From: Platanthera guangdongensis
Taxonomy: Eukaryota; Streptophyta; Magnoliopsida; Asparagales; Orchidaceae
Reading direction: 5' to 3'
Assembly: GCA_039583875.1 (NCBI GenBank)
Contig: CM077151.1
Span: 106,782,609 to 106,846,608, forward strand
DNA: 64,000 nucleotides
Shown here: one piece after another, positions 1-64,000 of the stretch
Numbering within the stretch: position 1 is the first letter of the stretch
How the letters are laid out: each line of letters opens with the position of its first letter
Program-made: the position numbers and the translations under genes
Notes under the pieces: generated by a model
Databases searched by the model: none
What the model saw: the letters and a program-made list of their open reading frames with translations, nothing else
What the model was told of the DNA's origin: nothing

Positions 1-430
1 TGTCGACACCGGCCAGTCGGGGTGTTGACACTTTGTGTCGACAACGGCAGCGGTAGTGTAGACACCTGGTGTCGACACCGGCCGCAGTTGTGTCGACACC
101 GGCAGCGGTAGTGTCGACACCTGGTGTCGACACCGGCCGTAGTGGTGTCGACACCGGCAGCGGTAGTGTCGACACCTTGTGTCGACACCGGCCGCAGAGG
201 TGTCGACACCTTGTGTCGACACCGGCCGCAGTGGTGTCGACACCTTGTGTCGACACCAGCAGCGGTAGTGTCGACACCTTGTGTCGACACCGGCCGCAGA
301 GGTGTCTTGTGTCAACACTTGTGTCAACACCGGCCGCTGTGGTGTCGACACCTTGTGTCGACACCGGCCGCTGTTGTGTCGACACTTTGTGTCGACACCG
401 GCCTGTTGTGGTGTCGACACATCGTGTCGA
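1..430. repeat. GTGTCGACAC palindrome array, G1 5' LTR
   Basis: About two dozen copies of the 10-bp perfect palindrome GTGTCGACAC, separated alternately by short spacers (CTT) and by longer ones of the type CGGCCGCAGTG or CGGCAGCGGTA. The higher-order period is about 34 bp. Variants such as GTGTTGACAC and GTGTCAACAC look like C-to-T or G-to-A changes at the central CG. Confidence 0.95.
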
Positions 431-1815
431 TACTGGTTGCTGTGTTGGTTTTGAGTCAGGTAAGACGCGGGGTTGGTTCGGGTTAGGCGTGCAAGGCCGC
501 ATCGGTTGGACCCGACATTTTTGCCTTGGGTTCGTGTGTCTCTTTAGGATTGTTAGTGTGACTTTTCCCTAGGGGGGGTATTGGGTGTTCGGCTAATTTT
601 TGCACGCCGACTCTTGGGTTGTGGCAGGTGATGGAGTTTTGGTGGCCTCTGGAGGGGTGGTTTTATGTGGAGAGTTATGGCCACCGTCTTTTGCCCCGGT
701 TTGGGTTGGCGTGTGTGGGACTCTTGTGCTGCCACTGTTTGACCCCTTAGCCCTTTATGGATCTGGTTTTGGTTATGTATTCAGAACCATGTTTTGACCC
801 CTGCCATAACCCGCGTGTTAGGACTGTTAGTCCCTTTCCTGTTTATGTTTTCTTCTTCTTTTGGCACACATGTATATGTCTTGATGCTATTGCAGGCTCT
901 TTTGGTAGGGCATATTGGTTTTATTGCTCGCACTTGGTGTGCTTTGTTGTGCTTTAGACAGTACTCTTTTCTTACTGTCATCCCCTTTCTTTTGCTTATA
1001 GCAGTTGTTGCCGAGATTGGTAAACCCTTCTTATTTGTTCATAAATCTAATGCTTTATATACCTTTTGATTGCTTTCTTGCTGAGGTGTTCTTTCCTTGA
1101 ATGCCTCAGGTCCAGGTGGTAGCCAGTTCAGCGGCTAGTTCTTTTGGAGGGGCTGGTTGGTGGCCTCTTGGGTAGCTGAGATAGCAGATTACCGATTTTT
1201 GTGAGGTAGTCCTTTACCATTCTGTACGGACATACATACTCACCAGTGGGTTCATTTCAGGTTGTTGGCGCCCACTGGTGGCTTCTTGCGATGCTGGTAT
1301 GAACTTAAACTGCTATATTTTTGCCTATTTGTGGTTGTTTACTTGCTCTTGGGAAGGATTTATGCTAGGTTGCATGTTAGATATTTTAAACCCTAAAAGC
1401 ATTATTATATGTACCTCATGCATAACATATTTATAAAACAAAGACACTATTTTTCCTTAGCGTAAAAACACTATCTTTCATACATACTATATTCACCTTA
1501 GAGTCGGTCATACCATGAGTCGTCCCTCGAGGACACTTATGCTCATTTAGGGTGTCAACTTAATTGAACCAAAGTATTTTCCGCTGCGTATAAATATACT
1601 TTTACTTGTGGACTAGCTGATCCACCGTGCCGAGGGATACGGCCTTTCAACATAACTGGTTTTCTTTCATAATTAATCAACGATTTTCCTTAGAAACAAA
1701 GGTATGGAGTTTTGCCTGAGCGTGTGCAGTTATCCCCTGCACGATGTGGCATCACGGCACGTGTTTTCTCTTGCACTGATATGATTTCTTCGTTGAGAAA
1801 ATGCGGGTTGTGACA
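1..1815 (+). repeat. 5' LTR of G1 (3' portion)
   Basis: Matches 10379-12131 of the 3' LTR almost base for base after the palindrome array, so roughly 1 kb of the LTR lies left of the window. It ends in GTGACA at 1815, directly before the PBS. Open frames here (for example 757-957) come from repeats or low-complexity sequence and are not genes. The array portion is about 60 bp longer than in the 3' LTR, so copy number changed after insertion. Confidence 0.95.
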
Positions 1816-1817
1816 GT

Positions 1818-1829
1818 TGGTATCAGAGG
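1818..1829 (+). other. Primer-binding site of G1 (initiator-Met tRNA)
   Basis: TGGTATCAGAGG follows the LTR end after two bases. Eleven of its twelve bases match the complement of the plant initiator-Met tRNA 3' end. It primes minus-strand cDNA synthesis. Confidence 0.9.
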
Positions 1830-1830
1830 G

Positions 1831-2511
1831 AGGTTGCTCGACAAATGGTCGGGCAACCTTTCCGTTGTTTGCATTAGTGGTTAGCGTCATACCATGCACA
1901 CCCCGATATGTCATCAGCAAGTCTTGGCCGAAGCATGGACACTACACTCATGAGCATAAAGAAGTATACAGGGCATATTATGTAGTATGGGATGCATAAT
2001 ATGTGTTTGTATATGAATCCACCATAGGAGGCAACATGTGAGGGTTATGTAGTATGGGATGCATAACCTCACCACATGAATGCGGCTAGCACGTTTTCTT
2101 TTTTTTCGTTGCATGGGAATGTTATGTAGTATGGGATGCATAACATTTTCATGTGTACGTCGCCCATGGCATGCATTAAGGCTTTTTTTTAGAATGCATA
2201 GCACATCATGCATAGCATAACATTTCATAAGCACAACGTGCCAAGCTAAAGATTTGCATGATGACATATGTACACGCATGGTTTTGAGTCAAACAGAATA
2301 CAAGTACACGCATTCATGGTTTAGGCACATGAGTTAGTATGATGGTGGTGAACCATCTTAGGTCAAGCATAACATCATCATGATAAAAAAAGAAACAACT
2401 CCCAGAGCAAGTTTTGCAGTTGAAGTTCATATTTAAGTGTGTTTGTCTGTACCGGGTAGTTTTGTTCTAGCTATTGGGCTAGGTTTTGTCTAAAGCTGGT
2501 GCGATTATAGG
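1831..2511 (+). other. Untranslated leader of G1 between PBS and gag
   Basis: No credible coding frame. It holds the three stem-loops at 1974-2153, which recur in G3, and otherwise AT-rich sequence with repeated GCATAGCA-like words. This is where packaging or dimerisation signals would be expected; that role is inferred. Confidence 0.7.
1974..2153 (+). promoter_or_regulatory. Three leader stem-loops with identical 12-nt loops (G1)
   Basis: Loop TAGTATGGGATG occurs at 1983-1994, 2050-2061 and 2127-2138. Arms: 1974-1982 with 1995-2003 (CATATTATG/CATAATATG, 9 perfect pairs); 2038-2049 with 2062-2072 (11 pairs, one bulged G); 2112-2126 with 2139-2153 (15 pairs, two of them G-U). Arm sequences differ but pairing is kept. 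The same three occur in G3 at 36438-36610. A structured RNA element is inferred from the pairing; its function is unknown. Confidence 0.8.
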
Positions 2512-3840
2512 ATGGCGAGACGTCTTGCGACGAGATCGACCCCCCAATCTGAGGGTGAGACTTCAGGAGCGCAGAGCGATGCGTTGGTAGAAAGGCTGCG
2601 ATAGAGTAATGAGGCGTTATCGAGGCAGGTAGTGGCTATGCAGGCTCAAATTCAGTCCCTTGTAGCAGTGGTGGCGGGACAGATTTCGAGAGCTCAGGAC
2701 CCCACTGAGGGGGTAACTGTTCCTGCCCCTCCTGCTCCTCACGTACCTTTGGTTGTGGTGCCCCCGGAGATGGCGTTTATATCCCAGTTTCAGCGGCTGA
2801 GACCCCCTACTTATGATGGGCAAGCAGATTTCATGATTTTGGATGACTGGTTGATTACCATTGAGGAGATGTTCTCTTACTCAGGTATTACAGACGATCA
2901 GAGAGTGATGCTCGCTGCCTACCAGCTCAAGGGCTTAACAAAGAATTGGTGGCTGAGGGAGAAAGAGAGCTTGGTGGCAGGCTGCACTTGAGAGTCATTT
3001 AAGGTGATGTTGTTAAGTAAGTTTCTGCCTTCAGTCGAGCGGGACCGGCTAGTGAATGACTTTCTTCATTTAAAGCAGAGGAAACTCACGGTTAGTGAGT
3101 ATGAGATTGATTTTAGTAAGTTGAGTCGGTTTGCTCCTGGTCTGGTGAGTGTTGAGGCAGACCGAGTTAAGCGATTTCTGGGTGGACTAAGAAGCGACAT
3201 TCAGCAGTTAGCGAATGCCTACGGAGCAGTCAGTTATGCCGGTGTGGTTGAAGCTGCCTTAAGGGTTGAGGCCATTGAGAATGCCAAGAATAGAGGCCAG
3301 CAGTTAAGGAAGGATAAGCGGAAGTCCGGTGGAGGGAAGAGCCCTCAGGAACCTGATGCTGTCTCGATAAAGAAGATCAGAGAGGATTGTAGTTTTTATG
3401 GTCGGCCAGGCCACCCCTTTGAGAAGTGTTTCAAAAGGTTGGGAGCGCAGAAGAAGGAATAAGTGCACGCGATTCAGGGTGTTTCCAGGGGAGACTTGGT
3501 GTGTGCCTTGTGTGGGAGTAAGGGGCATGAAGTTGCCCGATGTTGGTTAAAGGATAAAGTCTGTTTTAAGTGTGGGCAGAAGGGTCATCTCAAGACAAGG
3601 TGCCCACAGTTCCAGCCTGTTCTGCAGCCAGTTCCCCTCCAGGCTCTACCACCGCCTCAACAAATGGATAAAGGAAAGGGGAAGCTGAATGTGCTTTCGG
3701 CAGACGAAGCGAAGACCTCGACCCAGGTTATCTCAGGTTCGACTCCTCCCCAGTCGTTTCGTTACGTTCCCTTTTTGGTTGTAGTTTTTGTTTTAGCTCT
3801 TGTTGTCTTAGATGCGTGTGCAATTCGTAGGACGATTTAA
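2512..3840 (+). pseudogene. gag: gag of G1 (three in-frame stops)
   Basis: Capsid/nucleocapsid precursor of the chromovirus. The ATG at 2512 begins MARRLATRST. In-frame stops follow at 2602 (TAG), 2989 (TGA) and 3460 (TAA); all three segments remain in one frame, so these are point mutations. The capsid-type region (FQRLRPPTYDG, WWLREKESL, FLPSVERDRLVNDFLHLKQ) spans about 2760-3240. CCHC-type zinc knuckles follow near 3500-3605: CALCGSKGHEVARC and CFKCGQKGHLKTRC. The frame ends at 3840 while the protease is one frame over, so a frameshift lies near 3780-3810; in this clade gag-pol is normally a single frame. The stops fit C-to-T or G-to-A transitions typical of methylated repeats. Confidence 0.9.
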
Positions 3841-5569
3841 GGTAAAGAACCGATGGGCGCGCGTTTTCTTCGATTCAGGCGCTACCCACTCGTTTGTGGC
3901 TAGAGCTTTCGTGGAGCGGTTCAGTTTGGGCCTGGATCGTGTTGTTGGTGCCTTCTGCATTACGTTCCCCTCCGGTGACTCTGTGGTTACGGACCTGGGT
4001 GTCCTCGATTGTCCGATTTTGTTAGGAGGTTTTCTAGCAAAGGCATATCTGAAGGTGATTGACCTGGAGGATTTCGACGTTATTTTGGGCATGGACTGGT
4101 TGTCAAGGTACGATGCAGTTATCCAGTGCAAGGGTAAGCGCTTGGACTTCGTCAAGGACAACGGTTAGCCAGGGAGCGTTTATGGATATTCTCTCCAGGA
4201 GTCTCCAATCATTTCTACAGTGCGTGCTCAGAAGTTGCTTGTTTCTGGCTGTTTTGCCTGTGTGGTCTCTCTGGTAGGGTCGGTTGTTAGTGTGCCACGT
4301 TTGGAAGAGATTCCTGTGGTGTCTGACTTCTCTGATGTGTTTCCTGACGATCTCCCCGGTCTTCCACCTGATCGAGATGTCTAGTTTGTGATAGATTTGG
4401 AGCCAGGCACGCGTCCTATTGTAAAGGCGTCGTACTGGATGGCCCCGCGAGAGCTGGAAGAGTTGCGAATCCAGCTGGATGAGATGTTGGCAAAAGGTTT
4501 CATAAGGCCGAGTTCTTCGCCTTGGGGTGCACCAGTGCTATTCGTTAAAAAGAAAGATGGGTCGATGAGGCTATGCATCGACTATAGAGAGCTGAACAAG
4601 GTTACTATTAAGAACAGGTACCCTTTGCCGCGAATCGACGATTTGTTTGATCAACTGCATGGTAGCTCCGTGTTTTCCAAGATTGATCTTCGATCGGGCT
4701 ATCACCAGTTGAGGATTCGGGAGTCAGATGTTCCGCAGACGGCGTTCCGCTCTCGTCATGGGCATTTTGAGTTTTTGGTTATGTCATTTGGTTTGACTAA
4801 TGCGCCCTCAGCTTTTATGGATTTGATGAACAGAGTTTTCAAGGATTTCCTAGATAAGTTTGTGATTGTCTTTATAGACGATGTTTTGGTGTACTCTAAA
4901 GATGCGGAGGAGCATGATCGACATTTGCGTCTAGTCTTGGCGACCCTGAGGAACCATAAGTGATACGCCAAGCTGAGCAAATGCGAATTTTAGTTGCCTC
5001 AAGTTTCTTTTCTAGGCCACGTGGTTAATAAGAAGGGAATATCAGTGGACCCAAAAAAGGTCGCTGCTGTTATGGAATGGGCGAGACCTGTTACCCCCAA
5101 AGAGATCAGAAGCTTCTTGGGTTTGGCTGGTTATTATAGAAGATTTGTAGAGGGATTCTCTACCTTGTCCGCGTCGTTGACCAAGTTGACGCAGAAGAAT
5201 GTAGCCTTCATATGGGATGGCAAGTGTGAGAAGGCTTTTGAGGAACTAAAAAGAAGGCTATGTTCGGCTCCAATTTTGTCCTTGCCTACGGAGGGCAGTA
5301 AGTATGATATATATGTGGATGCGTCGCATGTCGGACTGGGTTGCGTTTTGATGCACGGCGGGAAGGTGATTGCGTACGGGTCAAGGCAGCTAAAGACTCA
5401 CGAGAGGAATTACCCTACGTATGACCTGGAGTTTGCAGCTGTGATCTATGCGCTGAAATTGTGGAGGCATTTACTATATGGCGCGCAGTGCAAGATTTTC
5501 ACGGATCATAAGAGTTTGAAGTATGTCTTCACTCAAAAAGAATTGAATTTGCGCCAGCGGCGATGGTTG
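3812..5569 (+). pseudogene. pol: pol of G1, 5' part: protease, reverse transcriptase, RNase H
   Basis: Aspartic protease with active-site motif FFDSGATHSF near 3870 and a downstream VILGMDWL. The frame continues through the linker (SDVFPDDLPGLPPDRDV) into reverse transcriptase, with [12 protein letters not shown] near 4565, [45 protein letters not shown] and the catalytic FIDDVLVYS near 4880. The RT connection ([12 protein letters not shown]) and RNase H ([24 protein letters not shown]) follow. In-frame stops at 4166, 4382, 4961 and 4991; otherwise the frame is kept. The gene is cut at 5569 by the C3 insertion and resumes at 7566. Confidence 0.93.
5492..5569 (+). repeat. 78-bp direct duplication flanking C3, left copy
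   Basis: RNase H coding sequence of G1 ([18 protein letters not shown] region). It is repeated at 7566-7643 with two mismatches. The copies directly flank the C3 insertion. This is far longer than the 5-bp duplications of the other elements here. Confidence 0.92.
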
Positions 5570-7565
5570 CTTTGATATCAATTGAAAGCAATTGAAAGTG
5601 CAGCTAGATCTGATATACTCTAGAGGGGGGTGAATAGAGTATATGGTGATTTTAAAACTTTTACAACTGTTGTTGTATTTTAGGTGTGTGTGTGTGTGCA
5701 GGGAAGCAAATACAATAAACCAAAAAAACAGCAATGGACTAATCACAGCACAATCACAGAGCAAGGCCAGAAAACAAAAGGAAAAGAAAGCAACCAGGCG
5801 ACACAAGAATTTTATAGTGGTTCCCCAAATCTGGGTAGTCCACTCTTCTACCACCCTGGTAGGAATCCACTGCAGGAAGGGGTTGATCAGGTGTCCTGGC
5901 ACCAATGGGGTTTTGATCAGGTTCCCAAAAACCAAACCCTCAAGTCTTTTGGTGGGAGACTTGCAACCAGAATAATTTTGAAGGGAATTAAAACCCTGTA
6001 CAGAGGTGGAGTGAGAGGGTGATGAGGTCTTCTCTTTCTCAAGTCAAATGAGAAGACTTGTGGAATGTTGTTTAGCAGCTTTGCTCCCCCTGAGATGTAG
6101 AATGAATCAGGAAGTATGCTGGAGCACTGCTTCAGGGTGATAGGTCTTCAAAGACCTAGAATTCCAGGTCCAGAGAAAGTCTTCAGGAACTTCTTGTAAC
6201 TGATATGAAGGTATTGTTTTTGAAGTTATCCTGAGTAAAAGCAGATGAAGAAGACTCTTGATATTGATGTAATGTTCTTCTTCTTCTTCTTCTAGATCAA
6301 TTTCTCTCTGGGCCAAGAATGAATTCTTTTTCTTGTATTGTCTGAATCACTGTCTATCTTTTTCTTGTTGTTGTCTGAATCACTGTCTATCTTTTTCTTG
6401 TTGTTATCTGTTGTGTCTCTGTATTACTGACTATTTCTGTATATGTTTGTCTCATGGAAAACACTCGAATTTTGAATATCGAGCAGTAATGGCAGATGGC
6501 CTGAAAGGAAGCAGCAATTAATTATTTCCCCAACTGTTTCCATGGGAAAAAGGCATGTAATAATCCAGAATTAACTGCGCATCCTAACGGTAGTATACTG
6601 TGAAGAACTGTCATTAATTGTCCAGGAATCAGCGCCATGGAATGAGACGGGAGCGGAAAAAGACCTAGTTTGGAATCATCGACCGAAGAACATAATTCGT
6701 CGAGCTGAGTTTTGAATTCGTCGAGCTGAGCCTGAGTTCGTCGAGCTGAGTTTTGAATTCGTCGAGCTGAGCCCGAGTTCGTCGAGCTGACAGTCTTCAT
6801 TCGTTGAATAGACAATCTTCAATATCAGACAAACATTATTCGTTGAACAGAGAACTAAATTCGTCGAGCTGAGAACCAAATTCGTCGACCTGAGAAAAAT
6901 TTTGGACTTGGACGAAATACTCTGCATCTGCTGAAATGCTGTGTCGACACAAAATGGTGTCGACAGATTGGTCTTGGTGTCGACACAAATCATCTGGTGT
7001 CGACACAGATCCTCTGGTGTCGACAGAAGCTGGTGTCGACTGAAATACTGGTGTCGACATAAATCGCCTGGTGTCGACACAAGCCCTAAGTGTCGACACA
7101 GATTCTCTGAGTACACAAATCATCGAGTAGAGATTAGCATTCGTCGACCTGAGAAGCTGTGAACTTGAGGTCCAAGTTTGTCGAGCTCAGAATATAATTC
7201 GTCGACCGAAGCATGAAGCTGGACTTAGAGAAATTCTGAAGTATTCTTGAGAATGCTTGAAGTAGAATCTGGTGTTCGTCGAGCAAAGAACAAAGTTCGT
7301 CTAGCTCAGCACTGCGAATTGTCTCACGATCGTCGAGCGCAGAGCTCCCTTCGTCGAGTTGAGTTCGATGAACGTCGAACTCATTTCACTTAGTCTGAAA
7401 AACTGATAGATCTGGAGTTCCTGATGGTCTTGAAGAAAGCTGGTCCATCTGAAGTTGAGATAGAGGACTGTCCTAGACTCTAAGACAAAAACTTGACCCA
7501 GACTATACATGATGGGTCACATCCTAAGTCAGTGAACCTAGCCCAAATCAACTAGGGATCCAACA
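5570..7565 (-). mobile_element. C3: single SIRE-like copia LTR plus PBS-like tail
   Basis: On the minus strand it starts TGTTGGATCCC at 7565, like the TGTTGGGT start of the C1 LTR. It ends in TTTCA at 5583, just inside the SIRE-type signature (CTAGAGGGGGGTGAATAG at 5619-5636 on the plus strand). The remaining 13 bases (5570-5582) read ATTGATATCAAAG on the minus strand, a PBS-like sequence. No gag, pol or second LTR is present. The LTR also holds GTGTCGAC-type words and repeats with TCGAGCTGAG. Strand follows the LTR direction. Open frames inside are not convincing genes. Confidence 0.85.
6695..7380. repeat. TCGA-core palindrome arrays in the C3 LTR
   Basis: Two intermixed families: repeated TTCGTCGAGCTGAG-type words (about 6695-6800, 6845-6900 and 7140-7380) and about nine GTGTCGACA-type words (6941-7100). 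The second is the same decamer found in G1 and C1. Confidence 0.9.
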
Positions 7566-7643
7566 AAGATTTTCACAGATCATAAGAGTTTGAAGTATGT
7601 CTTCACTCAGAAAGAATTGAATTTGCGCCAGCGGCGATGGTTG
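7566..7643 (+). repeat. 78-bp direct duplication flanking C3, right copy
   Basis: Right copy of 5492-5569 with two single-base differences. The G1 pol frame continues unbroken from here. Confidence 0.92.
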
Positions 7644-9263
7644 GAGTACGTGGCCGATTATGATGTTGAAATCCAGTATCATCCGGGCAAGGCTAATGTG
7701 GTGGCTGATGCCCTGAGTCGGAAGTCAGGGAAGATTTTCAATCTCTTTGCCGAGCGTCTAGTGGAAGAGTTCCTTTTGATGGACATTTCTGTGGGAAGCT
7801 GCGATTCGCAGAATAGCTTGGCAGTGGCAGAACCTTCGTGGATTGCGCTTATGAGATTGCATCAGCAGGATGATCCCGATCTTCTACATTTGTATCTTCG
7901 AGCTGAAAAAGGTGAACTACCAGATTTCTCTATAGATGATGCGGGTACCTTGAAGTATCGTGGCAGGTTTTGCATCCCCGCAGTTGGAGATATCCGGGAT
8001 ATGGTGTGCAGAGAAGCCCACGGATCTAGTGTTGCTTACCATCCAGGGTCTACCAAGATGTATCATGATTTAAAGCAGATTACCTGGTGGTGTGGGATGA
8101 AGAGGGACATAGCCAGATTTGTTTCTGAGTGTTACACTTGCAGGCGTGTGAAAGCCGACCATGGGAGGCCTGGTGGCAAGCTGACTCCCTTGGAGATTCC
8201 GGCGTGGAAGTGGGAGAGTATATCGATGGATTTCATTACAGGCTTACCGAGATCTCCTAAGGGGCATGATTCAGTTTGGGTAATCGTAGATAGATTGACG
8301 AAGAGTGCTCATTTCGTACCATTTAAGGTCGATTATCCGATGAGGAAGATAGCCGAACTGTATCTGGAAGAGGTTGTCAGATTGCATCGTGTACCCGTAA
8401 GTATCATATCAGATCGAGACTCTAGGTTCACGTCTCGTTTTTGGAAGAGCCTCCAAGAGGGGTTGGGTACAGATTTGAGATACTCCACAGCTTATCATCC
8501 GCAGACCAACGGCCAGACGGAGCGAGTAAATCAGATTGTAGAAGATATGATCTGATGCTATATTCTGGACCACGGAGGAGCGTGGGACGAGTGCTTGCGG
8601 CTTATGGAATTCGCATATAACAACAGTTATCAAGAAAGCTTGCAAATGGCTCCTTTTGAAGCTTTGTATGGGAGGCGCTGCGGGACTTCCTTGTTTTGGG
8701 CTGAGCTCGGCGAGGGACCTTTGTTGGGTCCAGAAGCGCTCGAGGAGATGGAAACCGCTGTGAAGCTTATTCGGGAAAAGCTTCGGTTAGCTCAGGAGAG
8801 ATATGAGAAGAACGCTAACCGGCGTAGATCAGACTTGGAATTTGTTGTGGGGGACTCGGTGTTCTTAAAGGTCTCCCCGTTGATCGGAGTCAAGCGGTTT
8901 GGCAAGAACAGGAAGTTGGACCCGAGGTATGTGGGGCCGTTTCCGATTGTTGAGCGGATTGGGATATCAGCTTATAGGCTGGCTTTGCCCGCAAATTTCC
9001 CGGGCGTGCATGATGTCTTCCGCGTCAGTCAGCTGTGGAAATGTGTGCTGAATGACAGGCAGGTTTTGGATTCTGTTCCTCAGTTGGAGCCGAATCTTTC
9101 TTATGTGGAGGTGTCTGTCCGCATTTTGGATTCACAAGTTCGTGCGTTGCGGAAGAAGACTATTCCTATGGTTAAAGTTTTATGGAGGAATCAGGGTGTG
9201 GAAAGCGCGACTTGGGAATTGGAGTCGGCTATGAGGGAGGCTCACCCTCATCTGTTTCCCTGA
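7566..9263 (+). pseudogene. pol: pol of G1, 3' part: RNase H end, integrase, chromodomain
   Basis: Continues the pol frame after C3. The RNase H end reads [26 protein letters not shown]. The integrase zinc-binding H-H-C-C segment is about 8010-8160 ([12 protein letters not shown]). The catalytic core runs from about 8215: [20 protein letters not shown], then [26 protein letters not shown]. One in-frame TGA at 8553; the frame resumes and stays open to the stop at 9261. The last 60 residues form a chromodomain-like module (VRILDSQVRALRKK, KVLWRNQGVESATWELES), which is thought to target integration to marked chromatin in this clade. Confidence 0.93.
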
Positions 9264-9335
9264 GCATGTGCCTGGTATGCTCTGTTTTATTCTTATATAG
9301 CCCTTTCCTGGCTCTTTCTCTCTCGTGTTGTGCGT

Positions 9336-9373
9336 AAAGTTTCGAGGCGAAACTTTCTTTTAGGGGGAGTGGC
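9336..9373 (+). other. Conserved palindrome and polypurine tract of G1
   Basis: A palindrome, AAAGTTTCG-AGG-CGAAACTTT (9336-9356), is followed by TTTTAGGGGGAGTGGC, the polypurine tract that primes plus-strand synthesis, immediately before the 3' LTR. A similar palindrome with different arms sits at the same place in G4. Confidence 0.85.
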
Positions 9374-9772
9374 TGTAATGCCCCCGGTTTTTCCCTGTTT
9401 TGTTTGATCTTTGTCTGGCGTTACGATGTCGTGTTTCCGGCTCTTTGCCGTCGTAGAGCATGGTCTTAGCTCTTAGGGTTCCTTATGTAGCCTGGTTGTG
9501 GCCTGTTAGCAAGATTCCCTAGCTAGCCAGAGTCTGTTTGGTGACTCGGTTGGGCCTCTTAGGGAATGCTTGTGTTTTTTGCATCGGGTGGTGATATCCC
9601 GGGTTTTTGTTCGTCGAATGCTAATTTCGACTTCGCAGTTGTGTTCGTAGCGTGGGTTTTTAGTTGCGATGTGAATTTCATCAATTTCCGAGATGTTTCG
9701 GGTCTCACGTCGTTTTGATATTAAGTGTAAGTAATTAATATGTATTGATTGTTTATTATTAAAACTGATGCC

Positions 9773-9780
9773 TATATATA
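9773..9780 (+). promoter_or_regulatory. Probable TATA box, G1 3' LTR
   Basis: TATATATA preceded by CC, followed by an AT- and pyrimidine-rich stretch. Position and sequence suggest a core promoter. A weaker TATATACC at about 11373 is the alternative. Confidence 0.5.
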
Positions 9781-10362
9781 GCCTTAGGTTAGAAATTAGG
9801 GCTGGGTTCATTTCTTTTTTTCTCATTTTCTCTTTTGGAAGGAGCCGCCGCATGTACGAGAGGAAGAGAACCGTCGGACTACCCTAGACTTCGGACGCCG
9901 ATTCTTGGAGATTTAGCGGTCGAAATTCGATTTCGAGAGTGGATCTGGATTGCTCTCGCCTGGATCTGCATTCTTTCTGTTCCTCGGCTTGGTGCTCTGC
10001 GACTAGATCCGAGAGTGAGGGAAATCGCCGACCAAGTTTCTCTAGTCTTGAGGCAAGTGATGTTCCCTCATCCTTGCCATAGCCGATCCTTGTTTTCTTC
10101 TTTATTAAATTTTATCTCTCTCCTGCTTAGATCCTAGGTGTACGCTAGGGTTCGTCCCCGACTATACTGTGGTTAGTGTAGAGAAGTTCCAGTTAAATCT
10201 CAGTTTTGTTTCCTGAGAGATTGTGTCTATTAGGGACGGATTTGGTACGGTTCAGGTCGAGTAGTTGCTTTTGCCGATGGATGATGAAATTCTAGAGAGA
10301 GGCCTGGTTCTCGTTTTGGTTGGTTGCTGGGTCTGGCGCCTGTAGCCAGACGGAGTCAGTCG

Positions 10363-10750
10363 TGGTGTCGACACCTTATGTCGACACCGGCCAGTCGGGG
10401 TGTCGACACTTTGTGTCGACACAGGCAGCGGTAGTGTCGACACCTGGTGTCGACACCTGCCGCAGTGGTGTCGACACCTTGTGTCGACACCGGCAGCGGT
10501 AGTGTCGACACCGGCCGCAGTGGTGTCGACACCTTGTGTCGACACCGGCCGCAGTGGTGTCGACACCTTGTGTCGACACCGGCAGCGGTAGTGTCGACAC
10601 CTTGTGTCGACACCGGCCGCAGAGGTATCTACACCTTGTGTCGACACCGGCCGCTGTGGTATCGACACCTTGTGTCGACACCGGCCGCTGTGGTGTCGAC
10701 ACTTTGTGTCGACACCGGCCTGTTGTGGTGTCGACACATCGTGTCGATAC
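10363..10750. repeat. GTGTCGACAC palindrome array, G1 3' LTR
   Basis: About 20 copies of the decamer with the same two spacer types as in the 5' LTR. Shorter than the 5' array by about 60 bp. Confidence 0.95.
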
Positions 10751-12131
10751 TGGTTGCTGTGTTGGTTTTGAGTCAGGTAAGACGCGGGGTTGGTTCGGGT
10801 TAGGCGTGCAAGGCCGCATCAGTGGGACCCGACGTTTTTGCCTTGGGTTCGTGTGTCTCTTTAGGATTGTTAGTGTGACTTTTCCCGAGGGGGGTATTGG
10901 GTGTTCGGCTAATTTTTGCACGCCGACTCTTGGGTTGTGGCAGGTGGTGGAGTTTTGGTGGCCTCTGGAGGGGTGGTTTTATGTGGAGAGGTGTGGCCAC
11001 CGCCTTTTGCCCCGGTTTGGGTTGGCGTGTGTGGGACCCTTGTGCTGCCACTGTTTGACCCCTTAGCCCTTTATGGATCTGGTTTTGGTTATGTATTCAG
11101 AACCATGTTTTGACCCCTGCCATAACCCGCGTGTTAGGACTGTTAGTCCCTTTCTTGTTTATGTTTTCTTCTTCTTTTGGCACACATGTATATTTCTTGA
11201 TGTTGTTGCAGGCTCTTTTGGTAGGGCATATTGGTTTTATTGCTCGCACTTGGTGTGCTTTGCTGTGCTTTAGACAGTACTCTTTTCTTACTGTCATCCC
11301 CTTTCTTTTGCTTATAGCAGTTGTTTTCGGGATTGGTAAACCCTTCTTATTTGTTCATAAATCTAATGCTCTATATACCTTTTGATTGCTTTCTTGCTGA
11401 GGTGTTCTTTCCTTGAATGCCTCAGGTCCAGGTGGTAGCCAGTTCAGCGGCTAGTTCTTTTGGAGGGGCTGGTTGGTGGCCTCTTGGGTAGCTGAGATAG
11501 CAGATTCCCGATTTTTGTGAGGTAGTCCTTTACCTTTCTGTACGGACATACATACTCACCAGTGGGTTCGTGTCAGGTTGTTGGCACCCACTGGTGGCTT
11601 CTTGCGATGCTGGTATGAACTTAAACTGCTATATTTTTGCCTATTTGTGGTTGTTTACTTGCTCCTGGGAAGGATTTTTGCTAGGTTGCATGTTAGATAT
11701 TTTAAACCCTAAAAGCATTATTATATGTACCTCATGCATAACATATTTATAAAACAAAGACACTATTTTTCCTTAGCGTAAAAACACTATCTTTCATACA
11801 TACTATATTCACCTTAGAGTCGGGCATACCATGAGTCATCCCTCGGGGACACTTATGCTCATTTAGGGCGTCAACTCAATTGAACCAAAGTATTTTCCGC
11901 TGCGTATAAATATACTTTTATTTGTGGACTAGCTGATCCACCGTGCCGAGGGATACGGCCTTTCAACATAACTGGTTTTCTTTCATAATTAATCAATGAT
12001 TTTCCTTAGAAACAAAGGTCTGGAGTTTTGCCTGAGCGTGTACAGTTATCCCCTACACGACGTGGCATCACGGCACGTGTTTTCTCTTGCTCTGATACGA
12101 TTTCTTCGTTGAGAAAATGCGGGTTGTGACA

Positions 12132-12637
12132 TCTCCTCCGGGGGTTGGGTCTGGGATGTGGAGCCAACGCTACTTCGATACATGGTGTGGAGGCTTGCCC
12201 TTCGGGAAGCCTCGACCCCCACCCCCCATGGATCACTCTGATCCCACCTCGGGCTCCCACATCGACCAGGTCCTCGCACCTGTTCTCCTCTACCCGAGAC
12301 AGGACTTCCTCGATCCGCACCTCCTGGAGATCCCGTTGTTGCTGCTGCTCCCCGTTTCCTCTCAACTCGAGGAACTCCGGGCATATGGTCATGGTATGGC
12401 CCTCCTCCTGGTGGAATTCACAGTAGGGTAACTCCACCTTGACCTCCCTTCTCCTCCTCTGCTGACCTCTTTGACTCTACATGGCTATTATCATAGCCTG
12501 GTGTTGATCGGGGAGAGGTGTCCTCTGATCATACCTTCCACCGAGATGGTAGAACTAACCCTGGCCCTACTGACAGTAATATCCGTCGTGGAAACCTCTT
12601 CGCTGACCTTGGTCTTACCATTCTGGCTGCCTCAAGC
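12132..12637 (-). pseudogene. G7: gag fragment of another gypsy element, possibly Tat/Ogre group
   Basis: Minus-strand frame with a CCHC-type knuckle YCEFHQEEGHTMTICPEF (near 12395-12430), then a Glu/Arg-rich stretch (EEVLSRVEE). Cx2FHx4Hx4C forms with an FH step are common in gag of non-chromovirus plant gypsy elements. The upstream part (12440-12637) carries stops. It is truncated by G1 on the left and by the G6 LTR on the right. The clade is uncertain; it may simply be an unrelated gypsy gag. Confidence 0.5.
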
Positions 12638-13893
12638 TGTCACAACCCGCATTTTCTCTGTATTTAAATAATACATCAGAGTAAGAGAAAATACACGTCG
12701 TGATGTCACGCCGTGTAGGGGACGACTGCAGACGTTCAGGCAACCAAGTCCTCACATTTACTTTATGTAAAAGACTTATAAAATTAAGTTTAAAAATACA
12801 TATATATTTTTTGAGTTTACTAACTGTATCCCTCGGTCGGGTGGATCACTAGTCCATATGTGAGAAAATATATAAGTTTACGCAGCGGAAAATACTTAGT
12901 TAGATTCATTTGTTATCCTATATGAGAATGAATGTCTAGCATAATGTAATAATGATGTGACTTCTATATTTAATATAAATAAAAAATAGACTTTTACAGC
13001 GCTTAAAAGTAGTAAGTTTTGTCGTTAAAAAGTTATGTCATGTCAATATTCCAGAATGCAGTTTTGTATAATTGAAAGTAACTATATGCATCCTAACATA
13101 AATCCTTCCCAGAGAGCAAGTATCAAACTATCAAAAGTAACCACAGTAAAAGCAGCTAGTAGTCTAACACAAAAAAGTCTAAGACTATGAGCGTCAATAA
13201 CTAACACGAACCCATAGGAAAATCTGACAAGTCTAAACAAAGAGAACTACCTCAATGCTCTGAGGTGGAAACAAACAATCGCAGCAACTCATATCACCAG
13301 AAGCACAACTTTGTCAGCTAAACCTGCTACTGCTCTAGACCTGAGGCATTCAAAAGAAGAACACCTCAGAAGCAAGTTACAAGTGGTGCAAAAAGTAAAG
13401 GTATACCAAACAAACCTCAAGGTGAATGAAAATCTACAAGACGACTGCAACAAAAGGTCAGTAGCAGAGCAACAGAAACAAAATAGTAAATCTAGCTGAG
13501 CAAAAAAGTCTAATCACAACAGCTGGACAGAACAGAAAGTCAAACATCAGAAGTTCATACATTCACCTTTCTTTATTATTCATGTTATTCATCATTTTAA
13601 ATGAGACTAATCAGCTCAACAGGAAAGACTACTGTGCCGGGGAAAAAGGTCCAGAACTTGCACAAACCCATCCAAAAGGCACCATGCCGAGGGAGAAACC
13701 CCAACGCGCACAGACCAATAGCTAAGGTAATGTGTCGGGGATGAAGGTCCACAACGCGCACAGACTCAGCCATAAGGCACCTTTCCAAGGGAGAAACCCC
13801 AACGCTCACAAACCATCAGAGTTTTCTTTAGTTACATAATTATACATACAGAGTTTCTTTTATTCATCATAGACTAACGGTCAACAGACTATA
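12638..13893 (-). mobile_element. G6: Tekay-type LTR, left piece (minus strand)
   Basis: Starts TGTCACAACCCGC, the reverse complement of the LTR end seen in G1 (GCGGGTTGTGACA). Blocks such as the GCAGCGGAAAATACTT stretch near 12890 match the G1 LTR in reverse. No PBS follows on the left, so this is a 3' or solo LTR inserted in G7. It is interrupted at 13893 by C2 and resumes at 31713. Confidence 0.8.
13633..13828. repeat. 98-bp tandem duplication in the G6 LTR
   Basis: Two diverged copies starting at 13633 and 13731, each with a GTCCA-GCACA block followed by GGGAGAAACCCCAACGC. They lie within the R/U5 part of G6. Confidence 0.75.
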
Positions 13894-16800
13894 TGAAAGT
13901 CTTTAATTCAAGGATAGTTAAATCACCTAGAGGGGGGTGAATAGGTTATTGGACTCTTTGAGTCTATCTTTTGCTTTCTTTATAATATCTTGTTGTTTTC
14001 TTTTATCTTTCAGCTTAGGGTGATTTAGAGCTTGTCCTTAACACCTGTAAATAAGAAAAGAAAAACAAACACAGAAAAGCACATAGAGATTTATAGTGGT
14101 TCCCCAATTGGGTACATCCACTTTCCCTCTCACCTATCCAACTAACTTGTTGGACTAGGCACAAACTCCTCCAAACTGCTCCTAAGAGCTTACACCACAG
14201 ATCTCACAGGATCTCCAAGTCTCTTCCAAGACTCACTTCTTAGCCACAAATGCCTACGCTCAGTGGTTAGCAAACCATCTACCTTAAGCTGTTCAGCCTT
14301 ACACTCAGGCTAGGAGGACAGCCCTACCTCAGATCCACAAAGGATCCTACCTCAAAGCTTTGCAGTGCTCCTACACTTAGTGACCCACAAGCCACCTACC
14401 TCAGCCTTATCTCTAAGGCCTACAGCTCAGGCTTTTCAGCCCTATAAATTCAGGCATAAAGCCCTACTCTCAGAGTGTTGTAGCACTCCTACAACTCAGT
14501 ACCCATCCAGGTACCTACCTCAGTGCCCCTCCAGGCACCTATAGCTCAGTGACAAACTTATCACCTACCTCAAGCATAAAGGCCCTACACTCAGAGAGGA
14601 GCACTCTCCTACCTCAGGTAATTATGCCTTATAGCTCTGATCCACACTTGGATCCTACCTCAGTACCCCAGTAGGGCATCTACAGCTCTGTGACTAAATA
14701 GTCACCTACAACTCAGATTCAGGTAAACTGAATCCTATAAGATGAAGGTGGGTTGATGGATATTCTTGACACAAGAGATATTTCTCTGTGTCAATCTTCT
14801 TGACTGAGATAGACTCAGCCCAACAATGACTACAGGAATTTATTTCCTGAGTCTACCTTCACTGAACTAAGATATACTTAGTCCTAACTAATTCCACAGC
14901 AATAAGTAATTACTTGTGCTGGAAGTTACATACAGAGCAATGTTATGCCACTTCCTGAACTGAGACTAAAGCTCAGCACTAACTACTTCTTCACAGCACC
15001 AAGGTTTTTCTTTCTAGTTAGTGAAGTTACTGCAGCTAACTACTGCTACCTGAGCTGAGAAAATCACAGCTCTAACTTTACAGACTGGAATAGCTCTACC
15101 TCTTGCTCCTTTCCTGGGCTGAGGTGATTCGGCCCTAGCTTTGACTCCTGAGGAATAGTCCCCTGAGTCTTCCTTCAGCTTCTTCAAGCTTTCTTCTCTT
15201 CACAGCTTCCAGATAAAGATCTTCAGGTGCTTGTGTTTCTGGAACAGTGAAGAACCTGCAGCAAGGGTGGACCCTTGGCTGCTACCTTTTCCCTCAGAGA
15301 AAATACTCTGAACTAGCTTGTTGGTGCAGGTGAGAATGGCACCAGCAATCTTGTTGTTGAAGGTCTTGATTCAACAGCTAACTTGCTCTCTATCTTGTAG
15401 ACTTGAGCTTCTTGTTCTTCAGCTCCACAACAATGGCGGAGAAGAAAAACTAACTTGATTTCTTTTTCCTGAAGTTTTTTTTTTCTCTGTACGCCTCTTT
15501 TCTTTTCTTGATTTTTGACCCAATGACTCTTTAGCAGTGGGCCCCACATAATTAATGACTGCAGCAACTTGCTTTAACATCAACTGCCATATAGTAGATA
15601 TGCGGTAACATTTGTCGCGTACTGTAGCCATCCCGCCACTAATTTGAATTTTGTTGACTTGTTGACTTGCTGATGTCATCAGCTGTGGACTTAGCCAAAA
15701 ATCAAACACCATTATCATAGGCGTTGAGTGAGTAAGCATCACTCAACGCCAAAACACTTAGACAGATTTACTGTCTCATGGCATTGAGTGAGTAACCTTC
15801 ACTCACCGCCAAACTACTTCGAATATAAAACTGTTTCTAGGCATTGAGTGATTCAGCTTCACTTAACGCCAACTTGTTTTATCAATTATCTGCTGCTTGG
15901 CGTTGAGTGTGTGAGCATCACTCAATGCCAAACTCCTTAGACAAGATTTTGTCTTTACTAGGCGTCGACAGCGTTGAGTCAGTAACCTCCACTCAACGCT
16001 TTTTACCTTAACCATTTTTTATGCTTAACTGTCTCAACGCTTTCTTGTTATCTGCTGAGACAAACACTTATCTCAGCGGTTATGCTGAGACAAACACTTG
16101 TTTCAGCGGTTATGCTGTGACAAACACTTGTCTCGGCTGTTATGTTGAGACTAACACTTGTCTCAGTTGTTATGCTGAGACAAACACTTGTCTCAGCGGT
16201 TCTTTCTTCACAGTTGAGACTGTTTTCTGTCTCAGTGGTTTATTCTCAGCGGTCTCAATGCTTTCTTCTTATCCGCTAAGACTGTCTTCTGTCTCAGCGG
16301 TTTCTTCTCAGTGGTTTTGCTGAGACCAGCATTTCTCTCAGCACTTTTGCATTGAGCTTCTCAGCTGTCTCGACGCTTTTGCCTTAGGCAAAATCTTCCT
16401 GATCCTCTAGCATTGAGAGCGTTGAGTGTGTCTTCATCACTCAACGCTTTTTGCCTTAGCCCAATTTCTGAACATAGTTTGACTAACTGAACTGAGTTCG
16501 ATGAATGGAGAACTCAGCTCGACGAACTCTGAACTCAATTTGATGAATTTTCTGAACTGAGCTCGATGAACTCAGAGTCTCAAACTCTGAACTTAGCTCA
16601 ACGAATGGTGAGCTCAGCTCGACAAACTCTAAACTTAGTTCGACAAATTTCTGAACTGAGTTCTACTCACAGCCTTTTGATGTATGGCATTGAGTGTGTC
16701 TTCATCACTCAACGCCTGTAGACTTAAATAGATTTATGTCAGCCCACATCATAGGTAAGAGTTTACCTAACTTGGCCACGTAGGCTACTTCCTGCCTTTC

Positions 16801-16984
16801 CAACATCTTCACATGGTGTCCGACTTTCTGCCTTATGACAACCTGTCATATCACTAGACTTGTTCCATGGAACATCCTGCACATAATGAGCTCAAACAAC
16901 ATCAAATACAACTATGCACTTAGTCTTGATGGTGATGCCTCTTCAAATCCAATCTAGGGTATATTGTAGGGAATGGACCCAACA
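13894..16984 (-). repeat. 3' LTR of C2 (3091 bp)
   Basis: Minus strand: starts TGTTGGGTCC at 16984 and ends GACTTTCA at 13894. Near the left end on the plus strand is CACCTAGAGGGGGGTGAATAGG, seen in reverse in C1. The region of 14160-14740 is a run of short direct repeats (CTACCTCAG, CTACACTCAG, about every 25-35 bp) in the transcribed half. Confidence 0.93.
15715..16720. repeat. Inverted-repeat arrays in the C2 LTR
   Basis: Three kinds. Seven imperfect hairpins built from GGCGTTGAGTGA and TCACTCAACGCC separated by about 8 bases, at about 15720, 15779, 15840, 15898, 15970, 16420 and 16688. A run of roughly 30-bp units with TGAGACAAACACTTGTCTCA at 16050-16200. TTCGA-containing words, AGTTCGACGAACTCTGA-like, at 16490-16660. 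The same order recurs in the 5' LTR at 29335-29900 and 31020-31420. Confidence 0.88.
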
Positions 16985-16998
16985 ATCTCCCCCTATTT
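16985..16998 (-). other. Polypurine tract of C2
   Basis: AAATAGGGGGAGAT on the minus strand, directly before the LTR start. Identical to the tract of C1. Confidence 0.9.
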
Positions 16999-17130
16999 GA
17001 AGAAGGCAGAACACCCAGCAAGCACTAAGAGGCATTAACATAATATGCTTCTAAATCCATGCAGCTGTAGTTTATAATCTACTACAACTGCAAGCTTATG
17101 CTACATTAATACAGTGTGCTCAAATTAATT

Positions 17131-17228
17131 GTATTGACTTAATACGTTAAGTCAATACACCATCATACTACTTGAGCAATTGCTCAAGTAATATGAACTC
17201 TCCTTTATACCACTTAATACTTAAGTGG
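17131..17228. repeat. Three successive palindromes in the 3' untranslated part of C2
   Basis: 17131-17158: arms GTATTGACTTAA and TTAAGTCAATAC around TACG. 17169-17190: a perfect 22-bp palindrome centred on CAATTG. 17210-17228: CCACTTAA-TAC-TTAAGTGG. They lie within 100 bp, upstream of the polypurine tract in the element's own direction. Role unknown. Confidence 0.85.
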
Positions 17229-18720
17229 AGCACCACTAGAAGCATTGCCCCTTATGTATTGCCATACATATCTCCCCCTTTCTGTCTTCTTCAATAGGTA
17301 TATCTATTGATTGAGTAGAAAATATCATGGGAGAGATTATCTCATGATCCTAGACAAAGTCCTTTGTTGATACTACTAAGGAAATCATCCTAGTGATCAG
17401 TCTGCAAGATTAGGAGTCATACCTTTTGTGTTGCTACAATAATACAACACAACACTGCAACATTTTAACTAGCTGCTAACATAGTTCTACTTGAGTGAGC
17501 CATGGATCTACTTGAGCTAGCTGCTGGCTGTCTCTCCTATCATATTCTCCCCCTTGGTATGTTCATTATCCTTAAGATAAACTGATCAACTGTATTGACA
17601 GCTGATCTACTGCAGCAGTTCCTTGCACCCCCTGAACTGAGGCATCCTTTGTCAGATTTTTGGTTGACATTCTAGTTTATGCCAGTCTGGATTCCACTTG
17701 ATGGTCTTCATAGTCTTGATGTCTCATCAAGTGCTCATCTACCTGCAAGAAAAGTAAATCCTGCAACAAAAACTGGAGTTTGGAGCTGTTGAAGCTTTCC
17801 TAAGTTCCACATACCCAACTCAACTAAGAGGGTGTTGAACTTGACTTCATCTAGTGGCATGATAATCACGGCAGCCACATATCAATCAGGGCAAACTCAG
17901 GATTGAGTTCTTCTATATGCTTCCAAACTTATTGATACTTAATCTACGTATGCATAGTCCTGCTATAGCAGTCAGGATTCCTAGCAACTTAGATTACACT
18001 AGTAGAATATCAATATAAAGAAATTCTACTTATCTGTAGGTTATGGTTCTGATGACATAAAATTTTTGTTTGACAATCTTGAGTTCGATGAATTATTTAG
18101 ATTTCATCGAGCTCCGTTCGATGAATTCTTCTGATTTTGTCGAGCTCCGTTCGACGAAAGAAGGTTATTTCATCGAGCTCCATCCATGTTGATGCTTAGC
18201 AACTCCCTAGCACCTTGCACAGTTTCTTTTTGCTGAGCCAGATCTTCTCCCCTTCTTTAGCATCTGACTTGGCTTTGGCTTCAGCTTTCTGATTAGCAGC
18301 ACAAGAGTGTTCAGCCCACTTAGTACTATCTTGATCATTACATTGATCTCCACTCTTAATCACCACTTGATCAATCCCTTCTTGGTTTCTGAATAGACAG
18401 GGAAGAGCTGGTTTGCTGTGATTCTCTTCTCCCCCTAGCTGATTACAGATGATACCATTGGTGCAGCTGTCATCTTTCTCATCTCATAAGGCTTAATGTG
18501 GCTTGCCTTCTTCCAGCAGGTGTCATCACTTGGGTGGTTTCCCTCTCAGCTTCTGTAATATCCATGGTGACAAGCTGATCCTCAGCAGCAATGTTAATCT
18601 ATTTTGAGCTGGGGGAACTTTAGGTATGATTCAAGCTTGTCCAGCAACCTTGACTAAACATGCTCCCCATCAGCATTTGTACATATCATGTCCTTAAAGG
18701 CCACTGACTTGGACACCTTA
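17229..18720 (-). other. C2 internal region without recognisable gene
   Basis: I see no intact frame. In the position of pol there are scattered open pieces on the minus strand, such as one with EAKAKSDAKEGEKIW near 18250, with Lys/Glu-rich composition that could be a remnant of the env-like region; this is a guess. TTCGA-type repeats recur at 18080-18180. Confidence 0.5.
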
Positions 18721-19920
18721 TCCTTCTATTAGGATAACTTTCTTGTTCCAATCCAAGTTCTGAAACATCTTCTGTCCAAGTGCCACATGGGGGATAGGCA
18801 CATAGACTAACCTGCAAAACAGAATTATCTTACCTTAAGACCCCAATAGGTATTGCGTCCTAGGTTCCTGTTAGCCTGAAATCTGACTTGCCTACCTGCA
18901 GAATTTCTGACAGGTAGGCTAACTCTTGCTCTAGACACAGAAGGATTGTGTCAGCAATCTAGGGCAAAATGCCCCACCTTACCACAGCACAAACACTCAT
19001 GAATATTATATCTTCTTTTATGAGCAAGTCTTGCAGTGTGGTTAACTGCTACTGAACAGAAGGAAGATGAGCAGAAACTTTCTTTAGGTTCCTTTCAGCA
19101 AGGATCTAACTGAAGGTCATTCTTCTAGCAGGCATCCTTTGATTGCCCTGAATGGTATTTACAGTTATCTTCTTTGTAGAAGACAAGTTGTTTATATCAA
19201 CAAAACAAGCCAAGTTAGGCTTACTGGTAGACTGACCCTTGGTCTGAGTCCTTGCTGGATGGGCTTGAGTGAAAGCCACTGCATTTTCCTTGTGATTTGG
19301 GGCTGAGGCACCAAATATAAATGGTCCAGCATGGGCCATTTGTACTTTTCATGGGGAGCCTTAAAGGTACTCATTCCCCTACCCTTTCTTCTTCCATTGG
19401 AAGATACTCTTGTACTCTTCCAAGAAGAATTCTCATTCTCCCAGTGACCATGCATGCATCCTTAGTCATACCTATGAGAAGGGAGAATTATCTTGTGAAA
19501 GGTTGACTATGTCACAACAGGAGCTTGGCCTCTCCTCGGAGATTGGATAACTTTTGTAATCAACTCAGATTCAGATTTTCTTTTGATAGCATCTATCTTA
19601 AAGAAATTGGCCACTATCTTCTTCTCCCTTTCAAGTTTCTCTTCAAGAACCTTGATCATAGAGTCCTTATATTTGATAGACTCAACATGGATATATATCA
19701 TGATCTTCAGATGATCAACTTCCCTCTCTTTTTGAGATAGCAAGGATGAAGTCTCATCTTGCTGGGAAGCAGCTAGCTGGAGGGAGGCAATTTCCTCTGC
19801 TTGTTTCTTAACAAGCAGCTTGCTTTCCTTAAAAGCTTTCAGAAGGACAGCAAGATTGTCAATCAATTGATTGATATCATCCTCTGTCAAAGGACCCTCA
19901 TCATCACTTGATGAGGAAGC
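18721..19920 (-). pseudogene. gag 3' part and start of protease of C2
   Basis: Minus-strand gag: coiled-coil-like region (LLVKKQAEEIASLQLAASQ, ..KDSMIKVLEEKLEREKK) at 19507-19890, matching the C1 gag segment with AKSQAKEIADL. The zinc knuckle CLCCGKVGHFALDC is at 18954-18995, nearly identical to that of C1. A stop follows at the same place as the gag stop of C1. Then comes a degraded protease start (WHLDRRCFRTWIGTRKLS, about 18735-18795); the active-site DSG is lost. The sequence then diverges from pol. The gag is split by G2, its N-terminal part being at 27157-27432. Confidence 0.8.
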
Positions 19921-21015
19921 TGATGTCGCGGCCTCGCCACCACTACTTTATGATGATCCGGTTGTCGAGGCGTTACAACATAAAGACTTTCGGATCCATG
20001 ATGATGCTAACGGAAGACAGCGTTATAACCTCCGCCCGCGGCGTGCTAAGCCCACTTGAAGGCTTATTTTAATTTATGCGCTTACATTATTTTATTTACC
20101 TTTTATATTTGCGAATATAAAATTATTCCATGCTTGGGTAATAATTTTATATTCATGAGAGGACCTTTTATTTTGTTATTTCCTGCATTTAAACATTTTG
20201 GTGTGTATTTAGCCTTCCAGATAGATGAGATTTCATCTCCATTTTGGACGGTTAAATGTGTATTTGTAACTCCTATGTACTTGTAACTTCTATGTGTTTG
20301 TAACTTCTATATAAGGAGACCTCTTTATGAGAATTAATAGACAAGAAGAAGAAGAATTTGAATCCAAAGAAACTCCCTAGGAGAAATTCGGCCAAGGAGA
20401 GACTCCAACCCGCCGGCCTTGTGGTGTGAAGCCGCCCCCCTTGCTTCCTTCCTCCCCTCTTCGGTGCGACGCCGGCGTGGCTTCCTTCGGTGCGACTCTA
20501 AGGAAGAAGGTTACAGCCCCATTCGGTGTGACGCTGGTGGATCCGTGGAGAGAGTGATTCTCCCACGTTATCAAGTGTGTTCATGAAAACTGGGTTGGGT
20601 AATTTCTCCCCTCTCATCTTTGTGTTTTCTTGCTACTATTGTGGAGGTTGAACAACCGTTGTTTCCGTGATGTTTAAATTCAACCCCTCGCCATTTCTAA
20701 TTCGATTTCATCGTTTTCAAACTTCTTTAAATACGGATCGGGTAGATCCAATTTGCTTGAGTGAATCTTAGCTTATAGCCTTGATTTTGCTCTCAAAAAG
20801 GATTGTCAACCTTTACGTTAATTTGGGGAATCATCCGACTCTTTTTCTTGATCGTTATTTAGAGTCGATCACTCCTCTTTGTTGTTTTATGTGCTGCGTT
20901 TGATCCGAACCGTAACGAGTCGCTAGATGCTTGTGTAGGAGCGGTAGATCTAAGGCGTGTTGGGATTGGTTGGGTTACTTGTGTCTGTGGCACTCTCCGA
21001 ATGACCCCCACGTCA
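19921..21015 (+). repeat. 5' LTR of G2 (1095 bp)
   Basis: Starts TGATGTCGCGG, ends CCCCACGTCA. The first 139 bp encode the pol C-terminus (ending RQRYNLRPRRAKPT), as in the 3' LTR, but here without upstream pol. A TATA-like TATATAAGG lies at 20309-20317. Confidence 0.95.
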
Positions 21016-21018
21016 ATT

Positions 21019-21030
21019 TAGTATCAGAGG
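21019..21030 (+). other. Primer-binding site of G2
   Basis: TAGTATCAGAGG, one mismatch from the usual TGGTATCAGAG, three bases after the LTR end. Confidence 0.75.
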
Positions 21031-21326
21031 CGGTCGTATCAATTTCCTAATTGAAACGTCCTCGCTTGAGTCTTGTCGGCACGCACAATACAAACCACAA
21101 AAAAAAAAAATTACTGGTCTGCCAATAGCGCTCTAAAATCTGTATTTTTCAGCGAAAAGTTCAAAAAAAAAATTTAACGTTCTACATTTTCTTTACATCG
21201 GGAAATTAAAAAATATTTTGTTTTCCATGAAGGGTCAGCCCTAGGAAAAATCATCTTTCCAAATATTTCTACACCTACATGCGCACTAGACTAGGAACGG
21301 AATACACTACCCCTTCATTGTCTAGG

Positions 21327-22740
21327 ATGGCTGCGAATGAGCAAGGGGACCCCAACGCTGTGGCTATAGCGGGTAGCGGGTCTACGTAACGAAATGACTG
21401 CGATTAGGGCCATGTTAGAACAACTCCTTTTGAATCAAGGAGGGCCGCCACCGCCACCCGTTAATGTTGCGCAGCCCCACCGGCGCCAACAAATCCCTAA
21501 TTCGGATTCCGATGAGGACTCTCCCTGAGTACCCCCTCGAGAACACCACCACGAGAGAGGTTTTGATATCACTAGGGCCATTAAGATTAATGCCCCCACG
21601 TACGATGGCATGGGAGATCCCCAGATCTTCCTTAATTGGACTGTGGACATGGAATGATACTTCCAATGGCACAATCTCACGAACCCTCAAAAGGTCCAAG
21701 TTGCCAGGATGAAGTTAACAGGTCGTGCGAAGATGTATTGGTTGAATGAGGAGCGGAGATTAGGAACCGGACATGGGGCCCCACTTATAGGTTGGTCGGT
21801 GATGAAAAATTTGTTAACCGATCAGTACGTCCCTGCGTACCACCAAACACAAATGTTCGATGAGCTTGCCACCCTGCGACAGGGCTCAAATTCGGTAGCT
21901 GAGTACATGGGTGAGTTGAAGGACCATATGGTGCATTGTGATCTTAGGTAGATCCCCGAGGTCACATTATCTAGGTTTCGTAAAGGGCTTCAACCCGAGA
22001 TTCAAAGGAAGCTCTTGCGCTATGGTCATACGGACCTGAATACGACCTTCAATGCCACCCTCGACATTGAAAAACATCTGGCCTCTAAGGCCCATTCCCG
22101 CTATTCCCATGCAAAGAACATGTCCACGGCTGGAGCATCTGCCTCCACATACCCAGATAAGGGGAAGTTTAGGTCCACCGAGTCGAAGTCGGTAGTGGTC
22201 ACTGCTAGGAACACTAAGAATCCCGCGGGTGAGCATATCCCCATATGTAAGGTTAGTAAGACCAATGCCACATGTTATTCTTGCAGCATTCAAGTCCACT
22301 ATGCCTTTGAGTGTCCAACGAAGACGAAGTCCATAGCCCTTTTAGAGTCGACTACCGACCTCGCTAATTATGTTTATGAGGCTGCAGAGGAGTGTGACCC
22401 AGATGGGGTCCCAAGTGATTTAGAGGACGATCACCACCTTATGGTGATGCGTTGTATCTTGACCACTCCTCGTCTGTTAGATGATTGGAAGAGGACGAGC
22501 ATATTTTCTTTGATTTTTAAGAGTGGTGAGAAGCTCTGCAAACTGATTATCGATAATGGTAGCTGTGTGAATGTCGTTTCTGAAAATGTCGTTACACGAA
22601 TGGCCTTGACCACGCAGCCCCACCCGACTCCGTATCAGGTAGCTTGGATCAATAAGGTTACCATTCCGGTCACCAATCGATGCCTAGTACCCCTCTCGAT
22701 CAATCCTATACTGACGAGGTGTGGTGTGACGTCCTTCCAA
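21327..22740 (+). pseudogene. gag: gag and protease region of G2
   Basis: An ATG at 21327 (MAANEQGDPNAV) is followed within 21 codons by a stop and a shift into the frame holding EMTAIRAMLEQ. The capsid-type region (INAPTYDGMGDPQIF, MKLTGRAKMYWLNEE) is about 21580-21950, with a TAG at 21949. The zinc knuckle CYSCSIQVHYAFEC is near 22270-22310; the usual Gly before His is Val. A protease-like LIIDNGSCVNVVSE follows near 22540, with DNG in place of DSG. The frame then shifts near 22700. Confidence 0.85.
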
Positions 22741-25700
22741 TGGACGCTTGTCACGTGTTGTTGGGCCGTCCATGGCTATACGACCGCGACGTGACACACT
22801 TTGGGAGATCCAACACGTACGAGTTTAAATTTAATGGCAAGGTCATTACGTTGAAGCCGACCGTTCCGAAAGAACCAGTAGTTGTGGCTAAGGACACCAC
22901 TATCCCAGTCGAGAGGAAAACATTGAGTCTAGTAGGTAAGAAGGAATTTGTGAAGGATTCATTTCTTGATGGAGTGTTGTATCCTTTAGTACTTATGAGT
23001 GCAACGACTAATTTGGGAGTGTTGGAAAACTTACCTAGTGAGCTCCGGGAGTTGTTGGAAGAATATAAGGATGTTTACCCGGATGAGCTACCTTCGACGT
23101 TGACACCACTTAGGGATATACAGCATGCGATAGACCTTATTCTTGGTTCGTCCCTACCCAACCAGCCCCATTATAGACTTCATCCCTCTGCCCATAAGGA
23201 GTTACAGACCCAGATTGAGGACCTATTGAAGAAGGGGTTCATTAGGACTAGCTTGAGCCCATGTGCGGTACCAGCCTTGCTTGCCCCCAAGAAGGATGGT
23301 ACATGGCGGATGTGTGTTGATAGCCGCACTATCAACAAGATTACTATCAAGTATAGGTTTCCTATTCCACGATTAGACGACCTCTTAGATGTCTTATCTG
23401 GCGCCACTATCTTTTCGAAGTTGGACTTACGGAGTGGCTATCACCAGATTAGGATCCGTGAGGGAGATGAATGGAAGACTGCGTTTAAGTCTAAGGACGG
23501 GTTATATGAGTGGCTCGTGATGCCCTTTGGGTTATCCAACGCCCCCAGTACCTTCTCCCGGATGATGACACATGTCTTTCAGTCATTCTTGGGGAAGTTT
23601 GTGGTCGTTTATTTCGATGACATCCTAGTCTACAGCACCACCGCTGACGAGCAAATTCCCCACATGAGAGCGACTCTTTCCACCTTGTGGAAGGAAACAT
23701 TATTTATAAACTTTAAGAAGTGCACTTTCTACGCTTCAGAGGTAGAGTTTTGGGTTATATAGTTGGGTCTGAGGGCATACGAGTTGATCCTGGTAAAGTT
23801 CAAGTGATACGGGAATGGCCTGAACCGACTAGCCTACGTGAGGTGCGTAGTTTCCATGGACTAGCTACTTTCTATCGCCGTTTCATACGAGACTTCAGTA
23901 GCATCATGGCCCCCATTATGGAGTGCATGGAGAAGGGCGAGTTCACTTGGACGAATTCTGCCACCCTTGCTTTCAACCGCATTAAGAAGCTTATGACCGA
24001 GGCACCTGTCTTGCGTATACCAGACTTCACCTAAGTGTTTGAGTTAACTTGTGATGCTTCTGGGGTGGGTGTTGGAGGTGTCTTGAGTCAGGAGGGGCAC
24101 CCAGTTAGTTACTTTAGTGAGAAGTTAACCGGCGCTAAGTTAAATTATTCAAACTACGATAGGGAGATTTATGCGGTTGTGTGGTGTTTGCACCATTGGA
24201 GGCACTATCTCCTCTCCAAGGAGTTTGTGATCCTCTCCGATCACGAAGCTTTGCGCTTCATCAATGGCCAGCATAAAATCAGCCCACGTCACGCTAAGTG
24301 GGTAGCTTTCCTACAAGGTTACACGTTTAACCTTAAGCTCCTTAAGGGGTCAGATAACCGAGTTGTGGAAGCTCTTAGTCGCCTTACCCTCTTGCTTTCC
24401 ACTATGGAGGTTAATGTTGTAGGTTTTGAACGCATTAAAGATGAGTACGCTACCTGCCCAGATTTTCAGGAATCCTATTTATCCGCTCAGGATAGCTCCC
24501 CCACGATGATAACTGCGTTTGTTATTAGAGACGGTTACCTCTTTAGGCATGGGAAGTTGTGTATCTCGCAGTCCTCTCTACGACTTCATATCATTTGGGA
24601 GCTGCATAGTGGAGGGTTGAGTGGTCACTTCGGTAGGGACAAGACAATTACGCTAGTTGAGGATAAATTCTATTGGCCAAAACTTAAGGCGATGATGGCA
24701 AGGGTAGTTAGTAGTTGTCGTACCTATCAGGTACCCAAGGGCACCAAGACCAACGTTGGATTATATACGCCCTTGCCTATCCCTTCCACACCATAGGAAG
24801 ACGTGAGTATGGATTTTGTTCTAGGCCTACCCACCACTTTACGCCGTCACAATTCTATTTTTGTAGTGGTGGATAGATTTTCTAAAATGGCGTATTTCAT
24901 TCCGTGTAGTAGGACCAATGACGCGTCTCACATGGCAAAATTGTATGTTAAGGACGTCGTTAGTCACCGTGGAGTGCCGGAGACAATAGTATCGGATAGG
25001 GATGTCAAGTTTACGAGTTATTTTTGGAAAACACTTTGGATTTTAATGGGTACCAAATTATTGTTTTTCGCCGCCTACCATCCACAAACTGATGGGCAGA
25101 CGGAAGTGGTTAATCGGGGCTTGGGAAATCTTCTTCGTTGTCTTGTGAGCGATCACAAGGGCACTTGGGACTTACTTCTTCCCCATGCCCAATTGGCCTA
25201 CAATAATTCCAAAAATAGGTCCACGGGGTTGTCTCCCAATGAGATTGTCCACGGGTACAAGGCCCCTGTGCCACTTGACTTAGTTCTGTTGCCTCCAACG
25301 TACAAAGCAAGTCAATTCGCACAATCCTTCGCCCAACACATTCATGACCTACACGCTCGTATACGGGCTACCTTGGCTACTCAATACGAGTCTTATCAAG
25401 TGCACGCTAATCAACTAAGGAGAGTGTCAAACTTTAATGTTGGCGATCTGGTCTTAGTCCGGTTAGTTCCCGAACGATTTCCCACTGGCACCGTTAAAAC
25501 GTTAGCACCAAAGTGCACCGGCCCTTTTCGGATTCTTAAGAAGCTAGGTGTTAATGTTTTCGTTTTGGATTTGCCTGCTGATTGGGGAATCTCCCCCATT
25601 TTTAATGTCTCGAATTTAACGTTGTTTGTTTCGCCTCCACAAGAGTTGAATTCTTTGTCGTCCTCTCCCTCCGCTAAAATTTCTAATGGGTTGGGGAGTG

Positions 25701-26155
25701 GTAGTTCGGATGATCTCTCTCTTACGGTCCCCACAGGTATATCATCAGATGGTGAGTTGCATTCCTTTATTCCTACTGCTAACATGTTCCCCAGGTTTCC
25801 CAAGACATTTCTTACTCCAGAAAGGATACTTGCGGCTGAGGCACTTGCTACTATTGATAGTGATACCTACCGCTTCCACATACGTTGGCGTGACCGCCCC
25901 CCTTCGGATGACTCATGGGTACTCGAGACGGAGCTTAGACGCCTGTATGCTGCTCTTCTCCACCACTACTTCTTCGACCACGCATCAGAGATACGTGATT
26001 TTGAGAGGGGGAGGATTGATGTCGCGGCCTCGCCACCACTACTTTATGATGATCTGATTGCCGAGGCGTTACAACATAAAGACTTTCGGAGTCATGATGA
26101 TGATAACAGAAGACAGCGTTATAACCTCCGCCCGCGGCGTGCTAAGCCCACTTGA
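22680..26155 (+). pseudogene. pol: pol of G2: RT, RNase H, integrase, chromodomain-like tail
   Basis: First frame 22680-23762: protease end ([11 protein letters not shown]), then RT with [50 protein letters not shown] and catalytic YFDDILVYS near 23610. A frameshift near 23740 leads to [15 protein letters not shown] and RNase H (LTCDASGVGVGGVL). The TAA at 24032 and TAG at 24794 are in-frame point stops. The integrase zinc finger ends CRTYQ, where CRTCQ is usual. The catalytic core has MDFVLGLPTTLRRHNSIFVV, SDRDVKFTSYFW and YHPQTDGQTEVVN. The C-terminus RFHIRWRDRPPSDDSW resembles a chromodomain core, and the last 46 codons lie inside the 3' LTR. Confidence 0.92.
26001..26016 (+). other. Polypurine tract of G2, within the pol frame
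   Basis: TTGAGAGGGGGAGGAT directly before the 3' LTR. It codes for part of FERGRID in pol, so the replication signal and coding sequence overlap. The same tract, with GAGCG for GAGAG, occurs in G5. Confidence 0.88.
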
Positions 26156-27108
26156 AGGCTTATTTTAATTTATGCGCTTACGTTATTTTATTTACCTTTT
26201 ATATTTGCGAATATAAAATTATTCCATGCTTGGGTAATAATTTTATATTCATGAGAGGACCTTTTATTTTGTTATTTCCTGCATTTAAACATTTTGGTGT
26301 GTATTTAGCCTTCCGGATGGATGAGATTTCATCTCCATTTTGGACGGTTAAATGTGTGTTTGTAACTCCTATGTGCTTGTAACTCCTATGTGTTTGTAAC
26401 TCCTATATAAGGAGACCTCTTTATGAGAATTAATAGATAAGAAGAAGAAGAATTTGAATCCAAAGAAACTCCCTAGGAGATATTCGGCCAAGGAGAGACT
26501 CCAAGCCGCCGGCCTTGTGGTGTGAAGCCCCCCCTGCTTCTGTCCTCCCCTCTTCGGTGCGACACCGTCGTTGCTTCCTTCGGTGTGACTCCAAGGAAGA
26601 AGGTTGCAGCCCCATTCGGTGTGGCGGTGGTGGATCCGTGGAGAGAGTTATTCTCCCACCTTATCAAGCGTGTTCATGAAAACTGGGTTGGGTAATTTCT
26701 CCCCTCTCATCTTTGTGTTTTCTTGATAGTATTGTGGAGGTTGAACAACCGTTGTTTCCGTGATTTTTAAATTCAATCGCTCGCCATTTCTAATTCGATT
26801 TCATCGTTTTCGAACTTCTTTAAATTCGGATCGGGTAGATCCAATTTGCTTGAGTGAATCTTGGCCTATAGCCTTGATTTTGCTCTCAAAAAGGATTGGC
26901 AACCTTTGCGTTAGTTTGGGGAATCATCTGACTCTTTTTCTTGATCGTTATTTATATTCGATCACTCCTCTTTGTTGTTTTATGTGATGCGTTTGATCCG
27001 AACCGTAACGAGTCGCTAGATGCTTGTGTAGGAGCGGTAGATCTAATGCGTGTTGGGATTGGTTGGGTTACTTGTGTCCGTGGCACTCTCCGAATGATCC
27101 CCACGTCA
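26017..27108 (+). repeat. 3' LTR of G2 (1092 bp)
   Basis: Near-identical to 19921-21015, differing by a few percent by eye. A TATATAAGG occurs at 26405-26413, after three repeats of TGTAACTCCTATGT-like sequence. Confidence 0.95.
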
Positions 27109-27113
27109 GAAGC

Positions 27114-27509
27114 ATCAAAGTCTGAGCAAGACTCATGACCTGAGCAATAAGAAGAACTAGGTAGAATGATCTGGACCAGGCTGATCCTGGCATGATTCTT
27201 CTTCTTCTGGTGTAGCTATCAGCCCATAGCATCTGCATTCACCTTCCTCAGCTTCATCCACCTCTGAGTCACTATATGAGTGTGACAGAGGGGCCCTGAT
27301 CTCCATTCTTGCATCTGCATAGTCATCATCATCTACAAGTGCTACCAACAGTCCAATGTGGTCCTTGCTCTCACTGCAGACTTGAAACTTCATTGATCTC
27401 CACTCCATATGGTTCTTCTTTGAACCCACCAATGCAAACCTTTTTGCTATCCTTTGAGGTCTACTTAAACTGTTAAGTACTTTTTGAGTAACCTCCCTCT
27501 GATATCACT
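27114..27509 (-). pseudogene. gag N-terminal part and PBS of C2
   Basis: Minus-strand frame 27157-27432 starts MVGSKKNHMEWRSMKF, matching the C1 gag start MGSYENHKELGSMKL. It jumps quickly to an acidic region ending ECRCYGLIATPEEEE, like ECQCQGLMALTES of C1. Most of the capsid-type domain between them is missing, so gag has an internal deletion. The PBS is at 27497-27507 (TGATATCAGAG on the minus strand). G2 cuts the gene at 27113. Confidence 0.82.
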
Positions 27510-30500
27510 TGAAAGTCTTAAATTCAAGGATAGTTAAATCACCTAGAGGGGGGAGAATAGGTTATTAGTCTCTTTGAGTCTATCTTTTGTTTTCTTTATA
27601 ATATCTTGTTGTTTTCTTTTATCTTTCAGCTTAGGGTGATCTAGAGCTTGTCCTTAACACCTGTAAATAAGAAAAGAAAAACAACCACAGAAAAGCACAC
27701 TGAGATTTATAGTGGTTCTCCAATTGGGTACATCCACTTTTCCTCCCACCTATCCAACTAACTTATTGGACTAGGCACAAATTCCTCCAAACTGCTCCTA
27801 AGAGCTTACACCATAGATCCCGCAGGATCTCCAAGTCTCCTCCAAGACTCACTTCTCAGCCACAAAGGCCTACACTCAGTGGTCAGCAGACGACCTACCT
27901 CAGGCTATTAAGCCCTACACTCAGGCTGGGAGGACAGCCCTATCTTAGATCCATAAAGTATCCTACCTCAGAGCTCTAAAGTGCTCCTACACTCAGTGAC
28001 CCATAAGCCACCTACCTCAACCTTATCTCTAAGGCCTACAGCTCAGGCTTTTCAGCCCTACAAGTTCAGGCACAAGGCCCTACTCTCAGAGTGCTGCAGC
28101 ACTCTTACAACTCAGTACCCCTCCAGGTACCTACCTCAGTGCCCCTCCAGGCACCTACATCTCAGTGACAAACTTATCACCTACCTCAGGCACAAAGGCC
28201 CTACACTCAGAGAGCAGCACTCTTATACCTCAGGCAATTAAGCCTTACAGCTCAGATCCACACTTGGATCCTACCTCATTACCCCAACAGGGCACCTACA
28301 GCTCAGTGACTAAATAGTCACCTACAACTCAGATTCAGGTCAACTAAATCCTACAGTATGAAGGTGGGTTGATGGATATTGTTGATATAAGAGATATTTC
28401 TCTATGTCAAGTTTCTTGACTAAGATAGACTCAGACCAACAGTGACTACAGGAATTTATTTCCTGAGTCTACCTTCACTGAACTAAGATATACTTAGTCC
28501 TAACTACTTCCACAGCAACAAGTAATTACTTGTACTGGAAGTTACTTGCATAGCAATGTTCTGCCACTTCCTGTACTGAGACTGAAGCTCAGCCCTAACT
28601 ACTTCTTCACAACACCAGGGTTTTTCCTTCTAGTCAGTGAAGTTACTGCAGCCAACTGTTGCTACCTGAGCTGAGAAAATCACAGCTCTAACTTTACAGA
28701 CTGGAATAGCTATGCCTCTTGCTCCTTTCCTAGGCTGAGGTGATTTAGCCCTAGCTTTGACTCCTGGGGAATAGTCCCCTGAGTCTTCCTTCAGCTTCTT
28801 CAAGCTTTCTTTTCTTCACAGCTTCCAGATAAAGATCTTCAGGTGCTTATGTTGCTAAACTGTGAAGAACCTGCAGCAAGGGTCGGCCCTTGGCTGCTAC
28901 CTTTTCCCTCAGAGAAAATACTTTGAACTAGCTTGCTGGTGCAGGTGAGAATGGCACCAGCAATCTTGCTGTTGAAGGCCTTGATTCAACAGCTAACTTA
29001 CTCTCTGTCTTGTAGACTTGAGCTTCCTGTTCTTCAGCTGCACAATAATGTCAGAGAAGAAGACTAACTTGATTTCTTTTTCCTGAAGTTTTTTTCCTTT
29101 GTACGCCTCTTTTATTTTATTGATTTTTGACTCAACGGCTCTTGACCAGTGGGCCCCACATAATTAATGGCCTGCGACAACTTGCTTTAACACCAACTGC
29201 CATACAGTAGGTCTGTGACAACATTTGTCACGTACTGTAGCCATCCCACCACTAATTTGAATTTTTTTGACTTGTTGACTTGCAGACGTCATCAGCTGTG
29301 GACTTAGCTAAAAATCAAACACCAATAGCATAGGCGCTGAGTGAGTAAGCATCACTCAACGCCAAAACACTTAGACAGATTTACTGTCTCATGGCGTTGA
29401 GTGAGTAACCTTCACTCACCACCAAACTACTTAGAATATAAAACTATTTCTAGGCGTTGAGTGATTCAGCTTCACTCAACGCCAACTTACTTTATCAGCT
29501 ATCTACTGCTTGGCATTGAGTGTGTGAGCATCACTCAACGCCAAACTCCTTAGACAAGATTCTGTCTTCACTAGGCATTGACAGCGTTGAGTGAGCAACC
29601 TTCACTCAAAGCTTTTTTCCTTAACCATTTTTTTGCTTAACTGTCTCAGCACTTTCTTGTTCTCTGCTGAGACAAACACTTATCTCAGCAGTTATGCTGA
29701 GACAAACACTTGTCTAAGCGGTTATGCTGTGACAAACACTTATCTCAACTATTATGCTGAGACTAACACTTTTCTCAGCTGTTATGTTGAGACAAACACT
29801 TGTCTCTGTAATTCTTTCTTCACAGCTGAGATTGTTTTCTATCACAGCAGTTTCTTCTCAGCGGTCTCAATGTTTTCTTCTTCTCATCTGAGACTGTCTT
29901 CTTGATGGAGACGACAGCCCGCAACATTTTAAAGACGGCGACGGCATGCTTACGGATGACCATGTGGAGCGTCGCCATAATATTCGTCCTGAACGCAAAC
30001 CAATATATTAATAATTAATAATAATTTATTAATAATTATTATTAATTATTAAGTCATTTTCATGTTTTATTTTATTTTAAGCATTTTTATTTTTATTACA
30101 TTTAAATAATTCATGTTATGATGGGTGCATATAACCATCATAACTTTCATTTTGAATTTTGAATTTTGAATTTTGAATGGAGGGAGATTGAGTGATGTAG
30201 GCTATATATAGCCATGTTATGAAGGAATAATTAGAGAATGAAAAAAAGAAATCCTAAGAATTCAAGATTTGAATTTTCCCCCTCTTTCCTCTTTCCCTCT
30301 AAGGCAAATTTCGACCTCCTCCTTCCTCCTCCACTCTTTGGCCGCCGTCCAACCTTCTCCCCCTCTCTATTCTCATTTTCCTCTCCTCCAAAAAAACCGA
30401 GCACCCCTCTTCATCACCTCCAATAGCCGACTTCTTCTCTTATCAACCAAAGATCTCGGCCAAGGCGTGAAGCGACGAAGGCGGACAAGTTCCTCTCCAT

Positions 30501-31707
30501 CCGGCGAGACTCTGGCGGAGTCGTTGAAGGGCGATCCAAGTAGAGAAAAAAATACCGGAATCATCCATTCCGGTTGGGTAACGAAATATTTCTACTCCAT
30601 GTGTGTTTCCCTCTAGTTAATTCTTGTGGTGGAAATTCTTGGCGTTGCATTTTGAAGCATTGAATAATCGTGGTTTTTCCTTCGACTGGTTTGTGTTTAT
30701 CTTGATTGATTTAATTTCTATAAGGTTTGGCGAACCTTCGTTTTCTTTTGTTGGGAGAGATCTACCTTTTCTAAATCGTTACTTTTGGTAGATCTCTTTT
30801 GGTACAACACCGCTCGTTCGGACCGGGTGGGTCCTTTTAGCCGGAAAAAATATTGGCATATCGCCTCTATTCAACCCTAATCGGTTTGGCTAGAATTAAT
30901 TAACATGGTGTTGCGTAGAACGATTGTGCGAGTGTAGGATTTGGATCATTAGAGAGGCAAACGTGTCATCCGTAGATATATTCAGTGTCAACGTGCAAGC
31001 CTGCATCACTTCTGTCTCAGCGGTTTCTTCTCAGCGGTTTTGCTGAAACCAACATTTCTCTCAGCACTTTTGCATAGAGCTTCTCAGCTGTCTCGGCGCT
31101 TTTGCCTTAGGCAAAATCTTCCTGCTCCTCTGGCATTGAGAGCGTTGAGTGTGTCCTCATCACTCAACGCTTTTTGCCTTAGCCCAATTTCTGAACTTAG
31201 TTCGACTAATTGAACTGAGTTCGACGAATGGTGAACACAGCTCGACGAACTCTGAACTCAGTTCAACGAATTTTCTGAACTGAGCTCAATGAACTCAGAG
31301 TCTCAAACTCTGAACTTAGTTCAACGAATGGTGAGCTCAGCTCGACGAACTATGAACTCAGTTCGACGAATTTCTGAATTGAGTTTTACTCACAGCCTTT
31401 TGTTGTATGGCATTAAGTGTGTCTTCATCATTCAACGTATGTGGACTTAGACAGATTTCTGTCAGCCCACATCATAGGTAAGAGTTTAGCTGACTTGTCC
31501 ACTTAGGCCACTTCCCGTCTTTCCAGCATCTTCACTTGATGTCCACCTTTCTGCCTTATGACCACCTGTCATATCACTAGACTTGTTCCATGGAACATCC
31601 TGCACATGATGAGCTTAAATAACATCAAATACAACTATGCACTTAGTCTTGATGGTGATGTCTCTTCAAATCCAATCTAGGGAACATTGTGGGCAATGGA
31701 CCAAACA
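27510..31707 (-). repeat. 5' LTR of C2, interrupted by S1
   Basis: Corresponds to 13894-16984 once S1 (29903-31008) is removed. On the minus strand it starts TGTTTGGTCC at 31707 and ends GACTTTCA. Carries the same inverted-repeat arrays as the 3' LTR. Flanked on the right by the CTATA duplication. Confidence 0.93.
29903..31008 (+). mobile_element. S1: solo LTR of a CRM-like element
   Basis: TGATGGAG at the left and CCTGCATCA at the right, flanked by the 5-bp duplication CTTCT (29898-29902, 31009-31013). Its first 110 bp read as a pol C-terminus with HNIRPERKPIY before a stop, parallel to the RYNLRPRRAKPT end in G2. A TATA box is near 30200. A solo LTR usually reflects recombination between the two LTRs of an inserted element. 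Confidence 0.9.
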
Positions 31708-31712
31708 CTATA

Positions 31713-32532
31713 AATCGACTCTAAATGAGACCGACACATCGAAAGGACACTTACCAACTAGGACTTACCTGACAAGGTTTCAAAGAGGGTCAACAAATGA
31801 CTTGGACTGTATAAGGACATTGAAAGGGTTAAGGAAGGTGCGACGCGATCAAAACAATGGGACGCACAAGGTGTCGCAACGAATAAAATGACTCGATAGT
31901 TAAAGTGACATGACCACTACATTTGTTTATCCACCCTACGGGATAAAAATTGGGAGTAATGGTTCTAGGTGAAACACACGTCACAATCCAAGAAAATAAA
32001 TTAGAAATTCAAAAACAAGTTGTAAGGGAAATTTAAACTTGTCAAACTCACAAAATATGGTAAAAATTTAGAAGAAACGGAGCAAGAGGGAGAGCAAAAA
32101 CACCACTTGTCTCGATTTCTACTCCCATCGGTCTTCCAATTTACTCCATGTCGTGGATCTAGCCAAAAGAAGGTGCGGGGAAGCGGAATCTACAATAATT
32201 TGGCCAAAAGAGAGGTTAGGGCCAAAAACCCTAAAGAAAAACTTCTACGAAATGAGAAATACTTACCGCGAACATGAAGATCTCGGTGAGAGCTTTTCTG
32301 GATCTATGCTCGTTTTGCGATTCCGAGCACCGTAGCTCCGACGGCGGCGATCTGAAGCTTCACAACTTAGAACCCTCGTCGTCACTCTCGCTCTCTAGTT
32401 CAATTAAGAAGAAGTTGAAGTTGTTCTATTTATCCTTAAGTATAGTTGCTCTATTTATCCTTAAGTATATGAATATATATACATATATATATACATATAC
32501 ATATATATATATATATATACATATATATATAC

Positions 32533-32605
<73 letters not shown>

Positions 32606-32619
32606 CATGTATATATATA

Positions 32620-32698
<79 letters not shown>

Positions 32699-33122
32699 CT
32701 AAACAGGAAGGAGGCTGGTTATTTAAGTATGGGTGCGTGGAAAACGAAAATAGAGGCTTAAGATGGCTCTGAATCGAAAAGTGATCAACATGGAAGTTGT
32801 TGATCTCGTCGAGAAGAACAAAATCCATGTTAACTATTTTTCTAAATAATGCCATTTTAACCCTCAAAATGGCGCCCGAAAGCAAGCTGAAACGAATTTC
32901 TCGAGAAGGACCTACATTACTCGAGAACAAGCTTAGAGTTCTCGAGAACTAGCTTCAGGATTTCCCGGGAAGGATCTACAGTACTCGAGAACAAGCTTAG
33001 AGTTTGAAACCCCGTTGCAACAACCTACCGCTACTGAGAAACAGGCGTGAAGATTTGGTTGGGGTGTACGGTCTACAGGCCTTGTAGATTTTGGTTGTAC
33101 CACCCGTGGTGCAGGTTGCCTT
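31713..33122 (-). mobile_element. G6: Tekay-type LTR, right piece (minus strand)
   Basis: In reverse it aligns with the G3 LTR over the promoter and leader: GGGCGCCATTTTGAGGGTTA with GGGCGCCTTTTTGAGGGTCA, then GTTAACATG and CTCTATTTTCGTTTTC. The TATA region is replaced by the long (AT)n at 32465-32694. CTCGAG words occur at 32890-33000, upstream of the promoter in the LTR's own direction. The LTR start is not reached, since G3 is inserted at 33122. Confidence 0.82.
32465..32694. repeat. (AT)n microsatellite with ATAC interruptions
   Basis: About 230 bp of alternating AT, interrupted by ACAT in the left half and pure in the right. A 20-bp TCTATTTATCCTTAAGTATA stretch is doubled just before it. 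It stands where G3 has a short (AT)n TATA region. Open frames of Tyr-Ile repeats here are artefacts. Confidence 0.97.
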
Positions 33123-36100
33123 TGTAATGCCCCCGATTTTTTCGATGATTTTATTTGAATGGGCACTGTCATATTTATGAAGTCGTGGCATTAATTTTAA
33201 TGTCGAGTTGACGGCGCAATGTCGTTAAGTTATTTTCGCGTTCGTGCGGTCGAGTCGGCCTAATTCTTGTTGTAATGGGAAAATTTTGCATTTGGAATTT
33301 AAGTTGAGTAATTTTATACTTGCTCAGCAAGTTTCGTCGCGATCCGAGTGATATTTGGGCCTCGGCGATTTTCCGAAGTTTTGTGGAATTTATGTTCGTC
33401 ATAAACTTTAAAAATTTATATCTCGAGAATGGCTCGTCGGATTTTGGTTTTGACTTCGTCGTTGTGTTTGTAGCGTCAGTGTTCGTCTACGGTGCGAGTT
33501 TCGTTTAATTCGGCGCATGTTTGGGCCTCTGTTTTGAACTCGTGTTTTTTATTCAAAAATATATAAATATGATTATTTTAATATATTATAGTACTATTCA
33601 AAAATATATTTTACTATTCATTTATATAGTTTAATTTTTTAGACATATTTGCAAAATCTACTGTTCACGCAAATAAATTGTCTCATACCCGAGTGATCGT
33701 TTCATTGTACTCGAGTGAACGTTTCATTGTACTCAAGTGAACGTTTCATTGTACTCGAGTGATCGTTTAATTATACTCGAGTGAACGTTTCATTGTACTC
33801 GAGTGAACGTTTCATTGTACTCGAGTGATCGTTTCAATGTACTCGAGTGAACGTTTCATTATACTCGAGTGAATGTTTCATTGTACTCGAATGAATGTTT
33901 CACTGTACTCGAGTGATGGTTTCATTGTACTCGAGTGAACGTTTCATTGTACTCGAGTGAACGTTTCAGTGTACTCGAGTGATCGTTTCAGTGTACTCGA
34001 GTGAACGTTTCATTGTACTCGAGTGATCGTTTCATTGTACTCGAGTGATCGTTTCACTGTACTCGAGTGATCGTTTCACTGTACTCGAGTGATCGTTTTT
34101 GTGTACTCGAGTGATCGTTTCACTATAATCGAGTGATTGTTTCACTGTACTTGAGTGATCGTTTCACTGTACTCGAGTGATCGTTGCAGTTTGCGTTCGG
34201 GCGCCTTTTTGAGGGTCAAAACGGTGTCGTATAAAAAATGGTTAACATGACATTTGTTCGTCTCGATGAGATATACAACTTTTATGTTGGGCACTTTTCG
34301 ATTTGAAACCATCCTAAATCTCTATTTTCGTTTTCTGCGCACCCGTTCGTAAATAGTCTGTTTTTAGACAAAATTATTTATAATTACATATATATATATA
34401 TATACTCTTATACAGAGAAAAAACTTCATCTTCTCCAAAATTCTGAACCAATCCAGAGAGACGGAGGCGTGAGAGAAGAAGTCGTTCGTGAATCTTCTGG
34501 TGGCCTCCAACGGTGCTTCGGTGCTCAAAATCTTCAACTGAATATAGATCTGTAAAGCTCTCGTCGAGAGCTATGCCATCGTGGTAAAACTTCTCCCGTT
34601 TCTTGAGTTTTCTTGTTAGGGTTTTTCGGCTCTAACCTCTATTTCGGCCATTTTTTGTTTAGATTTCAACTTCCCCCATCTTCTTTTGCCCCGATCTGCG
34701 ACGTGGAGTGATTTGGAGGATTTTTTTCGGGAAAACCAAGGCAAGCGGTGGTTCTACTCCCCTCTTCTCTTCTTTCTCATGATCTATTGCAACTCCTAAT
34801 TTCATTTGTTATTATCGTAAATTTCTTGTTAAAGTATAGTGTGGCCTAAATCTTTTGCCTATATCAACTTGTTCACAATATTTTTGTTTATTCTAAGTTT
34901 AACCTTGTAAAGTGATTCTTATTTTGATGATATCGTTGTATCTTGCGCATGTTAACCGTTCCTTAACAATTATATATGACGCGTTAGAGTTTCATTTAGG
35001 ATTTTAAATCGTTTCTAAAGGTTGATCAACCGCATCTTAAATCTAGAAATGTCAAGTAGAATCTGACGTGCCAAATCTCGAGGTATATGTGGTGGTTTTT
35101 TTGTGGGTTTTCTTGATTGTGGGAGTTGGTGGATGAAACCACCTCCGCAATGTTGATTCCTTTATTAGTACCTTGTGGAAGTCTACCAGGTTTTTGGGTG
35201 TCTGCTGTGTATGGTGGAGAGTATGAGACTCCCTCGTAGTTAGACAGATATTATATTCGTGAGGGTGTGTCCAGTTGAGTGACCACCTCGCCCGTGTTTT
35301 TGGGTAGAGTCGACCACAGGTGCCTAATAAAGGTTTTGTACTTCTTCCTTATGATTTACTCATGTTGTCGCCTTATAGCCTCGTGCGTCTAGTGTACTCT
35401 TATTGTACGTGACGAATCACGTAAGAGATCTTTTCCTATTGATGCCTTGTTTTTTTTGTACTTTATTTCAGTGTTTTTGGTCTTGGGTTGGTACCCCTTT
35501 TGACATTTATTTATTTTGGCTTATTTTTCTGCCACCATTTGTACCTTCTTGCTAAGGTGCTCTGTCTTTAGAATGCCTCGTGTTCAGAGCAGTAGCAGAT
35601 AGCAGAGCTGGTTTTGGAGTTTCTGGGCGGCAGTGTTAGTCGTGGTTGTTGCCTCGTCTTAGCGAGGTAGATTGTTGTTTATTTTGTTTTACTGGTTCAG
35701 ACATACTATTCTGTATGTGGGTTCGTGTCAGTTTGTTGACGCCCACAGAATTGTTATTTTTAGATACTTGCTAGCTGCTTAGTTTTCTATATGTGGATGT
35801 GGATTACTTGCTCTCTGGGATGATTTATGCTAGGAATGCATGTTAGGTATTTTCAAGAATAAAATCTACTACTATTACTTCATGCATTGCATAATTTAAA
35901 ACTCTAACTTGTTATATTTAGCGACCGTAAAAGCTATCTTTACTACTATTATAAATTTAGTGTCTTACATAGCATGAGTTGTTCTTTGGGGACGTTGAAT
36001 ACTTATGTAGGATGTTGGAGTCAATCTAAACAAGTATCTTCCGCAGCGTATAATTATATTTTGATTCATGGACTAGATGAGCCACTAAGACGAGGGATAC

Positions 36101-36278
36101 AGCTAACTACTGCACTTAAATTGATTTCACCTTAGAATAACTTAAAGAATCTTTTTTCATGATTAAGTAGGTGTTTGCCTGAGCATCCACAGTTATTCCC
36201 TGCTGACGTGGAATCATGACGCGCATTTTCCCTTACTCTGATAAGTTATTATATGCGGTGAAAATACAGGTTGTTAAA
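33123..36278 (+). mobile_element. G3: Tekay-like gypsy, 5' LTR (3156 bp)
   Basis: Starts TGTAATGCCCCCG, as in G1. It ends TTGTTAAA where G1 has TTGTGACA, so the last bases are mutated, and a PBS follows. The TATA region (AT)n is at 34388-34405, followed by a leader with splice-like CAAG and pyrimidine-rich tracts. The remainder of G3 after 37640 lies beyond nested C4 and G4, outside the window. Confidence 0.88.
33684..34190. repeat. 22-bp tandem array with CTCGAG core in the G3 LTR
   Basis: About 23 units made of TACTCGAGTGA, then ACG or TCG, then TTTCATTG. Each unit contains the octamer ACTCGAGT, a perfect palindrome, and many contain AACGTT. It lies 200-700 bp upstream of the TATA region. 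Unit differences are mostly single transitions. Confidence 0.97.
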
Positions 36279-36280
36279 GT

Positions 36281-36292
36281 TGGTATCAGAGG
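36281..36292 (+). other. Primer-binding site of G3
   Basis: TGGTATCAGAGG two bases after the LTR end, as in G1. Confidence 0.88.
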
Positions 36293-36437
36293 GAGGTTGC
36301 TTGACAATTAGTCGGGCAACTTTCCCTTATTAGTGATAGTTGTTTAGTTACATATCATACACACACCGATGTGTCATCAGTACATCTTAGCCGAAGCATA
36401 ATCACTACACTCATAGCATGATAAGAAGTATACGGGG

Positions 36438-36610
36438 CATATTATATAGTATGGGATGCATAATATGTGTTTGTATATGGATCCACCATAAATGGCAACA
36501 TGTGACGGTTATGTAGTATGGGATGCATAACCACCATCACATGGGTGCCCATTAGCACATTTTCTTTTCTCGTTGAATGTGATGTTATGTAGTATGGGAT
36601 GCATAACATT
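36438..36610 (+). promoter_or_regulatory. Three leader stem-loops, G3 copy
   Basis: The loop TAGTATGGGATG occurs at 36447-36458, 36514-36525 and 36590-36601, as in G1. Arms: CATATTATA/CATAATATG; GGTTATG/CATAACC with outer GTGA and TCAC; ATGTTATG/CATAACAT. Arm 1 has lost its closing pair. The leader around them (36294-36943) has no other recognisable feature. Confidence 0.78.
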
Positions 36611-36943
36611 TCATGTGTACGCCGCTCATGCATGCATTATGGCCTTTCTAGAATGCATAGCACTGCATACATTGCATATCATCGCATAAGCACGCATGCT
36701 AAGTTAAGGTTTACATGATGACACATGTACACACGTGTTTTTAAATAAGAATACATGCATTCATATCATAGGCACAAGAGTCAATAGGATGAGAGGATAT
36801 CATCCTAAGTAGGACATAGCATCATTATAAAATCCCAGAGCAAGTTGCAGCGTAAGCAAGTGTCTTTTAAGTATGGTCTGAACTAGTCATGTGGCTTTGT
36901 TGTAAGCTAGGATTTTGATGAGTTGTACGTTTGCTTTTTAGAA

Positions 36944-37640
36944 ATTCCGCCAAAGCGTCCTGCGACGAGGTCGACTCCCCAGTCGGAGGGTGATTCATCA
37001 GGTGTGCAAAGTGAAGCGATTATCGAGAGTCTGCGTCAGAGCAATGAGGCTCTGTCAAGATAATTAGTTGCGATGCAATCGCAAATTGAGTCTTTGTTGT
37101 CTGCCACTCCCGCGCAATAACCTTTAGTGCAAGATCCTGCCTTGGGCCAAGCCGTGCCTGATACCCCTGCTCCTCTGGTGCCCCCGATGGCGATACCACT
37201 AGAAATGAATTTCATATCGCACTTCCAACGGTTGGGACCTCCCACCTACGACGGGAGTGCCGACTTTATGATTTTAGATGATTAGATCATCTCCATCAAG
37301 GAGATGTTTTCGTATTCTGGAATTCTAGAAGCCCAGCAGGTGATGATTGCAGTGTATCAGTTAAAAGGCTTGACAAAGGGTTGGTGGATTCGGGAAAGAA
37401 AGAGTCTGAAGGAAGGCTGTTCTTGGGAATCTTTTAATAAGATGCTGCTGAAGAAGTTTGTACCCTCGGTCGAGCAGTACCGCCTGATGAATAACTTCCT
37501 GCATCTGAAGCAGAGATAGCTCACCGTGAGCGAGTACGATATTGAGTTTAGCAAACTGATTAGGTTTGCTCCTGATTTGGTAGCTTCTGAGGAGGGTAGA
37601 GTGAAGCATTTCCGAGCATTTTGGAGTGATTAAGGAAGCC
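36944..37640 (+). pseudogene. gag: gag fragment of G3
   Basis: Homologous to the G1 gag: RPATRSTPQSEGD, FISHFQRLGPPTYDGSADFMILDD, MFSYSGI, YQLKGLTKGWWIRERKSL, FVPSVEQYRLMNNFLHLKQR. The start codon is lost (ATT at 36944 where G1 has ATG), and stops occur near 37060, 37117, 37285 and 37517. The homology fades near 37620, just before C4. Confidence 0.85.
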
Positions 37641-37666
37641 CTCCTAAAGGGGTGATTTTTTGTCGA

Positions 37667-38801
37667 TGTTGGGTATTGTATCCACAATAACCTAGATTTG
37701 GTGAAGTCACCCTTGAACTAAGATGAATTAAGTTGTATTTGATGTATTGTTTGAGTTATGTGTTTGTAGGACTTAATTGCCAAGTGTAGACCAATGTTAG
37801 TCTACAATGGGTCACCAAACAAAGGACCATACAATATAATCCATCATTGTGTGATCCATGGTGTTAACTCATGTGTAGCCTCTCTATTGGGATACACTTC
37901 ATTTTTGAAGCACTGGGATTGTTGGAGAAAGACAGGTTGCTGATTCCATTGAAGAAAGAAAAATCTTCATAAACCAAATTTTTCTAAGTGTTTCACTCGA
38001 ATAGAATTCTAGTACTCGAGTTGAACCTTTAGATGTACTCAAGTAAGTCTAGTCTGGATTTCGAGTAAAGGAAATTGTTCTCGAGATACTTGAATCTAGT
38101 TCTCGAGTGGCCAAGTCCATTACTCGAGTAGACTTCTTCTCTTTCTCGTGTTAACAGATTTTCCCTCAGAAATTTTCTAAGTATTATACTCTCGTAGTCA
38201 AGTTCACCACTCGAGTAGATGAGCTCTTTGACTCGAGTAACAGAAGGAAAGTACTCGAGTAGTATCTACCCCACTCGAGTAATGTAGTTCATGTACTCGA
38301 GAATCATGTCTACTTCTCGAGAAGTCTAGTTCTAGTACTCGAGTAATCAGTTTTATCTCCCAGAATTTCCAGCCCTCGAGAAATCCTCATTCCACTCGAG
38401 TGATTATAATTCTGTTCTGAAATATCCTGAAGAGCTTCTTCTAGAGTTGTCTGATATTGTTTTCTCGAGAACTCAGTTTAGTACTCGAGTAGTTCTTCTT
38501 TCACTCGAGTAATTCAGTCATTTTTCCAGAAAATTTCGCTAAGTCCTAACAGACGCGATTTTCAAATGACTTGTCATGATTGGTCCACATGGCCATCATT
38601 AATGATAATTATGACCGTTAGGGAGATCTTATATAAGGTCTTGTCATTCTGACTAACCCTAAGAAGCGCGTTAAAGAAATACTCTAAGAATTCTGAATCG
38701 ATTTTCTCTTTCCTAAACGGGAGCCTCCGTCGCTGCTCATCGTGCAAATCGTCAAGGGCTTTCGTTCAAGAAGATTCAGACCAGTTGACTTGCAGATCGA
38801 G
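37667..38801 (+). mobile_element. C4: copia LTR fragment (SIRE-like)
   Basis: TGTTGGGTATTG and the block TGTATTTGATGTATTGTTTGAGTTA match the beginning of the C1 LTR. A TATA box, TATATAAGG, is at 38630-38638. It is cut at 38801 by G4. Whether it is a 5' or 3' LTR is unclear: a purine-rich TAAAGGGGTGA lies at 37645, not directly adjacent. Confidence 0.75.
37990..38520. repeat. CTCGAG-type palindrome array in the C4 LTR
   Basis: About 20 ACTCGAGTA or TCTCGAGAA words at irregular 20-35 bp spacing, upstream of the TATA box. The core is the same as in G3 although the element class differs. Confidence 0.9.
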
Positions 38802-40903
38802 TGTAACACCTCTCCTGCAATGACCATATAATATGTGTCTGGTCGGGGCCCCACAACATACGGACGCCACAGCTTAAGCATTAAAAGATGATATTATCTA
38901 CCCAACTCAAAACTCAGAATAAAGCCACAGCAGAAACATACCAACAAGACTATAAGTTATCCACTACCAATCAGGAGTATCAAAATGGCATTAAGGCCTT
39001 ACATATCATAAGTCCAAAACTGAATGATAATAAGGTCAAACATCAACGTGCAAAAGCACTCCTAGGCTACCTTGACATGCAAGCCGGAAATACCAAAAAC
39101 AGGGAGCATCACAGTCAAGAAGAAAACAAGTTAATAAGCATGGTAATCACTTCATGAGGCTTAGTCCTTTTTGGCCGGCGCACTTGCTCCCGCTTGCGAT
39201 CCTTGCCCTGTAAAAATTTGTAGTAACGTGGGTCAGCAAAGGCTGACCTTTACTGTGTAACCAACACACCTCCAACCTGCAAGTCAGCACTTTGTATGTC
39301 ATATACATAAACATGTAAAGCTTTAAAAACAGGTTTGGATGTCTCAAACAATATACACGTTTTCTATGTTGAACATATAATTAAAGGGGCCTACTATGCA
39401 GCATGTATGCAAACTCGGGCTTCACCTAAGGCACCCTATCGCGTATGCATCTAGCACATCATCATAACATAACAACTGGGTACTTACAATTTCCTCATCG
39501 GCATCAAGCCGCAAACAAAAAGGGTACTGCAACTCCCCTAACGGCATACAAGTCGCCACATGGAAATCTTGTCATGGCCCTACCCGCTCATGGGTCTTAG
39601 ACCCGGGCTTGCCTGCAAACTCTGACTTCTCACGTCAGGATTCCATCTCGCACACAAACTGATTCTAAGAACCCTCGCCGTACCCCACCCACTCGTGGGC
39701 TTCATTGCCCGGGCTTGTCCTATACTTGGCATTCTCATCAGTCTCACAGAAGGGGACTAGTCTGGCCGGGACACTCTCCCCACAGCATTGCACGTCACAG
39801 GATAGCCAGCCGACCAAGGAGACAAAGCCGCACCTTAGCAGATCATAATTCATAGCCTTTCTTACCCTAATTCCTTATTCGTACTGTAATGTTCCTGCGC
39901 ACCAAGGAAACCATCTACCGTCAACGCGGAGCTAACCTTGTTTGGTTCCGGCTACAAGTACTCACTCGAAAAATTGGGAAACACATACATCGCAAACGAC
40001 ATCTTGCCGTAACGGATTTCTACAAAATCCTTAAGGCACGTTATGCAACATCACCGAGTCGGACTAACAGTCGCGACTACGGCTTCACCCACCATGCCTA
40101 ATCCACTAACGGAGCGGATCTCTAATGCAATATCATGTAGGGGACGGACGCAATCGACCCGGTGGTTCCTCTTGAACCATGGCGACCCAAACCCCTCTCA
40201 TTTGAGAGATTTGGTGCCCAAGATCTTGAAAAGCAAGAAAGAAAGAGATGTTATGCACGTATCTTAGAAACTGAGAGGAGAAAATGTCGTTACCTTATGA
40301 CCTCTCTCCCTAGCCATGGAATCCTTGCTTTGAACGGATTGACACAAGCACCTCCACGCCCTCTCCACAGAAGACCTTCTTCTTCCTCCTCCCCTATCCT
40401 CCTCTCCACCCTAACTCACTCTAAGAGATGAGAAATGAGGGGAAAGACCCTCTCAGCCCTAATAAAGGCATTTGGGCAGAAAATCCTGGGCCTTTGGATC
40501 GGGTTTAAGGAAGCATCGTACGACCACGAAATAAAATGACGGACCTGCACCCGTCCGCAAGATCAGTGTCGCACGACCAGTGGTCGTGCGCACTTGATCC
40601 CATAATCGTGTGTTTAACAATGGCAGAACTCCAGAAAAATGGGATAAACGTGCACGAGCAGCGCCGCACGACCAGTGGTCGTGCGCACTATGTCCAATAA
40701 TCATGCGATTGTCCTAGGCAGAACTCGGAAAAACTGAGAATAGTGTGCACGATCAGTGGCTCGCGACCATTGGTCGTGCGCACTGGATCCCATGATCGTG
40801 CGCACTGGATCCAATGCCGAGCTCATCGACCTACCGCCATCGGTATCTCTTCCGCCGGGCGTTAGCTTCCAGCGACTCCAGGTCTGAAAACTGGGGTGTT
40901 ACA
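38802..40903 (-). repeat. 3' LTR of G4 (2102 bp)
   Basis: On the minus strand it starts TGTAACACCCCAG at 40903 and ends GGTGTTACA at 38802. Its left 300 bp correspond to 49792-50092 and the following part to 63415-64000 of the 5' LTR. No gene in it. Confidence 0.93.
40560..40815. repeat. GCACGACCAGTGGTCGTGC palindromes in the G4 LTR
   Basis: Three imperfect 19-bp palindromes at about 40572, 40665 and 40752 (the third diverged), plus several single arms (ATCGTGCGCAC). They are near the LTR start in its own direction, i.e. in U3. Confidence 0.88.
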
Positions 40904-41106
40904 ACACCTCCCCCCCCCCCTTACAAGAATTTCGTCCCCGAAATTAATCTTCATATAAGAAGACAGTAAGAAAATTATTGCAGCAAATAAAAACATTATT
41001 GCAACAACTTTGGACAAACCATTTTTAATCAGGCAAACAGCCGAAAATAATATTGCAATGTTTCAAAACACTGTTGCTACATACCGGTTACTGTTTCAAA
41101 CCAGTA
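40904..41106 (-). other. Polypurine tract and conserved palindrome of G4
   Basis: A long G tract on the minus strand (40909-40920) lies next to the LTR. The palindrome AATTTCG-GGGA-CGAAATT (40928-40945) corresponds to that of G1 at 9336. The remainder up to the pol stop at 41107 shows nothing else. Confidence 0.8.
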
Positions 41107-42634
41107 TTACACAAATAACTCGGGATAGTCCTCGCGTATTTCTTACTCATGCTCCCAAGAGAACTCGTTACGCCCATAGTTATCCCAACGCACCTTCTCG
41201 GGCTTAACTTCTTTGTTCTGCAACTGCTGAACCTCTGTATCCTCTATACTAACTGGACGAACTCGCTCCTCAAGTCCTCTTCTATCGGCACTGATGCCGA
41301 TTCGATCACCATACTAGCCTCCACTAAGGCTTTCCTCAAGACGGAGACATGGAAAACATCGTGTAATCCACTCAGCTCTGTGGACAATGCCAACCGGTAC
41401 ACTGCTTATCCCACTCATTCTATAACCTCGAAAGGTCCCAAAAACCTTGGACTCAACTTCTTGAGTCGGCGAATCCGCGAAATGCCTTTGAACGGTTTGA
41501 TCTTTAAATAGACCTAGTTGCCTACCGTGAACTCCACCTTCCTATGGCGAGCATTAAAATATTTTGCTTGCCGATCTTGAGCAACCTTCATGCGCTCTTG
41601 AATGGTTCGCACCAACTCGCATGCATCAGCTATCACTTTTTTCCCAAAAGTTTGGTGTCTCCCGCCTCTGTCCAAGACATCGGTGTTCGACACCGCCTCC
41701 CATACAAAGCTTCGTATGGCGCCATCTTTATACTTGCTTGGTAACTGTTGTTATAAGCGAACTCTACCATGAAGAGGTGATCTTCCCACTTCTTACCGAA
41801 GTCAAAAGTACACATCCTTAGCATATCCTCCATAGTATGGTTCGTTCTTTCGGTTTGTCCATCAGTTTGAGGATGTAAAGCCGTGTTGAACCTGAGCTTC
41901 GTGCCCAGATTCTTCTGAACCAACCTCCAGTCCTTGGACGTGAAACGTTCATCACGATCACTAACTATACTCTTCGGAATTCCATATAGTCGCACGATGT
42001 TACCAGCTTCTCCATGCTGTCCTCTTTTCGATTTGGGATGAAGTGAACCACTTTGGTCACGTGATCCACGATCACCCAAATCGCATTGTTACCCTGCTGT
42101 AATCTAGGTAACTCGTGTACAAAGTCCATGGAGATGTCATCAAATTTCCACTCGGGAATAGGAAGTGGCTTCAGGAAGCCTCCCGGCTTCTGACACTCAG
42201 CCTTCACTAAGGCACAAGTTTGGCACCGACTCACGTACAAAGCTACATCTTACTTCAAACCAGGCCACCAAAAGGATTTCTTCATATCCAAGTATATCTT
42301 TGTACTACCCGGGTGAATGGAGTACTTTGTGAAGTGAGCCTCAAACATCAACTCCTCACGGAGCTTGTCGAACAGTGGTACACAAATCCTTCTGTCCTTC
42401 CTCAGAATGTCATCAATCAGCTCCCAGGCGCTACTCTCGCCTGGGACAAGTCATTCTGCATTTCAATCCAGTTCAACCGAGCCACGCTAGACTCGCCTCT
42501 TGCTACACACTCCATGCCAAGGGACTCCCAGTCCCGCATCAACCGCTCATCATGAGCTTTGATCCAACTCCATTGACCAGAATATTTTTTACTCAAGGCA
42601 TCCTCCACCACGTTGGCTTTGTCTAGCGTATATT
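41107..42634 (-). pseudogene. pol: pol of G4, 3' part: integrase and chromodomain
   Basis: Minus strand. After KANVVEDALSKKYSG comes the integrase zinc-binding part (SRCQTCALVKAECQKPGG near 42200), then the core: ISMDFVHELPRLQQGNNAIW, SDRDERFTSKDW, LHPQTDGQTERTNHTMEDML. A frameshift lies between about 41965 and 42079. The chromodomain-like end, EVQQLQNKEVKPEKVRWDNY with SWEHE, is followed by one TAA and ends at 41107. The gene is separated from its 5' part by G5. Confidence 0.87.
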
Positions 42635-42639
42635 GAATC

Positions 42640-43869
42640 TGATGCAGGCCGCTCCCTAACAGTAACTAAGACACGAAAAAGAAAAAAAAGGGACTCCTAA
42701 GGGGAATTTTAGCGAACACGTGGCGTGCGAGCAAAACTCAAAATTTCGGCAGAGTTTCGTTTAAAATATCGCGATCTCACAAAGGGAAAATCTCCCATCC
42801 AAACCTGCACGAACATAGACATACACTAACATCATAACCTAACCATACATCTAGCATCGCATCACAACAGTTTCCATCCACATGGAGAGTGATCCGGACT
42901 AAAGCTTCGATTCGGAAAATAGTCCAAATACAACCCTCAAAACAAAACTGAACTAGGATATACCAAATCCTCTTGATCCATTCGAAACCAAAGGCTACAC
43001 AAACCCCGGTTTGCAAATGTCCAAAGGGACCTACCCTTGCAAAATCTTCGCGAAAAATTCGGATAAACACAATACAAATTTCAGATTTTATAAGTGCAAC
43101 TTGAATCAATGATTAGGATAAAATATGAAATCACAAGTCTCCACTGATTCACAAATTCAAGAAGAAGATCACACAAGTTTAGGGGAAGAAAACTGTTACC
43201 AAGAAACCAGAAATTAGAGAGGAGGTGAGGAGGAGGAGGAGCAAGACAGGGGTGGAAGAGTCTCACTTCCACGGGCCACCGGAGTCACACCGGATGAGGG
43301 AGAACCGAACCGCCTTCTTCGGAGTCACACCGGAGGAGGTAGGAGGTCGCCGGAGCAGCAACGGTGCACCCAACGAGGGGCGGCGGCAGCAGCCAAGCGG
43401 CGTTCCTGGAGGAATCGGGTGCGGGTATTTTCGGCCAGGCCGAGAGAGGGGCTGGGCAAAAACCGGCTTTAGGGTTCTTTCTTTCTACTTTTTTTTTCAT
43501 CCCCTCATCCCACTCCGCATACACATATATATATATATTGAGGTTACACCACTCCTCCACCCTTCATCCAAAACAAAAGCAAATCCTAGCCTCTAAAGTT
43601 TAACAAAATTAAAATAACATGACAACATAAAAATAAGCTTAAAAATGTATAACCTCTAAATTATAAATCTATAAACTTATAAAATGATAATTAGAGAATT
43701 AGGATTATAATATTATTTCAAAAATTAAATAACCACGAACATGTATCGGCGGCAGCGGCGACGACGACGGGTGCGGAAACGACCATCAATGTCCACGAAC
43801 ATGTAGCGGCGGCGATCAAAATGGAGATCCATGTCGGCACAGGCAAATGGCGGGGCATCCCCGCCATCA
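42640..43869 (-). repeat. 3' LTR of G5 (1230 bp)
   Basis: On the minus strand it starts TGATGGCGGGGATG at 43869 and ends GGCCTGCATCA at 42640. GGC/GAC triplet runs lie near 43750. A TATATATATATG is near 43530. Open frames in the GC-rich 43225-43600 portion are on both strands and are not supported as genes. Confidence 0.93.
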
Positions 43870-43885
43870 ATCCTCCCCCGCTCAA

Positions 43886-44696
43886 AGTCACTCATATCCG
43901 ATGAGTGGCCAGGGAGAGAGTAGCAGGAGACAGCAACATCCACAGGTAGCATAGCAAGAGCGGACATCCACGGGGCAGGACAAGCAGTGCGGGCGTCCGC
44001 AATAGAACAGAATCTGTCATGAGCAAGAACAGCAGAAAACCTCATAGATGTGTCAGCATAAAGAAAAACAGTACGAATCTTACCATCCAATGTGAGAACC
44101 AGGAAACCCAAGTGGAAGCGTGACACGGAAAGAACCTCACCTCTCAACCCAAGAGACTCTGAAGTGGAAGAGAGAAACCTCGAAGAAAACCGAAAAATTG
44201 AGACACGGTGAAAAACCGATTGCATCGTAAAAATCCAAAAGAATTGCATTGATCCCAAAATTCTTGAAAATCATGAAAGGATCGGCGCTCCAATGTAATA
44301 ATTTTGTTACGGAACCCAAAGGTATCCACTCGAGAGCGAACCAGACTAAATTAGAATCAACAATGCTGCAGTCAGAAGCTCTCGAAGGTGAACGGACGTG
44401 AAAGTGATGCAACTCATAGACACTGGCATAAGGCAACGATATGTGTACCTGTAGTTCGTACCAGGATGGACGAAAGATATGTGCAATTTGATTTGGCGGG
44501 TAACATTGTCATGAGGACACCAAATCAATAGGCACAGTCGCCGTGAAATCATACGCAGTCGCAAACGAAAACATGCCCGCCGGCGGATACTCACTAATAC
44601 ATAGCCCAGTAGTCATATCAAACTGGGGTGCTGATAACGACGGTTTAACCAAGTGGATCGGACTAGGTAAAATCAATTCGTGTCCTAACACGTCCG
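43886..44696 (-). other. Unidentified 0.8-kb segment in G5 where pol should be
   Basis: Minus-strand open stretches include one with FPSFATAYDF-like hydrophobic sequence (44509-44727), one with WFALEWIPLGSVTKLLHW (44137-44436) and one with FHLGFLVLTLDGKIRTVFLYAD (43725-44258). None shows RT, RNase H or integrase motifs. The composition resembles a plant protein broken by frameshifts, but I do not recognise the family. Only the last part, before the polypurine tract, returns to CRM-type sequence (SDFERGRIDGG). Confidence 0.6.
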
Positions 44697-45861
44697 CTAA
44701 TCGATCCAAAAGTACGGCTCCCTCCAAGGTAAATCTTCCAACTCAGTAGGTACGTCAGCTAACTCTGGGCCATTGTACGGTTCCTCAACTACCATAGGAG
44801 ACGGGCCTGAAATATGGTCAAGGGGAGGTGGGTTAATCCCAGGGAGGGATACCTCAAAGGAGACATCATCATCCAGGTCACTAGGATACCCAATCTCATC
44901 GTCATCACTACAGTCGTCAGAACAAACGGCATCGCCATAAGTGGCGGGCTCAGACGTCGAAGCTAAAAGAGCCAAATCCCTAGGCTTTGTGGGGCACTCC
45001 ACAGCATAGTGGCCAATCACTCCACAAGCATAACATGTAGCATTCTCCTTGCAACTCTTAACTATTTGCCTAGGCTTAAGACGTGGTTTTATAGCATCCC
45101 TAGTAGAGACAACGACAGGTGGCGGGACAGAGGACCTAACCTTTTCTTCTCACTAACGGTAGGCGTACAAGTGCTCGAAATAGTCAGATCTTGGCGGAGC
45201 AAGGATCTAGCGTGAGGCTTATAGCCACTCCTATGGTCAGAAATGGGTCTAGTGCCCTGGCAGGGAGGAATAAGAACATGAGACGTCCTAGTACGGGAGT
45301 ACGGGGGGACGTACTGGTTTGATGTAAGCAAAACCTTAGGCGGCGATTCACTCAGATAATCGCAAGACTGAGAGCGGCAGTAAGGAGGGTAATACTCATC
45401 CATTAAATAATTCTTCATAATCTGCCAACTTATATGTAAGTCGTCGAGGGGCGCCCCAAAGCGTCTCTCCACATTGAGCCAGAAAGTATGAGCTCGACCA
45501 AATAATTGAAGTCTAACAACGGGAATCCTGTGGGGGTCCACAAGACGATATTGCTCAAAATAACGCTCCATATCCTTCACCCAACATAAAAACACTCGCG
45601 GTTCACCTAACCCATCATAGGTCGGAGCAGGAATTCTAACAGGCCTAGAGGTGCGCGGTGGTGGTGTCGTAATCGCTTGACTAACCTTCGAACTAGGAAA
45701 AAGGGTCCTAAGCTGTTGCCTGGGGGGCTCAAGATGAGGCGTCAGTAGCTGACCTCTAAGTTGCGCTATCAAACCTTTATGTCTTCACATTTGTGGTTCA
45801 GCTCCTTGCGAAGTGCACCAACTGAGGAAAGTGAGGGAAGGGGACTCCGAATGTGCGCCAT
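44697..45861 (-). pseudogene. gag: gag of G5
   Basis: The ATG at 45861 begins MAHIRSPLPSLSSV. A stop and a one-base shift near 45772 lead to the main frame: RIPAPTYDGLGEPRVFLCWV, YRLVDPHRIPVVRLQLFGRA, FWLNVERRFGAPLDDLHISW, MKNYLMDEYYPPY. These correspond to APTYDGMGDPQIFLNWTVDM and MKLTGRAKMYWLNEE of G2. A second shift near 45089 precedes the zinc knuckle CYACGVIGHYAVEC (about 45000-45045) and an acidic tail. Gag could be supplied in cis but not pol. Confidence 0.85.
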
Positions 45862-46019
45862 AACGGACCCACGGAAAACTCAAACTAAGTAGAAACATAA
45901 AACATTTTTTTATATATATATAACTAAAAATAAAAATTTAAAACCAACGAAACGTGTCTAAGTGGAAGTGAGGGGTAGCGTGGAAAGAGCGGATCATTGC
46001 CAAGTTGATAAATTGACAA

Positions 46020-46037
46020 AACCTGGCTCTGATACCA
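46020..46037 (-). other. Primer-binding site of G5 (18-nt perfect match)
   Basis: Minus strand TGGTATCAGAGCCAGGTT, the full 18 bases complementary to plant initiator-Met tRNA, three bases from the LTR. Confidence 0.95.
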
Positions 46038-46040
46038 AAT

Positions 46041-47268
46041 TGATGCAGGCCACTCCCTAACAGTAACTAAGACGCAAAAAAGAAAAAAAGGGACTCCTAA
46101 GGGGAATTTTAGCGAACACGTGGCGTGCGAGCAAAACTCAAAATTTCGGCAGAGTTTTGTTTAAAATATCGCGATCTCACAAAGGGAAAATCTCCCATCC
46201 AAACCCGCATGAACATAGACATACACTAACATCATAACCTAACCATACATCTAGCATCGCATCACAACAGTTTCCATCCACATGGAGAGTGATCCGGACT
46301 AAAGCTTCGATTCGGAAAATAGTCCAAATACAACCCTCAAAACAAAATCGAACTAGGATATACCAAATCCTCTTGATTCATTCAAAACCAAAGGCTACAC
46401 AAACCCCGGTTTGCAAATGTCCAAAGGGACCTACCCTTGCAAAATCTTCGCGGAAAATTCGGATAAACACAATACAAATTTCATATTTTATAAGTGCAAC
46501 TTGAATCAATGATTCAGATAAAATATGAAATCACAAGTCTCCACTGATTCACAAATTCAAGAAGAAGATCACACAAGTTTAGGGGAAGAAAACCGTTACC
46601 AAGAAACTAGAAATTAGAGAGGAGGTGAGGAGGAGGAGGAGCAAGACAGGGGTCGAAGAGTTCGCACTTCCACGGGCCACCGGAGTCACACCGGATGAGG
46701 GAGAACCGAACCGCCTTCTTCGGAGTCACATCGGAGGAGGTAGGAGATCGCCGGAGCAGCAACGGTGCACCCAACGAGGGGCGGCAGCAGCAGCCGAGCG
46801 GCGTTCCTGGAGGAATCGGGTGCGGGTATTTTCAGCCAGGCCGAGAGAGGGGCTGGGCAAAAACCGGCTTTAGGGTTCTTTCTTTCTACTTTTTTTTTCA
46901 TCCCCTCATCCCACTCCACATACACACATATATATATTGAGGTTACACCACTCCTCCACCCTTCATCCAAAATAAAAGCAAATCCTAGCCTCTAAAGTTT
47001 AACAAAATTAAAATAACATGACAATATAAAAATAAGCTTATAAATTTATAACCTCTAAATTATAAATCTATAAACTTATAAAATGATAATTAGAGAATTA
47101 GGATTATAATATTATTTCAAAAATGAAATAACCACGAACATGTAGCGGCGGCGGCGGCGACGACGACGGGTGCGGCAACGACCATCAATGTCCATGAACA
47201 TGTAGCGGCGGCGATCAAAATGGAGATCCATGTCGGCACGGGCAAATGGAGGGGCATCCCCGCCATCA
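46041..47268 (-). repeat. 5' LTR of G5 (1228 bp)
   Basis: Same structure as 42640-43869 with a few percent differences. Confidence 0.93.
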
Positions 47269-47273
47269 GAATC

Positions 47274-48735
47274 GTCACTTCATAGTCTCCAAGGAACTCG
47301 ACTCATCTGCGTTGCCGCATATTCAAGTCCTTCTGATCTAGAAGATACTTCAGGCTCTTGTGATCCGTGAAGATCTCCACTTTCGCACCATACACATAGT
47401 GCCGCCACAATTTCAAAGCAAAAATTACTGACGTCAACTCCAAATCATGGACGGGGTAATTCCTCTCGTGAGGCTTTAGCTGTCTAGATCCAAAAACTAT
47501 CACGCTGCTATGTTGCACCAACACGCAACCCAAACCGCATCCAGATGCGTCATTAAAAATCTGAAATCCTTCAGTCCCTTTAGGAAGGCTTAGGATTGGA
47601 GCTGCCATTATCCTCCCCTTTAGAGTGTCAAACGCCTGACTGCACTCCGGAGTCCAAATAAACTTATGATCTTTACGAGTTAGAGAGGTGAGGGGTAGGG
47701 CTATCTGTGAAAAGTTTTCCACAAACCTTCTATAGTACCCGGCTAGTACAAGAAAATTTCGGACTTCCGCCACGGTTCTCAAAATTGGCCAATCTCTGAT
47801 GGCTTCAACTTTTGTCGGATCCACCGCCACCCCATCACCACTAATCACATGGCCCAGAAAAGCCATCTTCTCCAACCAGAACTCACACTTTGAGAACTTT
47901 GTATAAAGCTGGTTCTCTCTCAACACCTGCATGCTCGGCCTCCGATTTGGAGTACACCAAGATATCGTCAATGAAGACCACTACAAAACAGTCCAAGTAC
48001 TCCCGAAATACTTGATTTATCAAGTCCATGAATGCGGATGGCGCATTTGTCAACCCGAACAGCATCACCGAGAACTCGAAGTGACCATACCTCGTACCAA
48101 AAGTTGTCTTGGGTATGTCCTCGTCTCGAATTCGCAACTGAGTACCCTGACCTCAGATCCAACTTGGAATACACCACCGACCCCACCAACTGGTCGAACA
48201 GGTCATCTATCCGAGGAATCAGATACTTATTCTTGACAGTCAATTTATTCAACTCTCGGTAGTCCATACATCACCGCATACTACCATCCTTCTTCTTCAC
48301 GATTAGCACTGGTGCGCTCCATGGTGAAGAACTGGGTCTAATATACCCTTACTCCAACAGTTCCTGCAACTGTACTTTGAGTTCGGCTAACTCCTTTGGT
48401 GCCATCCTAAAAGGAGGACGTGACACCGGCCTAGCCTCCGGCACTAGCTCGATCGAGAAATTAATCTCCTGTCAAGGAGGTGCTCCAGGAAGCTCCTCAG
48501 GAAACACATCCTCGTATTCCGCCACTACTGGCACGTCCCCAAGTGATAACTTGGAAAGGAGAGCCTCCAACATTGCTACAAGAGCTACTCCCCCCTGGTT
48601 AACTGTCTGCACTAACTACATGGCCGAAATCAGGGAAAAGGTCGCTCCACTGAGGCCCTCAAACCTAACTTCTGACCGCCCTTCACCCCTCAGGGTCACC
48701 ACCTTAGACAGGCAGTCAATACTGGCACATTGCTC
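47274..48735 (-). pseudogene. pol: pol of G4, 5' part: RT and RNase H
   Basis: Minus strand. The RT begins near 48480, where [18 protein letters not shown] is followed by a stop; then [20 protein letters not shown], a stop, [31 protein letters not shown], a frameshift near 48140, [20 protein letters not shown] and catalytic FIDDILVYS near 47965. A shift near 47940 leads to [33 protein letters not shown], and RNase H with [13 protein letters not shown] and [25 protein letters not shown] at about 47305 and then G5 end this part. Confidence 0.88.
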
Positions 48736-49640
48736 TGCAAGCTAGTTCATTCCCAAAATGACATCGAACACCACCAACGGTAAAACCGTTGTTATCACCG
48801 TGAAGTCAACTCCGTCCAAACTCCAACAAATGTGCCCCTTCGCCCCGATAGTCATGGATGACCCATTGGTCATGCACACCTTCATCTTTGCGTCCACCAA
48901 AAAGGGCTCAACTCCAATCCTTCGGATAAAGCTTTTCGCAAGGACGGAGTGTGACACTCTCGTATCAAACAGTACCCTGGCGGGGTACCCAGAAACTAAT
49001 ACAAAGCATGTCACCACCTCGGGTTGGCTGATCGCTTCCTGCTGCCCAAGGTTATATGCCCTTGGCTGTACGGGTTGGAAATGAGAAACGCTAGACTCAT
49101 CCATTATTCCTTTCTCCGAATTCTTGTAGGGATGGGACTTCTTCTTCCACTTACTCCCTTCCTTGAGATTGAGAAGACTTTCCTTCTCCCTGCTTTGCAG
49201 CAAAACCCTCTCGACGTTGGGTTTGCTCCAAATCGCTCTCCAAGTTCTGGCAGCCTCAACCAACTCATTAAAACTAGCATTCTTCATAGATATGAAGGGT
49301 TGCCTCAGATTCTCCCTCAGTCTATGGTAGAAGAGGTTGTCCCTCTCCACAACGTCAGCCATGGTCGTTCCAGCATAACGGTCCAACCGAGTAAACTCCT
49401 GAACATACTCGTCCATTGTCTTGTCTCACTGCACCAAGTGCAGGAATTGCCTCTAAAGGGCTAACCTCGTCGACACAGTAATGTACATTTCAAGAAAGCA
49501 TTTCTGAACTCCTCCATGGTCAGGGTGCGACCAGGAAACTAGCGACCGCTATGGCTCACCTACCACAGCTTAGCATCTCCCTGCAACATGAAACTTGCAA
49601 ACTCCGCATGCTTTTCTACCGGCGTCTCGGCCGCCCTCAG
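48736..49640 (-). pseudogene. gag: gag C-terminal part and protease of G4
   Basis: Minus-strand frame 48742-49416: MDEYVQEFTRLDRYA, LFYHRLRENLRQPFISMKNA, then a Lys-rich stretch and, after RAYNLGQQEA, protease. The active-site triad reads DTR (LFDTRVSHSVLAKSF) instead of DSG, which would inactivate it. The segment VILGMN follows. Upstream, a broken stretch with FASFMLQGDAKLW and EEFRNAFLE (49450-49640) is the remaining capsid-type region. No CCHC knuckle is visible between gag and protease, although it is expected there. Confidence 0.83.
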
Positions 49641-49776
49641 CAGTTCGAATCAGTTTCTAGTCGCACAACTAGACATAAGGACACTCACGGTCCTGCGATA
49701 CTCCTATGTGGATAACTTCTTAATGTAATTCATTTAGGACATTCGTCCACGAAGACATACATTGGACACTAACCTG

Positions 49777-49788
49777 CCTCTGATACCA
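49777..49788 (-). other. Primer-binding site of G4
   Basis: Minus strand TGGTATCAGAGG, three bases from the LTR end. Confidence 0.88.
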
Positions 49789-49791
49789 AAT

Positions 49792-50092
49792 TGTAACACC
49801 TCCCCTGTAATGACCATATAATATGGGTCCGGCCGGGACCCCACAACATACGGACGCCATAACTTAAGTATTAAAAGATGATATCATCTACCCAACTCAA
49901 AAATCAGAATAAAGCCATAGCGGAAATATACCAACAAGACTAGAAGTTATCCACTACCAATTAGGAGTATCAAAATGGACTTAAGGCCTTACACAGCATA
50001 AGTCCAAAACTGAATGACAACAAGGTCAAACATCAACATGCAAAAGCACTCCTAGGCTACCTAGACAAGCAAGCCGGAAATACCAAAAACAT
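49792..50092 (-). repeat. 5' LTR of G4, left piece
   Basis: Matches 38802-39104 of the 3' LTR with few differences. Cut by C1 after the target site AACAT (50088-50092). Confidence 0.93.
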
Positions 50093-50236
50093 TGTTGGGT
50101 ACATTGGTCAAATGTACCTGATTTGAAGAAGCCTCACCTAACTCAATGATATACATCATAATGTATTTGATGATTGTTTGAGTTACTTGTGCAGGTTAGG
50201 TATTCACTGGACTGAAGCTAAAAGTTTCTAAGTCCA

Positions 50237-51165
50237 TGTGTCGACACCCAGAGGGAAAGTGTCGACACTTGAGAAAGCTTGTGTCGACACCCAGACAAGC
50301 AGTGTCGACACTTGAAGTCATTGTGTCGACACCTGGGATGAAGAGTCGACACCAGACAGAAAGTGTCGACACTTGGAGCTGTGTCGACACTCAGTGAAGA
50401 AGTATGCAGAAAAGCTGTGTCGACACTTAGCAGAAGTGTCGACACCTAGAAGAGCTGAGTCTACATCAGAAAGTGTCGACACTTACAGTTGTGTCGACAC
50501 TCAGCAAAATTCTGTAGAGACTAAGGACAAGTGTCGACACTCAACACAATGTGTCGACACTCAATCAGCAGAGTCAACATATGAAGAATGTGTCGACACT
50601 CAGCACAATGTGTCGACACACAAACAGAAGAATTAGTAATTGAAGTAAGTGTCGACACTCAACACAATGTGTCAACACTAGGCAGAAGAGTCAACACTTG
50701 AAGAAAGTGTCGACACCCAGCACAATGTGTCGACACTTAGTTAAAGAGTCTACACTTGAAGAAAGTGTCGACACAAGGAGCTGTGTCGACACTTAGCAAA
50801 GAATAGAAAAGTTTACAAAATATTCTAAGTACAAGTGTCGACACTAAGGGAATGTGTCGACACTCAGCTGAAGAAATAAAATTGAAGACTTGTGTCGACA
50901 CCAAGAAGCAGTGTCGACACTTGACAGTTTCAACACATGAAGATGTGTCGACACAAAGGAGATGTGTCGACACTTAGAAGAATACAGTTAAAGAATGAAG
51001 ATCAAGTACTTGTGTCGACACTTAATTTTAGTGTCGACACTTGAAGAAGTATCTGTGTCGAGACATACAAGGAATTGTGTCGACACCTTGTAGACTTGTG
51101 TCGACACTTACACAACATGTGTCGACACTTGGTCTATAAGTGTCGACACTTAAGAACAGAAAGTC
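50237..51165. repeat. GTGTCGACAC array in U3 of the C1 5' LTR
   Basis: More than 30 copies of GTGTCGACAC at irregular spacing of about 17-50 bp, in otherwise AG-rich spacers (AGCAGAA, TGAAGAA). The motif is the same as in G1, but the spacers are unrelated. The 3' LTR copy is at 61326-62248. Confidence 0.97.
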
Positions 51166-51305
51166 TCGACACTATCTGACAGTTAGAGAATTTCAAGAAG
51201 TGACTGGTTGACATGACAGCTGCCGATCCAGCCGGTCTACAGCAACTGTCAGAGAAATCAGAAGTCTGTTATGAACCGGACCAGCCGGTTACCATGAAGG
51301 AAGCC

Positions 51306-51313
51306 TATAAATA
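51306..51313 (+). promoter_or_regulatory. TATA box of the C1 5' LTR
   Basis: TATAAATA in context GCC-TATAAATAGGC, about 140 bp after the end of the decamer array. Likely core promoter. Confidence 0.75.
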
Positions 51314-52196
51314 GGCACCCATAGTCTACAGAAACGGATTGATTGTTGTTGTTACAAGTAGTTGTCAAGAATACTTAAAGTGGTTGATCAGATTCTTCAA
51401 GTAATCAGGAAAGTGATACACAGAGGATCAACACAAGAAGATCTGGCAGTCCAACTGCAGATCTAAGAAGTTGGAGAGAGAAAGCTCCAATCAAGAATTC
51501 AGTCTTTGGAACTAAGGCTGAGAAGAAGGATTCAGAATCATCTGGATCTCAAGAAGCAGAGGTCAAGGATCAACTGCAGAAGATTCAGACTAATTCAGTT
51601 CTAACTCAAGAAGCTTTGAAGGAAGCTAAGTCAGTTTGGATCTAACTGAGTTCTTCCAAGAACTCTTTAAGAAACTCTCAACTTCTCTCTTATTTTCTGA
51701 GTTGTAGAGTTAGCTATTGTATTTTCTATTTTAACTTGTAGGATCCATTGGATATGAGAGAATTGTAAGCCTATATTGTAAAGGCTGAGGGTAGGGCTTG
51801 GTTGCCTGAGTGTAGGAGTTGAAGAACTCTGAGTGTAGGCCTTAATTGGCTGAGTGTAGGCCTGGGTGGCTGAGTGTAGGCCTTGGTGGCTGAGTGTAAG
51901 GCTTTGGGCCTGAGGTGTAGGAACCTAGTTGGGTTCTGAGATAGTGGAGAAGATTGGCCGAATCTAGTACACTGCTAGATAGGCGAAGGGGGAAAGTGGA
52001 TGTACCCAAAGATTGGGGAACCACTATAAATTAGTGTGTCTGCTGTGCTGTGGATTAACTATTTATATTCTGTGATTGTTGTTAACTGTAGAATTCTGTG
52101 AAATAACTGTTGAGCTGCCAACAAAGTTTGAAACAGGTTTAGGTCACCTATTCACCCCCCCCCCCCTCTAGGTGTTTAGGTACCATAACTTTCAAG

Positions 52197-52208
52197 TGGT
52201 ATCAGAGG
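52197..52208 (+). other. Primer-binding site of C1
   Basis: TGGTATCAGAGG two bases after the LTR. Confidence 0.9.
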
Positions 52209-52310
52209 GAGGTTCCTCAAAACAAGGACTAACAGTCTAAGGAGATCCTGTTTGGCAGAAAAAGTCTAAGTCAGAAAACAGATTCAAGAAATTCAAGAAC
52301 TTCAAGAAAC

Positions 52311-54347
52311 ATGGGTTCTTATGAGAATCACAAAGAGTTGGGTTCCATGAAGTTACCCATATGCAGGAAGGAGATTTTTGGAATCTGGAAAGAAAGGGTT
52401 AGGCTATTTATGGAGGCCTCAGACCCAAGAATCTACATCACAGTTAAAGAAGGGCCTTATGTGCCAATGAAGATTTCAGTACTGGATGCAAATCAGAGGA
52501 CTCCAAAGGATTTCTCTGAGATGACCAAGGATGAAATTGTCCTATCCACTATGGACAAAAGGGCACAAAACATTATAGTAAGTGCCATTGATGATGCAAC
52601 TTTTCAGAACCTAATTCACTGTAAAACAGCAAAAGAAATGTGGGATACCCTCATTGTCTATATGGAAGGTTCTGAAGAAGTTAGGCAAGATAGAAAGTCC
52701 TTGCTTAATCAAGAGTATGAGAGCTTTAGGCAAGGAAGAGGAGATAGCATCACTGAATGCTACAAGAAGTTCTATAGAATTGTTAATGAACTCATGTCCT
52801 ATGGAAGAGAGTTCACTAACTATGAATTGAATGATAAGTTCTTGAGGTCCCTAACCAAAGATTGGGACACTAAGATCTGTGCCATCAGAGAAATGGCAAA
52901 GTTGGGAGAAATTCCTCCTCCCACACTGTTTGGCAAGTTGCTGTCTTATGAGATGCAGCTGTCTGTGAGAAAAGTGGAGGAAAAATCAACAAGGACTGAG
53001 CACAGGGAAAGGACTGTTGCCTTCAAGTCAGAAGTACCTAGAAAGGGCAGGACTAAGTCATCAACTCCTCCTCCAGAGGTAGTTGAATCAGAATCTGATG
53101 AATCTGTTAGCACAAAGTCTACAAGCAGTGAAAGTGATGAAGACTTTGCTGCATTCACCAGACATTTTCAGAAATTCCTGAAGAAGAAACAGTGGAGGTC
53201 CAGACCTTCATTTTCCAAAGGGAAAGAAGTTCAGTATCAGGAGAAGAAGCCTTCAAAGAAGGACAAGAAAAAGACAAAGACTAGCAAGGCAACTGGGTCT
53301 AAGATAGTGTGTTACTGCTGCAATAGACAGGGTCATGTTATTGCAGATTGTCCTGAGTGAAGAAAAGAATCCAGTGACAAAAAGAAGACTCACTTCAAAG
53401 GAAAGAAGGAGAAGTCCTTTGTTGCAAAGAATGAGAAGACTCTTTCAGACATTTCTTCTTCAGACACTGAGACAGATGCTGAAGCCTATATAGGGCTATT
53501 TGCTGAAGAAGAAGAGGAGTTTATGCAGATCATGGAATCAATCTATGAACAAGAAGAGTGTCAGTGCCAAGGACTGATGGCATTGACTGAAAGTACCAAA
53601 ATCCTGGAGCAGCCAGGACCTAGTCAGGTACAAAGTCCAACTCAAAGTTCAGATTTCAGTTCTAGTTCAGAGTCAGATTCATCTTCATCAAGTGATGGAA
53701 GTGTTTCTGAATCTGAGGGAGATATTCATCAGCTCTTAGATGAATATAAAGTACTGTTGCAAGCCTATAAGAAAAGCAAGTCCCTTGCCAAAAGTCAGGC
53801 AAAGGAAATTGCTGATCTAAAGGCAGCTGCAACAGACTTTGAGAAGGAATTTGATCAAAAGCTCAATGAGGTAGCCAGGCTGAAACACATTACTGTGATT
53901 CAGATGGGAACTATCACTTATAAAAATGATCAAATTAAGTTACTGGAGATCAATCTTCAGAAGGAAAAAGAGCTAGTTGCTAGGTTTTCAAAACCTAAAT
54001 CAGTGCTACCCTTGATTGATGAATTTGTTCATCATAAAGGAAAGGCTGGATTGGGTTTTAAACCAGCTAGGACTGTTCAGGATCAGTCCAAGTCCAAGGG
54101 CAAAGCCCCAACATTCAATAAGCCTGCTGTAGTCAAGACAGCCAAGTATGTACCTAAGCAAAGGTACAACAAGTTTGAATGCTGGTGTTGTGGCAAGGTT
54201 GGCCACTTTGCCTTGGATTGTTGGCACAATGCAAGTGCCAAGTTGAGTAGCAAGTTACCTGGTGGAAAGTCAGCAGGTAGCTATGTCAAGTTGCAAACTA
54301 ACAATCACCAAGGACCCAAGTTTACTTTGGGTTCTAAGGTTCATTAA
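52311..54347 (+). pseudogene. gag: gag of C1 (one internal TGA)
   Basis: The ATG at 52311 gives MGSYENHKELGSMKLPICRK. The copia-type gag domain covers roughly residues 15-230 (FGIWKERVRLFMEA, ARNIIVSAIDDATF-like, KEMWDTLIVYMEGSEEV). The first zinc knuckle CYCCNRQGHVIADC precedes a TGA at 53358. The same frame then continues through a Ser/Glu-rich and coiled-coil region (SKSLAKSQAKEIADLKAAA) to a second knuckle, CWCCGKVGHFALDC, near 54180, and ends TAA at 54345. Two knuckles and the coiled-coil linker suit a SIRE-type gag. The TGA is probably a point mutation; the terminal stop is also present in C2. Confidence 0.92.
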
Positions 54348-57300
54348 TTTGTTTTGCAGGTGAATCCAAGTGGTCATACCCCAACATGGTACTTGGATAG
54401 TGGATGTTCCAGACATATGACTGGAACAAGGGGACTACTGAAGGACTACATTCCAATCAAAAATGGTCCTAAAGTGACCTTTGGTGGTTCTGAAAAAGGA
54501 ATCATCAAAGGGTTTGGTAACATCTCTTCAAACCTTGTTACCATTACTCAAGTGGCTTATGTTAAAGGGTTGAAACACAACCTCATTAGTATAAGTCAGT
54601 TAAGTGATGTAGGGTATGACATCTCATTTGTTAAAAATGGTTGTCATATCAAGAGGTCAAGTGATCAAGAGATCATTTTGACAGGATATAGAAAGAGGAA
54701 TGTCTACTGCTTAGACATTATGATTGCGAACAATGGTTCTCCTATTTATCTTGTAGCTGATGAGACAGTCTCTCATTGTGTCAAGTGGCACAAGAGGCTA
54801 GCTCATCTTAACTACAAGACTATTAGCAAACTCTTTAGTAAAGAGTTAGTGAGGAATGGTCCTCAAGTTAAGTGTGTCAAAGATGGCATTTGCTCAGCTT
54901 GTCAAAAGGGCAAGCAGACTAAATCCACCTTTAGAAGCTTAGACAACAAAGATGCTGTGAGGTGTTTATACCTCTTGCATATGGATCTATTTGGTCCAAT
55001 GCCAGTTCACAGCTTAGGTAGGAAGGTCTACACCTTTGTAGTTGTTGATGACTACTCAAGGTTTTCCTGGGTGTTCTTCTTAAAGCAGAAATCTGAAACA
55101 CCTAGTGTCTTCTATAGTTTTGTTAAGCAAATTCAGAATGAATTGAACTGTACAGTGGTCAAAATTAGAAGTGACCATGGTACTGAGTTTCAGTCTGAAA
55201 GCATGACAAAGCTGTGTGAAGACTATGGGATATTTCAAGAATTCTCTTCACCTAGAACACCTCAGCAAAATGGCATTGCTGAAAGGAAAAATAGGACCTT
55301 GATAGAGGCTGGTAGAACCCTATTAAGTGATTCATCACTGCCAGAATATTTCTGGGCTGAAGCAGTTAACACTGCATGCCATGTGATAAATAGGGCTACC
55401 ATCACTAAAAGGTTAAATAAGACCCCCTATGAAGTTGTGAAAGGCAGGAAACCAAACCTATCCTATTTCAGGATTTTTGGTTGCAAATGCTTCATACTTA
55501 ACAATGGAAAGTCTTACCTAACTAAGTTTGCTGCCTAAGTCCCAAGAGGGAGTGTTTGTTGGGTACAGCAATAATAGTAAGGCTTATAGAGTCTACAACT
55601 TGACTACACAAGTTGTAGAGGAGTCTGTGCATGTAGTTTTTGATGAGACACAACTAATTAACAATGAGTTGTCTAGCAATGTATGCAGCCCCACAGGTCT
55701 TACTAAGAAGATGGACAAGCTAATCATAGAAGATGTACCTGCTGCAAGACAGCAAGTAGAAGGAGATGGCTTATGTCCAGGGGGAGAACTACATGTACAA
55801 GGAGCTGAAGAAGTACAAGGAACTCAGTTTGATGAAGATGCTGAAGAAGTTCAACCAGAAGTAAGGATGCCTCCAGCCAACAGGCATCTAAGAGATCATC
55901 CAGTAGAGCTGATTATTGGAGATCCAAGACAAGGTGTTCAGACAAGGAGCAGAAATCAGAATACAGTAGTATATTCAAGTTTTCTGTCTCAAATAGAACC
56001 AAAGAAATTTGAAGAAGCTATACAAGATCCACAGTGGACTGAAGCAATGCGGGAAGAGCTTAATCAGTTCAAAAGGTGCAAGGTTTGCGACCTGGTTCCT
56101 AAACCTAAAGATCACAATGTGATAGGAACAAAGTGGATCTATAGGAATAAGTTAGATGAACAAGGAGTTATCATTAAGAATAAAGCAAGACTGGTTGCAA
56201 AAGGATATAGGCAAGAAGAAGGTATTGATTTTGATCAAACCTTTGCTCCAGTAGCCAGACTGGAAGCCATAAGGATGTTCTTGGCCTATGCAACCTATCA
56301 AGGATTCAAGGTATACCAAATGGATGTGAAGTCAGCATTCCTAAATGGTAATCTAAAGGAAGAAGTGTATGTGGAGCAGCCTTCAGGTTTTGTTGATCCA
56401 ACTTTACCTCATTATGTGTATAGACTTAGGAAAGCATTATATGGGTTAAAACAAGCACCTAGAGCTTGGTATGAAACCCTATCTAGTTTCCTCATTGAGA
56501 ACAAGTTCTCAAGGGGGAAAATAGATAAGACTCTATTCCTTAGGGAATCAAGAGGCAAAGTCATACTTGTCCAAATATATGTAGATGACATTATATTTGG
56601 GTCTACTGAAAGTAGCCTTTGCAAAAAGTTTGCAAAGCTTATGCAAAGTCAATTTGAGATGAGTAGTATGGGAGAACTGAAGTTTTTCTTGGGTCTCCAA
56701 GTTAAACAGACTGGAAGTGGTCTATCCATATGTCAGTCTAAGTTCACCCAAGAACTCATAAGGAAGTATGGTATGGATTCATCCAGTACCATGAAGACTC
56801 CTATGGGGTCAAGTATGTCTCTAAGCAAGGATGATGCAGGGAAACCTGTAGATGAAACCTTGTATAGAGGGATAGTTGGCTCCCTACTATACTTGACTGC
56901 AAGTAGGCCTGACATTATGTATGCTACATGTGTTTGTGCCAGGTATCAAGCCTGCCCCAAAGAGTCTCACTTGACTGCAGTCAAGAGAATCTTGAGATAT
57001 CTAAAGGGCACTCCCTATCTAGGCCTCTGGTATCCTAGGAATGGAGATTTTGATCTAACAGGCTATTCAGATGCAGACTTTGCAGGATGCAAAGAAGATA
57101 GAAAGAGCACTACTGGATCCTGTCAATTCCTAGGTGGAAGAATAATTTCATGGAGCAGTAAAAAGCAGACTAGTGTGGCTATCTCCACAGCTGAGTCAGA
57201 ATATGTAGCTGCAGGAAGTTGCTGTGCTCAACTTCTATGGATTCAACATCAGCTAGTTGACTATGGATTTCAGGTAAGTAGAACTCCACTTTACTGTGAT

Positions 57301-57522
57301 TCTACAAGTGCTATTTCAATAGCTAACAATCCTGTATCTCATAGTAGAACTAAACATATTGAGATTAAATATCACTTTCTTAGGGAGCATGTAGAAAGAA
57401 ATGATATTGCACTTGAATATGTTAAAACTGATAATCAGATAGCAGATATGTTTACTAAGCCCTTAGAAGAAGCTAAGTTCAATAGGTTCAAAATTGAACT
57501 AGGTATGATAAACTTAGACTAA
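54348..57522 (+). pseudogene. pol: pol of C1: protease, integrase, RT, RNase H (one frameshift)
   Basis: The same frame as gag continues after its stop. Protease: WYLDSGCSRHMTGTR near 54390. The GAG-pre-integrase zinc part has HKRLAHLNYKTIS and CSACQKGKQTKSTF. Integrase core: LLHMDLFGPMPVHSLGRKVY, IRSDHGTEFQSESM, RTPQQNGIAERKNRTLIE. At about 55536 one extra base shifts the frame. RT then has [51 protein letters not shown] and [10 protein letters not shown] near 56580. RNase [49 protein letters not shown], ending at 57522. PR-IN-RT-RH order proves copia. Apart from the shift the frame is intact. Confidence 0.95.
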
Positions 57523-57554
57523 GTTTACAGAACTAAAAATTGGCTAAGTAAAAA

Positions 57555-57900
57555 GGTGTCGACACATAGACAAGTCTATGTCGACACAGAATAAAAGTGT
57601 CGACACTTCAGGAAAATGGTGTCGACACATCTAGGAAGTTGGTGTCGACACTTCAGAATGTTAGTGTCGACACATGTCGAGTTGGTGTCGACACATTCAA
57701 TAAGGTGTCGACACTTAAGTTTTTACTCAGAATTTTCTAAGTAAAGTCTCGACTACATGTCGAGTAGAGTGGTGTCGACACTTAACCAAGTGTCGACACA
57801 TAAAATCTGATGACTTAACCTTGTGTCGACACATGAGTGTCGAGACATTATAAGTCAGTGTCGACACTTATTGCCAGTGTCGACACATGTTTAGCTCGCT
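57555..57900. repeat. Internal GTGTCGACAC array between pol and env-like ORF
   Basis: About a dozen GTGTCGACA(C) words, plus CTCGACTACATGTCGAG, in a non-coding spacer of 515 bp. The same motif fills the LTR U3, but the spacers here are different, so it is not a simple copy of the LTR. Confidence 0.95.
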
Positions 57901-57931
57901 ATCCCGCCTGTTCATCTTCAAAAACAACAGG

Positions 57932-57939
57932 TATAAATA
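57932..57939 (+). promoter_or_regulatory. TATA box upstream of the env-like ORF
   Basis: TATAAATA followed by GGG, 99 bp before the ATG at 58038 and just downstream of the internal decamer array. The LTR has the same pairing of array and TATAAATAGG. A separate promoter for the env-like ORF is inferred. Confidence 0.6.
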
Positions 57940-58037
57940 GGGTTCTGTCTTTGTTTGTCGACACGCTTTCAAAGTTTCGAGACCAAAACTCTTGTGTCGA
58001 CATTTCTCTCTTCTAAAGACTAATTCTCCAAACTCTA

Positions 58038-60883
58038 ATGGCTCCCAAGCTGGAAGAGAACGTTAACGAAGGCTATGAACTGGTTCGTGGCGCATTCGAT
58101 GATGGCGATCACGAAATAAAATCTGTGGTAACCCTAGTCACCGATTCCGGATTGGAGTACTTGGTTTCTGAACCAACTAAAATATGGAAGAAGGAAGTTC
58201 TTGAATTCCTAACGGGAGCGTCTGTAGATGACTCAGGCTACAGAATCAAATCAAGGGTGCATGGCACCAAGGTCAAGATTACACCCAAATCTCTAAGAAA
58301 GGTACTTCAGCTACCTAAAGTTCAGGAAGAAGAGGAAGTGACAACATCTAAGACCAGGGAAGCACTTACCTGGTGTGGACTAGATCCTAAGCTAAAGATA
58401 GGATCAGTATTCAACAGGAGAGGAATGAATACTCAAGGAAAATTCTTGTCAGAAATTGTGGGTAAGTAATACTCAGTAAGACTGGAGGGCATGACAGGGT
58501 GTCAGCCTCCATGTTCAGTGTTATGACCAGAATCATTTTCAACCTTAAAACAGACTGGTCAATGGTTGTGTTTGAGAAAGTTAAGGAAAGTCTAAAGAAG
58601 CCCAATCTGGGCAGGATACTAAGTCTCTACCTGGCTGGTACAATACCAGAGGTCATGAGCAATGCTGCTGGTACTAAAATCAATCATATGAGAAGAATGG
58701 ATATGAGGATCCTTTCAAGATGGGAAAGAGTGTTGTCTAAGGAAGTTCCTACTCCAGAGAAGCAAGTTTCTAAGAAGGATTCCCCTCCAAAGAAGAAGAG
58801 GAAGATAGCTGCTGTGACTCAGGAGTCCTCCAGCAGCTCAGGTAGTGAAGAACAGGTTGTTTTCACACCTGATAGTCCAATAGATGTGGCTGCAGAGAAG
58901 TCACCTGCTCCTCGAGAGCCAGCAGAAATCCAGGGGGAGCTGCCTACAGCTAGCCCCATGAATAAGGATTCCAGACAGGGGGAGCCTCCAGCTGAAGAAC
59001 ATCCCTCTACACTGGAGAGTGAGCAAGCTACAGTAATCATCCAAGAGGTACTGTCTGACCTCAATACTTTAGATTTTTCTATAATAGATTCTGATTTGTC
59101 TGATGTCCATCAGCAAACTCAGCAAGCAAATCAACTACCAGATGTTGTTCTCCAAGACACATCAGTAGTACAAGAAGTTGTTCCTGATAAAGTAGTTGAT
59201 GAACCCAGTACTTCTCCTGCACAGTCTCCAGCTGAATACACAATGGAAGATCTATTTCTTAATTTAGATCAAGAGGACTTTGACATGGATAAAGTTGCTG
59301 CTGCTGAAGAGAAGGGTGCTGCTACTGAGGGGGAGAACATGGAAGTTGTGGAAGAGCCTATTAGGCTGGAAACTGAGCAAGCACCTGGTGTGCAGACTGA
59401 CAAACCCTCAAGCCCTAAGGATAGGGTGAATATAGCAAGTACTTCAGAGTCTGAGGATGATGAGACTGAACAAGCTAAAAAGAAGAAATTCTTTGTATTC
59501 AAAAGAAGGAGTCAGAGCTACAAGAAGGCTCTACAAACTGTTGCTCAACACTCCTTAGTCCAACAAGCTCCATCAACTGATTACAGTGGGTTAATAGTGG
59601 CAATGCAAGTTAAGCTGGATGAGCACAGGAGGGCTATAGAGACATATATTGATGAAGGCCACAAGTCTTTACAGTTTGATTTAGCTCAAGATATCAAGTC
59701 AATCAGGTTTGAGATGAACCAGAATAAGAAAGAAATGACTGAATGTTTCTACAAAGGTGGAAATGCAGTGGTATTCCTGGCTAAACATCAAGAACAAATT
59801 AAGACTCAAGTAGATGATATAGCACTAAAGCAAGGCTATGTGCTGGAGAATCAACTACGAATGAATGATAATTTGACTGCATCCCACAATGCAATAGTCA
59901 CTGAACTGAAGAGTAAGTCTGCTGAACCTTCAACATCATCTGCTGCTGCCAAAGCTGAATTTGATAAAGTATTTCAAGAAGAAATTGCTGCTGTCAAGAC
60001 TGCCATTAAAGATTCACAGAAGGTCATTTCTGAACAGCTTACTAAGCTTAGACCTTATTTTAAGGAAGGAATCAGGTACTTGGACAGTCAGATTAGATTC
60101 CAAAAGGATGATGTAAGAGATCATGTAGAACAAGAAGTCATAAAGGGGGAGAGAGTGTTAGTCAAGGCCAGTTCTGAGCATGCAAAATGGATTTCAAATT
60201 CAATCAGGGCTACACTTGGATATCCTCCCCTGTGTGATGACAATGAAGTTGCTGAATCTGGACTGAACCCTGCCTATTTTGGAGGTGAGCCACAAGAAGT
60301 AGCTCAAGTCATTTATCCACCTCCAGATTTTGAAATGATTCATGCAGAGGTGAGCACTATGTATAGCCCATCTGGGGGCAAGGACAATGTCCATTTAGAA
60401 AAGGTTACTCAACCTATTACAGCAGCTATGCAAGAGGCTATGGACAAAGAAGAAGAGACAAGGCTGTCAAAGAAGAAGTTCAGGGAACTGGCTGAGCAAA
60501 AACCAGATTTTGAACAGTGGAGCCCTACTTCTAGGAACATCATTCTCACAGCCTGGAAAGCAGCCAAGGACAATGCACATGAGAGGAACAAGTGGTTCTC
60601 AGAAGCTGAATGGAGGAAGCATGAGATCAGGCAGGAAGCTATTGTCCAGTATAGAAGGAAGGCTAAGTTAGGAAAGCTACCTCCTACAGCTGTGGAGCCT
60701 AGCAAGTACTTTCCTAAGCCCTATCATTATTTTGAGAGGCAGAAAATCAAGGCTGAAGAACTAAAGAAGAAGGACTCCAAAGGAAAGAAGATTGCTGATA
60801 CTGAGCCTGCTGCTGCTGCTGCTGTAAAAGCCAAAGTGCAAGCTGGGAAAGGCATAGTTATAAAAGAACCTGATCAGAATTAG
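58038..60883 (+). pseudogene. env-like (third) ORF of C1, one frameshift
   Basis: First part 58038-58469 begins MAPKLEENVNEGYELVRGAF. It resembles the N-terminal domain of plant retroelement third ORFs (often annotated as putative plant transposon protein): VTDSGLEYLVSEPTKIWKKE, VKITPKSLRKVLQLP. A one-base deletion near 58463 shifts the frame, and homology-like sequence continues (VILSKTGGHDRV, then MTRIIFNLKTDWSM). The rest is acidic and Ser/Pro-rich, then coiled-coil-like (about 59600-60200), with a Lys-rich tail. PPKKKRK at 58784-58804 looks like a nuclear localisation signal. No signal peptide or transmembrane segment is seen, so an envelope role is doubtful. What the protein does is unknown. 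Confidence 0.85.
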
Positions 60884-61181
60884 ACTAAGATTAGACTGAA
60901 AATGTTGTAATCTGTTACATCTGAACATTTTTGTAAATCATTGACAATGTATTAAACACAATGTTTGAACAGTTTTTGATAAATATATTTCATGATTGTT
61001 CAGTAGAATGTGACTAATTCTTGTTTGTTTTGTAATGCTGAATGAGTATACATGTGTGCTTTATTACATGTTTACGTTTACTCTGTTGATATATACCTGC
61101 TTTACATCATTCTCTAATTTTTAATTTTGAGTGGTGTATATCATTGACTAAGGGTTATGACTTCTCCAAATAGGGGGAGAT
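60884..61181 (+). other. 3' untranslated part and polypurine tract of C1
   Basis: AT-rich, no coding frame. AAATAGGGGGAGAT at 61168-61181 is the polypurine tract, directly before the LTR. Confidence 0.88.
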
Positions 61182-63409
61182 TGTTGGGTACATTGGTCAA
61201 ATGTACCTGATTTGAAGAAGCCTCACCTAACTCAATGATATACATCATAATGTATTTGATGATTGTTTGAGTTACTTGTGCAGGTTAGGTATTCACTGGA
61301 CTGAAGCTAAAAGTTTCTAAGTCCATGTGTCGACACCTAGAGGGAAAGTGTCGACACTTGAGAAAGCTTGTGTCGACACCCAGACAAGCAGTGTCGACAC
61401 TTGAAGTCATTGTGTCAACACCTGGGATGAAGAGTCGACACCAGACAGAAAGTGTCTACACTTGGAGCTGTGTCGACACTCAGTGAAGAAGTATGCAGAA
61501 AAGCTGTGTCGACACTTAGCAGAAGTGTCGACACCTAGAAGAGCTGAGTCTACATCAAAAAGTGACGACACTTGGAGTTGTGTCGACACTCAGCAAAATT
61601 CTGCAGAGACTAAGGACAAGTGTCGACACTCAACACAATGTGTCGACACTCAATCAGCAGAGTCAACATATGAAGAATGTGTCGACACTCAGCACAATGT
61701 GTCGACACACAAACAAAAGAATCAGTAATTGAAGTAAGTGTCGACACTCAACACAATGTGTCGACACTAGGCAGAAGAGTCAACACTTGAAGAAAGTGTC
61801 GACACCCAGCACAATGTGTCGACACTTAGTTAAAGAGTCTACACTTGAAGAAAGTGTCGACACAAGGAGCTGTGTCGACACTTAGCAAAGAACAGAAAAG
61901 TTTACAAAATATTCTAAGTACAAGTGTCGACACTAAGGGAATGTGTCGACACTCAGCTGAAGAAATAAAATTGAAGACTTGTGTCGACACCAAGAAGCAG
62001 TGTCGACACTTGACAGTTTCAACACATGAAGATGTGTCGACACAAAGGAGATGTGTCGACACTTAGAAGAATACAGTTAAAGAATGAAGATCAAGTACTT
62101 GTGTCGACACTTAATTTCAGTGTCGACACTTGAAGAAGTATCTGTGTCGAGACATACAAGGAATTGTGTCGACACCTTGTAGACTTGTGTCGATACTTAC
62201 ACAACATGTGTCGACACTTGGTCTATAAGTGTCGACACTTAAGAACAGAAAGTCTCGACACTATCTGATAGTTAGAGAATTTCAAGAAGTGACTGGTTGA
62301 CATGACAGCTGCCGATCCAGCCGGTCTACAGCAACTGTCAGAGAAATCAGAAGTCTGTTATGAACCGGACCAGCCGGTTACCATGAAGGAAGCCTATAAA
62401 TAGGCACCCATAGTCTACAGAAACGGATTGATTGTTGTTGTTACAAGTAGTTGTCAAGAATACTTAAAGTGGTTGATCAGATTCTTCAAGTAATCAGGAA
62501 AGTGAGGAAGCCTATAAATAGGCACCCATAGTCTACAGAAACGGATTGATTGTTGTTTTTACAAGTAGTTGTCAAGAATACTTAAAGTGGTTGATCAGAT
62601 TCTTCAAGTAATCAGGAAAGTGATACACAGAGGATCAACACAAGAAGATCTGGCAGTCCAACTGCAGATCTAAGAAGTTGGAGAGAGAAAGCTCCAATCA
62701 AGAATTCAGTCTTTGGAACTAAGGCTGAGAAGAAGGATTCAGAATCATCTGGATCTCAAGAAGTAGAGGTCAAGGATCAACTGCAGAAGATTCAGACTAA
62801 TTCAGTTCTAACTCAAGAAGCTTTGAAGGAAGCTAAGTTAGTTTGGATCTAACTGAGTTCTTCCAAGAACTCTTTAAGAAACTCTCAACTTCTCTCTTAT
62901 TTTCTGAGTTGTAGAGTTAGCTATTGTATTTTCTATTTTAACTTGTAGGATCCATTGGATCTGAGAGAATTGTAAGCCTATATTATAAAGGCTGAGGGTA
63001 GGGCTTGGTTGCCTGAGTGTAGGAGTTGAAGAACTCTGAGTGTAGGCCTTAATTGGCTGAGTGTAGGCCTGGGTGGCTGAGTGTAGGCCTTGGTGGCTGA
63101 GTGTAAGGCTTTGGGCCTGAGGTGTAGGAACCTAGTTGGGTTCTGAGATAGTGGAGAAGATTGGCCGAATCTAGTACACTTCTAGATAGGCGAAGGGGGA
63201 AAGTGGATGTACCCAAAGATTGGGGAACCACTATAAATTAGTGTGTCTGCTATGCTGTGCTGTGCTGTGGATTAACTGTTTATATTCTGTGATTGCTGTT
63301 AACTGTAGAATTCTGTGAAATAACTGTTGAGCTGCCAACAAAGTTTGAAACAGGTTTAGGTCACCTATTCACCCCCCCCCCCCTAGGTGTTTAGGTACCA
63401 TAACTTTCA
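61182..63409 (+). repeat. 3' LTR of C1 (2228 bp)
   Basis: As the 5' LTR, with scattered substitutions (several at the CG of the decamer), a 118-bp tandem duplication and a longer TGCTG run near 63255. The decamer array is at 61326-62248. Confidence 0.97.
62388..62623 (+). repeat. 118-bp tandem duplication of the core promoter in the C1 3' LTR
   Basis: Units 62388-62505 and 62506-62623 differ by one base. Each contains the TATA box (62395 and 62513) and the following 110 bp. The 5' LTR has a single copy. Confidence 0.95.
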
Positions 63410-63414
63410 AACAT

Positions 63415-64000
63415 GGAGCATCACAGTCAAGAAGAAAACAAGCTAATAAGCATGGTAATAACTTCATGAGGCTTAGGCCTTTTCGGCCGGCGCACTTGCT
63501 CCCGCTTGCGATCCTTGCCCCATAAAAATTTGTAGTAACGTAGGTCAGCAAAGGCTAACCTCTACTGTATAACCAACACATCTCCTCTCGGCCGCCCCTA
63601 ATGGACCACGGGGTACACCTCCAACCTGCAAGTCAGCACTTTGTATGTCATATACATAAACATGTAAAGCTTTAAAAACAGGTTTGGATGTCTCAAACAA
63701 CATACACGTTTTCTATGTTGAACATATAATTAAAGGGGCCTACTATGCAGCATGTATGCAAACTCGGGCTTCACCCAAGGCACCCTATCGCGTATGCATC
63801 TAGCACATCATCATAACATAACAACTGGGTACTTCCAATTTCCCCATCGACGTCAAGCTGCAAACAAAAAGGATACTGCAATTCCCCTAACGGCATACAA
63901 ACCGCCACATGGAAATCTTGCCAAGGCCCCACCCGCTCGTGGGTCTTAGACCCGGGCTTGCCTGCAAACTCTGACTTCTCACGTCAGGATTCCATCTCAC
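63415..64000 (-). repeat. 5' LTR of G4, right piece (to window end)
   Basis: Continues the G4 LTR after C1 and corresponds to the 3' LTR from about 39105 on. It has a short extra segment near 63585-63615. The remainder is beyond the window. Confidence 0.9.

What the first reader, a model, noticed from the sequence alone, without database searches (positions are those of the whole stretch)
50237..51165. One palindromic decamer, GTGTCGACAC, amplified in unrelated retrotransposon classes
The sequence shows arrays of the identical 10-bp palindrome in the LTRs of gypsy G1 (1-430, 10363-10750) and copia C1 (50237-51165, 61326-62248) and, with fewer copies, copia C3 (6941-7100). The spacers differ entirely between families, so the arrays are not copies of one another; the decamer itself appears to be what is kept or acquired. 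In C1 it fills U3 upstream of TATA. A dimeric host DNA-binding factor that several retroelements have independently recruited, or a silencing-related site, would explain this. This is inference; I know no published description of it.
Basis: partly seen in the sequence, partly recalled or inferred. Interest (0 to 1): 0.88.

Follow-up and report, generated by a model that had tools for sequence, protein, structure and literature searches.

The report
Zinc-element-like arrays in orchid retrotransposons
Several unrelated jumping genes in an orchid genome carry dense rows of one 10-letter DNA word that fits the site plants use to switch on genes when zinc runs short, which suggests, but does not prove, that these elements plug into the plant's zinc-sensing switch.

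Summary
Spacers are unrelated between arrays. Between C1 and four related copies, U3 boxes differ by 1.4-2.0%, other U3 bases by 14-32%; C1 U3 spacers have no CpG while boxes keep theirs: sequence-specific selection. The architecture is the published Sirevirus 'repeated motif', whose binder is unknown. The decamer fits the Zinc Deficiency Response Element (RTGTCGACAY) of dimeric F-group bZIPs. Best explanation: host F-bZIP drives these promoters. Binding and zinc response are untested, and the genome-wide preference for G...C ends is stricter than the consensus. Three searches listed no paper on this element in retrotransposons by title.

The parts
1..440 (+). G1 (Ty3/gypsy) 5' LTR, decamer array, cut by the window start; 18 perfect boxes and 6 with 1 mismatch, spacing mostly 13 and 21 bp
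9373..12131 (+). G1 3' LTR (TGTAATGCCCCC...GGGTTGTGACA, after a purine tract); start inferred, the 5' LTR start lies outside the window
9772..9781 (+). best TATA-like box of G1 (CTATATATAG), upstream of the array
10360..10755 (+). G1 3' LTR decamer array, 19 perfect boxes and 4 with 1-2 mismatches
5573..7565 (-). C3: solo Sirevirus LTR (TGTTGG start, ATTCACCCCCC signal near the end) inserted in G1 pol
6941..7099 (-). C3 decamer array: 5 perfect boxes and 4 with 1-2 mismatches, spacing 16-20 bp
50093..52194 (+). C1 (Sirevirus) 5' LTR; target duplication AACAT at 50088-50092 and 63410-63414
50238..51172 (+). C1 5' LTR U3 array: 32 perfect boxes and 7 with 1-2 mismatches
51305..51314 (+). C1 LTR TATA box (CTATAAATAG)
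52233..57522 (+). C1 gag-pol (Retrotran_gag_2, rve, RVT_2) in four open stretches
57556..58003 (+). C1 internal array before the env-like ORF: 12 perfect boxes (57556-57886) and 5 with 1-2 mismatches up to 58003
57932..57940 (+). TATAAATAG after the perfect boxes of the internal array, candidate internal promoter
58038..60883 (+). C1 env-like ORF in two open stretches in different frames (58038-58469, 58466-60883); weak PF20167 match in the first, below the curated cut-off
61182..63409 (+). C1 3' LTR
61327..62261 (+). C1 3' LTR U3 array: 29 perfect boxes and 10 with 1-2 mismatches

Best explanation
The decamer is a transcription-factor site, and the factor is most likely the host's F-group bZIP (homologue of Arabidopsis bZIP19/bZIP23), a dimeric zinc sensor that binds the Zinc Deficiency Response Element RTGTCGACAY. 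Sireviruses of the C1 clade carry tens of such sites upstream of the LTR TATA (32 perfect in the window's 5' LTR) and about a dozen upstream of a second TATA before the env-like ORF (12 perfect), so genomic RNA and env-like RNA would be switched on together when cell zinc falls. C3-type Sireviruses and gypsy elements such as G1 acquired arrays of the same site separately. Shown by computation: the arrays, their non-homology, the match to the published consensus, and selection on the boxes in the C1 clade. Inferred: that the orchid F-bZIP binds them, that binding activates, and that zinc is the signal.
For: Full-length match to ZDRE RTGTCGACAY (passages); 2 of 1024 perfect 10-bp palindromes fit it. 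Rice F-bZIPs bound 2 or 3 tandem ZDREs and not a TAGA version (passage); Arabidopsis bZIP19 and bZIP23 bound a probe with GTGTCGACAT (passage); wheat TabZIPF1 bound ZDRE probes (passage). Enrichment 2,076,908 against 2,228 genome-wide; all 98 copies of the random sample in arrays. Boxes conserved between C1 and four related copies: U3 divergence 1.4-2.0% in boxes, 14.0-31.6% elsewhere; perfect boxes aligned to perfect boxes 28/32, 26/32, 16/18, 12/15; pre-env 11/12 and 8/12. C1 5' LTR spacers 0 CpG (shuffle mean 12.6, none of 2000 as low) while box CpG is kept in 35 of 39 units. Array and TATA stand before both the LTR start region and the env-like ORF. Spacers unrelated between arrays. In C3 relatives L016 and L001, 7 of the 20 boxes marked are GTGTCGACAC and 7 GTGTCGACAT, the terminal Y of the ZDRE.
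Against: ATGTCGACAT, also a full ZDRE, has only 12,255 copies (control 5,160) against 2.08 million, and GTGTCGACAT 179,817 on both strands (control 5,424): the ends are stricter than the consensus. The rice EMSA probes were ATGTCGACAY, so in the passages I read no assay used the GTGTCGACAC form itself; three of the wheat F-bZIPs tested bound no wheat ZDRE probe. In window plus fetched loci the end change 1 G>A (18) is not clearly commoner than the control transition 3 G>A (12); the genome-wide control count did not complete. 4 of the 13 boxes of L016 are GTGTCGACTG, outside the consensus. The match was found after the fact by searching the literature for the core. Between the two LTRs of the window's C1, boxes differ at 5 of 390 sites and the rest at 10 of 818, so no constraint shows after this insertion. 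No binding, expression or zinc data; the orchid F-bZIP gene was not looked for. In G1 the array lies downstream of the best TATA, and one F-bZIP site in a 5' leader was suggested to be repressive (passage). In zinc-deficient maize overall TE expression fell by 9%, in spite of lost TE methylation (passages), though the maize motifs OPIE-2 and PREM-2 in PMC2829016 are not ZDREs.
Confidence: 0.55

Rival explanations
1. Another host DNA-binding protein (an orchid-specific dimeric factor, another bZIP, or a silencing or chromatin protein) recognises GTGTCGACAC; the ZDRE match is coincidental or only reflects a related specificity.
For: The same selection evidence. The ends are stricter than the ZDRE consensus. 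Other Sireviruses use other palindromes, mostly of CGG-CCG type, for which no common binding factor was found (PMC2829016 passages).
Against: Full-length match to a site described as a novel plant bZIP binding sequence, unlike the usual ACGT core (passage); tandem binding in rice (passage).
Confidence: 0.22
2. RNA-level or silencing role: the self-complementary boxes make the transcript fold, feeding small-RNA production or serving packaging, as discussed for palindromes in maize Sirevirus LTRs.
For: Three arrays fold far better than shuffles (z -16.1 and -12.6 with 100 shuffles, -15.0 with 20). Palindrome motifs of maize Copia LTRs are described as sRNA mapping hotspots (PMC5311732 passages; the 2016 Genome Research paper it cites was not held).
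Against: Folding follows automatically from repeating any palindrome; it does not explain why gypsy and copia arrays with unrelated spacers share one exact decamer, nor why that decamer fits a known protein site.
Confidence: 0.1
3. The Sirevirus env-like protein (PF20167-type N terminus) binds the array as a self-encoded activator or anti-silencing factor, like VANC in VANDAL transposons; G1 and C3 free-ride.
For: The array also stands before the env-like ORF. VANC precedent: a TE-encoded protein whose targets often form tandem repeats (abstract; passage).
Against: No recognised DNA-binding domain in either open stretch by Pfam; the AlphaFold model of the N-terminal piece is unusable (mean pLDDT 41), so the test is weak. 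Four listed Sireviruses without env also carry repeated palindromes (Table 3 of PMC2829016). It does not explain the fit to a host ZDRE.
Confidence: 0.08
4. Passive amplification: slippage and gene conversion spread a 10-mer without function, or one family donated its array to another.
For: The G1 spacers are themselves repetitive (CGGCCGCAGTG/CTT types), as expected of recent tandem growth, and G1 spacers show no CpG loss.
Against: Cross-array spacers unrelated; in the C1 clade the boxes stay while spacers diverge and U3 spacers lose their CpG.
Confidence: 0.05

Closest known systems
Sirevirus repeated motifs (RM boxes), Bousios et al. 2010, PMC2829016 (passages read)
   Same: High-copy palindromic boxes in the LTR a short way upstream of TATA, and a second cluster at the 5' side of env; conserved box among diverged flanks
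   Different: Core here is GTGTCGACAC, not CGG-CCG (the listed Tnd-1 motif also lacked it); the same box also sits in gypsy LTRs; a known host factor fits, whereas the paper found no common binding factor
Zinc Deficiency Response Element bound by F-group bZIPs (AtbZIP19/23, rice OsbZIP48/49, wheat TabZIPF1); PMC9643250, PMC7307843, PMC5476651, PMC5826268, PMC5656842 (passages read)
   Same: Fits the consensus RTGTCGACAY; binding to tandem copies shown in rice
   Different: Promoters described in the passages carry one or two copies (LPCAT1 one, ZIP4 two); here tens per LTR and about 2 million per genome, with stricter ends
VANC and VANDAL motif arrays, Hosaka et al. 2017, PMC5735166 (abstract read)
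   Same: TE tandem arrays of a short protein-binding target
   Different: DNA transposons (passage); factor encoded by the TE itself; targets vary between related TEs instead of being shared across superfamilies
Heat-responsive ONSEN LTR with heat-shock-factor sites (recalled, from no call)
   Same: An LTR that borrows a host stress transcription-factor site
   Different: Few sites, one family, other stress (recalled)

Membership tests
Sirevirus (C1) | Copia-type gag-pol domains | tested here: met
   Retrotran_gag_2, rve, RVT_2
Sirevirus (C1) | env-like ORF downstream of pol (present in many, not all) | tested here: met
   58038-60883 in two frames; relatives P0001, P0002, P0007 carry PF20167
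Sirevirus (C1, C3) | poly-C integrase signal near the LTR end | tested here: met
   ATTCACCCC at 52150 and 63367 (+) and 5635 (-)
Sirevirus (C1) | multiple polypurine tracts upstream of the 3' LTR | not tested
   one AGGGGGAGA next to the 3' LTR was seen in passing
Sirevirus repeated motif | many palindromic boxes upstream of the LTR TATA | tested here: met
   39 units at 50238-51172, TATA at 51305
Sirevirus repeated motif | second cluster 5' of env | tested here: met
   57556-58003
Sirevirus repeated motif | CGG-CCG core | tested here: not met
   the box is GTGTCGACAC; listed exception Tnd-1. A single AACCGGACCAGCCGGTT dyad lies near the TATA at 51274-51290. So: same architecture, not the published core
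ZDRE | sequence RTGTCGACAY | tested here: met
   119 sites fit in the window, 115 of them GTGTCGACAC
ZDRE | both R and both Y forms used | tested here: inconclusive
   G...C form dominates genome-wide; C3 relatives L016 and L001 have C and T ends in 7 and 7 of 20 boxes
ZDRE | bound by F-bZIP, zinc-deficiency induced | not testable with these tools
   needs protein and expression data
VANC-type self-encoded anti-silencing | TE-encoded DNA-binding protein specific for the array | tested here: inconclusive
   no such domain found by Pfam, model unusable

The most novel reading that the evidence does not exclude
Copia and gypsy retrotransposons in one orchid have independently wired their promoters to the plant's zinc sensor, and C1-clade Sireviruses use it twice per element; with about 2 million sites the elements may also soak up the zinc-sensing factor and so alter the host's own zinc response.
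Probability: 0.35. Interest if true: 0.92.

Novelty: new variant of a known kind. Interest (0 to 1): 0.8.

Why it matters
In the 2010 paper that described the palindromic arrays of Sireviruses no common binding factor was found (PMC2829016, passages); I saw no later answer, but did not survey that literature beyond. Here the array sequence itself names a candidate factor with a known signal, known mutants and a known non-binding control sequence, so the question becomes directly testable. If right, a retrotransposon clade is tied to a nutrient sensor, several families have converged on the same switch, and a host carries about 2 million sites for a factor whose Arabidopsis double mutant changed fewer than 20 genes (passage).

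Tried and rejected
Shared descent or transfer of the arrays: rejected on spacer comparison. Recent neutral amplification in C1: rejected on box-against-spacer divergence and CpG loss. A factor encoded by G1: in the stretches 1816-2990 and 9264-10350 the longest ORFs (frames read from the array itself left aside) were 128 aa (a gag part), 125, 124 and 114 aa; they were not searched for domains, so this is not excluded. IMG/VR scan for three boxes in a row: 0 (the tool says records of the window's own genome may be left out). Literature search for the decamer: 31 papers, 20 listed, none on plant retrotransposons by title; the core with 'plant' and 'motif': 109 papers, 25 listed, several on zinc. 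Searches for print on ZDRE or bZIP19 with transposons: 11 papers, 10 listed; 0; 8; also Sirevirus with bZIP, (2), and LTR retrotransposon with zinc deficiency, promoter and transcription factor binding, (1). By title none is about ZDREs in LTRs; of the papers listed I read passages of PMC6307195 only. Structure of the env-like N terminus: unusable. RNA folding: strong but uninformative.

Full report
Observation. GTGTCGACAC occurs 115 times in the 64-kb window against 0.05 expected. All 115 lie in six arrays: G1 5' LTR 18, C3 5, G1 3' LTR 19, C1 5' LTR 32, C1 internal 12, C1 3' LTR 29. It lies between the pol stop and the env-like ORF of C1, with TATAAATAG at 57932.

Elements. C1 is a Sirevirus: LTRs 50093-52194 and 61182-63409, target duplication AACAT, copia gag, integrase and RT domains, poly-C signal near the LTR end, and an env-like ORF whose first stretch weakly matches PF20167, below the curated cut-off. 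Its LTR array ends about 130 bp before the TATA at 51305. C3 is a solo Sirevirus LTR on the minus strand inserted in G1 pol. G1 is a Ty3/gypsy element (gag domain PF03732); its 3' LTR starts near 9373 and its best TATA is at 9772, so its array at 10365-10737 is downstream of that TATA, unlike in C1. Further TATA-like sites lie at 11372, 11748 and 11905, so the G1 start site is uncertain.

Genome. The window's genome has 4,245,561,818 bases. Two of its contig lengths (198170782 and 183157185) equal those given for the Platanthera guangdongensis proteins P0008 and P0005, and every env-like relative listed was from Platanthera (6, 5 and 6 hits, overlapping; in 26 and 35 only the candidates sharing most words were scored). 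I take the host to be P. guangdongensis. The genome holds 2,076,908 decamers against 2,228 for the reversed control, about 0.49% of the assembly by my arithmetic. ATGTCGACAT has 12,255 (control 5,160), GTGTCGACAT 179,817 on both strands (control 5,424). A sample of 20 stretches of 10 kb held 98 decamers, all in 6 arrays in 4 stretches; the next palindrome had 12. Those arrays belong to C1-like (L018, L022, L025) and C3-like (L016) elements; sequence at least 70% identical to C1 covers 17,164 of the 200,000 sampled bases. Places that I chose from the first ones listed, and which are thus not random, show more kinds: L001 is C3-like, L008 C1-like; L005, L006 and L031 hold one or two isolated copies; L029 holds a further gypsy element (RT 69% identical to that of G1 over 192 residues), and L029 and L030 share a repeat with paired GTGTCGACAC boxes among NNCTCGACAC variants.

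Independent arrays. Spacer 6-mers are shared between C1 LTR, C1 internal, C3 and G1 arrays no more than between shuffles (12 comparisons, smallest p 0.196), whereas the two LTRs of G1 share 25 (null mean 3.0) and those of C1 244 (null mean 59.6). Spacing is mostly 18-24 bp or about twice that in C1, 16-20 in C3, and mostly 13 and 21 in G1.

Selection. Between C1 and four related copies (L018, L008, L022, L025) the boxes differ by 1.4, 1.8, 2.0 and 1.9% in U3 and the rest of U3 by 14.0, 14.3, 31.6 and 30.3% (for L022 and L025 only the first 644 and 530 bp of U3 were compared); for the internal array (L018, L022) 5.6 and 4.5% against 21.2 and 34.3%. Of perfect C1 boxes, 28/32, 26/32, 16/18 and 12/15 (U3) and 11/12 and 8/12 (internal) align with perfect boxes. 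Caveat: boxes were defined on the C1 side at up to one mismatch, and alignments tend to anchor on boxes. Independently of alignment, the C1 5' LTR spacers have 0 CpG where shuffles give 12.6 (3' LTR 0 against 13.0; none of 2000 as low) while 35 of 39 units keep theirs. In U3 of L018, L022, L025 and L008 the spacers have 0, 2, 0 and 1 CpG against 19.6, 12.1, 11.0 and 17.4 expected, with box CpG kept in 36/39, 29/33, 26/28 and 33/36. Loss of CpG beside retained CpG at 10-bp resolution argues for selection on the box, not for a regionally unmethylated island. The effect is not seen, or not clearly, elsewhere: internal array 5 against 6.9, C3 1 against 2.4, G1 19 against 14.8; internal arrays of L018 and L022 1 against 3.3 and 3 against 4.8, L016 7 against 10.6. 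For G1, selection is not shown. Between the two LTRs of the window's own C1 copy, boxes differ at 5 of 390 and other sites at 10 of 818, so this copy shows no constraint since insertion; the selection is seen between copies of the clade.

What it matches. Sirevirus LTRs are known to hold high-copy palindromic boxes before TATA, and further boxes before env, with a CGG-CCG core in all but one of the 13 listed elements and no common binding factor found (PMC2829016, passages). The C1 arrays have this architecture with another core. The decamer fits the Zinc Deficiency Response Element RTGTCGACAY of F-group bZIPs (PMC9643250, PMC7307843, PMC5476651, PMC5826268; passages). Rice F-bZIPs bound two or three tandem copies of ATGTCGACAY and not a TAGA version; Arabidopsis bZIP19 and bZIP23 bound a GTGTCGACAT probe; wheat TabZIPF1 bound ZDREs, whereas three other wheat F-bZIPs bound no wheat ZDRE probe (PMC5656842, passages). 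PMC5476651 states that all its species have a Group 1 F-bZIP; the word orchid does not occur in it. Three searches for ZDRE or bZIP19 with transposons listed no report of ZDREs in LTRs by title (passages of PMC6307195 read).

Mechanism. Shown by computation: arrays, independence, fit to the consensus, selection in the C1 clade. Inferred: when cell zinc falls the F-bZIP dimer binds the arrays and drives transcription from the LTR TATA and the internal TATA. Against: strict G...C ends, GTGTCGACTG boxes in a C3 relative (4 of 13 in L016), the array after TATA in G1, no functional data, and no search for the orchid's F-bZIP gene. In the window plus 24 fetched loci, single changes were 1 G>A 18, 3 G>A 12, 3 G>C 15, 5 C>T 14, which neither proves nor excludes ZDRE-like tolerance at the ends.

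Verdict. A real, very strong and genome-wide feature; a new variant of the Sirevirus repeated-motif kind, shared with gypsy elements, and with a specific, testable candidate binder.

Noticed in passing
52233-60880: C1 coding sequence is almost free of CpG: gag 0 of 86 expected, protease-integrase 1 of 45, RT-RNaseH 2 of 77, second env stretch 2 of 109; the first env stretch, just after the internal array, keeps 11 of 20. Of nine other stretches checked, the Sirevirus C2 is also depleted (internal 14 of 120, LTR 40 of 137); the other seven are at 0.66-1.03.
   Followed up: partly
33686-34185: 22-bp tandem array TACTCGAGTGATCGTTTCATTG (ACTCGAGT palindrome, about 22 copies) between inverted repeats 32662-32905 and 34172-34404; perhaps a DNA transposon with its own motif array.
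   Followed up: no
13894-31707: Another Sirevirus (C2, minus strand, LTRs about 3.1 kb) with different palindromic repeats (GCTGAGACA..TGTCTCAGC, GGCGTTGAGTGA..TCACTCAACGCC) and no GTGTCGACAC; a gypsy element is nested inside.
   Followed up: partly
62387-62623: The C1 3' LTR has a 118-bp tandem duplication that doubles its TATA region; the 5' LTR has one copy.
   Followed up: no
5492-5569 and 7566-7643: The C3 solo LTR is flanked by a direct duplication of about 78 bp of G1 pol, and no 5-bp target duplication was seen.
   Followed up: no
58466-58469: The env-like ORF changes frame here; relatives in Platanthera run through this part.
   Followed up: no
10774-10790: CAGGTAAG, a good splice-donor match, follows the G1 array; the G1 leader may be spliced.
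   Followed up: no
L029 1480-1960, L030 1200-1680: A repeat, in L029 beside gypsy RT and integrase sequence, with GTGTCGACAC pairs among NNCTCGACAC boxes and GACACGCCCGTGTC palindromes.
   Followed up: partly
40570-40802: 95-bp repeat with GTGCGCAC palindromes.
   Followed up: no
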